NCBI GenBank assembly: GCA_029262875.1
Contig: JAJCYO010000163.1
Location: 1-45,065 of the forward strand
DNA: 45,065 nucleotides
Direction of reading: 5' to 3'
DNA from: Flavobacteriales bacterium
Lineage (GTDB): Bacteria > Bacteroidota > Bacteroidia > Flavobacteriales_E > Vicingaceae
A program made the position numbers and the translations under genes. Below the pieces are notes generated by a model that saw only the letters and a program-made list of their open reading frames with translations, had not been told where the DNA came from and made no database searches. Positions 1 through 45,065 of the stretch are shown one piece after another; within the stretch, counting starts at the first letter, position 1, and every line of letters begins with the position of its first letter.

Positions 1-189
1 AGTATGAATTTGGAAATAGCAAGTGCTGAATTGCAAAGAATACCAAATAATACAACCGCTTTAGATACTGATACTGCTAAAAAAGTACTAAAATTGATTG
101 ATGCTATGGAAGAAGTTGATGATGTGGATAATGTTTACCACAACTTAGAAATGACAGATGAGCTTTTAGTCGCTTTAGAGGAAGAGTAG
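1..189 (+). CDS. YebC/PmpR-family regulator, C-terminal fragment
   Basis: The reading frame is open from the first base of the window (an AGT codon precedes the first ATG at base 4), so this is the 3' end of a gene that starts outside. The 62 visible residues match the end of YebC/PmpR/TACO1 proteins: an ELQRIPNN segment, then TAKKVLKLIDAMEEVDDVDN and VYHNLEM, ending in an acidic tail. YebC proteins are about 240 residues long and act as DNA-binding regulators or as factors easing ribosome stalling; which applies here cannot be told. It converges on the next gene with about 30 bases between stop codons and no obvious terminator hairpin. Family assignment is confident; function is known only at family level. 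Confidence 0.85.
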   Translation, partial: SMNLEIASAELQRIPNNTTALDTDTAKKVLKLIDAMEEVDDVDNVYHNLEMTDELLVALEEE

Positions 190-220
190 ATTTTATTTTT
201 TGATAGAGAATGCAAAGTGA

Positions 221-3175
221 TTATTGCTTTACAAATTTCCGAATTGTGATTCCCGCTTCTGTCTTTAGTTTTAAGAAATAGACTCCTTTGGATAACATTG
301 ATATGTCAATTAACTTAACTATGTGGTTATAGCTTATCAAAATTCTTCCTGAGACATCAATAATTTCCATAGTTTCCACTTTAGTTTCAGATTCAATTGC
401 TAATTGATTATTAGCAGGGTTAGGATAAATAATGATTTCATTATCTGTACTCAGAACGTCAATTCCAGTACATATTGATACTACAACAGTAACATTAGTA
501 TCCCTATTGCAAACTCCATTGCTATTATTCAAGTTTAAACTAAATGCACCTGAGGTATCAGCTACCCAACTAAATGTACTATCTAAACCAAAAGAAAAAT
601 CATCAATACTCCAAGAGTAGTTGGTGCAAGGCTGGTTATTATTGCTAAATACAGAAATTGTATCGCCTTGGCATATATTTAGACTTCCTGTATTTAAACC
701 CATATTAAATAGGCCACAATCATAAGTTGAGTTACTTACAGCATTGGTTACCACCGCAGGGTTAAAATCAAAATAAATTTCACTTTTATTATTTATTACG
801 GTTCCGCTTGGTAAACCAGGAAATGGAGTTATTTCAAAAACGACATAACCATTACTTCCAATTAAATTACTAGAACTATCAGGTAATTGAATACTATCAA
901 AACGAAATTGAAGAACATTTCCTGTTAGAACTTCTGTTATTAAAGGGTTATGACTTTGGGAGACTATATTAACAGAGTTAATATCTAAAAATGGACTTAT
1001 CGAATCTAACACATAAATATTGATAGCATCTGCATTTCCTGTATTTTGGAACCTTATTGTATAAGTAAGTTTTTGGTCAATGCTTATAAGGTTATCGGAG
1101 CAGTACCCTACAGGGTAGACTTGCTTATCATTTGGATCATAGCCATTAATAACCTCAAAACAGTATTGTTTGTTATTATTTGAAGTATCCACATCACCAA
1201 TTGATGGGGTAATTGTTAAATCAAAGCATATAGAATCTCCAATCATAGCAAAGATGCTGGTTGTAAAGAAAATTTGGGGATTAAAACTGGAAGAGTCATT
1301 TGTCATCGTGTTATAATTCCAAATTAGCGTATCTCCGTTAATTAAATTTGGGACAACTGACGAGCTATCATAAGTAAGCTGCGTATCTAACACCAAAATC
1401 ACTTGTCCAGAAGTTGGTAAACAGCCATTATTAAAAGCATCTAACCAAATTGATGCTGAAAATCCTGTTCTAAAGCTTGTAGCAATCATATTTACGTTCA
1501 TGTCAAATCCTGATATACTACCTGGAGCATTAAGAATGACTGAGGATGAATCAACACAGCCATTAGCATCTGTAACAGTAACAGTGTGGAGGCCTCCAAT
1601 AAGAGTAGATGCAATAGAATCAAAAGAAGCAGGAATTATATTCCAAGAATAATTATATGGTGGAAAGCCATTTATAGAAGATGTGAAAACCCGGCCTGAA
1701 TCTGAGCATGATACGTCTACTAAACTATCTACTAAGGTAGAAAAACTTGCACATGAATCATTACTTAATTTTAAAACAAAGCCATCATAAATTGCATTAG
1801 CTGTCATGGTATCGATACCTATTCCAGGGTTAAAGTCAGGTGTAAAATAGAAATGCCCAGAGACTATAATATTATCATTTAAATCACTAGTAATTGATTG
1901 CGCCCCATCATTTCCTGTATCTCCAATATTAATTCCCCATAGTTCATCCCCTTGGTTGTTCAATTTTAAAATTATAATATCGGTTCCTCCTCCTGAATTC
2001 AGATTAGAAATCCCCATGGAATGATCAAAATCGACTTGACCAGAAAATAAACCTCCTAAAATTATATTGTCAAATTCATCACAGTAGATTGAGATTCCAC
2101 GATCAGCACCAAATGATCCATAGGTGTTGACCCAAATTAAATTTCCAGAGGTATCAATTTTCATGATATAAATATCTTTATCACCTCTGTTATTCGCATA
2201 AACGGTATCTGGTCCTAAATCCAAATCGGCACCAAATTCATATGATCCTGTAACAAAAATATTTCCCGAAGCATCCGTACATAAATCTTCCCCATCTTCA
2301 ATATTTGCACCTCCTATTGAACCAGACCAAATAAAAATTCCAGCTGTATCCAACCTTAACAAATAACTATCTGTATTTCCGAATGACATAATCACATTTG
2401 TTCCAATTCCTGGATCAAAATCTACAGAGCCTTTATAATTTCCAGTTAAAAATATGTCATTATGTTTACCTATTACGACCGCTTCGGAATAACAATTATC
2501 TAAACCTCCAAAAGTCTTCGCCCAGATAAAAATTCCAGCTGTATCCATTTTAAGAGCAAACGCATCACTTACTCCATTACTTGCTGCATTAGTTATGCCT
2601 GGACCAGGATCAAAATCCACAGTATTGGTAAAATTCCCCACAACATATAAATAATTATTTGTATCAACTTTTAAATCATATCCATAATCATTGCCTCCAG
2701 CACCTATTGATTTTGCCCAGACAAGGTTGCCAGAAAGGTTTATTTTTACAATGAATATGTCGTTTAAACCGTTTGAGGTTAAATTGAAAACCCCAGGACC
2801 AGGATCAAAATCAACCGTATTCTCAAAATGACCAGTAACATATACATTTCCCGAATTATCTACTTCCATGCCCAAGGCATCTTCATTTCCTGTTGCACCT
2901 ATTGTAAATGCCCATATTAGATTTCCATTACTATCTAATTTTTGGACGAAAAAATCAATACCACCAGCGGTAGTAATATTGTTAACCCCTAGGCCAGGAT
3001 CAAAATCAATAGTCCCTGCAAAATCACCAGAGACAACTATATTCCCATTCAAATCAGTTGAAATATTCCTCGCGTTAAGAAGAGAAGCTCCCTGAATACC
3101 TGTAACCCATTCAAAATTTTGAGCTAAGACAAATAAAGGGTTGGTTAAAATTGCTATAAGAATGATTTTTTTCAT
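221..3175 (-). CDS. Secreted SBBP-repeat protein with T9SS type A sorting domain
   Basis: This 984-residue protein begins with a signal peptide (about residues 1-18, ending VLA|Q). Seven repeats of about 55-65 residues follow to about residue 490, each built around a DFDPG-like motif, a KLD/KID strand and a final W-G pair; this matches SBBP/beta-propeller repeats, and seven copies would suit a seven-bladed propeller. A SprB/PKD-like module (about 490-600) comes next, then a DUF11/DUF7619-like region starting near GYDPNDKQVYPVGYC, and a C-terminal T9SS type A domain (IIIYPNPANNQLAIE through GVYFLKLKTEAG, ending RKFVKQ). It is therefore probably exported to the cell surface or medium by the type IX system. 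The Asp-rich loops suggest calcium binding, which is inference. Substrate or ligand unknown. Confidence 0.85.
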   Translation of the reverse strand: MKKIILIAILTNPLFVLAQNFEWVTGIQGASLLNARNISTDLNGNIVVSGDFAGTIDFDPGLGVNNITTAGGIDFFVQKLDSNGNLIWAFTIGATGNEDALGMEVDNSGNVYVTGHFENTVDFDPGPGVFNLTSNGLNDIFIVKINLSGNLVWAKSIGAGGNDYGYDLKVDTNNYLYVVGNFTNTVDFDPGPGITNAASNGVSDAFALKMDTAGIFIWAKTFGGLDNCYSEAVVIGKHNDIFLTGNYKGSVDFDPGIGTNVIMSFGNTDSYLLRLDTAGIFIWSGSIGGANIEDGEDLCTDASGNIFVTGSYEFGADLDLGPDTVYANNRGDKDIYIMKIDTSGNLIWVNTYGSFGADRGISIYCDEFDNIILGGLFSGQVDFDHSMGISNLNSGGGTDIIILKLNNQGDELWGINIGDTGNDGAQSITSDLNDNIIVSGHFYFTPDFNPGIGIDTMTANAIYDGFVLKLSNDSCASFSTLVDSLVDVSCSDSGRVFTSSINGFPPYNYSWNIIPASFDSIASTLIGGLHTVTVTDANGCVDSSSVILNAPGSISGFDMNVNMIATSFRTGFSASIWLDAFNNGCLPTSGQVILVLDTQLTYDSSSVVPNLINGDTLIWNYNTMTNDSSSFNPQIFFTTSIFAMIGDSICFDLTITPSIGDVDTSNNNKQYCFEVINGYDPNDKQVYPVGYCSDNLISIDQKLTYTIRFQNTGNADAINIYVLDSISPFLDINSVNIVSQSHNPLITEVLTGNVLQFRFDSIQLPDSSSNLIGSNGYVVFEITPFPGLPSGTVINNKSEIYFDFNPAVVTNAVSNSTYDCGLFNMGLNTGSLNICQGDTISVFSNNNQPCTNYSWSIDDFSFGLDSTFSWVADTSGAFSLNLNNSNGVCNRDTNVTVVVSICTGIDVLSTDNEIIIYPNPANNQLAIESETKVETMEIIDVSGRILISYNHIVKLIDISMLSKGVYFLKLKTEAGITIRKFVKQ

Positions 3176-3257
3176 TCATTAAAAATACGAATAATTGAAA
3201 AATATTGGAAATTATTGAAAAAACGGAGAGGATGGTAAGAACCTATTGACGTGTCGG

Positions 3258-3980
3258 CTAATTTTTGACTATAATATATGGAACATGCTCTAATTCCCAA
3301 TCAATAACTAATCCTTTAGCCAATTGATTGGCTACTTTTTTACCATAGAGTAATTCAGCTAAATAAAGTGAAGCCTCAAAAGCTTTTGCGCCACCAGCTG
3401 AGGTTATAAATTTGCCATCATGAACAAATAACACGCTGTTGTGTACCACCAATTCTGGAAACATTTCTTTGTAATGCTTAATATCTCCTGGATAGGTGGT
3501 GGATTCAATTCCATTTAAGACTCCACTCTTAGCAAGTACAAACGCTCCATCACAATGAGAAGTTACGTACATAGCATCGGTTGATGTTTCTTTTACAAAT
3601 TGTAGTAACGATTCATTTTCTAAGTCAGTGCCTAAATTGTGCTCGGCAGCAGGAATCACTAAAATATCTATGCTGGGTAAACTATCCGTTAAATAGTTAT
3701 AATCAGGGATTATTTTTAACCCTTCAAAAGTTGTTACAAATTCAGATTGATTGGAAACTGTAAATACATTCATCGCTTTAATACTATCTCTAAAAATAGT
3801 ATGATGGTAAATGTCATAAGGTGCTGTTAACTCTGTATTGTAAACACCGTCTATTAATAGAAAAGCTACATTATAATTCTTAGGATCTAATTGAGGTTTA
3901 GATAAAGGAATGTTATCATGGACCTTTTCCTTGCAACTTATTGCAGTTAAAAAGATAAATATGAAAATAAGTTGCTTCAC
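3258..3980 (-). CDS. DJ-1/PfpI-family lipoprotein
   Basis: The protein has 240 residues with a lipoprotein signal (MKQLIFIFIFLTAISC, lipidation Cys16), so it should be membrane-anchored in the envelope. Residues about 36-220 form a class I glutamine-amidotransferase-like fold as in DJ-1/PfpI. The nucleophile elbow is TSHCDGAFVLAKSG with Cys143, resembling the amidase-like domain of GlxA-type AraC regulators; the usual ATTHW segment is replaced by TTYPGD, so the canonical His is not at that place. It lacks an AraC HTH. It lies 16 bases downstream of the M1 peptidase gene on the same strand, so the two are probably co-transcribed. Activity (hydrolase, glyoxalase/chaperone-like or none) cannot be settled from sequence. 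Confidence 0.8.
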   Translation of the reverse strand: MKQLIFIFIFLTAISCKEKVHDNIPLSKPQLDPKNYNVAFLLIDGVYNTELTAPYDIYHHTIFRDSIKAMNVFTVSNQSEFVTTFEGLKIIPDYNYLTDSLPSIDILVIPAAEHNLGTDLENESLLQFVKETSTDAMYVTSHCDGAFVLAKSGVLNGIESTTYPGDIKHYKEMFPELVVHNSVLFVHDGKFITSAGGAKAFEASLYLAELLYGKKVANQLAKGLVIDWELEHVPYIIVKN

Positions 3981-3996
3981 TTTATTTAATGAGGAA

Positions 3997-6648
3997 CTAA
4001 TCTTTCAACCCTAACATTTTTCTAAGACGAGGATTTTTTTCTGTTTCCTTAACATCACTAATAATCTCTGAAAGTGATTTTTTCATTTCTTTATCACTGT
4101 CTAATGCATTTCGTAATTCTAATTCTTTGTCAGAACCAGTGTCCATGTCTTTTAATTCTTTTTCGGCTACATGGATACGGTTTTTATACATTTCATCTAA
4201 ATCAGAAATGACATTGATTCCAGTCATTCTCATCCACCAAGCGCTCTCATTTTTAGCTACATCTTCTAAAACAGGTAAAGATTCTTTAATGGTCTTGTTA
4301 TTTTGCTTTTTTAAGTATTTTCCATAAGTCATGATAAATCCATACTTACCAAAACCATTCATTTCGTCAGCAGTTTTGATAAAGAAAGCATGTTGTTCTG
4401 CATCACCATGTTCTGCATAAATACCACAAACAGAATTTTTAACCCTTGAGTTCTCTTCAGTTTCTAAATTTTTAGCAAATTTCATTGCGTCTTCATAACT
4501 TACTTCAGATAAGCCAGCTAATGACTTTCCTATTACATAGTAAGATTCTTCAGCAACTCCATTAACCAAAATAGCTTTTACATTTTCATCATCTTTAAAG
4601 TATTTAGCTAATGCGCCCATGGCATCTCCTCTAACTTTAGAATCGATATCGTTTTTGGCTAAGTCTAACAGTTTTGCTTTTACCTCTTCTGCGTTATTTT
4701 TGGCTGCTTTTTTAATGCCTCTTATTGCAGTTCTTCTTAAATAAGGATACTTGTCGCTTAAGGCATGAGTTATGGCATCAAGTGCTACTTCATCTCCTGA
4801 TTTAGCTACTTTTTTAATGGCTTCAAAACGGTCTAAATACCTTGGGGCATTATGATACATAAATGCCCACTCCTCAATATTATGGTTATCAACTTTTTCA
4901 CAAAGCAACATTTTATCAGCATCAAAGTTTACCAAGTCTGGCTTAAAAGGAACTTCAAAAGTGAATGTATTTGTTACTTTGTCAATGATAACTTCTTTGG
5001 TTTCTGCTTTTCCGTCAATGTAAAGATCTATTTTCAAAGGAATGTAATAGATAGGAGCGATATCTAATTTTTGCATTTGCTCAACCGTTACAGTTTCCGT
5101 TTTTGAAGAATCGTTATAGCTGTATTTGATGTCTAACTTGGGATGACCTTTTGCATAAAACCATTGGTTAAAGAACCAGTTTAAATCTTCACCCGTTACT
5201 TTTTCAGCCGCTAAACGCAATTGGTGCATTTCAACATCTGTGTACTTATTTGTTTCCAAATAAAGTTTCAACGAAGCAAAAAAGGCATCATCCCCAATGT
5301 AATTTCTAAGCATGTGTAAAATCCGGCCACCTTTTTGGTAACTATGTCCGTCAAACATATCTTCTCTAGAATCGTAGTCGAAACGGATCATATCTTGAAA
5401 ATTTCCTCGTTGTACTTGTCCTAAATAAGAATTTAAATCATTTTGTAACCCTTCAGCAGCTTTGTCATCACCATATTTGTGTTCTCTCCAAAGTACCTCA
5501 CCATAAGTAGCAAAAGATTCATTCAATGGCAAGTTTGCCCATGATTCACAAGTTACTAAATCTCCAAACCAGTGGTGAAATAACTCATGAGAAATTACAT
5601 CTTCTCCTGCACTTCCATCAATCATTTCTCTTTTCGTTTGGTGTGTAAATTCTCCAAATATTACAGCAGAAGTATTTTCCATTGCACCAGAAACGTAATC
5701 ACGAACAATTACTTGACTGTATTTTTGCCATGGATAATCGACTCCTAATTTGTTGGAGAAAAATTCTAACATCTCAGGTGTTAATCCAAAAATGTCTTTG
5801 GCATACTCTGCGTATTCAGATTCTACATAATAATTTACTTCTATTCCTCTCCAAGTGTCTTTAAAAACTTCAAATTCACCTATAGTCATCATAAACAAAT
5901 AAGGTGCATGGGGCATATTCATTTCCCAAAAATCAGTTCTGGTACCATCACCGTTAACTTCGGAATGAGACAATATTCCATTAGAAAGTGTTTTGTATTT
6001 TTCTTGAACTGTAATGGCGATCTCTTCAGTAGATTTTTGATTAGGCGAATCTATTGTTGGGAACCACGCTGAATTAGATTCTGTTTCTCCTTGAGTCCAA
6101 ATTTGCTGAGGTTTGTCTTTATCTTCTCCCTTTTCATTGATAAAATAAAGTCCCTTGTCAGATGTGATCGCAGCACTTCCTCCTTCAGACAGTTCATTAG
6201 GTTTTGAAGTGTAATCAATAAATAATTTTAACGTATCGTCTTTAGTATATGTTTTGTTTAAATCAATAGTAATTAGTAGACTGTCATAGCTATAAGTCAA
6301 ATCACTCATAACAGGAAGACTATCTTGTCCAATTGATATTAATTGGACTTTATTAATGTCCATTCCTCTGGCATTAAGTACTAACTCTTTTTGAGTGTAG
6401 AAATGGGGTGTTAATGTTAGTTTCGCTTTACCGTACATGTGTGCCTTTTCCCAGTTAAAACGAACATCTAATTTAGTATGCACTAAATCAAACTTTTTAG
6501 TGTTTGAAGCATTGTAAACGGGTCTTGTAGGAACTTTGTTTGGATCTTCAATGATTACAGTTTGTTCAGGAAGGTTTATTGTTTCTGTTGGTTTACAACC
6601 AATAAAGGCAACAATTAATAATGATATATATATTAAATTTTTAAACAT
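3997..6648 (-). CDS. M1-family zinc aminopeptidase, lipoprotein
   Basis: The 883-residue protein is an aminopeptidase N-type (M1) metallopeptidase. It starts with a lipoprotein signal (Cys18 in VAFIGCKP), so it probably acts at the outer membrane or in the periplasm on peptides. Visible catalytic parts are the exopeptidase motif GAMEN at 321-325, the zinc motif HELFHH (His354, Glu355, His358) and the third ligand Glu377 in NESFA, at the canonical spacing of 18 residues. The N-terminal beta domain precedes them, and after about residue 610 there is a helical HEAT-like region containing blocks such as DALSDKYPYLRR and GDAMGALAKYF. All catalytic residues are intact. It is followed by the PfpI lipoprotein on the same strand. 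Physiological substrates are unknown. Confidence 0.93.
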   Translation of the reverse strand: MFKNLIYISLLIVAFIGCKPTETINLPEQTVIIEDPNKVPTRPVYNASNTKKFDLVHTKLDVRFNWEKAHMYGKAKLTLTPHFYTQKELVLNARGMDINKVQLISIGQDSLPVMSDLTYSYDSLLITIDLNKTYTKDDTLKLFIDYTSKPNELSEGGSAAITSDKGLYFINEKGEDKDKPQQIWTQGETESNSAWFPTIDSPNQKSTEEIAITVQEKYKTLSNGILSHSEVNGDGTRTDFWEMNMPHAPYLFMMTIGEFEVFKDTWRGIEVNYYVESEYAEYAKDIFGLTPEMLEFFSNKLGVDYPWQKYSQVIVRDYVSGAMENTSAVIFGEFTHQTKREMIDGSAGEDVISHELFHHWFGDLVTCESWANLPLNESFATYGEVLWREHKYGDDKAAEGLQNDLNSYLGQVQRGNFQDMIRFDYDSREDMFDGHSYQKGGRILHMLRNYIGDDAFFASLKLYLETNKYTDVEMHQLRLAAEKVTGEDLNWFFNQWFYAKGHPKLDIKYSYNDSSKTETVTVEQMQKLDIAPIYYIPLKIDLYIDGKAETKEVIIDKVTNTFTFEVPFKPDLVNFDADKMLLCEKVDNHNIEEWAFMYHNAPRYLDRFEAIKKVAKSGDEVALDAITHALSDKYPYLRRTAIRGIKKAAKNNAEEVKAKLLDLAKNDIDSKVRGDAMGALAKYFKDDENVKAILVNGVAEESYYVIGKSLAGLSEVSYEDAMKFAKNLETEENSRVKNSVCGIYAEHGDAEQHAFFIKTADEMNGFGKYGFIMTYGKYLKKQNNKTIKESLPVLEDVAKNESAWWMRMTGINVISDLDEMYKNRIHVAEKELKDMDTGSDKELELRNALDSDKEMKKSLSEIISDVKETEKNPRLRKMLGLKD

Positions 6649-6749
6649 AGTAATGACTTAAAATAAGTTAGGCTTAGTAAAATTGATAATAAATTAGTTG
6701 ATATTCAACGAGTAAAGGATAAACGGCAAATAAACTATTTTAAAGGAAG

Positions 6750-6899
6750 CTACTTTACCGGATAGTTGTTCTTTAAAGCTGGAGCTGGTTTTTCAGGCGC
6801 TTCTGGCGCTTCTTTTGCGACATCTGTTGTGCTATCTTTAGTAGATGTGCAACTGGCGAACGTGGCAAGAATAAATAATGCAAATAATACTTTTTTCAT
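6750..6899 (-). CDS. Small lipoprotein, unknown function
   Basis: The start is placed at the internal ATG at 6899, giving 49 residues that begin with a clear lipoprotein signal (MKKVLFALFILATFASC, lipidation Cys17). The mature part is short and rich in Ala, Pro and Glu (KEAPEAPEKPAPALKNN). A longer frame starts at 6956, but its first 19 codons run through the terminator hairpin at 6942-6968, which argues against that start. No family is recognised. Small low-complexity lipoproteins of this kind are common in Bacteroidota genomes. It sits alone between the M1 peptidase and the GldL-like gene. Confidence 0.6.
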   Translation of the reverse strand: MKKVLFALFILATFASCTSTKDSTTDVAKEAPEAPEKPAPALKNNYPVK

Positions 6900-6941
6900 C
6901 TGTTTAGTTTTTAGTGGACGTAAAAGTAATGATAAATCAAT

Positions 6942-6968
6942 AAAAAAAGCCGACAATTTCTTGCCGGC
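6942..6968 (-). terminator. Rho-independent terminator after the padR/GldL-like operon
   Basis: Read on the minus strand, an 8-bp stem GCCGGCAA/TTGTCGGC (one G-T wobble) closes a GAAA tetraloop and is followed at once by seven T residues. It begins 29 bases past the stop codon of the GldL-like gene. The plus-strand reading lacks a comparable T run, so it works for minus-strand transcription. Confidence 0.85.
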
Positions 6969-6996
6969 CTTTATGCTCTCAAGTTGTATTCAATAA

Positions 6997-8217
6997 CTAA
7001 GAAACCTTTCCTTTATAATACTGTAACAAACCGGTATGTAATCGCTGAATTTGTAAGTTCAACAAACTAATATCGTGAATTACTATTCCCAGTGGGAATC
7101 CAGTATTTTCATTTTTTATGTAATAATTTAAATTGTCATGATTCAACGCTAAACTTGCTTTTGTGCCTGTAATTTTTTCATAAGTTGTTTGGTAATCATC
7201 CACCAAAATGACTAAGTCTGCAAGACCATTTTCTTTTTTTCGAAGCGATGTTAAATCACCTTTTGCATCAGAAATTAACGTAAAGTCTTCTTTAAGAATA
7301 TGTTGAATTTCTTCACCTGTTAAATCTTGATGCAAACTTTTCGCAATGGCAATATTTAATTCAGCGCTTGTTGCATTAATGGTTTGAGCCATTTCATTTG
7401 CTTTTTGAAAATTAACATCGTTAGAGATTGAATCTTTCTCCATTAACGCAATGAGGTTATTATTGGTGTTATTGCTTGATTCAATGTCATCATTAATGTA
7501 GTACTGGATGTTTAAAATCGAAGTACGCACTACATGACTGCTCCGTAAACTTACCAGCGAAAATAACATGCTGGCCCCGGCAATTGCTACTACGGTTGTA
7601 ATTACCGTATTTGTTCTTAATTCTTTGTTTTTGTAGTAGTTAAAAATATACAATGGAAGGTAGATAAAGATGATTAAAAGTCCACCTGAGCTCATTAGGA
7701 TGTTAGCACCTGGCCAATGCATAATTTTAAAAAGTATGCCAAAACACAGTACAAATGCACTTAATGTTCCTATAATGTTAATCCATAATCTTGGTTTGCT
7801 TATTTTTTCTTTTACCCGAACAGTTAAGAAAATGGGCATAAAAATAAGGCATAGTGATGCAGCTCCTAAAACATACATTACGCCAGCTCCCGGCCAATGT
7901 TGGATTTTAAAAATTGTTGCTAACAGCAATAAAATTGCTGATGTAATTCCGGTGATGTGCATTGTCTTTCTCATAGCTAATATGTTTTTGGTTAATAAAA
8001 AAGTTGTTTCCTCCTGTATTTGTCGGATACCTTTTTTACCAAAGCTTGACATCGATTCTTCTAATGCACTGGCGTAGTTTTTGCCACTTTCCATTTTGTC
8101 CTCAATCATACAACAGATATGATCTACGAGGTCATAAGAAAGCTCTTTCATTTCTACTCCTCTAGCTTCAACTAGCAGTTCTATTTCGCTGATGTGTTGT
8201 TCAGTTAAATTGACCAT
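6997..8217 (-). CDS. Membrane protein with two GldL-type FKIxHWPGA motifs
   Basis: The 406-residue protein has a soluble N-terminal part (about 1-80, LSYDLVDHICCMIEDKM, like the DUF1700-type cytoplasmic domain often paired with PadR regulators), about five hydrophobic segments (near 86-105, 113-133, 146-165, 174-193 and 206-224), and a hydrophilic, mainly helical C-terminal part (about 230-406). The motifs FKIQHWPGA (103-111) and FKIMHWPGA (163-171) each sit at the end of a membrane segment and match the signature of GldL, the proton-driven motor subunit of the gliding/T9SS apparatus, which carries it once. The gene overlaps padR by 13 bases, so both are translated from one transcript that ends at the terminator at 6942-6968. 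It is not GldL itself, and no gldK/M/N genes are nearby; function unknown. Confidence 0.75.
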   Translation of the reverse strand: MVNLTEQHISEIELLVEARGVEMKELSYDLVDHICCMIEDKMESGKNYASALEESMSSFGKKGIRQIQEETTFLLTKNILAMRKTMHITGITSAILLLLATIFKIQHWPGAGVMYVLGAASLCLIFMPIFLTVRVKEKISKPRLWINIIGTLSAFVLCFGILFKIMHWPGANILMSSGGLLIIFIYLPLYIFNYYKNKELRTNTVITTVVAIAGASMLFSLVSLRSSHVVRTSILNIQYYINDDIESSNNTNNNLIALMEKDSISNDVNFQKANEMAQTINATSAELNIAIAKSLHQDLTGEEIQHILKEDFTLISDAKGDLTSLRKKENGLADLVILVDDYQTTYEKITGTKASLALNHDNLNYYIKNENTGFPLGIVIHDISLLNLQIQRLHTGLLQYYKGKVS

Positions 8218-8555
8218 GCTAATTTTTGAGGGGTTAAATTGATTATGGCTTTTAATGTTTCCATAAACTCTTTTAATTCTTCAACCTTTTCTTTGGCGTC
8301 ACTATTTCCCGTTTTTGTTAAGCTATAATACTTTCTTACTCTGTTCCCAACAGTTTGTTTTTTTGTTGTTAAGAGTCCGTCAGCTTCTAACTTATGCAAG
8401 GCGGGGTATAACGCACCTTCAGTTAAAACAATTTTTCCCTCGGTAATCTCCTTCACCTTTTGGGTGATTTGGTAACCGTACATACTATCACTTTCCGAGA
8501 GCATTTTTAAAATGATAGTTTTTAAGGTTCCTTTTAATAGTTCTTTTGAATACAT
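8205..8555 (-). CDS. PadR-family transcriptional regulator
   Basis: The chosen start at 8555 gives 116 residues beginning MYSKELLKGTLKTIILKMLS, the usual beginning of PadR proteins; in-frame ATGs also exist at 8570 and 8585, but they lie upstream of or within a good -7 promoter element. The winged-helix part is clear: MYGYQITQKV, the wing-preceding LTEGALYPALHKLEADGLL, and RKYYSLTKTG, followed by a short C-terminal dimerisation helix. PadR proteins are ligand-responsive repressors that frequently regulate the membrane protein encoded immediately downstream; here the next gene overlaps by 13 bases, so autoregulation of the pair is likely. The ligand is unknown. Confidence 0.9.
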   Translation of the reverse strand: MYSKELLKGTLKTIILKMLSESDSMYGYQITQKVKEITEGKIVLTEGALYPALHKLEADGLLTTKKQTVGNRVRKYYSLTKTGNSDAKEKVEELKEFMETLKAIINLTPQKLAWSI

Positions 8556-8573
8556 AGTACAAATATACATAGT
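8550..8573 (-). promoter_or_regulatory. padR promoter with flanking direct repeats
   Basis: On the minus strand TATATTTG (8560-8567) matches the Bacteroidota -7 element TAnnTTTG and ends only four bases before the proposed padR ATG, so the mRNA would be leaderless or nearly so. The nonamer ATACATAGT (plus-strand reading) occurs twice, at 8550-8558 and 8565-8573, with a 15-base period on both sides of the element, and could be an operator for PadR. The -33 element is not clear. Confidence 0.55.
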
Positions 8574-8692
8574 TTTCTTATACATCTAAATCTTATGCAT
8601 AAGAAAATTATGTAAAAACCTATAACTACTTGATTTTCAGTAAGAATAATTTATTTTGAAATACTATTCAGTAAGGAATAAAGGGGGGAATA

Positions 8693-9103
8693 TTATAATT
8701 TCCTGTCAGATTCATCGATTGGCAGGTCATTGATACTGGCAAAACGTTTTTCCATTAGCCCATTTTCATCAAATTCCCAATTTTCATTTCCGTAAGCCCT
8801 AAACCATTGTCCTGCTTCATTGTGATATTCGTATTCGAAACGAACGGCAATTCTATTGTTACTATGCGACCAATAGGACTTTTTGAGTTTATAGTCCAGC
8901 TCTTTTTCCCACTTATCTTTTAGAAATTGTTCTACTTCCCTTCGTCCATTTATAAATTGTGAACGATTCCTCCATTCTGTATCAATGGTATATGCCATTG
9001 ACACATTCTCTGGGTTTTTAGAATTCCAGCCATCTTCTGCTGCTTGTATTTTTTGTTTTGCGGTTTCCTCAGTAAAAGGAGGGAAAGGTAGTTTTTGTTC
9101 CAT
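8693..9103 (-). CDS. DUF1348 / NTF2-like protein
   Basis: The 136-residue protein matches the DUF1348 family of small NTF2-like (cystatin-type cone fold) proteins: the [20 protein letters not shown] opening, [18 protein letters not shown], the Trp/Tyr-rich [19 protein letters not shown] and [17 protein letters not shown]. Length is normal for the family. Members are often predicted to bind or turn over small molecules, but no reaction is established, so no specific role is given. It is a single gene with a TAnnTTTG-type element upstream, between the padR promoter and the dihydroorotase gene. Confidence 0.8.
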
Positions 9104-9125
9104 GAGATTTAGGTTAATTGTTTTT

Positions 9126-9133
9126 CAAAAATA
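9126..9133 (-). promoter_or_regulatory. Candidate -7 element for the DUF1348 gene
   Basis: On the minus strand TATTTTTG fits TAnnTTTG and lies 22 bases before the ATG at 9103. A TTG is present upstream but at a short spacing, so only the -7 part is supported. Confidence 0.45.
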
Positions 9134-9182
9134 AATTCTTTGAATCTCAATTTTTGAATAATAACGGACAAATTGGATCTTC

Positions 9183-10526
9183 TTAAAAATCAAATGTCAT
9201 CCGTTTTCCTCGAAAATCCTCATCTATTTCCCCCATGTTAAACACCAAATGGCCGTTAACAAAAGTTTGCATCACTTTGGATTTAAATGTTTGCCCTTCC
9301 ATAGGAGACCAACCACATTTATAGAGTAGGTTTTCTTTTTCAACCGTCCAAGGATTGTCAATGTCTACCACCACTAAGTCAGCATAAAAACCTTCTTTAA
9401 TGTAACCCCTTTCTTCAATTTTGAAACAATCAGCTACGGCATGGCTCATTTTTTCTACCATTTTTTCTAAAGAAATTTTGCCATTGTGGTAATGCTCCAA
9501 CATAGCGACTAAAGCATGTTGTACCATTGGTCCACCCGAAGCCGACTTAAAATAAGTATTTAGCTTTTCTTCAACTGTATGAGGTGCATGGTCTGTAGCA
9601 ATAACATCTATAGTTCCATCTATTACTGCATTTAGAATCGCATCTCTATCAGAGGATTTTTTTACTGCAGGGTTCCATTTAATAAAGGCTCCTTTAGATT
9701 CATAATCTTCATCAGAAAACCACATGTGATGAATACAAGCTTCAGCGGTAATGCGTTTTTCTTTTAAAGGAGTTTCATTTTCCAACAGGCCAATTTCTTT
9801 AGCTGTAGATAAGTGGAATAAATGAAAACGGGTGTTGTGTTTTTTCGCTAATTCAATAGCCAATGAGGATGATAAATAACAAGCTTCTTCACTTCTTATT
9901 TCTGGATGACATTCAATGGGTACATCCTCACCATATTTTTCTTTGTAGGCAGCCATATTGTTTCTGATGGTCGTTTCATCTTCACAATGGGCAGCAATTA
10001 ATAACTTACATTTTGAAAAAAGTTCTTCTAAGGTTTCTTTGTTGTCAACCAACATGTTTCCAGTAGAGGAACCCATAAACACTTTTACACCACAAACCGT
10101 TTTAGGGTCTGTTTTTAATACTTCTTCAATGTTATCGTTAGAAGCTCCCATGTAGAAGGAGTAGTTTGCTAAAGAAGTTTTAGCTCCAATATTGTATTTA
10201 TCTTGTAATAACTCTTGTGTTAAGGTATTGGGAACCGTATTTGGCATCTCCATAAAAGAGGTGGTTCCTCCAGCAATTGCAGCAGTAGACTCTGTGTTAA
10301 TGTTCGCTTTATGGGTTAACCCAGGTTCCCGAAAATGGCACTGATCATCAATAACCCCTGGTAACAAGTAATTGTTATGGATATCAATTACTTCATGTCC
10401 TTCTTCATTAAAAATATGATCAGAAGCTTTATATATTTTACTTATTCGTTCTCCTTCGATTAATAAATGACCATTAAAAATAGTTCCTTCATTAACTATT
10501 TGAGCATTTTTTAGTAGTGTTCCCAT
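9183..10526 (-). CDS. pyrC: Dihydroorotase
   Basis: The 447-residue amidohydrolase fits class I dihydroorotase, which interconverts carbamoyl aspartate and dihydroorotate in pyrimidine synthesis. Landmarks are DDQCHFREPGLTHK (60-73), the metal-bridging lysine region VKVFMGSSTGNM (Lys148), AAHCEDE (His180), HLFHLSTAKE (His238) and IATDHAPHT (Asp312). In most relatives the first motif is DxHxH; here the first His position is Gln62, so the metal site differs from the textbook one. From memory this DDQxHFREPG version is common in Bacteroidota, so it probably does not mean loss of activity. Related amidohydrolases (allantoinase, hydantoinase) are possible, but the REPG and GGPMVQHAL segments favour dihydroorotase. 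It lies 48 bases upstream of the glycosyltransferase reading order. Confidence 0.88.
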   Translation of the reverse strand: MGTLLKNAQIVNEGTIFNGHLLIEGERISKIYKASDHIFNEEGHEVIDIHNNYLLPGVIDDQCHFREPGLTHKANINTESTAAIAGGTTSFMEMPNTVPNTLTQELLQDKYNIGAKTSLANYSFYMGASNDNIEEVLKTDPKTVCGVKVFMGSSTGNMLVDNKETLEELFSKCKLLIAAHCEDETTIRNNMAAYKEKYGEDVPIECHPEIRSEEACYLSSSLAIELAKKHNTRFHLFHLSTAKEIGLLENETPLKEKRITAEACIHHMWFSDEDYESKGAFIKWNPAVKKSSDRDAILNAVIDGTIDVIATDHAPHTVEEKLNTYFKSASGGPMVQHALVAMLEHYHNGKISLEKMVEKMSHAVADCFKIEERGYIKEGFYADLVVVDIDNPWTVEKENLLYKCGWSPMEGQTFKSKVMQTFVNGHLVFNMGEIDEDFRGKRMTFDF

Positions 10527-10574
10527 GGGTGTAAAATTACAAAATGGAACTTCGAGAAAGGAATAAGGTTTGGT

Positions 10575-11306
10575 TTATTTCTGATATTTTCTGAACCAAC
10601 TTTTCATTTTCATTTGGATCACTCCAAAAATGGCTTCTTTAAAAATCCCACCACTCATTTTAGATTCTCCTTCTTGTCTGTCGGTAAAAATAATAGGTAC
10701 TTCAACAATGTTAAACCCGAATTTACAAGCAGTAAATTTCATTTCGATTTGGAAGGCATACCCTTTAAATTTTATAGCATCCAAATCAATGGTTTCTAAT
10801 ACTTTTCGAGTATAGCATTTAAAGCCAGAGGTAGTATCCCTAATGTCCATTCCGGTAATTATTCGAACATAAGCAGAAGCATAATAAGACATTAGGACTC
10901 TTCCCATAGGCCAGTTAACCACATTTACTCCAGATTTGTAGCGTGATCCAATGGATAAATCGGCACCATCTTTTGCGCAAGCATTATACAATTGGATGAG
11001 GTCTTCTGGGTTGTGAGAAAAATCACAATCCATTTCAAAAATGTATTGATAGTTGCGTTTTAATGACCATTTAAATCCATGAATGTATGCTGTTCCTAAC
11101 CCTAATTTTCCACTTCGTTCTTCAAGGTGCAACTGATCGGTAAATTCGGTTTGTAATTTTTTTACAATAGCTGCAGTTCCGTCAGGGGATCCATCATCCA
11201 CAATCAAAATATGAAAGTCCTTGTCTAAAGAAAATACTTTGCGTACCATCTTTTCCAGGTTTTCCTTTTCGTTGTAGGTTGGTATAATTACAATACTATC
11301 TGACAT
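10575..11306 (-). CDS. Dpm1-like polyprenol monophosphomannose synthase (GT2)
   Basis: The 243-residue protein is a GT-A-fold family 2 glycosyltransferase of the dolichol/polyprenol-phosphate mannose synthase type. It starts IVIIPTYNEKENL, has the nucleotide-sugar motif LIVDDGSPDGT (Asp37, Asp38), the metal-binding FEMDCDFSHNP (Asp93, Asp95), the acceptor region DTTSGFKCYTRKVL, and FTDRQEGESKMS near the C-terminus. No membrane anchor is present, as in the soluble Dpm1 type. It would transfer mannose or a related sugar from a nucleotide donor to a lipid phosphate at the cytoplasmic face. The exact sugar is not readable. It precedes the dihydroorotase gene in the direction of transcription. Confidence 0.88.
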   Translation of the reverse strand: MSDSIVIIPTYNEKENLEKMVRKVFSLDKDFHILIVDDGSPDGTAAIVKKLQTEFTDQLHLEERSGKLGLGTAYIHGFKWSLKRNYQYIFEMDCDFSHNPEDLIQLYNACAKDGADLSIGSRYKSGVNVVNWPMGRVLMSYYASAYVRIITGMDIRDTTSGFKCYTRKVLETIDLDAIKFKGYAFQIEMKFTACKFGFNIVEVPIIFTDRQEGESKMSGGIFKEAIFGVIQMKMKSWFRKYQK

Positions 11307-11406
11307 ACTGCTTCATAAGTAAGCCTGTAAATATAATTAATTGAATTGTAGATTTAACAACCGTTTATGAAATTGTGTTAATTGTTGTTAATGTTAAATT
11401 TTATGG

Positions 11407-13560
11407 TCAACGTATCACAGTTACATTGCCTTTTTTGAAAACCTCTTCAGCATCGGAACACCTGGTAGATAAATGGTAAACAAAAACGCCAGGGTCAACA
11501 GGATTACCTTTGTAAGTACCATCCCAACCAATGGATTGATCTTCTGTTTCAAAAACCAATTCTCCCCAACGGTCATAGATTTTAAAACTCATTTCATCTA
11601 TCCCTCCTCTAACATAAAGTACATCATTTTCTCTATCCCCATTTGGGGTAAAGGCATTTGGAACAAAAACTTCTGCCAATGCTGATTTTTCCAATGTGCG
11701 GGTATAAGAATCGGTACAACCATTGGCTGTATTGACGGTTATACTTACATCATAATTTCCACTTCCAGCATAAAAATGGGTATCGACTGGAGCAGTAGAG
11801 GAACTACCATCACCAAAGTTCCAATTGTAATTGGTTGTTACCACTCCATCTAAAGAAGAAGAAGCTTCAAATAACACTCCATAAGTACATTTAATGTCTT
11901 TAATGTCATAACTAAATGTAAAATCGGGGTAGATGATGACCTGTAGCTGTGAAGTATCTCCACAAGCTGGACTATCAGTGTAAGCTATTAAAACAGGGTT
12001 ATAAACTCCTGGTCCAGGATAGGTATAATTCGGGTTAGCATTATTAGAAGTATCCGATGTAGTAGTGGTCACACCAAAATCCCAGAAGTAATTGACAGGG
12101 TATAATCCATCATAAGAAGAATTACCAAAAAAGTTAACGTCAGGTGAACAAGGGGTGTCATTTAATACTCCGTTTAAGGTAAATTCTGGAAAGACAGTTA
12201 CGGTTACTGTTCCTGTGTCATTACATCCAGTATTTGTAGGTGAATAAGAAATCAATGTAATGGTATACGTTCCCGTATCTGGATAAGTATACGTTGGGTT
12301 TTGTAGATTAGAGATTCCGCTGCCGTCACCAAAATTCCAATCAAAAACTACACTTCCGGTACTGTCTAAAGAAGTATTCGCATCAAATAAGACATTTTGA
12401 GTACAAGGCTCATTGTTAAAGTTCATGTTTTGTATAAATTCTGGTAGTATGGTCACCGTTCCATAGCTCGTGTCATTACATGCCGGGTTTAAGCTTGAAA
12501 AAGCGACTAACGTTACAGTGTAAGTTCCTGTATCAGGGTAAGTGTATGATGGAGTAAACGCACTTGATGTATCAGTTGTAGTCGTTCCATCACCAAAATC
12601 CCATAAGTAAGAACCTGCACCAGTACTGTTATTGGTAAATCCTGCTGTAAAACTTTCACAACTAAAGTTTGGTGCAACTAAAGCAGCAACCGTAACATTT
12701 CCACAGGGCACAACATTAAACTGGAAATCTCTTTTTGTTTCACTTAAAAAAACACCATTTCGGTATTCTGATACTTTCATTCCAACAACAAATTGACCCA
12801 AAGGACCTGGCGTTGCGGTTAAAAGACCAGTAGTAGGGTCTATTGATAATGGAACTGCACCCCCAAGCATGTCTAAGGTATTGTAAGGGGCATTCCAGTT
12901 TACTAAAGGATAGGGCGGGTTATTTGGAGGTTGAGGCATAGGAACTGCTTGCGAAGCTCCATGAAAAGGTTGAAATAATTCATAATACAAAGAATCTCCA
13001 TCAGGATCAGTTGCTGAATGATCAAAACTAAATGGTAGAGAAGAACAGATGAATGGAGGGGGCCATGCGTTAAATATAGGGTTACTATTAATCACTTCCA
13101 CTATGGTATCTGGGACAGTAGCGTAATAGGTAGCACCAGTAGCATTGGGTGAAATTATGTTTAAAATGGTTTGGTTTCGACAACAACGCTGATAGGCTAA
13201 TTGGTAGCCACCAGGAATAGGAGGTAAGTTGATGGTATCAATATAAGTGGTTACCTCATAACAAACATTGGTTGGAGGTAAAACACAAGGACTATTAATG
13301 GTTAATGGCAAGGTATCTAAGCTTATAAAGCTCATGTAAATGGTTTGCAACAATACATTGTTGGTATCAAAGACACCCAATGCTGCAGGGTCATCAAAAG
13401 GAGGGACTCCGTTCCAGCAGTCTCGGTAAACAGTTAGTCGAATTTCATAATTGTCGTTGCCCAAATACAGGTAATTTAATTCCCCTCCAACAATATGAGT
13501 TGCTTTAGTTGTAGGAACTAAAAAAGTAATCAAGGCTATTACAAAAAATAGTTTTTTCAT
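11407..13560 (-). CDS. Secreted PKD-domain protein with T9SS type B sorting domain
   Basis: The 717-residue protein has a signal peptide (about 1-20, ending TKA) and an N-terminal region typical of large Bacteroidota surface proteins (THIVGGELNYLYLGNDNYE, YQRCCRNQTILNI, DHSATDPDGDSLYYELF). About four PKD modules follow from residue 285 to 630, marked by repeated WDFGDG/WNFGDGS and YTYPDTGTYT segments. The C-terminus is the CHU_C / gliding-motility-associated type B T9SS domain: VFVPNAFTPNGDRENDVLYV, IYDRWGELVFE and GVFVYHLSTRC. Type B proteins are exported by T9SS and often stay on the cell surface. It begins 39 bases after the TRIC gene and may be read from the same transcript, but a separate promoter is as likely. 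Ligand unknown. Confidence 0.87.
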   Translation of the reverse strand: MKKLFFVIALITFLVPTTKATHIVGGELNYLYLGNDNYEIRLTVYRDCWNGVPPFDDPAALGVFDTNNVLLQTIYMSFISLDTLPLTINSPCVLPPTNVCYEVTTYIDTINLPPIPGGYQLAYQRCCRNQTILNIISPNATGATYYATVPDTIVEVINSNPIFNAWPPPFICSSLPFSFDHSATDPDGDSLYYELFQPFHGASQAVPMPQPPNNPPYPLVNWNAPYNTLDMLGGAVPLSIDPTTGLLTATPGPLGQFVVGMKVSEYRNGVFLSETKRDFQFNVVPCGNVTVAALVAPNFSCESFTAGFTNNSTGAGSYLWDFGDGTTTTDTSSAFTPSYTYPDTGTYTVTLVAFSSLNPACNDTSYGTVTILPEFIQNMNFNNEPCTQNVLFDANTSLDSTGSVVFDWNFGDGSGISNLQNPTYTYPDTGTYTITLISYSPTNTGCNDTGTVTVTVFPEFTLNGVLNDTPCSPDVNFFGNSSYDGLYPVNYFWDFGVTTTTSDTSNNANPNYTYPGPGVYNPVLIAYTDSPACGDTSQLQVIIYPDFTFSYDIKDIKCTYGVLFEASSSLDGVVTTNYNWNFGDGSSSTAPVDTHFYAGSGNYDVSITVNTANGCTDSYTRTLEKSALAEVFVPNAFTPNGDRENDVLYVRGGIDEMSFKIYDRWGELVFETEDQSIGWDGTYKGNPVDPGVFVYHLSTRCSDAEEVFKKGNVTVIR

Positions 13561-13599
13561 TATTGTAGTAGACGAAATGTTTATTTGGTTAGTTGCAAG

Positions 13600-14229
13600 C
13601 TAAGGGTTTTCATCATTATATCTTATTTGGGGAAGAGAGATATTAAATTTAATCACCAACAAGCGTGCTATAATCATTAACAATATTGGAATAATTTGAA
13701 GAATAGGATTATCTACTTGAAGTTTTAACAGAATAAAATAAATTGCTCCTCCTGCGATACTAATGGTGGCATAAATTTCTTTTTTAAAAATTACTGGAGT
13801 TTCATTCACAAGCACGTCTCTTAATACACCACCAAAAGATCCTGTAATGGTTCCTAAAACCATGCAACTCAACGGGTGTAACCCTGTCTCAATTCCGATC
13901 TGATTTCCTGTAATGGTAAATAACCCTAAACCAATTGCATCAAATAGTAGTAGTGACTTATTAAATCTATTCAATTTATTTTTGAAAAGAATTGCAATCA
14001 ATACTCCTCCTAAAATAAAAAAGAGATGAGTTGGGTTATTTAGCCAAAAAACAGATTTTTCAGTTAAAAGAATATCACGAATTGTACCTCCACCAACTGC
14101 CGTTACAAAACCAATAATTAGTATTCCAAATGGATCAAATTTTTTATTTATAGCTTTAAGTGCTCCAGAAATGGCGAAGGTAAATAATCCTATAAACCCG
14201 ATATATTCAATTATAGTTTCCATAGTCAT
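13600..14229 (-). CDS. TRIC-like (UPF0126/YicG) cation channel
   Basis: The 209-residue protein has about seven hydrophobic segments arranged as two homologous halves, with the glycine-rich repeats VTAVGGGTIRDILL (42-55) and TITGSFGGVLRDVLV (127-141) that define the UPF0126/trimeric intracellular cation channel family. Prokaryotic TRIC proteins form homotrimeric monovalent-cation channels in the inner membrane. Its ATG lies immediately next to the aroF stop codon (no spacer), so it is probably co-transcribed with the trp operon; an alternative start two codons downstream (METII) is possible. There is no known link to aromatic amino acid synthesis. Confidence 0.88.
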   Translation of the reverse strand: MTMETIIEYIGFIGLFTFAISGALKAINKKFDPFGILIIGFVTAVGGGTIRDILLTEKSVFWLNNPTHLFFILGGVLIAILFKNKLNRFNKSLLLFDAIGLGLFTITGNQIGIETGLHPLSCMVLGTITGSFGGVLRDVLVNETPVIFKKEIYATISIAGGAIYFILLKLQVDNPILQIIPILLMIIARLLVIKFNISLPQIRYNDENP

Positions 14230-15240
14230 CTAAAGATTAGTTACAAGTTGTCTTGTTTGATGTATTTGTTGATACAGCTTTTCAGCCTGTTGATAATATA
14301 GTGTTTGTTGTCCATCAGAAAACGCGATTTCCGGGTTTTCATGTGTTTCGATGATAATTCCATCTGCTCCACACATTACTCCTGCTAAAGCCATAGTAGC
14401 AACATGTTGTCGTAATCCAATTCCATGTGAAGGATCGACAATAACAGGTAAATGAGACTTTTCCTTTAAAATAGGAATAGCATTTAAATCTAATGTGTTG
14501 CGGTACGCTTTTTCATATGTTCGAATACCTCTTTCACATAATAGTATTTTTTCATTTCCGTTAGAAAAAACATATTCTGCTGAGGCCAATAACTCTTCTA
14601 TTGTTCCTGACATGCCACGTTTTATCATTACGGGTTTGTCTACTTTTCCTAATATATCTAATAGGTTAAAGTTTTGAGAGTTTCGTGCTCCAACTTGAAA
14701 AATGTCAACATAGTCTACCATTTCTTCTACTTGTGAGACTTGCATGACTTCAGTAATTACTTTAATCCCATTTTCTGAACAGTGTTTGTAAAATAATTTC
14801 AGGCCTTCCATTCCCATTCCACGAAAAGCATAAGGAGAACTGCGGGGTTTGTAAACTCCGCCACGCATTATTTTGATGTTATTTTTCAGTAAATGTTGAA
14901 CAGTATTTTCAATTTGCTCTTCTCCCTCAATAGAACAAGGTCCAGCCATAATTGCCAATTCATTTCCTCCAATGGTAACATCATCACCTAAATCAATTAT
15001 AGTCTCATTCACTTTCCATTTTTTTGAAACCAATTTATAATCATCTGAAACACGGTGAATGTCTTCAATACCATTTAGATTCCCAATGTTTCTTAGATCA
15101 AAATCTACTTTAGGTATTCCAACAATGTAGTTTTTAAATTGTGTTGAAATAAGGTTTGATTTAATGTTTAAATCGGATAGCTTATTGATTAACACTTCTT
15201 TTTCAGAAGAAGTAATGTTATCTGATAGTTGAATAATCAT
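14230..15240 (-). CDS. aroF: 3-deoxy-7-phosphoheptulonate (DAHP) synthase
   Basis: The 336-residue enzyme joins phosphoenolpyruvate and erythrose 4-phosphate in the first step of the shikimate pathway. An N-terminal ferredoxin-like/ACT-like regulatory domain (about 1-75) precedes a catalytic barrel of the short type I-beta (AroA-beta) family: AGPCSIEGEEQI (from 99), RGGVYKPRSSPYAFRGMG (126-143), QVGARNSQNF, KRGMSGTIEELL, and IVDPSHGIGLR. Domain order is like the Thermotoga enzyme, where the N-terminal domain gives feedback inhibition. Its start overlaps the trpA stop by four bases, so it belongs to the trp operon and the attenuator upstream of trpE should also control entry into the pathway. 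Confidence 0.93.
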   Translation of the reverse strand: MIIQLSDNITSSEKEVLINKLSDLNIKSNLISTQFKNYIVGIPKVDFDLRNIGNLNGIEDIHRVSDDYKLVSKKWKVNETIIDLGDDVTIGGNELAIMAGPCSIEGEEQIENTVQHLLKNNIKIMRGGVYKPRSSPYAFRGMGMEGLKLFYKHCSENGIKVITEVMQVSQVEEMVDYVDIFQVGARNSQNFNLLDILGKVDKPVMIKRGMSGTIEELLASAEYVFSNGNEKILLCERGIRTYEKAYRNTLDLNAIPILKEKSHLPVIVDPSHGIGLRQHVATMALAGVMCGADGIIIETHENPEIAFSDGQQTLYYQQAEKLYQQIHQTRQLVTNL

Positions 15241-16004
15241 AATATTGATTTTACAAATTCGTTTACTGTTGTTTTTGTATTGTTATTGTTCTCCAAAGCT
15301 TTTATAAAAGCACTTCCTATTATTGCTCCTTCTGCATTTTTACAGGCAGTGTTAAAAGTTTTTTGATTTGAAATTCCAAAGCCAATGAGCTTTGGGTTGC
15401 TAAGGTTAAGCTCATTTATTCGCTCGAAATAATCCAGTTGATTTTGTTCGATATCATTTTTAGAACCTGTAGTTGCATAGGAAGAAACAACATACAAGAA
15501 ACCTGAACTTTCAGCATCAATCAACCTTATTCTTTTATCTGTTGTTTGCGGAGTGATTAAGAAAATCATGTCCAATTCTAAATTCTGAATAACTGTTTTG
15601 TAATCACTCTGATAGATTTCCAGTGGTAAATCTGGGATAATAAAACCATCAACTCCCACAGTTTTTGCCTTTTCGAAAAAGGCAGTAGTACCATATTGTA
15701 ATACTTGGTTATAATACCCCATCAATACAATTGGAACTGAAACAGTTTTTCTAATTTCCTCAATTTGTTCAAATATTATTTCGAGTGTAATGCCATTTTT
15801 AATAGCAATATGACTACTATTTTGAATAGTAGGGCCATCAGCTAAGGGATCAGAAAAGGGCATTCCAATTTCGACCATATCTACACCACTGTTGGCTAAT
15901 TCTTGAATAATTTCAATGGTATCGTTTAGGTTTGGAAACCCTGCAGTAACATAGATGTTAAGGATGTCCTTTTTTTCTTTAAACAGTTGTTCTATTCTAT
16001 TCAT
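15237..16004 (-). CDS. trpA: Tryptophan synthase alpha subunit
   Basis: The start is set at 16004 ([20 protein letters not shown]), giving 255 residues; a longer in-frame ORF extends 13 codons into trpB but adds sequence unlike the family. The alpha subunit cleaves indole-3-glycerol phosphate to indole and glyceraldehyde 3-phosphate. Catalytic residues are Glu45 and Asp56 in [19 protein letters not shown], matching Glu49/Asp60 of the enteric enzyme; the phosphate-binding GFGIS and the final IIGSAFI strand are present. The ATG overlaps the trpB stop (ATGAATAG arrangement), as expected for translational coupling of the two subunits. Confidence 0.96.
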
Positions 16005-17181
16005 CGTCCATCTTTTTAATATATGTTTCCATATCCTTATCACCTCTTCCTGAAAGATTTATTACCACATTTTCATTTGGATTGAAATCAATTTTAGTTA
16101 ATGCTGCTAATGCGTGGGCTGATTCTAACGCGGGAATAATTCCCTCAAGCTTAGTTAATTCATAAGCTGCGGTTAGTGCTTCTTTGTCAGTTGCACCAAT
16201 AAAAGTTCCTCGTCCAGTTTTAAATAAATGAGCATGTAAAGGACCAACTCCAGGATAATCCAACCCAGCAGAAATTGAATGTGGTTCTGTTATTTGTCCC
16301 TCACTATTTTGCATTAATAGGGTCTTACTTCCATGGATAATTCCTTCTGTTCCAACTTGAGTCGTTGCAGCAGTTTTATCTGTTTCAACACCCAAACCAT
16401 CAGCTTCAACAGCAATTAGTTCCACTTTTTCATTATCTAAGTAATGATAAAAAGCACCTGCAGCATTACTTCCACCACCAACGCAAGCAATAATTTTATC
16501 GGGATGATCTTTTCCTGTTTTCTCTTGCAATTGGTTTTTCATTTCTTCACTGATAATGGATTGAAATCGAGCCACCATGTCAGGGTAAGGGTGAGGCCCA
16601 ACTACTGAACCTATTAAATAATAGGTATCTACAGGATTTGCAATCCAATCGCGAATGGCCTCATTGGTAGCATCTTTAAGGGTTTTACTTCCTGATGTTG
16701 CTGAACGAACTTCAGCCCCTAACATTTTCATTCGGGCAACATTTGGTGCTTGTCTTTTAATGTCTACTTCACCCATATAAACAAGACATTCTAATCCCAT
16801 TAAAGCGCAGACTGTTGCTGTTGCAACCCCATGTTGACCAGCACCTGTTTCGGCAATAATTCGTTTTTTGTTCATCCGTTGGGCCAATAAAATTTGGCCA
16901 ATGGTATTGTTTATTTTATGTGCTCCTGTATGATTTAGGTCTTCTCTCTTTAAGAAGATGTTTGTATTATATTTTTTAGACAATCGTTTTGCGAAATAGA
17001 GTGGAGTTGGCCTACCAACATACTCTTTTAACAGGTCTTTAAATTCCTCTTGAAAACTATCTGACTCAATAATTTGTAAATAATTTTCTTTCAATTCATT
17101 TACATTATGGTAAAGCATTTCAGGAATAAATGCTCCTCCAAAATCTCCATAAAACCCTTGTTCGTTAACCTTGTAATTCAT
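15997..17181 (-). CDS. trpB: Tryptophan synthase beta subunit
   Basis: The 394-residue PLP enzyme condenses indole with serine to give tryptophan. The PLP lysine is Lys89 in [14 protein letters not shown], the catalytic Glu111 is in [11 protein letters not shown], and the cofactor phosphate loop GGGSNAAG and C-terminal LSGRGDKDM are present. It belongs to the standard TrpB1 type (length and Gly-rich COMM-like region [15 protein letters not shown]), which pairs with TrpA. It overlaps trpF upstream by 17 bases and trpA downstream by 8 bases. Confidence 0.97.
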
Positions 17182-17779
17182 CGGAAAATAGTTTTATTTT
17201 TTGTATGTTTTTTAATCCAGGCTCAATTTCAAACCCACTGTTGATGTCTACTCCAGCAAATTGCGGATGTTCCATATCTTTAATTTGTTTAACCATTGTT
17301 TCATCGATTCCGCCACTTAATAAAAAAGGAACTTGACCACTATAGTTTTCAATCAATTTCCAATTGAATGTAATTCCATTTCCACCAGCGTTTTTCCCAA
17401 AAGCATCAAATAAAAAGTAATCACAAAAAGCTTCATAGGCTTGCAATTGTTTAAAATCAAAATTCTCAGAGATGTTAAATGCTTTAATGATTTTGTATTT
17501 TTTTTGCCTCATTTCTTGACAAAAACTTGGTGTTTCGTTTCCGTGTAGTTGGATGTAATCTAATTTGAATTCAACTGATTTTTTAGCAATAAAGTCTTCT
17601 TTTTGATTAACAAAGACACCTGCTTTATATATTGTTTCTGGAATTTTCACATCAGGAAATGTCGTTACATTTCTCGGTGAATTTTCATGAAAAATGAAGC
17701 CAATAAAGTTGGGTTGAACTTTTATAAGCTCAAGAATATTGTTGCTATTTCTCATTCCACAGACCTTAAGCTTCAACAT
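17165..17779 (-). CDS. trpF: Phosphoribosylanthranilate isomerase
   Basis: The 204-residue beta-barrel enzyme performs the Amadori rearrangement of phosphoribosylanthranilate. The catalytic Cys7 lies in KVCGMRN; other family blocks are [52 protein letters not shown] and GVDINSGFE, the last carrying the catalytic Asp. Length is normal for a free-standing TrpF, so trpC and trpF are separate genes here rather than fused as in enteric bacteria. It overlaps trpC upstream by 14 bases and trpB downstream by 17. Confidence 0.95.
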
Positions 17780-18569
17780 TGGTGTTTTGATTTAATTGTT
17801 CAATGAACTTTTTACACTCTAACTCTGGAGAAGCTGTTTTCATAAAATTTTCACCTATCAAGAATCCGTCAAAATCGTGTTGTTTTAATTCAATGATATT
17901 TTTATAATCGCTAATTCCACTCTCTGCAATTTTTACTGTTCCTGTTGGGAGCTGCTGAGCTAAACGAATGGAGTTTTCAAAATCAACATCAAATGTTTTT
18001 AGATTACGATTGTTGATGCCAACCAAACTAATTTCTGGTATGTACTTTTCAAGCTCTTCTTGCGTGTGAACTTCTAACAGCACTTCTAACCCTAATTGTT
18101 GAGCTAAAGCGGTAAATTGTTTGATTTCGTCTTTACTCAAAACGGAAGCAATCAATAGAATGGCATCTGCACCAATTGATTTTGCTTCCATAATTTGGTA
18201 TTCAGATACGGTAAAATCTTTTCTTAGTATAGGACAGAAATTGAACTTTCTTGCTGTTGTTAGGTCTTCAGTTGTTCCGCCAAAAAAGTGAGTGTCTGTT
18301 AAAACCGATAAGGCAGAAGCTCCTGCTTGCATATAGCCAATTGATGTTTTTTCTACATTGGCAAATTCATTAATCATTCCTTTTGAAGGGGATTTTCGTT
18401 TGAATTCAGCTATAATTCCACTTTTATCTTCTCGTTTAATATAGTGTTTTAAGGAAACACATTCCGATTGAAAGTAAAGGCTTTGTTCCAATAGTTTTAT
18501 TGGGTGCGTTGCTATTCTTTCTGCTACTTCTTTTCTTTTGTAAGCTATTATTTCGTCTAAGATTGTCAT
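17766..18569 (-). CDS. trpC: Indole-3-glycerol-phosphate synthase
   Basis: The 267-residue barrel enzyme converts carboxyphenylamino-deoxyribulose phosphate to indole-3-glycerol phosphate. Family blocks include AEFKRKSPSKG (54-64), LTDTHFFGGT, PILRKDFTVSEYQI with the catalytic lysine, LEVLLEVHTQEEL, VGINNRNLKTF, and AESGI near the end. It is followed with overlap by trpF and preceded, after a 45-base gap, by the four-helix-bundle gene rather than directly by trpD. Confidence 0.96.
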   Translation of the reverse strand: MTILDEIIAYKRKEVAERIATHPIKLLEQSLYFQSECVSLKHYIKREDKSGIIAEFKRKSPSKGMINEFANVEKTSIGYMQAGASALSVLTDTHFFGGTTEDLTTARKFNFCPILRKDFTVSEYQIMEAKSIGADAILLIASVLSKDEIKQFTALAQQLGLEVLLEVHTQEELEKYIPEISLVGINNRNLKTFDVDFENSIRLAQQLPTGTVKIAESGISDYKNIIELKQHDFDGFLIGENFMKTASPELECKKFIEQLNQNTNVEA

Positions 18570-18614
18570 TCTTCTAATGATTTAATGTTGTAATAGGTAA
18601 ATGTTACAATGTTC

Positions 18615-18986
18615 TTATTTGTTACCATAACTTGAGTTTTTTGCTTTTGACATTACTTTGTTTAATTCATTTGCTTCTATCAAAAGTCTTTCTAATTCTT
18701 CATTATCATTTGATAAGTCAGCATCTTTAATTACTTCTAACCAATATTCTGATTCGTCAACTTCTTCTACAACAATACATATTTTACTAAAAAATTCATT
18801 CTTAGACCTTGCCTTGCAAGTAGCTCGATAATTTGCTCCTGTTGATGTTGCCGATTTAACCAATTGATAAGTAATAACAGATGATGTTTTACACGTTTTC
18901 AAAGAATCACAAAATCGGATTACATCTACTGCAAACTTTTTGGTTCGCTTTTTCATTTTCTCTATGAATAGTTCTTTATCAGTCAT
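18615..18986 (-). CDS. Four-helix-bundle (23S rRNA IVS-like) protein inside the trp operon
   Basis: The 123-residue protein matches the small four-helix-bundle family first known from intervening sequences of 23S rRNA genes: RTKKFAVDVIRFCDSL, VITYQLVKSATSTGANYRA, CKARSKNEFFSKICIVVEEV and DESEYWLEVIKDADL. The homopentameric relatives are thought to bind nucleic acid, but their role is unknown. It has no part in tryptophan synthesis, yet lies on the same strand between trpD (20-base gap) and trpC (45-base gap), so it must be co-transcribed with the operon. In Bacteroidota such genes are often found singly in unrelated places, which suggests insertion. Confidence 0.85.
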   Translation of the reverse strand: MTDKELFIEKMKKRTKKFAVDVIRFCDSLKTCKTSSVITYQLVKSATSTGANYRATCKARSKNEFFSKICIVVEEVDESEYWLEVIKDADLSNDNEELERLLIEANELNKVMSKAKNSSYGNK

Positions 18987-19006
18987 TATATTTAATCATT
19001 TCAACA

Positions 19007-19993
19007 TTAACGCATTATTTTTTTCAAGCACTCATAAGCATTTCCAGCATCTAAAGATTCTCTGGCTATTGCCACACATTCAGCTAAAGATTTATTAGGC
19101 TCAAAACATTGAATGGCAAATGAAGAGTTGGCTAATACCACATTTTTTTGTGCATTAGTACAATCATTATTTAATACATCAATAAATATTTTTGATGCTT
19201 CTTTAATCGTTTCTCCACCAAATATGTCCTCTTGTTTTTGTGTTTTAAAACCAATTGATTCTGGATCCAACAATGTTTCTCCTTGATTAGAAATGGCTTT
19301 GAATTTTCCAGTCAAAGAAATTTCATCATAACCATCTAAACTGTGTAAAATGGTATAGTTTTTACCTGATTGTTGTAATAAATAATTATAAATGCGAGCA
19401 ATTTCTAAATTGAAAACACCTACCAATTGGTTTTGAGGAAAGCTCGGGTTTACCAAAGGACCAAGCATATTAAAAAAAGTTTTAATCCCTAATTCTTTTC
19501 GTATTGGGCCAACATTTTTCATAGCGGGATGAAATAGTGGAGCGTGCATCATGCAAAAATTAGCCTTATCAATTTGTTGTTTTAATGTAGATTCATCATT
19601 TGTAAATTGATACCCTAAATGTTCCAACACATTAGATGAACCACAAGAAGAGGATACGCCATAATTTCCATGTTTAGCAACCTTGTATCCCGCTCCAGCA
19701 ATTACAAAAGCAGAAAGTGTAGAAATGTTAAAGGTATTTTTGCCATCTCCACCAGTTCCACAAACATCAACGGTGTTAAAATCAGATAAATCTACTTTTA
19801 AGCACAGGTCTAATAATGCATTTCTGAAGCCCGTAAGTTCTTCTACAGAGATATTTCTCATTAAATAAACCGTTAAAAAGGCAGCTATTTGTGAATGATT
19901 GAAATCTCCTTTACCGATCCGAGTTAGAATAGTATAAGCATCCTGTTCTGATAATGTTTGGTGTTCAAATAATTTATTAAGGGTGGCCTTCAT
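19007..19993 (-). CDS. trpD: Anthranilate phosphoribosyltransferase
   Basis: The 328-residue enzyme transfers phosphoribose from PRPP to anthranilate. The PRPP loop CGTGGDGKNTFNIS (78-91) is intact, as are KHGNYGVSSSCGSSNVLE, FMNA-type FCMMHAPLFHPAMKNVGPIRKELG and FFNMLGPLVNP. It is a stand-alone TrpD, not fused to TrpG. One base separates its ATG from the trpG stop, and the four-helix-bundle gene follows. Confidence 0.96.
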   Translation of the reverse strand: MKATLNKLFEHQTLSEQDAYTILTRIGKGDFNHSQIAAFLTVYLMRNISVEELTGFRNALLDLCLKVDLSDFNTVDVCGTGGDGKNTFNISTLSAFVIAGAGYKVAKHGNYGVSSSCGSSNVLEHLGYQFTNDESTLKQQIDKANFCMMHAPLFHPAMKNVGPIRKELGIKTFFNMLGPLVNPSFPQNQLVGVFNLEIARIYNYLLQQSGKNYTILHSLDGYDEISLTGKFKAISNQGETLLDPESIGFKTQKQEDIFGGETIKEASKIFIDVLNNDCTNAQKNVVLANSSFAIQCFEPNKSLAECVAIARESLDAGNAYECLKKIMR

Positions 19994-19994
19994 T

Positions 19995-20567
19995 TTAAAT
20001 GGATAAAAAGTTATTAATCATTTCTTTACCATGCTCTGTTAAAATAGATTCTGGATGAAATTGTACTCCGTACACATTATAGTCTTTATGTTTAAGAGAC
20101 ATGATTTGCCCGTTTTCTTCTACAGAAGTAATTTTTAATACATCGGGAAACCCATTATTATCTATTACCCAGCTGTGGTATCTGCCAATGTTGAAAGAGT
20201 TTGGTAAGTTCTTAAATAACAGGTCATTTTCATCTAAAACTTCAATGGGTGTTGCTACTCCATGGAAAACATTGTTTAGGTTTATTAATGTTCCACCAAA
20301 AACTTCTCCCATAGCTTGCATCCCTAAACAAACTCCTAAAATCTTTTTTGTTGATGCATATTTTTTGATTACCTCGTTCAAAATTCCCGCATCTTTTGGC
20401 AACCCAGGACCAGGAGATAGAATAATGGTATTGTATTGATCAACTTCTTCCAACGTAATTTCATCGTTACGAAAGACGTCTACTTTAAAATTTGGATTTG
20501 CCTCGACATAATGAACCAAATTATAGGTGAACGAATCATAATTGTCTAATACTAATATCTTTTCCAT
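19995..20567 (-). CDS. trpG: Anthranilate synthase component II (glutamine amidotransferase)
   Basis: The 190-residue class I glutamine amidotransferase supplies ammonia to TrpE. The triad is visible: Cys80 in LGVCLGMQAMGEVFGG, and His171 with Glu173 in QFHPESILTEHG; the SPGPGLPKDAG oxyanion loop is at 51-61. Such subunits can be shared with para-aminobenzoate synthase (PabA); the place between trpE and trpD argues for the tryptophan role first. It begins three bases after the trpE stop. Confidence 0.94.
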   Translation of the reverse strand: MEKILVLDNYDSFTYNLVHYVEANPNFKVDVFRNDEITLEEVDQYNTIILSPGPGLPKDAGILNEVIKKYASTKKILGVCLGMQAMGEVFGGTLINLNNVFHGVATPIEVLDENDLLFKNLPNSFNIGRYHSWVIDNNGFPDVLKITSVEENGQIMSLKHKDYNVYGVQFHPESILTEHGKEMINNFLSI

Positions 20568-20570
20568 AGC

Positions 20571-21965
20571 TTAAATATTTTCTGCTAATGTTAATGCTTG
20601 CTTCAATGCTCCAAGCTTATTGTTTACTTCTTGTAATTCATTTTCTTCATTAGAATCAACAACAATCCCCGCACCTGCTTGAAAGAACAAGGTATTGTTT
20701 TTACTCAAAAAACTTCTAATGGTAATGGCATGATTTATAGCGCCATCAAATTCAAAAACACCAATTGCTCCACCATAAAATCCTCTGTTTTGATTTTCAT
20801 ACTGATCAATTAATTGCATCGCTTTATATTTTGGTGCACCCGATAAAGTTCCTGCTGGAAAGGTGTCTGCAAAAATTTGTAATGCATCGGAAGATGAGTT
20901 CAATTCAGCCTCAACTTCAGAAACCAAATGAATGACATGACTATAAAACTGTGTTTCTTTATAGGTTTTAACCGTTACCTGTTGTCCATGCCTGCTTAAA
21001 TCGTTCCGTGCTAAATCCACTAACATAGTGTGTTCAGCGTTTTCTTTCGGATCTTTTGCTAATTGTTCTGCTAATTCTTGATCTTGTATGTCATTTCCGG
21101 TTCGTTTAAAAGTTCCGGCTATAGGGTTTATTGTTGCTTTTCCATTGCTTGCTTTCAGTTGTGCTTCAGGAGAAGAACCAAAAAGTTTATAATCTCCAAA
21201 ATCAAAATAAAACAAATAAGGGGAAGGGTTTACAGATCGTAAAGCACGGTATACATTAAATTCATCTCCGCTAAATTGTTGCGAAAATTGACGAGAAAGT
21301 ACCAATTGAAAAACATCTCCTTTTTGGCAATGTTCTTTTCCGGTAGTAACTAAATTCTTGAAGCCAGTATCAGAAATGTTGGTGTCTTCTGTTCCTTCTT
21401 TTTTGAAATGATAACGAGGGTGATTATTGCTACTAACTAAGCCTATAATTTCTGTTATGTTTGATTCCTGATTATCAATTAAGTTTTCGGTTATTGTCAG
21501 TTCATTTTTAAAATGATCTATTTGGATAATGTATTTAAAAAGCGAATAATGCATTTCGGGGGTTGAGTACCGTTCTTTTTTTGGAGCATCGATATTCAAT
21601 GTTTCAAAGTACTTTACGGCATCATAATTAGTGTATCCAAAGAACCCATTTACCTTATTATTCTCTTTGATGTTGAATGAACCAATTAATTTTTGCAATT
21701 CATCAATGACTTGTTCCCTTTTGTTAATCTCGATTATTTTGTCTAATCCTAATCCTTTGATATTAATGGACTCATTTTCAACAATGAAAGAAACCAAAGG
21801 GTCCAAACAGATAAACGAAAAGTTATTATCGTTGCCATGATAATCCGAACTTTCTAATAAAAAAGAGTTGTGAAATTTATCACGGAGTTTTAAATACAAT
21901 CCAACAGGAGTAACTGTGTCTGAAAGTATTTTTTCTGTTTGGGGTATTATATTTATTTTATTCAT
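20571..21965 (-). CDS. trpE: Anthranilate synthase component I
   Basis: The 464-residue chorismate-utilising enzyme makes anthranilate with TrpG. Motifs include FGSSPEAQLKA, NPIAGTFKRTG, LVDLARNDLSRHG and FPAGTLSGAPKYKAMQLI, and the C-terminal QAGAGIVVDS. The LLESS segment (36-40) corresponds to the tryptophan-binding feedback site of TrpE, which favours TrpE over PabB. It is the first enzyme gene of the operon; the leader peptide and terminator at 21983-22114 lie directly upstream. Confidence 0.95.
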   Translation of the reverse strand: MNKINIIPQTEKILSDTVTPVGLYLKLRDKFHNSFLLESSDYHGNDNNFSFICLDPLVSFIVENESINIKGLGLDKIIEINKREQVIDELQKLIGSFNIKENNKVNGFFGYTNYDAVKYFETLNIDAPKKERYSTPEMHYSLFKYIIQIDHFKNELTITENLIDNQESNITEIIGLVSSNNHPRYHFKKEGTEDTNISDTGFKNLVTTGKEHCQKGDVFQLVLSRQFSQQFSGDEFNVYRALRSVNPSPYLFYFDFGDYKLFGSSPEAQLKASNGKATINPIAGTFKRTGNDIQDQELAEQLAKDPKENAEHTMLVDLARNDLSRHGQQVTVKTYKETQFYSHVIHLVSEVEAELNSSSDALQIFADTFPAGTLSGAPKYKAMQLIDQYENQNRGFYGGAIGVFEFDGAINHAITIRSFLSKNNTLFFQAGAGIVVDSNEENELQEVNNKLGALKQALTLAENI

Positions 21966-21982
21966 TATTATTTTTTGAGTAC

Positions 21983-22014
21983 AAAAAAAGGCTTGTCGTA
22001 ATCGACAAGCCTTT
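21983..22014 (-). terminator. trp attenuator terminator hairpin
   Basis: On the minus strand a perfect 12-bp stem, AAAGGCTTGTCG and CGACAAGCCTTT, closes an ATTA loop and runs into seven T residues, ending 18 bases before the trpE ATG. Since it stands before the first structural gene, it should end transcription early unless an alternative fold forms (see the leader peptide entry). Confidence 0.93.
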
Positions 22015-22049
22015 AAAGTATTTTATATACAGAGGTTTAGATTACGTTT

Positions 22050-22097
22050 TCAGTTTAAACGAATCCACCACCAATTTGTATTTTTTATCAATTTCAT
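22050..22097 (-). CDS. trpL: trp leader peptide with three consecutive Trp codons
   Basis: A 15-codon ORF reads MKLIKNTNWWWIRLN and stops with TGA at 22050. Codons 9-11 (22065-22073) are three TGG in a row. The RNA downstream can fold in exclusive ways. Region 1 (22057-22069, over the last two Trp codons and the next ones) pairs with region 2 (22034-22049): GGAUUCGUUU with AAACGUAAUCU, one bulged U, extended by GGU with ACC. Region 2 (CGUAAUC, 22040-22046) also pairs with GAUUACG (21997-22003) in the loop and stem of the terminator, helped by CCU/AGG. A ribosome stalled at the Trp codons would mask region 1, free region 2 and disturb the terminator. This is the classical leader-peptide attenuation design; the antiterminator pairing is the weakest part, at about seven continuous base pairs. 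Confidence 0.92.
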   Translation of the reverse strand: MKLIKNTNWWWIRLN

Positions 22098-22106
22098 AAT
22101 CAAAGA

Positions 22107-22139
22107 CAAAGATATGAGAAAAAAAATAAGAAATGCAAA
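22107..22139 (-). promoter_or_regulatory. trp operon promoter
   Basis: On the minus strand TATCTTTG (22107-22114) matches the -7 consensus TAnnTTTG, and TTTG (22136-22139) stands 21 bases upstream in the place of the -33 element. Transcription would start near 22100-22102, only a few bases before the leader ATG at 22097, so trpL is probably translated from an almost leaderless mRNA. Confidence 0.7.
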
Positions 22140-22245
22140 TACATATTTTATTTATGGGGGAAACTTGAAAAATGTCGTGCAACAAAATAAGCAACAATTT
22201 GCTTTAAATTTCTTAAAAAAAGAAAGAGAAAAGGTTAAAAAAAAT

Positions 22246-22253
22246 TACATTTG
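22246..22253 (+). promoter_or_regulatory. gdhA promoter -7 element
   Basis: TACATTTG matches TAnnTTTG and lies 21 bases before the gdhA ATG, giving a short 5' leader. No clear -33 TTG is at the right spacing. The interval 21966-22274 (309 bases) thus holds the trp attenuator and both divergent promoters; nothing else was seen in it. Confidence 0.6.
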
Positions 22254-22274
22254 TGGCGTTAAAAACATAACCCT

Positions 22275-23654
22275 ATGTTAACAGAAACTTTAAACGAAAA
22301 AGACATGTCACAACATCAAGCAGAGATTGACGCTTTTATGGATGGCGTTAGAGCAAAACAAGCTCACGAATCTGAATTTTTACAAGCAGTTGAAGAGGTA
22401 GCTGAAGCAGTTATTCCTTTTATTGCTGATAAGCCACAATATAAGGCGGCTAAGATTTTAGAAAGAATGGTGGAACCTGAACGTACTGTTATGTTTAGAG
22501 TGCCTTGGTTAGACGATAAAGGAGAAATACAAATTAATAAAGGGTTCCGTGTGGAATTTAATTCTGCAATTGGTCCTTACAAGGGAGGATTAAGATTTCA
22601 TCCTTCTGTTAATTTATCAATTTTAAAATTTTTAGGATTTGAACAGGTTTTCAAAAATTCCTTGACAACATTACCTATGGGTGGTGGTAAAGGAGGTTCT
22701 GATTTTGATCCAAAAGGAAAATCAGATAATGAGGTGATGAAGTTTTGTCAATCATTTATGATGGAATTGTCAAGACACATTGGACCAAATACAGATGTTC
22801 CTGCTGGAGATATAGGTGTAGGAGGAAGAGAAATAGGGTATATGTTTGGTCAGTATAAAAGAATAAGAAATGAGTTTACCGGTATTTTAACTGGTAAAGG
22901 ACGTAATTGGGGTGGTTCTTTAATTAGACCAGAAGCTACTGGTTATGGAACGGTATATTTTGCTAAGGAAATGCTGGCAACTAAAGGAGATGATTTTCAT
23001 GGTAAAACCGTTGCTATTTCTGGTTCTGGAAATGTTGCACAGTATGCGTTACAAAAAGTGATTCATCTTGGAGGGAAAGTGGTTACAGTTTCTGATTCTT
23101 CAGGATTTGTTCATGCTGAAGGAGGGTTTCATTCAGAGCATTTAGACTTTTTAATGGAGTTGAAAAATGTAAGAAGAGGTAGGGTAAAAGAGATTGCTGA
23201 TAAATTTGATGGGTTTGAATTTCACGAAGGTGAAAGACCTTGGTCTGTTAAATGTCATATTGCTTTGCCTTGTGCTACTCAGAATGAACTGAATGAAGAT
23301 GAAGCAAAGACATTATTAGCAAATGGGTGTATGTGTGTTGCCGAAGGAGCAAACATGCCAACTACACCTGAAGCGATTGAAGCTTTTGCTCAAGCAAAGA
23401 TTTTGTTTTCACCTGGAAAAGCATCTAATGCAGGTGGTGTTGCAACTTCTGGTTTAGAGATGTCTCAGAATTCGTTAAGATTATCTTGGACTGCAGAAGA
23501 GGTTGATGAAAAATTACATGATATTATGGTTTCTATACACAATGCATGTGTAGAGTATGGGACAGAAGGTGATTATGTAGATTATGTAAAAGGAGCAAAT
23601 ATTGCTGGGTTTGTTAAAGTTGCAGATTCAATGTTAGACCAAGGACTGGTTTAA
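22275..23654 (+). CDS. gdhA: NADP-specific glutamate dehydrogenase
   Basis: The 459-residue protein follows the hexameric small-subunit GdhA family over its whole length: [36 protein letters not shown], the catalytic lysine Lys139 in [37 protein letters not shown], and the dinucleotide fold [15 protein letters not shown]. It aminates 2-oxoglutarate with ammonia, i.e. nitrogen assimilation; the close similarity to the enteric GdhA type supports NADPH use. The start at 22275 fits the promoter spacing; another ATG lies ten codons downstream. It is monocistronic, ending at its own terminator, and is divergent from the trp operon. Confidence 0.95.
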
Positions 23655-23677
23655 TATTTAAGACAATAAATATTTTT

Positions 23678-23705
23678 AAAAGCCTCATTTTGTGAGGCTT
23701 TTTTT
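23678..23705 (+). terminator. Terminator after gdhA
   Basis: A 10-bp stem AAAAGCCTCA/TGAGGCTTTT with a five-base loop TTTTG runs into seven T residues, 24 bases past the gdhA stop codon. Confidence 0.9.
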
Positions 23706-23717
23706 ATAAAAAATAAT

Positions 23718-23725
23718 TACATTCG
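23718..23725 (+). promoter_or_regulatory. Candidate kbl -7 element
   Basis: TACATTCG differs by one base from TAnnTTTG and lies 21 bases before the kbl ATG, the same distance as in gdhA, just after the gdhA terminator. Confidence 0.4.
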
Positions 23726-23746
23726 TCTCTCTAAAATCAATAGGCT

Positions 23747-24934
23747 ATGTACGGAAAATTACAATCGGATCTTCAAAAAGAATTAAAAAATATTGAAGAA
23801 GCAGGATTATATAAAAGTGAAAGAATAATTACGACTCCAATGAGTGCTGAGGTAAAAGTAAGCACTGGAGAAGAGGTAATTATTATGTGTTCTAATAATT
23901 ATCTGGGGTTATCATCTCACCCCAAAGTTATAGATGGTGCAAAAAAAGCGTTAGATAGCCATGGTTATGGTATGTCTTCCGTTCGGTTTATTTGTGGTAC
24001 TCAAGACATTCATAAAGAGTTGGAAGGGAAGATTTCTAATTTCTTAGGAATGGAGGATACCATACTGTATGCTGCAGCTTTTGATGCAAATGGAGGTGTT
24101 TTTGAACCGCTTTTTGGTGCTGAAGATGCCATTATCTCTGATGAATTAAATCATGCTTCTATTATTGATGGAGTTAGGTTGTGTAAGGCTGCACGATATC
24201 GCTATAAAAATAGTGATATGACAGATTTGGAGGAACAATTAAAGAAAGCACAAGATCAACGAAATAGAATTATAGTAACGGATGGTGTATTTTCTATGGA
24301 CGGATATGTTGCTAAATTGGATCAGATATGTGATTTGGCAGAGCAATATGACGCTTTAGTTATGGTAGATGATTCTCATGCTACAGGTTTTATTGGTAAA
24401 TCAGGAAAAGGAACACATGAGCACAATAATGTTATGGGTAGAGTTGATATTATTACCTCTACTTTAGGAAAGGCTTTAGGTGGAGCAATGGGTGGCTTTA
24501 CTTCTGGTAAGAAAGAAATTATTGACATGTTGCGTCAGCGTTCGAGGCCGTATTTATTTTCTAATTCATTGTCTCCAGCAATTGTAGGGGCAGCGAATGA
24601 AGTTTTTGATTTACTGGGAAGCTCAACGGAATTAAGAGATACGTTGGAAAGTAATGTAAATTACTTTAAAGAAGGTATTAAAAAAGTTGGGTTAGAAATT
24701 AGAGATGGAGATTCTGCAATTGTTCCTGTTATGTTGTATGATGCAAAATTAGCTCAAGAATTTGCCAATAAGCTGTTGGAAGAAGGTATTTATGCGATAG
24801 GGTTCTTTTATCCGGTGGTACCAAAAGATTTGGCAAGAATTAGGGTTCAACTTTCGGCAGCTCATACTAAAGAACATATTGATAAAGCGATAGCTGCTTT
24901 TGAAAAGGTTGGGAAAGAACTTAATGTGGTTTGA
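23747..24934 (+). CDS. kbl: Glycine C-acetyltransferase (2-amino-3-ketobutyrate CoA ligase)
   Basis: The 395-residue alpha-oxoamine synthase is PLP dependent. Family landmarks are [14 protein letters not shown], the Gly-rich [45 protein letters not shown] (Asp208, His211) and the PLP lysine Lys242 in [22 protein letters not shown] and the final segment [19 protein letters not shown] fit Kbl better than the relatives BioF, HemA or serine palmitoyltransferase. Kbl works with threonine dehydrogenase in threonine breakdown to glycine and acetyl-CoA; no tdh is in the window. Its stop codon directly abuts the stop of the convergent YceI gene. Confidence 0.9.
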
Positions 24935-25462
24935 TTATTTGTATACAGCAACTAAGTATATTTTAATTATATCGTCAGTCATACTTGCGTAAAAGCCTTT
25001 GATGTTAAAATCTTCTCGGATAATTACAAATTCTGATTTGATAGCAATACCTTCTGTGGTTATCTTTATTGAGCCTTCTGCTTCGTAGTCTTTTTCAATG
25101 TCCTTTATTTTGATTTTTCCTGCTACTTTAACGTTGTAAGTTCCATTATCGGATAGGTTTTTGTCAGTAATGATTTTTCCATTAAAAGTAGCTTGAGGAA
25201 ATTGTTTAGCATCCATTACACCCTTGTTGTTGAAATGGTCTTGCATTTTTTGTTTTTTGAATATAAAACCGGTAATCGGAACGGAAAATGAGATCGTTTT
25301 TTCTTGAAGATTGACTTTGCTTTCAAATGTGGTGTTTTCAGCACTAAATCCTTTCTTATCTGAAATAAAACGAATGCTGCCTTCACTGAGTTGTATCGTT
25401 TGAGCTGATAGGGTGAAAGAAGAGGTAATAGCGACTAACAATATCAATAAAATCTTCTTCAT
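24935..25462 (-). CDS. YceI-family secreted lipid-binding-like protein
   Basis: The start at 25462 gives 175 residues with a clear signal peptide (MKKILLILLVAITSSFTLSA, then QTIQLS); a longer frame begins at 25501 but would cross the promoter element at 25485-25492. The mature part is a YceI lipocalin-like barrel: GSIRFISDKKGFSAENTTFE, ISFSVPITGFIFKKQKMQDH, FNNKGVMDAKQFPQATFNG, and EGIAIKSEFVIIREDFNI. YceI proteins are periplasmic and bind polyisoprenoid or amphiphilic molecules; the ligand here is unknown. It is a single gene. Confidence 0.88.
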   Translation of the reverse strand: MKKILLILLVAITSSFTLSAQTIQLSEGSIRFISDKKGFSAENTTFESKVNLQEKTISFSVPITGFIFKKQKMQDHFNNKGVMDAKQFPQATFNGKIITDKNLSDNGTYNVKVAGKIKIKDIEKDYEAEGSIKITTEGIAIKSEFVIIREDFNIKGFYASMTDDIIKIYLVAVYK

Positions 25463-25484
25463 AATGTATAAGTTTAATATAACA

Positions 25485-25492
25485 CAAATGTA
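25485..25492 (-). promoter_or_regulatory. YceI-gene -7 element
   Basis: On the minus strand TACATTTG matches TAnnTTTG exactly and lies 22 bases before the ATG at 25462. No -33 TTG at the usual spacing was found. Confidence 0.5.
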
Positions 25493-25602
25493 AATAGTCA
25501 ATTCTATCTATTTAATGATATAGGTCACATTAGCTCTTTTAGGCTCTTTTTCAGATAGTTCCAAAACATTTTATATATTTATGCCTATCTAAATTTAAAA
25601 TT

Positions 25603-26589
25603 ATGTTAAGATACATAGGAGTTATTATACTCACACTTGTCTTTGTCCAAGGTGGTTTTTCTCAAGAGGTTTCTGGTTTCCATGATATACAGCCGGGTAG
25701 TGCGCCTAATGAATATAACATTAAAACCACTATAAAAGGTTTAGTGGGGGTTGATATTGCCAGGATTAAGTACATCATAAGTAATAAACACACCTATAAA
25801 GCTTCACCAAACAATGCATTGTTTTCAGATAGAAATGAGAGTTACATTAAGTTTTACATTATGGCTGTTCCTGCATCGGGAGTGTTAAATGTAGAGTTAG
25901 GGATTGTGCTTGCAGATGATGCCGAACATGCTTTCCCAGTAGAATTTCAATATTCTAAAAACGAAGAAAAACAAACAGTTAATTTGCCTCAAGTTAATTT
26001 TTCAGGAAATGGTGAAATTGTTGCTGTATTAGAGGCACCAGAACCTGTTGCTCCTGTGGAGGAGGAAATCCCTGAGGTTATTGTAGAAGAAGTTCCTGCT
26101 GTGGAAGAAATTCCTGAGGTAGTTGAAGTTCCAGAGCCAGTAGAACCAGTAGTTGAAGAAACTCCAGAACCGAGTGAACCTGTAGCTGAAGAAATTCCTG
26201 AACCCATTGAGACACCAGAACCTGTTGCTCCTGTGGTAGAAGAAGTTCCTGAGCCAGTTGCACCTGTTATAGAAGAGGAACCCGAATCGGCACCAGTAGT
26301 TGAAGAAGTTCCAGAAGTGGAAGAGACTCCGCCTCCTGTAGAAGTGAGTAGAGTAGCAGTAAAGTACACAGTTCAAATACTGTCTTTGGCAGAATTTTCG
26401 CAAATAAGATTAAACACTTACTGTAGGCAACATAATTTATCTATAAATGATGTGAAGAAAAAACAAGTAGGTGAATGGATGAAAATAACTTATGGTGAGG
26501 CTAACTCTATTCAGGAGGCAACCCAATTAAAAGAAAAACTAATGCGCGAGAATAGTATAAATGAAGCATTTGTTACTCCAATAAAGTAG
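25603..26589 (+). CDS. Secreted protein with Pro/Glu/Val-rich linker and SPOR-like domain
   Basis: The 328-residue protein has a signal peptide (about 1-20, ending GGFS|Q), an N-terminal globular region (about 22-140; FHDIQPGSAPNEYNIKTTIK, possibly an immunoglobulin-like sheet), then about 100 residues (146-247) made almost only of Pro, Glu and Val with PEPVAPVVEE/VPEPV-type repeats, and a C-terminal SPOR-like domain (253-328; KYTVQILSL, VGEWMKITYGE, AFVTPI). SPOR domains bind glycan strands of peptidoglycan stripped of stem peptides, so the layout suggests a periplasm-spanning extended linker from an N-terminal domain to the cell wall. The repeat is a recent, unstable-looking expansion at DNA level. 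It converges on the response regulator gene with ten bases between stop codons. SPOR assignment is probable, not certain. Confidence 0.75.
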   Translation: MLRYIGVIILTLVFVQGGFSQEVSGFHDIQPGSAPNEYNIKTTIKGLVGVDIARIKYIISNKHTYKASPNNALFSDRNESYIKFYIMAVPASGVLNVELGIVLADDAEHAFPVEFQYSKNEEKQTVNLPQVNFSGNGEIVAVLEAPEPVAPVEEEIPEVIVEEVPAVEEIPEVVEVPEPVEPVVEETPEPSEPVAEEIPEPIETPEPVAPVVEEVPEPVAPVIEEEPESAPVVEEVPEVEETPPPVEVSRVAVKYTVQILSLAEFSQIRLNTYCRQHNLSINDVKKKQVGEWMKITYGEANSIQEATQLKEKLMRENSINEAFVTPIK

Positions 26590-26599
26590 TCAAGGGTTT

Positions 26600-27238
26600 T
26601 TATACTAATCCGTTACTAAGAGCATACTTAACAAGCTCTGCGGTATTTTTTAGGTTTAACTTCTTTATAATATTTCGCCTGTGAGATTCAACGGTTCGAT
26701 CACTTATGTAAAGTTCTTTAGCAATTTCTCTATTCGTGTTCCCATTTGTAATGGATTTCAACACTTGAATTTCTCTATCTGATAAAACAGGTTCAACAAT
26801 TTTATCTTCATTCAACAGAACATTTATCAACTTTATAGAGACTTCATTACTATAATATTTTTCCTTTCTGTAAACAGTTTTTATTGCGTCAATTAGTTTT
26901 TCTCTACCTGAGTCTTTTAGAATATAGCCTAATGCTCCTGCTTTTATCATTTTCATGATATATGCTTCTTCAGAGTGCATTGTAAGTGCCAAAATATTTA
27001 TTTTAGGGTAAAGTTTAACGATGATTTCCGTGGCATCAATACCGCTCATTTCTGGCATAGTAATATCCATAAGGATTAGATCGATTTCATTAGCATTTTT
27101 TCCTAAATAATCAATAGCTTCTCTACCATTGCTACACTCATCGACAACCTTAATATTATTTGTGGTATTAATGATTGATTTAATACCATCACGTATTAGT
27201 TTGTGATCATCAACTAATAGTATTTTAATTTCTTTCAT
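26600..27238 (-). CDS. NarL/LuxR-family response regulator
   Basis: The 212-residue protein has a receiver (1-120) with the acid pair LVDDH, phosphoacceptor Asp58 in LMDITMPEMSG, the switch Thr in LALTMHSEE and Lys in GYILKDSG, then a LuxR-type HTH (about 148-210; LSDREIQVLKSITNGNTNREIA and ISDRTVESHRRNI). It is the last gene of the five-gene minus operon, ten bases after the receiver-PAS-kinase, so it is the probable output of that phosphorelay. It is closely similar to the regulator at 39680-40321. Targets unknown; TACGTA sites in nearby intergenic regions are candidates. Confidence 0.93.
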   Translation of the reverse strand: MKEIKILLVDDHKLIRDGIKSIINTTNNIKVVDECSNGREAIDYLGKNANEIDLILMDITMPEMSGIDATEIIVKLYPKINILALTMHSEEAYIMKMIKAGALGYILKDSGREKLIDAIKTVYRKEKYYSNEVSIKLINVLLNEDKIVEPVLSDREIQVLKSITNGNTNREIAKELYISDRTVESHRRNIIKKLNLKNTAELVKYALSNGLV

Positions 27239-27248
27239 GACGTATTAT

Positions 27249-28631
27249 TTAATTTAAATGGATTGGAAAAGCGATATCAAACTCAGTCCCTTCATTTTTA
27301 ATGCTATTTATTTTTATATTTCCCTTAAAAGAATCAATACGAGTTTGAATATTGTTTAACCCATGTCCTTTAAACAATTCCATGTCATTAATGTTAAAAC
27401 CAATTCCATTATCTTTTAAATTTAAGGTGATGCTTTCATTATTGTTTTCTAATTCAATCCGAACTTCTGTTGCTTCACTATGTTTGATGCTGTTATTAAT
27501 AAATTCTTGAATAATTCTAAAAATAGAAATTTCTAATGATTTAGTTATTGCAGGAAATGCATTGTCAGCTTTAAAAACAATCATAAAATCCAAGCTAAAA
27601 ACATTTGATTGTAATTCTTCAATTGCTTTTATAAGCCCATATTCTTGGAGTACAAGAGGTAGGGTGTTAAAACAAATCCTTCTTAAATCTTGAATAGCTT
27701 CCTGTAATATTTCTGGTATTGTTGCTAATTCATTTTCGATACCATTGTTTTGGTTATGATTAGCTTTTAAACTCTCTATTTGCAACTTTATTGCAGCTAA
27801 AGATTGTCCAACTCCATCATGTAGATCACGAGAAATTCTCTCTCTTTCCTGTTCTTGAGTCTCAATGGTTTTCTTAAGCAATAACTGATTCATTTTACTT
27901 CGTTCAGTGATATCTTTTATGATGGCTTGATAACTAATTATTTCTCCAAAATTGTTAGTTATTTTATTGGCAGATATTAGGCAATTCCTAATCTCATTAT
28001 TTTTCCCATACATTTGGCATTCATAACCATTAATTATCCCTTTAGAATTTAATTTTTTAATAATTTGTATTGCATCATTTTTGTCCTTCAGAATGGAACT
28101 GAGTGCAACTAAATTTAATGCTCTACTATTGTCAAAAAGGTTGACAGCAGCTTTATTAAAATCAATAATACGCCCCTTCAAATCGAATAAAAGAATAGGG
28201 TCTGATGAGTCAGCAAATACTTTCCTGTATTTAAGATTCAATTTATTATTTTGTTCTTCGAGGTAGTAAAGATGATAAGCATTTTCGATGGTAAGTTTTA
28301 AATCATAATCATTCCATGGTTTTGCTACATACCGATAAACCCTTCCTCTGTTTATTGCATCAATAACTGCATTAATATCACTGTAAGCGGTCAATAATAT
28401 TCTAATTGGATTTGGGTGCAAATCTAAAATTGATTCGAAAAAATCAACACCTGTTTTACCAGGCATTCTCTGATCGGCAATAACAACTTCAATGGGTTTT
28501 GTTTTTAAGATGTCATACCCCTCATTGGCTGAGGTTGCTGTATAAATTTCAAACTGCCTCCTAAAAGAGGCTTTAAAAGCATTTAGATTGCTAACCTCAT
28601 CATCAATATATAATACCTTAATTTTCTCCAT
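27249..28631 (-). CDS. Hybrid receiver-PAS-histidine kinase (HisKA_3), soluble
   Basis: The 460-residue protein has an N-terminal receiver (1-120; VLYIDDEVSNLNAFKASF, Asp53 in ADQRMPGKTG), a PAS domain (about 135-245), a HisKA_3 dimerisation/phosphorylation helix with His271 in RISRDLHDGVGQSLAAIKLQ, and a HATPase (FINNSIKHSE, LKDNGIGF, GHGLNNIQTRI). No membrane segment is present. With the receiver in front, it looks like an intermediate: it can be phosphorylated by the neighbouring membrane kinase and in turn control its own kinase activity towards the LuxR regulator. This flow is inference. Its start overlaps the upstream kinase gene by 14 bases. The receiver is near-duplicate to the stand-alone receiver at 33993. 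Confidence 0.92.
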   Translation of the reverse strand: MEKIKVLYIDDEVSNLNAFKASFRRQFEIYTATSANEGYDILKTKPIEVVIADQRMPGKTGVDFFESILDLHPNPIRILLTAYSDINAVIDAINRGRVYRYVAKPWNDYDLKLTIENAYHLYYLEEQNNKLNLKYRKVFADSSDPILLFDLKGRIIDFNKAAVNLFDNSRALNLVALSSILKDKNDAIQIIKKLNSKGIINGYECQMYGKNNEIRNCLISANKITNNFGEIISYQAIIKDITERSKMNQLLLKKTIETQEQERERISRDLHDGVGQSLAAIKLQIESLKANHNQNNGIENELATIPEILQEAIQDLRRICFNTLPLVLQEYGLIKAIEELQSNVFSLDFMIVFKADNAFPAITKSLEISIFRIIQEFINNSIKHSEATEVRIELENNNESITLNLKDNGIGFNINDMELFKGHGLNNIQTRIDSFKGNIKINSIKNEGTEFDIAFPIHLN

Positions 28632-30768
28632 CAGTTTCTCTTTTTATCGGAATTTCAACAATCATCTCTGTGCCCACATTTACTTCAGAATTTACCGTGA
28701 TTTTTCCGTTATGATTTTCAATTATATTTCTGACAATAGATAAGCCTAAGCCAGTTCCTTCACCTACATCTTTAGTCGTAAAAAATGGATCGAATAACTT
28801 ATTTTTTATATCATTAGCAATGCCTACTCCATTGTCTTTTATGGTTAATAAAATTGTTTTGTTGTTGCTTTCAGTTATAAGGTCAATCAATCCATTCTCA
28901 ATACCTCTTTCTTTTATAGCATAGATAGCGTTATCAATAAGGTTCATTGCCAATTGATTAATTTTTCCTGGATTACATTCAATAGGCGGAATATCTCCAA
29001 ATGATTTACTTACTTTAATTCCATTCAATTTATTTTTAATTAAAACCAATGTAGATGCTAATCCTTCATTAATATCTGCTTTTTTCAATTCTCCTTCATC
29101 TAAACGTGAAAAATTCCTAAGACCACTAACAATTTCAGTTGTACGTTTTGCTCCATCTTCAATACCATCAATAATGGTTGATAATTCTGTTTTTAAGTAA
29201 CCGAAATCAAGCTCTTTTTTTAATGCGTCTATTTCTTTTAGCTTTTCTTCAATGTTATCTACATTTTTTAGTTCTTCACATTTTTCAATTATGGCATTTA
29301 CATCCTCTATATCTTGACGTAACGGAGCAATATTTGAAGAAACAAAATTGATAGGGTTGTTAATTTCATGAGCAATACCAGCAGTTAATTGGCCTAAAGA
29401 AGACATTTTTTCGGCATCAACTAATTGAGATTGAGCTTCTTTTAAATCACTTAAGGTCAGATTTAATTCGGTCGTTCTTTCTTCAACTTTTTGCTCCAAT
29501 ACAATATTTTGGTCTCTTATAATTTTTTCGTTTTCTTTTAATACTTCTACCGTTTTCTGTTGAGATTCTTCTTTTTCTTTTTTATAAATGTTTATTCTGG
29601 CAGCTAAAGCAAATGATAGTAATATGGTTTCTATGGCAGAACCTATTTGCATGGTGTAGCGGGTAAAATTATTAAAAGGCAGCACCTCAAAATCTTTCAG
29701 AATATAAATGATAACACCAGAAAGAAAAATAACCCAGGCTACCAAGAAATATTTTGCTGGTTGATAGCCTCTCTTTACAATTTTTATCGTTGTAATTAGC
29801 ATATATATTGAGACAATCATAGCGTTAACTTCCATTATAATGAAACTTATCTTATATGATTGAAAAAGAGCAAAAAATATTGAGACTATGTAAGGAATAG
29901 ATAGTAAAAAAGATAGATTGAAAAGCGTTTTATAATAGAATTTTACTTTCAAGAAAACATTCATAAACACCATCGATGCGATTCCTACCAAGGAAGGGAA
30001 AATGAATAGGCTATTTTGAGCAACTTTAGGATGGTTTGGCCATAAATACTGGAATGGATAACCCTGAAGGCTTGTTTGTGTTAGTAATATTAGAATAATG
30101 TAAACTACATAATAGACATAGCTCTTATCTTTTACTGAAAAGTAGATAAATAGATTATATAGAATCATTACCATCATTAACCCAAAATAGCTTCCTGACA
30201 AAATATCTTTTTTCTTAACTTGATTCAGAATAACGGATTTGCTTCCGACAGAGATTGGAAGTTGTATAGCTTCTTTACTTGATATCTTCAGATAATATGT
30301 TTCAGTTTTTTCCTTTTGGATGTATAAATCAAAAAGATAATCAGGGTCTTTATATTTCCTGTCGTAAAAGGGAAGTTGCTCGCCAGCATTAATTGATGTG
30401 TAGTTGTTCGTATTGGAATTCGGATAGTAAAAAATCAAATTATCTAATGTAGGTAATGCCAAGTTTAACATTAGTTGGGGTTGGTTTGTTAAATTTTTAA
30501 TAGAAAATTTGATCCAGAAAGTAGATTCGGAAATCCCTAAATTTGGCACCTGATTTTTTGTGCTGATAAACTTTTTAGAGAGAACTTCTTCAATTCCTAA
30601 TGCATTAGATTCGTCTTCATAAATTAATAAAGATGATCCAATTGATTTAATCTCATTAATGTTTTCATACTCTATTGTGTTTTTGGCAACAGCATTTTGA
30701 GTTATCAAATAAAAAAGAGACAATAACATTACCTTGAAATAATATGTTGAAGTAATTAACTTATTCAT
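28618..30768 (-). CDS. 7TMR-DISM sensor histidine kinase
   Basis: The 716-residue protein has a signal-like N-terminus (1-29), a periplasmic 7TMR-DISMED2-type jelly-roll (about 32-180; STFWIKFSIKNLT, LDNLIFYYPN, TYYLKISSKEAIQLPI), seven membrane helices (about 192-395), a coiled coil (395-455) and a kinase: HisKA with His467 in LTAGIAHEINNPINFV, and HATPase boxes NLIDNAIYA, DNGVGI, FFTTKDVGEGTGLGLSIV. DISM extracytoplasmic domains usually bind small molecules such as carbohydrates. The start overlaps the GNAT-like gene by ATGA (four bases). It is the only membrane-spanning sensor in the operon and so the probable input. Confidence 0.93.
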   Translation of the reverse strand: MNKLITSTYYFKVMLLSLFYLITQNAVAKNTIEYENINEIKSIGSSLLIYEDESNALGIEEVLSKKFISTKNQVPNLGISESTFWIKFSIKNLTNQPQLMLNLALPTLDNLIFYYPNSNTNNYTSINAGEQLPFYDRKYKDPDYLFDLYIQKEKTETYYLKISSKEAIQLPISVGSKSVILNQVKKKDILSGSYFGLMMVMILYNLFIYFSVKDKSYVYYVVYIILILLTQTSLQGYPFQYLWPNHPKVAQNSLFIFPSLVGIASMVFMNVFLKVKFYYKTLFNLSFLLSIPYIVSIFFALFQSYKISFIIMEVNAMIVSIYMLITTIKIVKRGYQPAKYFLVAWVIFLSGVIIYILKDFEVLPFNNFTRYTMQIGSAIETILLSFALAARINIYKKEKEESQQKTVEVLKENEKIIRDQNIVLEQKVEERTTELNLTLSDLKEAQSQLVDAEKMSSLGQLTAGIAHEINNPINFVSSNIAPLRQDIEDVNAIIEKCEELKNVDNIEEKLKEIDALKKELDFGYLKTELSTIIDGIEDGAKRTTEIVSGLRNFSRLDEGELKKADINEGLASTLVLIKNKLNGIKVSKSFGDIPPIECNPGKINQLAMNLIDNAIYAIKERGIENGLIDLITESNNKTILLTIKDNGVGIANDIKNKLFDPFFTTKDVGEGTGLGLSIVRNIIENHNGKITVNSEVNVGTEMIVEIPIKRETDGEN

Positions 30769-31514
30769 ACGATAGTGTTATTATCTATAGCCTTATAGTT
30801 TACTTGTGAAACGTTATCATAAACAAGTTGATAAGAAATAGTAGATTTAAAACCTCTATTTATTTCGATTCTAGTTTGATTAGGGGTATCTCTTAAGGAC
30901 AACATAACATCTTTATCAGATTGTGCTGCGGTTTCTATAGTTATTGCATTTAATATTCCTATAACATGAGCAATATAATTGCTATTGGGATAAGGAAAAT
31001 CCCCATGATTGCCAAGAGATTCGTCAATAACAAATCCGATTTCACCAAATAATTTCAAGGTATATCCAGCGCAGATGCCAAGCATGGTGCTGAAATTTAA
31101 CTGGATGGCAGAAGAAATTGACGCCCACATTAAATATCTACTAATACCTAAATTTTTTACTTTTTTTGAAATCCATAAACCACAAGATTCACCTATACCT
31201 CCATTTAAGGCATAATGGGTTACTTTACTATAGATAGTTCCATCCATTTTTCCAACTGCTTCTTCAACCGGTAATGGATGGATTCCATCAGCAATTTGAA
31301 TCCTAACCCCTCCTACTAACACTTTAGACTGATTGTCCTGAGCTACTACACAATAAATGTTAGGATTTTTCGCCCATAAATTATTATTGGTTGTAACATT
31401 AGTAATTCCATAATCTGTTAAGACCTTTACATGCCCATCAATGTATTGTTCGCACAATTCAGGTTCATCAATGGCTCTAAATGCAAAAACGTTATATTCT
31501 TGTGTTTTACTCAT
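30765..31514 (-). CDS. GNAT-fold acyltransferase-like protein
   Basis: The 249-residue protein is not a member of a family I can name with certainty. The layout fits a GNAT/autoinducer-synthase (N-acyl amino acid synthase) fold: an N-terminal part with a substrate-facing helix, a beta strand block YCVVAQDNQSKVLVGGVRIQ (54-73), and SCGLWISKKVKNLGISRYLM (110-129), where KNLGIS lies in the place of the CoA pyrophosphate loop, followed by an amphipathic helix and LFGEIGFVID. There is no signal or membrane segment. It overlaps the E1/nitroreductase gene by eight bases and the sensor kinase by four, so it is strictly coupled to both. What it acylates, if anything, is unknown. Confidence 0.6.
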   Translation of the reverse strand: MSKTQEYNVFAFRAIDEPELCEQYIDGHVKVLTDYGITNVTTNNNLWAKNPNIYCVVAQDNQSKVLVGGVRIQIADGIHPLPVEEAVGKMDGTIYSKVTHYALNGGIGESCGLWISKKVKNLGISRYLMWASISSAIQLNFSTMLGICAGYTLKLFGEIGFVIDESLGNHGDFPYPNSNYIAHVIGILNAITIETAAQSDKDVMLSLRDTPNQTRIEINRGFKSTISYQLVYDNVSQVNYKAIDNNTIV

Positions 31515-33852
31515 ACATTAAAACATCTTTTACATATCTTCTCAATGCTTTTACTTTAGGGTCTTTTACAGATGCTAATCGAAAGAAAAAAACATCCTTT
31601 TCATTAGATGCCATGCCAGTAACTTGTTTCAACTTGTCGTATTGAACAACCATTTCATTTTTTATTTCTTCAATATCATCAAAATTACCATCTCCTACTT
31701 TTGCAAATAAAAATGTATTTATAGACATAGGTTGAAAAGCAATTCCTCTTTCGGAAGAAGCTAACCAGAGTTTTTGAATGGCTCTTCCTCCATCAAAAAA
31801 ATTGTCAGCATCAAATTTTGGCATAGTAATCATTCCAAGTGCTGAAGCACTATCTATTGCTTTTTTAGACAGTTTACCAAATTCATTACCCAACTTCCAT
31901 TTCTTAATATGTTTGGTGACATTCCAATTTTTAGAAACAATTAATCCTGCTCTTTCTGTTGGTGTTAAATCAATAGTATTAATATCAATACCATCTCTAG
32001 TTTCTTCCACTTCCTTTTTATTCCATCGAATTTCATGTATAAAATGTGTATGACCGGCTTTATTTGTCATGAATAGCTTGTCCACTTCAGCCAATATTTC
32101 TTTTAACTCTTCTATTTTAATGGCGTCTTTAAATATTTTCAGTTTAGCACCATTTATTGATCTTACGACTTCGTTGAAATATTTTTCATCTTCTTCTTTT
32201 AGAGGGACTCTTTCTCCTAAATTTCTGTTAGTTAACCTTGTAGGAACTACTTCTATTAAATTATCATGGATATGTTTTTCTACGTTTTCGGATGCGTTTT
32301 TATAAAATGTAAATATGGCGATTAAATCATTACCAGAACCTAAAGGAAATTTATTTAACTCGACTTCATAGCCCATTTGATGTGCTTTTAAAATTAAATT
32401 TTCCGTTGCAGCACCAATACTTATAAGCGAGGCAGTATTTTTATAGTTTAAAATGGATTCAGATCTATTAACGTCATTAAATAGCATCAATTTTTTATTT
32501 TTAAATAACCATTTCCATGGCTGAACATTCCCTCCAGAAGGAGCCATAATTGCATATTTCACTAATTCTTCAACTTCTACATTAAGTAAATCACAACTGG
32601 AACTACTATTATGAGCAAATAATTTTTCATTCACTTCCTTTAGTGCTTCTAAATAATCTTCTATATTGGTCTTAGGGATAAAATTGACTTGTTCTTTTTT
32701 TACCTTATTTGCAGAGATATAATCTTTAACACTATCGTTAATCTGTTCTTCTGTATCTACAAAATATCTACCTGATTTTGTAAATTGATTGAGTAAAATC
32801 CTGCGGCAAACATCGGTACAAATACCTCCACCAAAAATAACACCCGATGCCAATTGTGGCCATGTAGTAATGGTATCTTCAATTTCGAGCATTGATGCTT
32901 TTAACCTTTCTGAGGAAGTTTCAACTCCAAGCATCGGTAATAAATAAGGTACTTTCTCTTCATTGGTTTTGGCTTCTTTTACCAATGTTAAGTCTAAATG
33001 GTCAATTAACCCATGCAAAATGGGTAAATCAGGTTCTAGATCAAAACGTTCAATGTCAGTAGTTCCTCTGTCACTAGAATTCATTACTACAGGAATACCC
33101 AATTCCTTTGCTTTTTGACGAGCAAATATTTTAGTGTGTAACCCATCACAAACCTCAATGCATATATCCAGTTGTCCATTTTTAGTGAAAAAGTCGGTAA
33201 CATTTTCTTCTGTTAACCCATCATGCATACAGGTTACTTTTAAAAAAGGATCTATTTCCGCAATTTCTCTGGCAACAACAATGGTCTTTTTTACACCAAA
33301 ATTCTGAACTCCGGTTTGAATTCGATTTAAGTTAGAAAGTTCAATGATATCAAAATCAGCAATGACTAATTCTCCGCAAATACGTTCTAATGCAATTGTT
33401 AAAGCTATGGCTTTACCAACAGATAATCCAATTATTCCAATTTTTTTATCTGCCAAAATTTCTTCTTCTTCAGGAGTTATTTTGTACTGATTACGATTAG
33501 TACGTACCTCAATAAACTCTTCTTTATCTAACAAATGAATGAGTTTGTTTAACCATGGATAATATATCCAAATCCCGTATTCATCTATAGGGGTATTATC
33601 TAAATGATTTTCAATTGTCTGGTTCAGTTCGTCTGGAGTAAATTTCTTTTTAGGGTGTCTTAACTTTATGAGCTCTTCTAATTGTCCATTTATTTCATCA
33701 CATACCTCAATTGTAGGATTATTTTTTAATAATTCGAAAAGTTCATCTTTGGATTTTTCTATGTATAAATTGAAAAAAATAGGAGTATATACTTGCTCCT
33801 CGGGAACAACCTTATTATCTGATAACCAATTTGTAATAGATTTTTCCATCAA
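31507..33852 (-). CDS. E1/ThiF-like adenylyltransferase fused to nitroreductase (Rv1355c-like)
   Basis: The 781-residue protein has three parts: an N-terminal region (1-130) of unknown type; an E1/ThiF/MoeB-like Rossmann domain (about 135-355) with IGIIGLSVGKAIAL, the acidic strand end ADFDIIELSNLNRIQTG (NLNR corresponds to the MoeB/ThiF NLQRQ motif with the Arg finger) and ICIEVCDGL; and a nitroreductase/FMN domain (about 425-775), starting VKYAIMAPSGGNVQPWKW. The architecture is that of Rv1355c-family proteins (MoeY in mycobacteria). The nucleotide loop GLSVG departs from GxGGxG, and no CxxC zinc pairs are obvious. E1-like enzymes adenylate C-terminal carboxylates; nitroreductase-like domains oxidise or reduce with FMN. 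A peptide-modifying role, as in azoline-forming clusters, is conceivable but no precursor or YcaO gene is nearby. First gene of the operon. Confidence 0.85.
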   Translation of the reverse strand: MMEKSITNWLSDNKVVPEEQVYTPIFFNLYIEKSKDELFELLKNNPTIEVCDEINGQLEELIKLRHPKKKFTPDELNQTIENHLDNTPIDEYGIWIYYPWLNKLIHLLDKEEFIEVRTNRNQYKITPEEEEILADKKIGIIGLSVGKAIALTIALERICGELVIADFDIIELSNLNRIQTGVQNFGVKKTIVVAREIAEIDPFLKVTCMHDGLTEENVTDFFTKNGQLDICIEVCDGLHTKIFARQKAKELGIPVVMNSSDRGTTDIERFDLEPDLPILHGLIDHLDLTLVKEAKTNEEKVPYLLPMLGVETSSERLKASMLEIEDTITTWPQLASGVIFGGGICTDVCRRILLNQFTKSGRYFVDTEEQINDSVKDYISANKVKKEQVNFIPKTNIEDYLEALKEVNEKLFAHNSSSSCDLLNVEVEELVKYAIMAPSGGNVQPWKWLFKNKKLMLFNDVNRSESILNYKNTASLISIGAATENLILKAHQMGYEVELNKFPLGSGNDLIAIFTFYKNASENVEKHIHDNLIEVVPTRLTNRNLGERVPLKEEDEKYFNEVVRSINGAKLKIFKDAIKIEELKEILAEVDKLFMTNKAGHTHFIHEIRWNKKEVEETRDGIDINTIDLTPTERAGLIVSKNWNVTKHIKKWKLGNEFGKLSKKAIDSASALGMITMPKFDADNFFDGGRAIQKLWLASSERGIAFQPMSINTFLFAKVGDGNFDDIEEIKNEMVVQYDKLKQVTGMASNEKDVFFFRLASVKDPKVKALRRYVKDVLMYE

Positions 33853-33908
33853 CTTTATTTCAATTTCAAACTAAATAATTAATATTAGTGAAAATAATAA
33901 TATTTTTG

Positions 33909-33926
33909 CTACGTATTTATACCGAT
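33909..33926. promoter_or_regulatory. Half-conserved TACGTA operator in a divergent region
   Basis: CTACGTAT-TT-ATACCGAT stands between the divergent E1 operon and receiver gene. The left arm equals the arm of the perfect palindrome at 35894-35911 with the same two-base centre; the right arm matches in its first four bases. It may be a response-regulator site controlling one or both genes. Confidence 0.35.
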
Positions 33927-33992
33927 ATTGAATTAATTAAAATACGGATGATTTTGATGTAATCTTTTCTTAATTTAATCGTATAATGAGCT

Positions 33993-34466
33993 ATGGAAGA
34001 GAGCAAAAAAAATAAAATTAATGTGCTTTATGTTGACGATGAAGTAAGTAATTTGTCAGCATTTAAAGCTTCTTATCGTAGGGTGTACAACGTTTTTATT
34101 GCTGAATCTGCTAAAGAAGGGAAGAAAATTCTCGATGAAGACGATATTGAAATTATTTTAACAGATCAACGAATGCCAGAAATGACAGGAGTAGAGTTTT
34201 TGCAATCCATTATTACAACGCATCCAAACCCTATACGAATTTTAGTTACTGGTTACTCTGATATAGATGCGGTTATTAATGCGGTTAATGAAGGGCAGAT
34301 TTATAAATACATTTCTAAACCTTGGGATAATGAATCCCTCAAAATGACGATCAATCAAGCTTATGAAGTTTATAGTTTGCGTAAGGAAAATCAAGAATTA
34401 ACCAAAAGTCTAATTCAAGCCAATAAACAATTAGAGTTTATGCTCCGCCAAAAATTAATTTCTTAA
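33993..34466 (+). CDS. Stand-alone receiver-domain response regulator
   Basis: The 157-residue protein is one receiver domain (about 9-128) plus a short coiled-coil-like tail (RKENQELTKSLIQANKQLEF) and no DNA-binding or enzymatic output. The phosphoacceptor is Asp58 in LTDQRMPEMTGVEF, with VLYVDDEVSNLSAFKASY in front and ISKPW at the lysine. It is much more similar to the receiver of the hybrid kinase at 27249-28631 than to general receivers (shared DDEVSNLxAFKAS, HPNPIRIL, AVI.A.N.G). It is divergent from the E1 operon and converges on the next gene with adjacent stop codons. A role as phosphate sink or adaptor in the same relay is plausible. Confidence 0.9.
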   Translation: MEESKKNKINVLYVDDEVSNLSAFKASYRRVYNVFIAESAKEGKKILDEDDIEIILTDQRMPEMTGVEFLQSIITTHPNPIRILVTGYSDIDAVINAVNEGQIYKYISKPWDNESLKMTINQAYEVYSLRKENQELTKSLIQANKQLEFMLRQKLIS

Positions 34467-35711
34467 TTATCGGTATAATTTTTCTTTCAAAAACTGACCA
34501 TCTTTAGTCATTACATTTAAAATGTAAATTCCAGAAGAATTGTTTGATAAGGATAAATTGTAAATATCATTAACGGAGACATCCTCAAAAACTAATTTCC
34601 CATTAATATCATAAACCATAATTTGTTTGTTGGAGTGCTCAGCTGTTATCAATTGGTAATTCCCGTTTCCTAAATTAGCTAATTGAATATTTTCAGTATT
34701 GATGTTGTTAATTGATGTAATTACATTTGGTGATTGTAAAACCGTGATTTGCTTTGTATTGTCCTCGGTGCAATTATTATTACTTGCAGAAAGCGTAACA
34801 ACGTAATTTCCAGTTGAAGAATAGTTGTAAATAGGACTGATGTCAAAACTGGAACCACCATCACCAAAATCCCAAGTATAGTTTTGAGCATTTAACGAAT
34901 TGTTGGTTGTGTTAATTTCCCCACCTTCCGAAATATAAACGGTATCTTTATTAAGGTTAAAATCTGAAGTTAAATTTGCAGCAGGACTAATGGTAAAAGA
35001 AAATTCATCCACAATTCCTTTACTACTCACTTGTGCAGTGTAATTCCCTGGAAGTAAATTATTGTAATTGTTAAGGCTTGAGTTTGAGTTATTGTTTACA
35101 ATGGTATTATTAGCTGCATCCAATATTTGAATATCCCAATCTGTATTTCCTGCATTGTTGACCATTATAGATCCATCATTCATGTTAAAGCAAGTTTCGT
35201 TCGTTGGGGTAGTAACTAAAGATGTAGAAATATTAAAAGTAAAAGAAGGGGAATTCTGTTGTGTATTAAAATTGAAAACTAAAGAAGTATCTCCTAATAT
35301 TCTATAGTGAGTTGTAGATGAAATATCTGTTAAGCTTATTTTATAGTTAGAGGTTAGTGCAAAAATTTCTTCTATGTCTATTGTATAAATACCGTTTGCT
35401 GGAATGTTGGTGTAGATTGTAATTGACATGTCTTCAGTAAATTCTGGCAAAGCATTAATCGATAATTCTTGTCCTGGAGTTATTTGTGTGTATATAGAAG
35501 GTACATTTGGATTTGGGCTAAATAATTTCCAAGCATCATAGCTTCCATCAAAATTTTGAGAAGCTCCATTTACTAACCTTATAATAGTTTCATCGGAATA
35601 GTTGTTACCAGAAATTTTGAATCTAAAAGCGTTGTTGTTTTGAGTAAAAGCCGTTAAGCTTATTAAACTGATAAGAATTAAAGTAGCAATCTTTTTATAT
35701 ACATTTTTCAT
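34467..35711 (-). CDS. Secreted PKD protein with T9SS type A sorting domain
   Basis: The 414-residue protein has a signal peptide (about 1-23, ending TAFT), an N-terminal region of about 210 residues without clear family that contains FRFKISGNNYSDETIIRLVN and SYDAWKLFS (typical of Bacteroidota surface proteins), a PKD domain (about 250-330; QNYTWDFGDGGSS, GNYVVTLSASN) and a C-terminal type A T9SS domain (IMVYDINGKLVFEDV, SSGIYILNVMTKDG, KEKLYR). It is therefore exported to the surface or medium. It lies between two signalling loci and may belong to their regulon; ligand unknown. Confidence 0.85.
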   Translation of the reverse strand: MKNVYKKIATLILISLISLTAFTQNNNAFRFKISGNNYSDETIIRLVNGASQNFDGSYDAWKLFSPNPNVPSIYTQITPGQELSINALPEFTEDMSITIYTNIPANGIYTIDIEEIFALTSNYKISLTDISSTTHYRILGDTSLVFNFNTQQNSPSFTFNISTSLVTTPTNETCFNMNDGSIMVNNAGNTDWDIQILDAANNTIVNNNSNSSLNNYNNLLPGNYTAQVSSKGIVDEFSFTISPAANLTSDFNLNKDTVYISEGGEINTTNNSLNAQNYTWDFGDGGSSFDISPIYNYSSTGNYVVTLSASNNNCTEDNTKQITVLQSPNVITSINNINTENIQLANLGNGNYQLITAEHSNKQIMVYDINGKLVFEDVSVNDIYNLSLSNNSSGIYILNVMTKDGQFLKEKLYR

Positions 35712-35893
35712 AATACACTTAGTTTATTAATTTATAGTAAAGTTAGATACTATGAAAGCTTGAAAAAACAGTATATTTTACTAAATTTTAAGTGCGCTAT
35801 ACCCTTACAAAAATGAACAATAGTACTTAGTTACAGTGAAATACACTTACGTTAAATAAGTAGTTGTTGGTATGGCGTCTAACTATTTAATTC

Positions 35894-35911
35894 CTACGTA
35901 TAAATACGTAG
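35894..35911. promoter_or_regulatory. Perfect 18-bp palindrome upstream of the multi-sensor kinase
   Basis: CTACGTATAAATACGTAG has fully complementary 8-bp arms around an AA centre. It lies 81 bases upstream of the chosen kinase start and would lie only three bases before the longer ORF start at 35915, which supports the later start. NarL/LuxR-type regulators bind inverted repeats of this size; the regulator encoded at 39680 is the obvious candidate. The remaining bases of 35712-35992 show no gene. Confidence 0.55.
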
Positions 35912-35992
35912 ATAATGATTCTTAATTTCAGTAAAACAGGGTATTGTCGCTTACCTTTTTTATTTAGAAATTTATCAGTATTAAAACTTTAC

Positions 35993-38900
35993 ATGTATAA
36001 GGAATCAGAAAATACTGAAACAGTTAATATTGAGCTTGCCGAAAAGGACAATAGGTTTGATAATAAGCTTATACAATTATTCAAAAAATCAGGGAAAAAT
36101 TATTTTGACCAGTTAGTTCTTTTTTTATGCGAAGAAACAGGTACAAAATATGCTTTTATTGGAAAATACAACGAAAATAATCATACTGTATCAACTCATT
36201 CTTTCTATGCGAATAATACTTATGTAGAGGAATTTGAGTATGATTTAGAAAATACACCTTGTAATACGGTTATTGATAGTGAGTTGTGTATTTACCCTAA
36301 GAGTGTACAACAGTCTTTTCCAAAAGATGAAGAATTAAAAACTTTTGGAATAGAAGGTTATATCGGGTTGCCCCTTTTTGATTTGAGTGAGAATGCGGTT
36401 GGAATTGTTGTCGTAATGGACGATAAACCTTTTAAAGAGGTTGAACAATTGAAAAATTTATTAAGTCTGGTTGAAAGTAAAACGGAATTCGAATTGGAAA
36501 GGATAGCCTTAAAAAACGAATTGATATTATCAAACAAAAGTTTTCAAGAAGTCTTTGAGAATTTTCAAGATGTATTTTTCTTGATAGATTATAATAAAAA
36601 TAATGAACAAGTAGAATTAGTGATATCTCCATCTGTTGAAAAAACGTTGGGTTATACAATAGAGGAGATTAGAAGTTTAAATTTTGGTGATTTTTATGCT
36701 GAACCTGGCGAAAGGAAGGCTTTTCTTCAATTGATTAAAATTGAGAAGAAGGTTAAAAATTATCCATTGGCCTTTAAAAAGAAGGATGGGAGCTTACTAC
36801 ATGTCGAGGTAGATTGTGAATTAATTGACGGAGATGAATCAAAAAAAATAGCTTTTTCTTTAAGGGGAGTATTAAAAGATGTAACGGAAAAATACATAGA
36901 GAATTTAAGGATTGAGATGGCATATTTGATTGCTGAAAAATCTCAAAGAAGGTTGACAAATATTAGGTTGTTGGCGGAATTCATTCAAGGCACCCTAAGT
37001 AAAGTTATGAATGTTTCTAATTTTTATATCGCCTTACATGATTCCAAGAAGAATGAGCTTTATATGCCTGTTTTTACAGATGAGAATTCTAAAGAATTTG
37101 GGGCTGAATATAGAGTTCCTTTTTCCAATGGCCTTACCGAATATATCATCAAATCTAGAAATGTAATAGTTAAGGATAAAAAAGGATTACAAGAAATAAT
37201 TAAAAAAGAGAGGCTGATCGTGAGAGGAGAACTTTCTGAATGTTATGTTGGTGTGCCATTGAAAGGGGAAGGGAAATGTTTTGGTGTAATGGTGATGCAG
37301 TCTTACATAAAAGGGTATCATTTTACCAAAGAAGACATTGAATTGTTGAAGTTTATTTCCATTCAGGTTGCATATGTTATTGAGCGAACACAATGGCAAG
37401 AGGCGCTTATTAAAAAAGAAAATCACTATCGTTCATTGGTAGAAAATTCATCAGAAATTATAGGGATAATTAATGAAGAAGGTACCATACTTTATGTTAG
37501 TGAATCTTCAGAAAAAATTATAGGCTATAGACCAATAGAACTAATGGGAAAAAATATCACTGATTTTATCAAATTAGAAAATTCTACAGAACTTATAAAA
37601 AACAGAGCTGCTAAATCTCATAGTAGTAGGACTGATATATTAAAGATATACGACAAAAAGGGGCATAAAAAATATTTAGAAATATCTTTAAATAAAGATA
37701 GAAATAAGAGCAATGAATTAATATTTAATGCCAAAGATGTAACAGAAAGCGTTATTTCGACAAAGAAAAATGAATTTGCTCAAAAAAGGTTAAATACTTT
37801 ACATCAAATAGAAAAGGCACTGTTGTCAACAAAGCCTTTTTCTGAGATGTTAAATGATGCCTTAAAAATAATTACCAAAAATGTATTGGATGTAGATAGA
37901 GTAAGTGTAGGTTTACTTGATTACGATAACGAAAGAGCAGAGGTTTTAGTACTTAAAACGAAGTATAAAACGATTAATGGAATAAAGGTTGGAGATTTTA
38001 TCTCTTTTAAAGAGTTAACTTGTTTAGAAACAATTTTAAATCAAAAACCTTTTTACATAGGTGATATTAGTAAGTTAAAGCATGTGAATGAATCGGATAA
38101 AAAGAATGGTGAAGATGGAATTAAATCCTATTATATACGCCCCATTGTAATTAATAAGAAGGTAATAGGAACCTTTAATTTTGGATCCAAAACCATTAAT
38201 TATTTTAAAAAGGTAGATGAAGATTTGTTAGAAGAAGTTACTCAATTGGTAGCAGTTGTAATTCATGATGCGATATTGAAAAAAGAATTGGCCAATCGGG
38301 AATCAGATTTAACTGATATATTTAATTACACTACAGAAGGGATAGTAAAAACAAGCAAAGAAGGTAAGTTTATGTTTGTGAACAAACGTTTATGTGAAAT
38401 GCTTGGTTATACCGAGAAGGAGTTGTTAAAAAAAGATTTTAAAGACATTACTTATGAACATGATTTAAAACGAAGCATAACCTTATTTGAAAAGATTCAG
38501 GAAGAAAAAATAACAGATTACAGTTTTGATAAAAAATATTTGCATAAAAATGGTAATGTCATAGATTGTCATGTTACAGTAAAGTGGACTTTTGATACTG
38601 CCGATAAAGTAGATTATAGTATCGCATTTATTGCGGACAAAACGGAGGAAAGAAAAGCTCAAAAACGAGTGTTGGATTTAAGGAGTGCATTAGATAGTAC
38701 TTCGGCAGTATTTTTCACAAATGCTAAAGGACAAATTAAAGACATCAATAAAAGATTAGAAATTCTTTCTGGTTATAGCAGAAAAGAAATTATTGGAAAA
38801 ACACCAAAAATATTTAACTCTGATTATCATTCAAGAAAGGAATGGAAACTTTTCTGGGCAACCATAAAAGCGGGAAAAACTTTTAAAGGTGAAATTAGAA

Positions 38901-39667
38901 ATAGAAAAAAGGACGGTTCAATTTATTGGATTTATGTAACCGTGTCACCAATTGTAAACGATAAGGGGATAATAGACCAATACATTTCAATACAAATTGA
39001 TATTACAGAAGAAAAAAGGGTTAAAAACAACTTGATTAAAGAAGTTATTGAAGCACAAGAACATGAAAGAGAACGATTTGCGATGGAGATTCATGATGGA
39101 TTAGGGCAAGTATTGTTGGCTACTAAAATGAATTTAAGCGCAGTGAGCGACTCAAGTGATGGCCTGGACATTGAATCAAAAAAAGTACTTAATAATTCTA
39201 TTGATCTATTAACTCAAGCAGTTCAAGAAGCAAGAAGCATTTCTCATGGATTAATGAGTAGGTTATTAAGCCAGTTTGGCTTGGCTTATGCGGTTAATGA
39301 AATAGTAGGTAGTATAAATACATCGTCATGTTTAAACTTTACATTTAATCATAACATTAAGGATGTTCGATTTGAGGAGGAAATAGAAATGGGTATTTAC
39401 AGAACTCTGCAAGAGCTTATTAAAAATATAATTAAACATTCAAAAGCGACCAAGGCAAACTTAAGTGTGATAAAAAAAGGTAAGGAATTATCTATTGAAA
39501 TTGAAGACAATGGTGTCGGTATAGCAGAAGGAACATTAAGAAACCCTAAAAGCGGAGGAATAGGATTAAGAAACATGAGATCGAGAATAGAATATTTGGG
39601 TGGAGCGTTTGAAATTGACAATAAAATTAAAAAAGGAACCAAAATAAAAATTAATATTTCATTATAA
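35993..39667 (+). CDS. Cytoplasmic multi-GAF/PAS histidine kinase (HisKA_3)
   Basis: The start is placed at 35993 (MYKESENTETV), giving 1224 residues; a frame from 35915 adds 26 residues but begins almost in the palindrome. Domains in order are GAF (about 35-165), PAS (182-305), GAF (320-465), PAS (480-590), GAF (595-765), PAS (770-890), PAS (895-1020), HisKA_3 with His1034 in ERFAMEIHDGLGQVLLATKM, and HATPase (IKNIIKHSKA, IEDNGVGIAEG, GGIGLRNMRSRI). There is no signal peptide or membrane span, so seven stacked ligand- or redox-sensing modules act in the cytosol. It is 12 bases upstream of the LuxR regulator, its likely partner. The HisKA_3 core is homologous to that of the hybrid kinase at 27249. 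Ligands unknown. Confidence 0.9.
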   Translation: MYKESENTETVNIELAEKDNRFDNKLIQLFKKSGKNYFDQLVLFLCEETGTKYAFIGKYNENNHTVSTHSFYANNTYVEEFEYDLENTPCNTVIDSELCIYPKSVQQSFPKDEELKTFGIEGYIGLPLFDLSENAVGIVVVMDDKPFKEVEQLKNLLSLVESKTEFELERIALKNELILSNKSFQEVFENFQDVFFLIDYNKNNEQVELVISPSVEKTLGYTIEEIRSLNFGDFYAEPGERKAFLQLIKIEKKVKNYPLAFKKKDGSLLHVEVDCELIDGDESKKIAFSLRGVLKDVTEKYIENLRIEMAYLIAEKSQRRLTNIRLLAEFIQGTLSKVMNVSNFYIALHDSKKNELYMPVFTDENSKEFGAEYRVPFSNGLTEYIIKSRNVIVKDKKGLQEIIKKERLIVRGELSECYVGVPLKGEGKCFGVMVMQSYIKGYHFTKEDIELLKFISIQVAYVIERTQWQEALIKKENHYRSLVENSSEIIGIINEEGTILYVSESSEKIIGYRPIELMGKNITDFIKLENSTELIKNRAAKSHSSRTDILKIYDKKGHKKYLEISLNKDRNKSNELIFNAKDVTESVISTKKNEFAQKRLNTLHQIEKALLSTKPFSEMLNDALKIITKNVLDVDRVSVGLLDYDNERAEVLVLKTKYKTINGIKVGDFISFKELTCLETILNQKPFYIGDISKLKHVNESDKKNGEDGIKSYYIRPIVINKKVIGTFNFGSKTINYFKKVDEDLLEEVTQLVAVVIHDAILKKELANRESDLTDIFNYTTEGIVKTSKEGKFMFVNKRLCEMLGYTEKELLKKDFKDITYEHDLKRSITLFEKIQEEKITDYSFDKKYLHKNGNVIDCHVTVKWTFDTADKVDYSIAFIADKTEERKAQKRVLDLRSALDSTSAVFFTNAKGQIKDINKRLEILSGYSRKEIIGKTPKIFNSDYHSRKEWKLFWATIKAGKTFKGEIRNRKKDGSIYWIYVTVSPIVNDKGIIDQYISIQIDITEEKRVKNNLIKEVIEAQEHERERFAMEIHDGLGQVLLATKMNLSAVSDSSDGLDIESKKVLNNSIDLLTQAVQEARSISHGLMSRLLSQFGLAYAVNEIVGSINTSSCLNFTFNHNIKDVRFEEEIEMGIYRTLQELIKNIIKHSKATKANLSVIKKGKELSIEIEDNGVGIAEGTLRNPKSGGIGLRNMRSRIEYLGGAFEIDNKIKKGTKIKINISL

Positions 39668-39679
39668 AAAACAGATATT

Positions 39680-40321
39680 ATGAGTACAATAAAATTATTA
39701 TTAGCGGATGATCATCTAATTATCAGGGATGGTATTAAATTAATGCTCAAGAAGAATCCAGAATTTGAAATTGTTGCTGAAGCAAGTAATGGAAAAGAGG
39801 TAATTAATTACCTTACCAATAATTCTGATTCAATTGACGTTGTGTTGATGGATATTAATATGCCAGAAATGAATGGGATTGATGCTACAGAGTTTATTGC
39901 TGAAAACTTTAAAAATGTTAACGTTTTAGCCTTGACAATGCACGCAGAAGAAACCTACATAACGAGTATGCTAAAGGTTGGTGCATTAGGGTATATTTTA
40001 AAAGAATCAGGAACAGATGAATTGATTTCAGCGATTAAGGTAGTCGCTTCAGGGCAAAAATATTATAGCAATGAAGTGTCTGTTACCATGATCAATTCAT
40101 TGATGAATGGCGAAAAGCCAAAATCTTCGGCATTATCCGAAAGAGAAACTGAAGTATTAGGATACATTGCAGGTGGGTCTACCAATAAGGAAGTAGGAGA
40201 TATATTGTGCATTAGTGGAAGAACGGTAGAAACCCACAGAAGAAACATATTGTCAAAACTTGAAGTGAGAAATACAGCGGAAATGATACGTTATGCAATC
40301 GAAAATAATTTGGTTGCTTAA
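39680..40321 (+). CDS. NarL/LuxR-family response regulator
   Basis: The 213-residue regulator has a receiver with LLADDHLIIRDG, Asp58 in LMDINMPEMNG, Thr in LALTMHAEE and Lys in GYILKESG, then a LuxR HTH (LSERETEVLGYIAGGSTNKEVG, ISGRTVETHRRNI). It follows the multi-sensor kinase after 12 bases, forming a cognate pair. It is a clear paralogue of the regulator at 26600-27238: IDYLGKN.. against INYLTNN.., and a nearly equal recognition helix RTVExHRRNI, so both may bind similar sites, such as the TACGTA palindromes close by. Confidence 0.94.
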   Translation: MSTIKLLLADDHLIIRDGIKLMLKKNPEFEIVAEASNGKEVINYLTNNSDSIDVVLMDINMPEMNGIDATEFIAENFKNVNVLALTMHAEETYITSMLKVGALGYILKESGTDELISAIKVVASGQKYYSNEVSVTMINSLMNGEKPKSSALSERETEVLGYIAGGSTNKEVGDILCISGRTVETHRRNILSKLEVRNTAEMIRYAIENNLVA

Positions 40322-40365
40322 TTTTTTTCTTAAGTAACTGATTACATTCTTCCTATTTCTAAGTA

Positions 40366-40400
40366 TTTCTCAACATATGTATATAAATTTGGCGTAAAAA
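40366..40400 (+). promoter_or_regulatory. 35-bp upstream element, copy A (before the Crp/Fnr gene)
   Basis: This block matches 41079-41113 at 31 of 35 positions with no gap: TTTCTCAACATATGTATA, then TTGGC(G/A)TAAAAA. It contains the palindrome ACATATGT. In this copy TAAATTTG (40384-40391) also fits the -7 consensus. It could be a shared operator or promoter. Confidence 0.5.
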
Positions 40401-40485
40401 AGATTTTTATTTACAATAATCATTAATTTAATTTTGGAATAGCTGTTAAACTTAAATGAAAATGTTAGTGATTTAAGCCAAGTTT

Positions 40486-41067
40486 ATGGATGCAAAACTA
40501 AAAGAAGTACACTATCATATTAATAATATACATCCTCTTACAAAAGAAGAATTTAAAGCTTTTATCTCCATTTTTGAACCAGCAACTTTAAATAAAAAAG
40601 AATACTTTTCTTTAGCTGGGGAAAAAGAATTAAAAATGGGAATATTAGTTGAAGGTGTAGTTCGAGCATATGTTATGAGTAGCAATGGGACAGAAGTAAA
40701 TAAACAGCTTTTTACCAAGTTTCAAACAGTTGGCGGTTATTCATCCTTAATAACAAAACAACCAAATAAATTAAGCTATCAAGCACTAACAGATTGTACA
40801 TTATTTACGGCAAGTTATAATGACATGCTAAAGCTTTACGATGAATATAGAAATATAGAGCGTTTAGGTAGGGTGTCTTTAGAAAATTTGTTTGTTGCTA
40901 AAGAAAAAAGAGAGTTAGAATTGTTGACATTAAATGCAACCGAAAGATATCTTATTCTTAAAAAAGAAACCCCCACCATAGAACAAGAAATATCCCTTAC
41001 ACATATAGCATCATATTTAGGAGTTACTCCGACTCAATTAAGTAGAATAAGAAAATCCTTGCTATAG
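40486..41067 (+). CDS. Crp/Fnr-family transcriptional regulator
   Basis: The 193-residue protein has a cyclic-nucleotide-binding-like beta roll (about 15-120; LNKKEYFSLAGEKELKMGILVEGVVRAYVMS) and a C-terminal HTH (about 140-190; LTHIASYLGVTPTQLSRIRK). The phosphate-cassette residues of true cAMP receptors and the Fnr cysteines are absent, as in most short Bacteroidota Crp-like regulators, so the ligand is unknown and may be none. It is monocistronic, preceded by element copy A. The next gene, a T9SS protein, carries copy B upstream, which suggests that this protein may regulate both itself and its neighbour. Confidence 0.9.
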   Translation: MDAKLKEVHYHINNIHPLTKEEFKAFISIFEPATLNKKEYFSLAGEKELKMGILVEGVVRAYVMSSNGTEVNKQLFTKFQTVGGYSSLITKQPNKLSYQALTDCTLFTASYNDMLKLYDEYRNIERLGRVSLENLFVAKEKRELELLTLNATERYLILKKETPTIEQEISLTHIASYLGVTPTQLSRIRKSLL

Positions 41068-41078
41068 AGACCTTTAAT

Positions 41079-41113
41079 TTTCTCAACATATGTATAAGAA
41101 ATTGGCATAAAAA
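41079..41113 (+). promoter_or_regulatory. 35-bp upstream element, copy B (before the seven-repeat T9SS gene)
   Basis: This is the second copy of the element at 40366-40400 (31 of 35 identical), including ACATATGT and TTGGCATAAAAA. The -7-like TAAATTTG of copy A is not kept (AGAAATTG), so the conserved part is more likely a protein-binding site than a core promoter. Confidence 0.5.
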
Positions 41114-41142
41114 TGTTATTTCTTTATAAAAAAGAAACTTAA

Positions 41143-41173
41143 CTACGTATGTTGACGTACGTACTAATACGTT
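41143..41173. promoter_or_regulatory. Cluster of TACGTA-like half sites
   Basis: CTACGTAT (41143-41150), the palindrome ACGTACGT (41155-41162) and ATACGT (41168-41173) are packed within 31 bases, 33 bases upstream of the ATG at 41207. The first arm equals that of the perfect palindrome at 35894, so the same LuxR-type regulator may bind. Confidence 0.4.
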
Positions 41174-41206
41174 TCATCCCGTATATATTACTTAAAACCG
41201 AATGTT

Positions 41207-43192
41207 ATGAAATTAGACTTACGACTTTTTCCCCCAATATTTTTTCTTGTAATGATTTTGCTCAATACAGATGCTTATTCCCAATGGCCAGCCTTAAGTG
41301 TTCCAAATGTGCAAATTACATCTAGTGCCGCAACAGGGGGTGATTTAAAAGATTATTGGGCCTGCAGTGATGGTGTAGGAGGAAGCTATAGTATATTTAC
41401 TGATGACAGACAAGATATACCAGGAGGAGATGAGAGTGTATATTGTCAACGAATTGACAAATGGGGAAATATAAAATTTGTTGCAAATGGTGTTGCTATA
41501 GCTACAATTGCTGGTGCTGATCAAGATAGACCAAAAGTTACCGATGATGGATTTAATAATGCAATTGCAAGTTGGCAGGATAGTCGTTCGGGAGGAGATG
41601 ATATTTATTCTCAAAAAATAGATAGTAATGGTGTCGTTCAATGGCCAGTTAATGGAGTGTTAATATGTAATGCTGCAGGAACTCAAGATAAAGTTTGGAT
41701 GATTGGTGATGGTTCAGGAGGAGCAATTATAGCATGGGAAGATGCTCGAGGTGGAACAGAAGATATTTATGCACAACGTGTAAATGCTGCAGGAGTGATA
41801 CAATGGACAATTAATGGTGTTGTTATATGTAATGCAGCAGGAAAGCAGAAAGATATACATATGGTAGAAGATGGATTAGGAGGGGCAATAATTGTATGGA
41901 AAGATGAAAGGGTTGGAGTTGATATTTATGCACAACGTGTAAATTCTTCAGGAGTAGTACAATGGGCTGTTAATGGTATTGTTATTTGTAATTCCTCTAA
42001 TGATCAAAAAGCTCCTAAAGTGGCTACTGATGGAGTAAACGGTGGAATTATTTCATGGAGTGATAAAAGAGGTGCGTCAGAAGATATATACACGCAAAGA
42101 GTAAATGCTGGAGGAATAGTACAATGGACTGTAAATGGAAATCTAATATGCAGCGCAGCAGGATTACAACGAAGAACTGCTATTGCTAGCGATTCTTATG
42201 GGGGAGCTGTTATAACATGGGAAGATTTTAGAACAGGAACAGAAGATATTTATGCTCAGCGAGTTGATGGGAATGGAAATACAAGGTGGTTGGTTGATGG
42301 AAATGTTGTAAGTAACGCAGTAGATGTTCAAAAAAGACCTGATATTTCTGAGGCTAATAATGGTAAAACTTTAGTAGTATGGGAAGATGCTAGAACAGGG
42401 GGTGTTGAAGATATATATTTACAAGTAATTGATACCGGAGGAGTGATGTTGGGTACTGTAAATGGAATTGCAGTATGTACAGCCATTGATGCACAAAAAA
42501 AACCGTTTGTATTTAAAAGTGGAGCAACAGAGTGGATTGCCATTTGGGAAGATGATAGAAACAAAACTGTAACAGGAAATACCGATTTATATGGTCAAGG
42601 ATTGGACCCAAATATAGTTCCCGTTTTACCAATAGAATTAATAAGTTTTGAAGCAAACGTTAATAACGAACAAGTAGATTTAAAATGGGTCACGGCATCT
42701 GAAACAAACAATGATTACTTTATAGTAGAACGAAGTGTTGATGCAAAAACTTGGGAAGAAGTTATGATGTCAAGTGGGGCTGGAAATAGTAACCAAACAT
42801 TAGAATATTTTGAAACCGATTATCAACCCTTAACAGGAATATCCTATTATCGATTAAAACAAATCGATTTTGATAGTAAATACTCTTACTCAAACATAGT
42901 GCCAGTTAGATTTATTAAAGACAATACAGATGATGGATTGATTAGTTTATTTCCTAGTCCTGTTCTTGTTGGAGGAACTGTTCATGTAGAGTTTAAGAAT
43001 ATATATGAGACCGAATTGTTACTTGTGTTGAGAGACATTAAAGGGAGAGAGTTCTATTCTAAAGTCGTTGTAGACATTGAAAATGGAAAACTAATAGGTG
43101 TTCCTATTGAAAAGGAAATTCCTGCTGGGATATATTTAATTACGGCCACATCAGAAAACCAGATGTATAGTCAAAAATTGATTATTAAATAG
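41207..43192 (+). CDS. Secreted seven-repeat protein with T9SS type A sorting domain
   Basis: The 661-residue protein has a signal peptide (about 1-26, ending AYSQ). Residues about 75-460 hold seven repeats of about 54 residues with the pattern DIYAQRVNAAGVIQWTVNG, VICNAAG, QK, and IIAWEDARGGTE, which should form a beta-propeller. Then comes a FN3-like module common before sorting signals (LPIELISFEANVN, LKWVTASETNNDYFIVERS, SYYRLKQIDFD) and a type A T9SS domain (LFPSPVLVGGTVHVEF, ending SQKLIIK). The repeats are similar at DNA level too, so they arose by recent duplication. The promoter region carries both the 35-bp element and TACGTA sites. Ligand unknown. Confidence 0.87.
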   Translation: MKLDLRLFPPIFFLVMILLNTDAYSQWPALSVPNVQITSSAATGGDLKDYWACSDGVGGSYSIFTDDRQDIPGGDESVYCQRIDKWGNIKFVANGVAIATIAGADQDRPKVTDDGFNNAIASWQDSRSGGDDIYSQKIDSNGVVQWPVNGVLICNAAGTQDKVWMIGDGSGGAIIAWEDARGGTEDIYAQRVNAAGVIQWTINGVVICNAAGKQKDIHMVEDGLGGAIIVWKDERVGVDIYAQRVNSSGVVQWAVNGIVICNSSNDQKAPKVATDGVNGGIISWSDKRGASEDIYTQRVNAGGIVQWTVNGNLICSAAGLQRRTAIASDSYGGAVITWEDFRTGTEDIYAQRVDGNGNTRWLVDGNVVSNAVDVQKRPDISEANNGKTLVVWEDARTGGVEDIYLQVIDTGGVMLGTVNGIAVCTAIDAQKKPFVFKSGATEWIAIWEDDRNKTVTGNTDLYGQGLDPNIVPVLPIELISFEANVNNEQVDLKWVTASETNNDYFIVERSVDAKTWEEVMMSSGAGNSNQTLEYFETDYQPLTGISYYRLKQIDFDSKYSYSNIVPVRFIKDNTDDGLISLFPSPVLVGGTVHVEFKNIYETELLLVLRDIKGREFYSKVVVDIENGKLIGVPIEKEIPAGIYLITATSENQMYSQKLIIK

Positions 43193-43305
43193 TACACATT
43201 ATGCAACTAATGCTGCTGCTTTATCGATTAAATTAGGTAGTCTGTCTAAAATTACCCTAATCGAGATAAGAAATTAAGTATATTTAGTTAGTACTACTGT
43301 TAATA

Positions 43306-43343
43306 ATACGTAGTTAAAGTAGGTATTATTACGTATAATTTTG
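43306..43343 (+). promoter_or_regulatory. Promoter with TACGTA sites for the right-end secreted protein
   Basis: TAATTTTG (43336-43343) fits TAnnTTTG and lies ten bases before the ATG at 43354. ATACGTAG (43306-43313) and TACGTAT (43330-43336) lie just upstream and next to it; the first is in the place of a -35-type element, as for an activator-dependent promoter. Confidence 0.45.
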
Positions 43344-43353
43344 AGTTAAAAAA

Positions 43354-45065
43354 ATGCTTTATTTAAAAAAAATATTAATAACACTAATTTTTATTTTATC
43401 CTATTCATTAGGCCCTAATCTTGTAGCTCAAGTTCTTTGGACAGGGAATGTAGATTCAGATTGGGAAAATGCTGCAAATTGGCAGGGAGGATTGCCTGCG
43501 AATGGAGATGACATCGAAATTGATAGTATTGCTAATTACACAGGTGCTAAAGCCCATCCAATTATTTCAAATTCATCAACTTTTGTTCCTAATAAGGTTG
43601 ATTTACTTCAAGGAGGTAAATTGTTTATTTCCAATAATTTAACCACAACAAGAGACATAAAAATAGATAACAATTTCTCAACAACCCATAAGACCTCTGT
43701 AACTGTATCTTCAGGGATTTTAACAGTTACAGGAAACAGGAGTATCAAAGTAAGGAAAGGGGGTGATTTCACGATAACAGGAGGTGTGATAGTTATTACA
43801 AAGGATTTGGCCGTTGAAACAGGGTCTATTTTTACTATGAATGAAAATACGGGAGCATCATTTCTAACTGTAAATGCAGATGGAAACAATAAAGGAAAGC
43901 TCAAAATTAAAGGGAAAAATGGAAATAATCCTATTCTTAACCTGCAATCAGGAACTATTACTGTACAAGCCGGAGATAAGTCATCAGTTCAATTAGACGG
44001 TAATTCTCAAGGAACAAACACTTCTGCATTATTAAACATCACTGGAGGGGTATTTATTAACAATGGCAACACATCTTTTAAGAAATCTATTAGTGACAAT
44101 ACTGAGTTTCTTGTATCGGGTGGGAATGTGACTTTATCCGATAGTATAAAAGTTGATTATAAAAATGGTGTTCCTATTGGACGACTTAAAATTAGAGTTA
44201 CAGGAGGAACATTAAACATTAATCACAGATTAATATTAGAAGGGTCAGATTCATTAATACAGACTGGCGGCACAATAATTTTTAATAATACTAATGATTT
44301 TCCAAATAGTGGAACTGTTTATGCTACAGGTGGGAATGCAATTTTTCAAGGAAACACCACCTTAACAGGAACTTCTGTCAATTGGCAGTTTCATGATGTT
44401 ACCATTAATGGATCATTAAATCAAGCTGCAACTGGTAATATTAATGTCTCTGGTGATTTTATTCACAATGGTACATACACCCATAATAATCAGAATATTA
44501 CTTTTAACAATAATTCCGCCAGCCAAAATATTCAGTCTGGCTCTACTCTTGAATTTTATGATATAACTGTTAATAGTTCTAATACTGTCAACCTAAGTTC
44601 TGGAAACTTCAATTTAAGAAATCAACTGACCTTAACAAATGGCCTTTTTAATGCCAATGGATTATTAACTATTCTATCAGATCAATTTGGAACAGCTCGT
44701 ATAGCGGAAATTACAGGAGGAATTATTACTGGAAATGTAACCATGCAACGTTATGTTGATGCAGGATCAACCAATTGGAGGTTTTTAACCTCTGCTATTT
44801 CAGGTACAACATTAGGTGATTTTAACGATGATTTTATAACCAGTGGATTTACTGGATCTGATTTTCCTTTATGGCCAACAGCCGCTAACCCATGGGCCTC
44901 TATCTATTTTTATGATGAAATCCAGCCAGGAATTATGGATTCTGGATTTGTTGCAGCAACAAATACTTCTAACGCAGTAGCTGTTGGAGAAGGAATTTGG
45001 GTATGGAGCGGTGATACGATTACTGGAACACAACCCTTTACCATAGATATTACTGGACCAGTAAA
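43354..45065 (+). CDS. Large secreted beta-rich surface protein, N-terminal part (cut by window end)
   Basis: The frame is open from the ATG at 43354 to the last base (570 codons and two bases), so the gene continues outside. It has a signal peptide (MLYLKKILITLIFILSYSL to about VAQ), then VLWTGNVDSDWENAANWQGG, the common opening of Bacteroidota surface proteins with a G8/beta-helix-like domain. Many short strands rich in Gly, Asn and Thr follow (SGGNVTLSD, VTGGTLNINHRL), as in right-handed parallel beta-helices or autotransporter-type repeats. RYVDAGSTNWRFLTSAISGT near residue 465 is a known module of T9SS cargo proteins. A C-terminal sorting domain is expected but not visible. No catalytic residues are evident. 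Confidence 0.85.
   Translation, partial: MLYLKKILITLIFILSYSLGPNLVAQVLWTGNVDSDWENAANWQGGLPANGDDIEIDSIANYTGAKAHPIISNSSTFVPNKVDLLQGGKLFISNNLTTTRDIKIDNNFSTTHKTSVTVSSGILTVTGNRSIKVRKGGDFTITGGVIVITKDLAVETGSIFTMNENTGASFLTVNADGNNKGKLKIKGKNGNNPILNLQSGTITVQAGDKSSVQLDGNSQGTNTSALLNITGGVFINNGNTSFKKSISDNTEFLVSGGNVTLSDSIKVDYKNGVPIGRLKIRVTGGTLNINHRLILEGSDSLIQTGGTIIFNNTNDFPNSGTVYATGGNAIFQGNTTLTGTSVNWQFHDVTINGSLNQAATGNINVSGDFIHNGTYTHNNQNITFNNNSASQNIQSGSTLEFYDITVNSSNTVNLSSGNFNLRNQLTLTNGLFNANGLLTILSDQFGTARIAEITGGIITGNVTMQRYVDAGSTNWRFLTSAISGTTLGDFNDDFITSGFTGSDFPLWPTAANPWASIYFYDEIQPGIMDSGFVAATNTSNAVAVGEGIWVWSGDTITGTQPFTIDITGPV

Follow-up and report, generated by a model that had tools for sequence, protein, structure and literature searches.

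A predicted ribosome-mediated trp attenuator with a near-leaderless leader ORF in a Flavobacteriales genome, and its counterparts upstream of trpE in Bacteroidia

The element that lies directly ahead of trpE in the marine Flavobacteriales bacterium studied here very probably controls the trp operon as a ribosome-mediated transcription attenuator. Within the window, by which we mean the whole 45,065-nucleotide stretch of DNA that was analysed, a short ORF with clustered Trp codons precedes the trp genes, an intrinsic terminator lies between this leader and the first gene, and a complete trp operon, recognized by Pfam, follows downstream. The source is a 3.94-Mb draft genome of 173 contigs; the closest relatives that bear a name are MAGs of Flavobacteriales, one from a Vicingaceae bacterium and one labelled Vicingus serpentipes among them. 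The first-pass annotation had placed a trp attenuator in front of trpE, a proposal that is now backed by the gene context, by the geometry and folding of the leader and by comparison with relatives, and the coordinates and parts that it reported (a 15-codon ORF, three TGG codons, hairpins, a 12-bp terminator, a T run and a TAnnTTTG promoter) are confirmed in the sequence. Judged from its sequence, the switch is confirmed as one of a kind already catalogued in this phylum, an ordinary and well-formed trp attenuator; its interest lies in a widespread near-leaderless start, a loop-directed antiterminator and the existence of a tandem form. The features of the locus, all on the minus strand, are as follows.

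22136-22139, minus strand: -33-like TTTG, 21 nt ahead of the -7 box (read in the sequence)
22107-22114, minus strand: -7 box TATCTTTG, consensus TAnnTTTG (sequence; consensus from PMC9723704)
22101-22103, minus strand: predicted transcription start (from the -7-to-start spacing of PMC6847099 and PMC9723704)
22050-22097, minus strand: leader ORF MKLIKNTNWWWIRLN, 15 codons plus stop, with TGA at 22052-22050 (sequence)
22065-22073, minus strand: three consecutive TGG codons, the putative sensing site (sequence)
22034-22072, minus strand: protector hairpin (region 1:2), spanning the Trp codons and the stop codon (folding)
22033-22046, minus strand: region 2, made up of CGUAAUC (22046-22040), UAA and CCU (folding)
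21997-22012, minus strand: region 3, the terminator upper 5′ arm, loop and CG, antiterminator partner of region 2 (folding)
21983-22014, minus strand: intrinsic terminator with a 12-bp stem, AUUA loop and T tract (sequence and folding)
20571-21965, minus strand: trpE, first gene of the operon (Pfam PF00425 and PF04715)
14230-20567, minus strand: trpG, trpD, a PF05635 ORF, trpC, trpF, trpB, trpA and DAHP synthase (gene names from Pfam)

Nine nucleotides separate TATCTTTG from the ATG (22097-22095), and relatives such as L042 show the same TTTG-N21-TAnnTTTG layout. The terminator stem-loop is AAAGGCTTGTCG-ATTA-CGACAAGCCTTT (22014-21987), with the T tract at 21989-21983. When the 134-nt leader (21983-22116) was folded, it reached -34.3 kcal/mol (z -5.4), and none of 200 shuffles was as good. 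The sequence TGGTGGTGG is present in two copies in the window against 0.17 expected, the second copy lying inside the trpB ORF. Elsewhere in the operon, the ORF of PF05635 (23S rRNA intervening-sequence protein; 18615-18986) is inserted between trpD and trpC. Five loci of the same genus (L039, L040, L042, L043 and L046) carry, between the terminator and trpE, a hairpin-like element followed by TGATAATTAT, which the window lacks.

From the sequence parts, their conservation and the predicted folds, we infer the following course of events in the cell, from start site and translation to stalling and termination. Transcription would begin about 5 nt ahead of the leader AUG, and a ribosome, unaided by a Shine-Dalgarno sequence, would initiate close to the 5′ end of the RNA. 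With charged tRNA-Trp in ample supply, this ribosome would reach the UGA at 22052 and its leading edge would cover region 2 (22046-22040), allowing the terminator (22014-21987) to form and transcription to stop before trpE. When charged tRNA-Trp is scarce, the ribosome would instead stall at 22073-22065, covering region 1 and leaving region 2 free to pair with the terminator loop and upper 5′ arm, and RNA polymerase would continue into the trp genes. If no ribosome were present, the 1:2 hairpin would hold region 2 and termination would result by default. Region 2 starts 4 nt and ends 10 nt past the stop codon, so that, given the size of the ribosome footprint, region 2 would be covered by a ribosome at the stop codon but left exposed by a ribosome at the Trp codons.

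The core of the antiterminator is a 7-bp CGUAAUC:GAUUACG pairing, in which GAUUACG comprises the terminator loop, the closing pair and one further base, and the pairing continues past these 7 bp with UAA/UUG and then CCU/AGG. The seven-base-pair alternative pairing and the extra CCU/AGG pairs are thus present as first described, and the accompanying concern about the weakness of this pairing stands: the antiterminator of the window amounts to -9.6 kcal/mol versus -18.2 kcal/mol for the terminator and, because it is the weaker of the two, read-through must be kinetic and dependent on a stalled ribosome. The antiterminator was not formed by a window stretch ending at 22001, in mid-loop, i.e. it does not nucleate before the loop is transcribed. 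In predicted folds of 15 leaders from the window's family, all 15 formed the antiterminator when the Trp codons were covered and the terminator 3′ arm had just begun, with energies of -7.4 to -13.4 kcal/mol for the antiterminator versus -14.6 to -19.1 kcal/mol for the terminator. We also considered a pseudoknot in which the region 2:loop pairing coexists with the terminator; UAA/UUG and CCU/AGG make use of the terminator 5′ arm, so that antiterminator and terminator would be exclusive. In its predicted folds, then, the leader possesses an antiterminator which excludes the terminator and which a ribosome stalled on the Trp codons would release.

Across the class, the pairing of region 2 with the terminator half of its own unit was compared with that of shuffled region 2 in 117 units, giving a mean z of -2.4, with z below -2 in 71 units and above 0 in 6, and in 91 of the 117 region 2 forms three or more pairs with the loop or with the opening bases of the 3′ arm. 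A cross-family test, blunted by the fact that families often share loop words, placed the cognate hairpin among the top 5% for 26 of the 71 units from the class sample and did the same with the cognate region 2 for 21 of the 71; it was weaker for the region 1:2 pairing (12 of 71). When conservation in relatives was checked, as the first-pass annotation had proposed, the ORF, Trp codons and hairpins were found in 15 of 15 aligned family leaders, each of which has clustered Trp codons, protector, antiterminator and terminator. The alignment of these 15 sequences (A1), which shows visible shifts of the L019 terminator and of the 5′ ends of L046, L049 and L052, has 89.9% of its protector cells paired; pairs in which both partners have changed number 3 of 14 in the protector, 3 of 12 in the terminator and 2 of 13 in the antiterminator. 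The alignment therefore suggests modest covariation for the protector and the terminator. For the antiterminator, the CCU/AGG part of which is paired in only 67% of cells, covariation is weak, since 30 of 500 shuffles reach its score. The compensatory changes anticipated in regions 1-3 were seen modestly for the protector and weakly for the antiterminator.

Our survey of the class Bacteroidia covered 146 trpE-anchored regions (53 from a 57-locus set, 5 from the window's family including the window itself, and 88 from a class sample), a unit being defined as a terminator preceded by a Trp-rich ORF of 7-45 codons. Left out were L051, L053, L080 and L095 of the 57-locus set, where the match lies at the locus edge without upstream DNA, G100 (at a contig start) and G301 of the 92 class-sample places, loci repeating named ones, and non-trpE or truncated loci (L010-L018, L023-L038). 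A leader with terminator was detected in 117 of the 146 upstream regions and in 0 of 146 on the opposite strand, while five dinucleotide shuffles gave 1, 0, 0, 3 and 0 units per 146; at least one unit was detected in 23 of the 32 families represented by loci with family labels, all these counts being non-independent because the loci are related by descent. This strand asymmetry bears on the idea of a simple terminator that would shield trpE against antisense transcription or transcription arriving from upstream, with the Trp-rich ORF being incidental. The terminator is indeed strong, and 22275 is the start of a divergent gene from the Glu/Leu/Phe/Val dehydrogenase family, but the regular company of a Trp-rich ORF on the coding strand, together with a promoter on that same strand upstream of the terminator, makes such an insulator very improbable.

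Among the 29 regions without a detected unit, a relaxed check by eye, with no terminator criterion, revealed a Trp-rich ORF in 15 (11 near trpE and 4 about 1.4 kb upstream), and 9 had no Trp-rich ORF even on this inspection; 5 misses were cut short or partly masked (L021, L044, L061, L098 and L116). In L146, L162, L164 and L174, a long ORF lies between trpE and the Trp-rich leader ORF about 1.4 kb upstream, so that the first gene of the operon probably differs. Family f24 lacked a Trp leader upstream of trpE in all 4 sampled loci (L117, L127, L160 and L183), which belong to the 9 regions where inspection showed no Trp-rich ORF. A His leader of the same layout was also sought in the window's genome, where 29 pattern matches were obtained versus 5 in a reversed control; the most leader-like match, L204, was rejected as a candidate, as its stop comes right after HHH and the scan gave no downstream ORF.

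No Rfam family, T-box included, scored above its cut-off in the window. At a lax threshold the best match was RF01692, a family named in its Rfam entry as tryptophan peptide leader and located upstream of trp genes in Bacteroidota, with which the window aligns end to end (model positions 1-131 of 131); because its 41.1 bits fall below the gathering cut-off of 49, the window is filed as a homologous sub-threshold leader and not as a certified RF01692 member. Orthologues from the same genus lie above the cut-off (51.3, 50 and 49.9 bits). In a stricter-filter search of 100 genomes (the window's own and relatives) at E 0.001, six matched RF01692 and three, each from the genus of the window, passed; the genome of the window itself was not one of the six. 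The cut-off was passed by 4 of 20 chosen loci, and the RF01692 model thus misses most of what the trpE-anchored search finds; that an element common throughout the class should largely escape the model suggests that RF01692 should be rebuilt. The enteric trpL logic invoked in the first-pass annotation holds as regards attenuation, but it is not only enteric, a Bacteroidota family being known of which the window is a sub-threshold match. TRAP- and T-box-type systems control trp genes in Firmicutes, and a leader sensing a protein or a tRNA in that manner, in place of the ribosome, would be a precedent-based alternative; it is extremely unlikely here, given the absence from the window of any above-threshold Rfam family and a conservation that is centred on TGG codons within an ORF.

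The 5′ UTR of the window's leader is predicted to be 4-6 nt long. The -7 box of Flavobacterium psychrophilum occupies -12 to -5 (PMC9723704), and promoters of F. johnsoniae were accepted at 4-5 nt between the -7 element and the start (PMC6847099). We counted promoter distances in the 113 leaders with an ATG, omitting the 4 of 117 without one. An exact TAnnTTTG is present within 80 nt upstream in 86 of the 113, and the nearest one ends 4-13 nt before the ATG in 67 of these 86, none being nearer than 4 nt, whereas shuffled upstream DNA yielded a mean of 1.5 and a maximum of 5 leaders at such spacing (200 rounds). An abrupt lower bound of 4 nt is consistent with a limit set by the start site: in the 13 of 86 leaders spaced at exactly 4 nt, the A of AUG is predicted to be the first base, i.e. 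the 5′ UTR would be 0 nt. The count of 67 takes the 5′-most ATG, as was done for control genes; an alternative ATG rule, which is able to favour short distances, gave 69 of 89 at 13 nt or less. Control genes were 104 mechanically called genes with free upstream DNA and uncurated start codons in 290 kb of the window's genome; 26 had an exact site, at 13 nt or less in 8 of the 26, with a median of 33. Exceptions among the leaders are family f54, with 5 of 8 at 17-20 nt, and family f37, with 4 of 5 at 17-33 nt.

A near-leaderless start of the trp leader is therefore predicted to be widespread in the class and not peculiar to the window's locus. The nearly leaderless start that had been singled out as unusual compared with Escherichia coli is upheld, as a prediction from promoter spacing. 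Such a start would differ from that of most genes in these bacteria, for which published figures put short or absent 5′ leaders at only about 4-13%: leaderless mRNAs make up 5.5% overall in F. psychrophilum (PMC9723704), 5′ leaders under 10 nt about 3.7% (PMC7366714), and 87% of 5′ leaders exceed 10 nt (PMC6847099). In the open-access literature searched, we found no dedicated study of leaderless attenuators or of Shine-Dalgarno-free attenuation in Bacteroidota.

In the leader ORF of the window (22097-22050) and in peptides across the class, an Asn-rich NN[NST] directly precedes the Trp codons. Among 112 distinct peptides, Asn occupies position -3 in 62, -2 in 51 and -1 in 39, and Lys, present at -7 in 34 and at -2 in 11, appears a single time at -3 and is absent from -1; A-richness alone would not account for such a difference between AAT/AAC and AAA codons. 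Leaders of Sinorhizobium meliloti and Agrobacterium likewise have Asn before the Trp codons (PMC7298713). Because trans roles have been reported for rnTrpL and peTrpL of S. meliloti, whose leader is leaderless and encodes Asn residues ahead of WWW (PMC7298713), the conserved Asn-rich stretch would also suit a leader RNA and peptide that act mainly in trans, the cis switch being secondary. We consider this unlikely: no target was identified, and the leader keeps its place immediately before trp genes together with its antiterminator and terminator, a constancy that a purely trans role would not need.

The attenuator also occurs in a doubled form. Upstream of trpE, eight loci carry a pair of Trp leaders that each have a terminator behind them; of these, L055 and L062 are from Prolixibacteraceae, L054 and L056 from Prolixibacter, L059 from Draconibacterium and L081 from Mariniphaga, while L057 and L058 (Bacteroidota/Bacteroidetes) were grouped with the Prolixibacteraceae-like loci by sequence likeness. 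L022, from another genus of the window's family, is also tandem, its units occupying the stretch from about 310 to 90 nt upstream of the trpE match. L060 (Bacteroidales) has a single unit, and in L061 and L080, of the same kind, the upstream DNA is too short to tell single from tandem. Antiterminator z values of the 18 tandem units range from -0.5 to -4.9, the value for the first ORF of L062 having been computed with the second terminator, with a nearer hairpin visible. The peptide pattern of the first tandem unit, one mismatch allowed, was matched in 2 of 395 class genomes, each with one mismatch and probably by chance, so that this peptide form is not widespread in a sample that may hold no Prolixibacteraceae. 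Tandem attenuators of Salmonella mgtCBR were found in the literature searched, which yielded no tandem trp attenuators.

To our knowledge, Bacteroidota lack Shine-Dalgarno initiation. We tentatively put forward, as a possibility, that in this phylum the (near-)leaderless start is part of the mechanism: initiation at the 5′ end would load the ribosome as the RNA emerges, and so set the ribosome-polymerase timing needed by a late-nucleating, loop-directed antiterminator, and the doubled unit of Prolixibacteraceae-like genomes may represent two attenuators in series that give a wider control range. The survey supplies promoter spacings for 113 ATG leaders, together with an explicit model of the antiterminator and the tandem form, all of which are directly testable.

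Like the window's leader, Escherichia coli trpL has Trp codons, 1:2, 2:3 and 3:4 pairings and a T tract. The E. coli leader uses Shine-Dalgarno initiation and has a longer 5′ UTR than that predicted for the window, and its antiterminator employs the lower terminator 5′ arm and the preceding bases, not the loop, whereas that of the window would employ the terminator loop and upper 5′ arm. Within the phylum, Weinberg et al. 2010 (PMC2864571) had already listed Bacteroid-trp (RF01692), in passages that are silent on leaderless initiation and on a loop-directed antiterminator. Bacteroid-trp is also named before the F. psychrophilum trp operon in a paper on a flavobacterial elastase (PMC6414381), an arrangement like that of the window, and the F. 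psychrophilum transcriptome offers clues of leader-peptide attenuation ahead of amino-acid operons (PMC9723704); the relevant passages of these two papers do not give the anatomy of the element. S. meliloti is an Alphaproteobacterium and the 5′ end of its leader RNA lies at the ATG itself, whereas about 5 nt are predicted to precede the ATG in the window, but its leaderless trpL/rnTrpL resembles the window's leader, for which a near-leaderless start and transcription attenuation are predicted, in having WWW after Asn residues and in being subject to transcription attenuation (PMC7298713).

Follow-up and report, generated by a model that had tools for sequence, protein, structure and literature searches.

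Do the enzymes encoded at this locus make a signal that the neighbouring sensor kinase perceives, or do the kinases govern enzymes with some other purpose? The question arises from a window of 45,065 nucleotides, the whole stretch of DNA analysed (Flavobacteriales bacterium, Vicingaceae; contig JAJCYO010000163.1), in which five open reading frames lie on the minus strand (31507–33852, 30765–31514, 28618–30768, 27249–28631 and 26600–27238). A first-pass annotation had described a five-gene unit with overlaps of 8 (ThiF-oxidase/GNAT), 4 (GNAT/DISM kinase) and 14 bases (DISM kinase/receiver-PAS kinase) and a gap of 10 bases between the receiver-PAS kinase and the NarL/LuxR regulator. These spacings were reproduced exactly, and the domains assigned to the five proteins were confirmed with Pfam and NCBIfam. 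The gene set stands, but the number does not: a divergent stand-alone receiver of 157 residues (33993–34466, plus strand; Pfam Response_reg) is counted as a sixth member because, of 94 non-redundant acyltransferase loci whose flanks are complete, 77 keep it beside the cassette, and it co-varies with the kinase half of the sensor (see below). A six-gene unit is the better description. The region between this receiver and the operon (33853–33992, no strand assigned) is, from its position, a probable shared regulatory region. It holds no perfect match to the Bacteroidota promoter; across the window that pattern is no more frequent than expected by chance, and a scan for sigma-70-type promoters gave fewer sites than in shuffled sequences. 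The promoter evidence for the cassette is neutral.

The first gene encodes an E1-nitroreductase with the Pfam domains ThiF and Nitroreductase. Its frame opens with TTG at 33852, and because an ATG follows directly at 33849 the protein probably starts there and comprises 780 residues (31507–33849, minus strand). It matches NF005901, of which TrzS is also a member, over its full length (residues 18–779; 746.6 bits against a cut-off of 476). D235, R608 and Q706 (ATG numbering) align with D217, R540 and Q651 of M. smegmatis TrzS, residues shown to be necessary in that enzyme (Asp217, Arg540, Gln651; PMC12856293). The correspondence was drawn by motif and offset through plasmid-borne mycobacterial homologues, not with the M. 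smegmatis sequence itself; identity to the actinobacterial plasmid homologues is about 30%. Judged from its sequence, the protein is a ThiF cyclase and flavin oxidase of the Rv1355c/TrzS/OxzB type, a family whose members convert N-acyl amino acids to oxazolones. Rv1355c is TrzS, which together with the acyltransferase TrzA (Rv1356c) gives N-acyl tryptazolones, and OxzAB gives tyrazolones and phenazolones (PMC12856293, PMC10404671). As expected of this type, an N-acyltransferase gene adjoins the oxidase gene across the 8-base overlap. The locus thus has in common with TrzAS (Rv1356c-Rv1355c) and OxzAB the fused cyclase-oxidase, the adjoining N-acyltransferase gene and the conserved catalytic residues. 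In contrast, trzAS sits beside c-di-GMP genes in the published account (PMC12856293), in which a text search found no mention of a histidine kinase or two-component system. That the window enzymes produce an oxazolone is inferred, not demonstrated, as is the identity of their substrate and product.

The acyltransferase (30765–31514, minus strand) gave only weak GNAT matches in Pfam. None of 36 members matched the Pfam autoinducer-synthase or FeeM families, and a PDB sequence search with the acyltransferase profile returned nothing significant. The link to FeeM and the AHL synthases hence rests on the fold, which the protein shares as a GNAT-type fold with FeeM and the LuxI-family enzymes. With the AF2 model (pLDDT 90.3), the top Foldseek matches were the AHL synthases BjaI (E 5e-9), MesI, RpaI and EsaI and the N-acyl amino acid synthase FeeM (2g0b), the latter being the best by alignment Z (VIA Z 17.5; rmsd 2.4 over 177 residues). 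Structure prediction thus bears out the likeness to AHL and N-acyl amino acid synthases that the first-pass annotation had anticipated, and on the strength of the model we predict an N-acyl amino acid synthase (OxzA/TrzA/FeeM-like). For a gene next to an Rv1355c homologue in Rhodococcus, alignment with the acyltransferase profile gave an hhalign probability of 82% (E 1.1e-5); the TY66 downstream gene did not match it.

The third gene (28618–30768, minus strand) encodes a 7TMR-DISM sensor histidine kinase with a DISMED2 periplasmic domain, 7TM, HisKA and HATPase (PF07696, PF07695, PF00512, PF02518; all far above cut-off) and the phospho-acceptor motif AHEINNP. DISMED2 and 7TM are the architecture of RetS/SagS-type kinases, for which we know of no linkage to an acyltransferase. 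The sensor half was modelled with a pLDDT of 94.1. A likeness of its 7TM part to Wntless and GPCRs came with low TM-scores and was set aside as evidence. The fourth gene (27249–28631, minus strand) encodes a soluble histidine kinase (receiver-PAS-HisKA_3-HATPase) with the receiver Asp (ADQRMPG) and the His (RDLHDG) present; phospho-acceptor residues are visible in both kinases and all receivers. The last product (26600–27238, minus strand; Pfam Response_reg and GerE) is a NarL/LuxR-type response regulator and the likely transcriptional output. It carries a receiver and no autoinducer-binding domain of the LuxR-AHL type, so that the cassette departs from LuxI/LuxR quorum sensing in this regulator as well as in lacking a Pfam autoinducer synthase.

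The order divergent receiver, ThiF(-oxidase), acyltransferase, DISM kinase and receiver-kinase was observed in other genera and families. A DISM kinase lies nearby on the same strand in 93 of the 94 loci, a count that is partly ascertained, as the profile used to find acyltransferases derives from loci that ThiF-oxidase or DISM matches had identified. A screen of 395 Bacteroidota genomes, which contributes to that count and is less ascertained though run with the same profile, found the acyltransferase in 13; in all 13 a same-strand DISM sensor lies no more than about 1.4 kb away, and ThiF adjoins the acyltransferase in 11. Any DISM sensor of this kind (E ≤ 1e-30) occurs in only 72 of the 395 genomes, and we estimate chance adjacency at well under 1% per locus, assuming one to four such sensors per genome of about 4 Mb. 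Rare co-occurrence of the enzyme pair and the kinases would have refuted the proposed functional link; these counts show the reverse. The grouping is more than chance, because the same genes in the same order turn up in many families of Bacteroidota. The kinase linkage follows the acyltransferase and not ThiF, since four ThiF-oxidase loci with full flanks that lack the acyltransferase (L053, L057, L089 and L103) also lack the DISM kinase. No exporter or extra biosynthetic gene recurs among the labelled cassette genes. Distant acyltransferases in one family (L169, L170) have no kinase nearby, and in many cassettes the last gene encodes a lone receiver and not a DNA-binding regulator.

Acyltransferase and DISM kinase remain constant between cassettes while the enzyme in the tailoring position changes. 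This slot was found to hold the ThiF-oxidase, ThiF alone, a soluble methyltransferase, a membrane carboxyl methyltransferase of the ICMT family (PF04140, E 1.5e-19; phmmer against 4a2n, E 3e-15) or an FAD-binding oxidase. In three of these chemistries a carboxylate is the actual or plausible target, and for this reason we infer that a carboxylate-masked N-acyl amino acid may be the product common to the cassettes. The acyltransferase tree, built quickly and containing several long branches, requires 18 or more switches of tailoring type; its starred branches force at least seven changes for ThiF alone, at least three for the FAD oxidase and at least two for each methyltransferase. Because the tree departs from taxonomy, showing no close agreement with it, the block may move as a unit. 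In the FAD-oxidase cassettes no carboxylate masking is obvious.

Covariation was assessed by rank correlation of patristic (tree) distances over 67 loci. The enzymes correlate with the sensor half (ThiF with 7TM, 0.63; GNAT with 7TM, 0.55) and the kinase half with the divergent receiver (0.57), whereas 7TM and kinase half, though parts of one polypeptide, reach only 0.34. Given GNAT and ThiF, the latter value falls to 0.04 (permutation p 0.31); given kinase half and receiver, the correlation of GNAT with 7TM stays at 0.46 (p 0.001). The permutation p values are optimistic owing to the phylogenetic non-independence of the loci; the main pattern survives subsampling and a clade jackknife (60 loci). 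The sensor half co-varies with the enzymes, and correction for them leaves no covariation with the kinase half of the same protein; that half tracks the receivers.

Pairs from the same genus display the same division, identity along the DISM kinase switching near residue 400, the 7TM/kinase junction. In the genus of the window, methyltransferase-type cassettes diverge from the window itself in acyltransferase and 7TM but far less in kinase half or receiver. One of them, L131, shares 28% (GNAT), 42% (7TM), 70% (kinase half) and 77% (receiver) identity with the window; L036, of the same type and genus as the window, shares 71%, 74%, 53% and 59%, respectively. The two loci form a same-genus double dissociation of enzyme and sensor from kinase and receiver. 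L131 and L050 have acyltransferases 62% identical and different tailoring enzymes, and their sensors share 22% (ECD) and 38% (7TM), as if the sensor followed the final product.

We consider it probable that this locus pairs synthase and receptor in one signalling cassette, the DISM sensor binding an autoinducer-like N-acyl-amino-acid derivative that the enzymes produce. This interpretation is favoured because the tailoring enzyme is swappable and the sensor co-varies with the enzymes, and on the same grounds the initial guess that the enzymes make a signal for the DISM kinase gains support, without biochemical proof. The GNAT protein would acylate an amino acid, an inferred substrate, from acyl-CoA or acyl-ACP; the ThiF domain would adenylate the carboxylate and cyclise the N-acyl amino acid to an oxazolone, which the flavin oxidase would desaturate to the inferred product. 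In sister cassettes an ICMT-type carboxyl methyltransferase, a soluble methyltransferase or ThiF alone may supply the tailoring step, with a carboxylate-masked N-acyl amino acid as the possible common result, comparable to acyl-homoserine lactones. The neutral lipid would be bound by the sensor half, probably in the 7TM bundle, binding being likewise inferred. In the presumed order of phosphotransfer, the DISM kinase would phosphorylate the receiver of the second kinase, the divergent lone receiver or both, and the HisKA_3 kinase would pass the phosphate to the NarL-type regulator, whose regulon is a matter of inference. The FAD-oxidase cassettes, the lone-receiver endings and the kinase-free L169 and L170 weigh against this reading, as does the absence of ligand, product or expression data.

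The main counterpoint comes from SagS, a characterised DISM sensor linked to glucose-6-phosphate according to the title of PMC8544897. A sugar or other envelope or environmental cue could act through the DISM sensor so that the kinases regulate the enzymes, the lipid having another job, for instance as membrane lipid, antioxidant or antimicrobial. The periplasmic part of the kinase would suit this, being closest in structure to RetS (3jyb) with a weak likeness to carbohydrate-binding modules, as would the overlap of kinase and enzyme genes and the common occurrence of pathway-specific regulators beside biosynthetic genes. Regulation by such a cue does not, however, predict a sensor half that tracks the enzymes rather than its own kinase half, nor its divergence upon a tailoring swap within one genus, and we regard it as rather unlikely. 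No more persuasive is pure product feedback, with the kinase monitoring lipid build-up inside the cell or membrane to balance synthesis and no cell-to-cell role. It is a sub-case of the enzymes making the ligand, so that its likelihood overlaps that of the preferred reading, and it fits all covariation data; repeated swaps of product type and sensor, which look like pherotype diversification, are poorly explained by it. The mycobacterial tryptazolones, found mainly in cells and not in the supernatant (PMC12856293), agree with feedback and speak against a released signal.

That GNAT and ThiF instead modify a protein or peptide partner, such as a signalling protein, without making a lipid appears quite improbable. 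E1-like enzymes do often activate protein C termini, and protein acetyltransferases match the GNAT fold, at lower Z than FeeM; but the whole-protein match to the Rv1355c family, the conserved tested residues and the best fold matches to FeeM and AHL synthases point elsewhere, and the conserved cassette showed no gene for a carrier protein or peptide. The explanation that unrelated genes came together by chance or were passively inherited side by side, for which a loosely taxonomic acyltransferase tree and a block that may move whole could be cited, can be dismissed, being already contradicted by the adjacency in 13/13 and 93/94 loci across many families and by internal replacements that leave the remaining order intact.

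A signal synthase gene beside a multi-pass membrane sensor kinase feeding a phosphorelay is known from LuxM/LuxN, AinS/AinR and CqsA/CqsS. The signalling cassette proposed here shares this layout and differs in enzyme chemistry, in its DISM sensor, in its swappable tailoring and in belonging to Bacteroidota rather than Vibrio; a LuxM/LuxN-like response of the kinase to the product of the adjacent synthase is inferred from linkage and covariation only. In the Agr and ComX-ComP pherotype loci, the sensor half varies jointly with the synthesis genes while kinase half and regulator are conserved. The same joint variation was observed here, with a predicted acyl amino acid derivative in place of peptides. 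To our knowledge, dedicated synthase and receptor genes for AHL-type signalling have so far been lacking in Bacteroidota, and a search of open-licence papers for AHL synthases in Pedobacter and Bacteroidetes returned nothing. The first-pass annotation knew of no described system of this composition. This does not hold for the enzyme pair, which is of a described kind with published chemistry (OxzAB/TrzAS; PMC12856293), but the linked sensor kinase and the interchangeable cassette are apparently new, as our searches of open-licence papers found no report of either.

The physiological role of bacterial oxazolones has been called a major unresolved question, and signalling has been raised as a possible answer (PMC12856293). 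The locus offers a candidate receptor on which the action of oxazolone-like lipids can be tested, and such lipids may prove to be a new class of ligand for 7TMR-DISM kinases. The naturally swapped synthase/sensor pairs among the cassettes are useful for work on specificity. As a tentative extension, acyl-amino-acid quorum-sensing systems with exchangeable tailoring enzymes (oxazolone, methyl ester, others), matching 7TM halves and distinct pherotypes even inside a genus may form a family spanning the Bacteroidota; we hold this to be a serious possibility, short of probable. The cassettes may correspond to quorum sensing but rely on another chemistry: one or two enzymes would make a small molecule from fatty acid and amino acid, and the neighbouring membrane sensor kinase would probably detect it.

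The region just past the cassette in the window (35915-40321) encodes a 1250-aa multi-PAS/GAF HisKA_3 kinase and a second NarL-type regulator, whose gene (39680-40321) starts 12 bases after that of the kinase; a similar arrangement is seen in the collected locus L049. The cassette is separated from this kinase by the gene for a T9SS-sorted PKD-domain protein (34467-35711), which is found in L049 and in locus L050 too.

L036, a locus of the window's cassette type and genus, carries two acyltransferase paralogues (13610-14368 and 10391-11146) within a single cassette. The distant acyltransferases of L167-L170 are partnered by an FAD oxidase or a ThiF-oxidase; no DISM kinase is present nearby in L169 and L170, and both L167 and L168 are truncated by contig ends.

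ThiF-oxidase genes approximately 60% identical to that of the window occur in L053 and L057 with both acyltransferase and kinase absent, and in L053 the gene adjoins those for an MscS channel and a weak GCS2-like ligase. The homologue from the Bacillota genome of Cohnella panacarvi (42% identity) likewise lacks the acyltransferase and DISM kinase. Among the actinobacterial plasmid loci (L176, 2964-3944; L137; L175), the Rv1355c homologue from Rhodococcus has a GGDEF gene nearby, and the mycobacterial copies are neighboured by P450 and TetR genes. In L138 (5167-8081) and L139 (5938-7736), Streptomyces ThiF proteins show ≈ 39-44% identity to the cyclase half of the window's protein, and the adjacent gene encodes either KASIII or a different GNAT protein.

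In L134, the place downstream of the kinase genes that the NarL regulator occupies in the window is taken by a receiver-SpoIIE phosphatase gene (3772-5115). In L050, a 156-aa ThiF remnant (9816-10286) is kept in a cassette that an FAD oxidase has entered, as if replacement were in progress.
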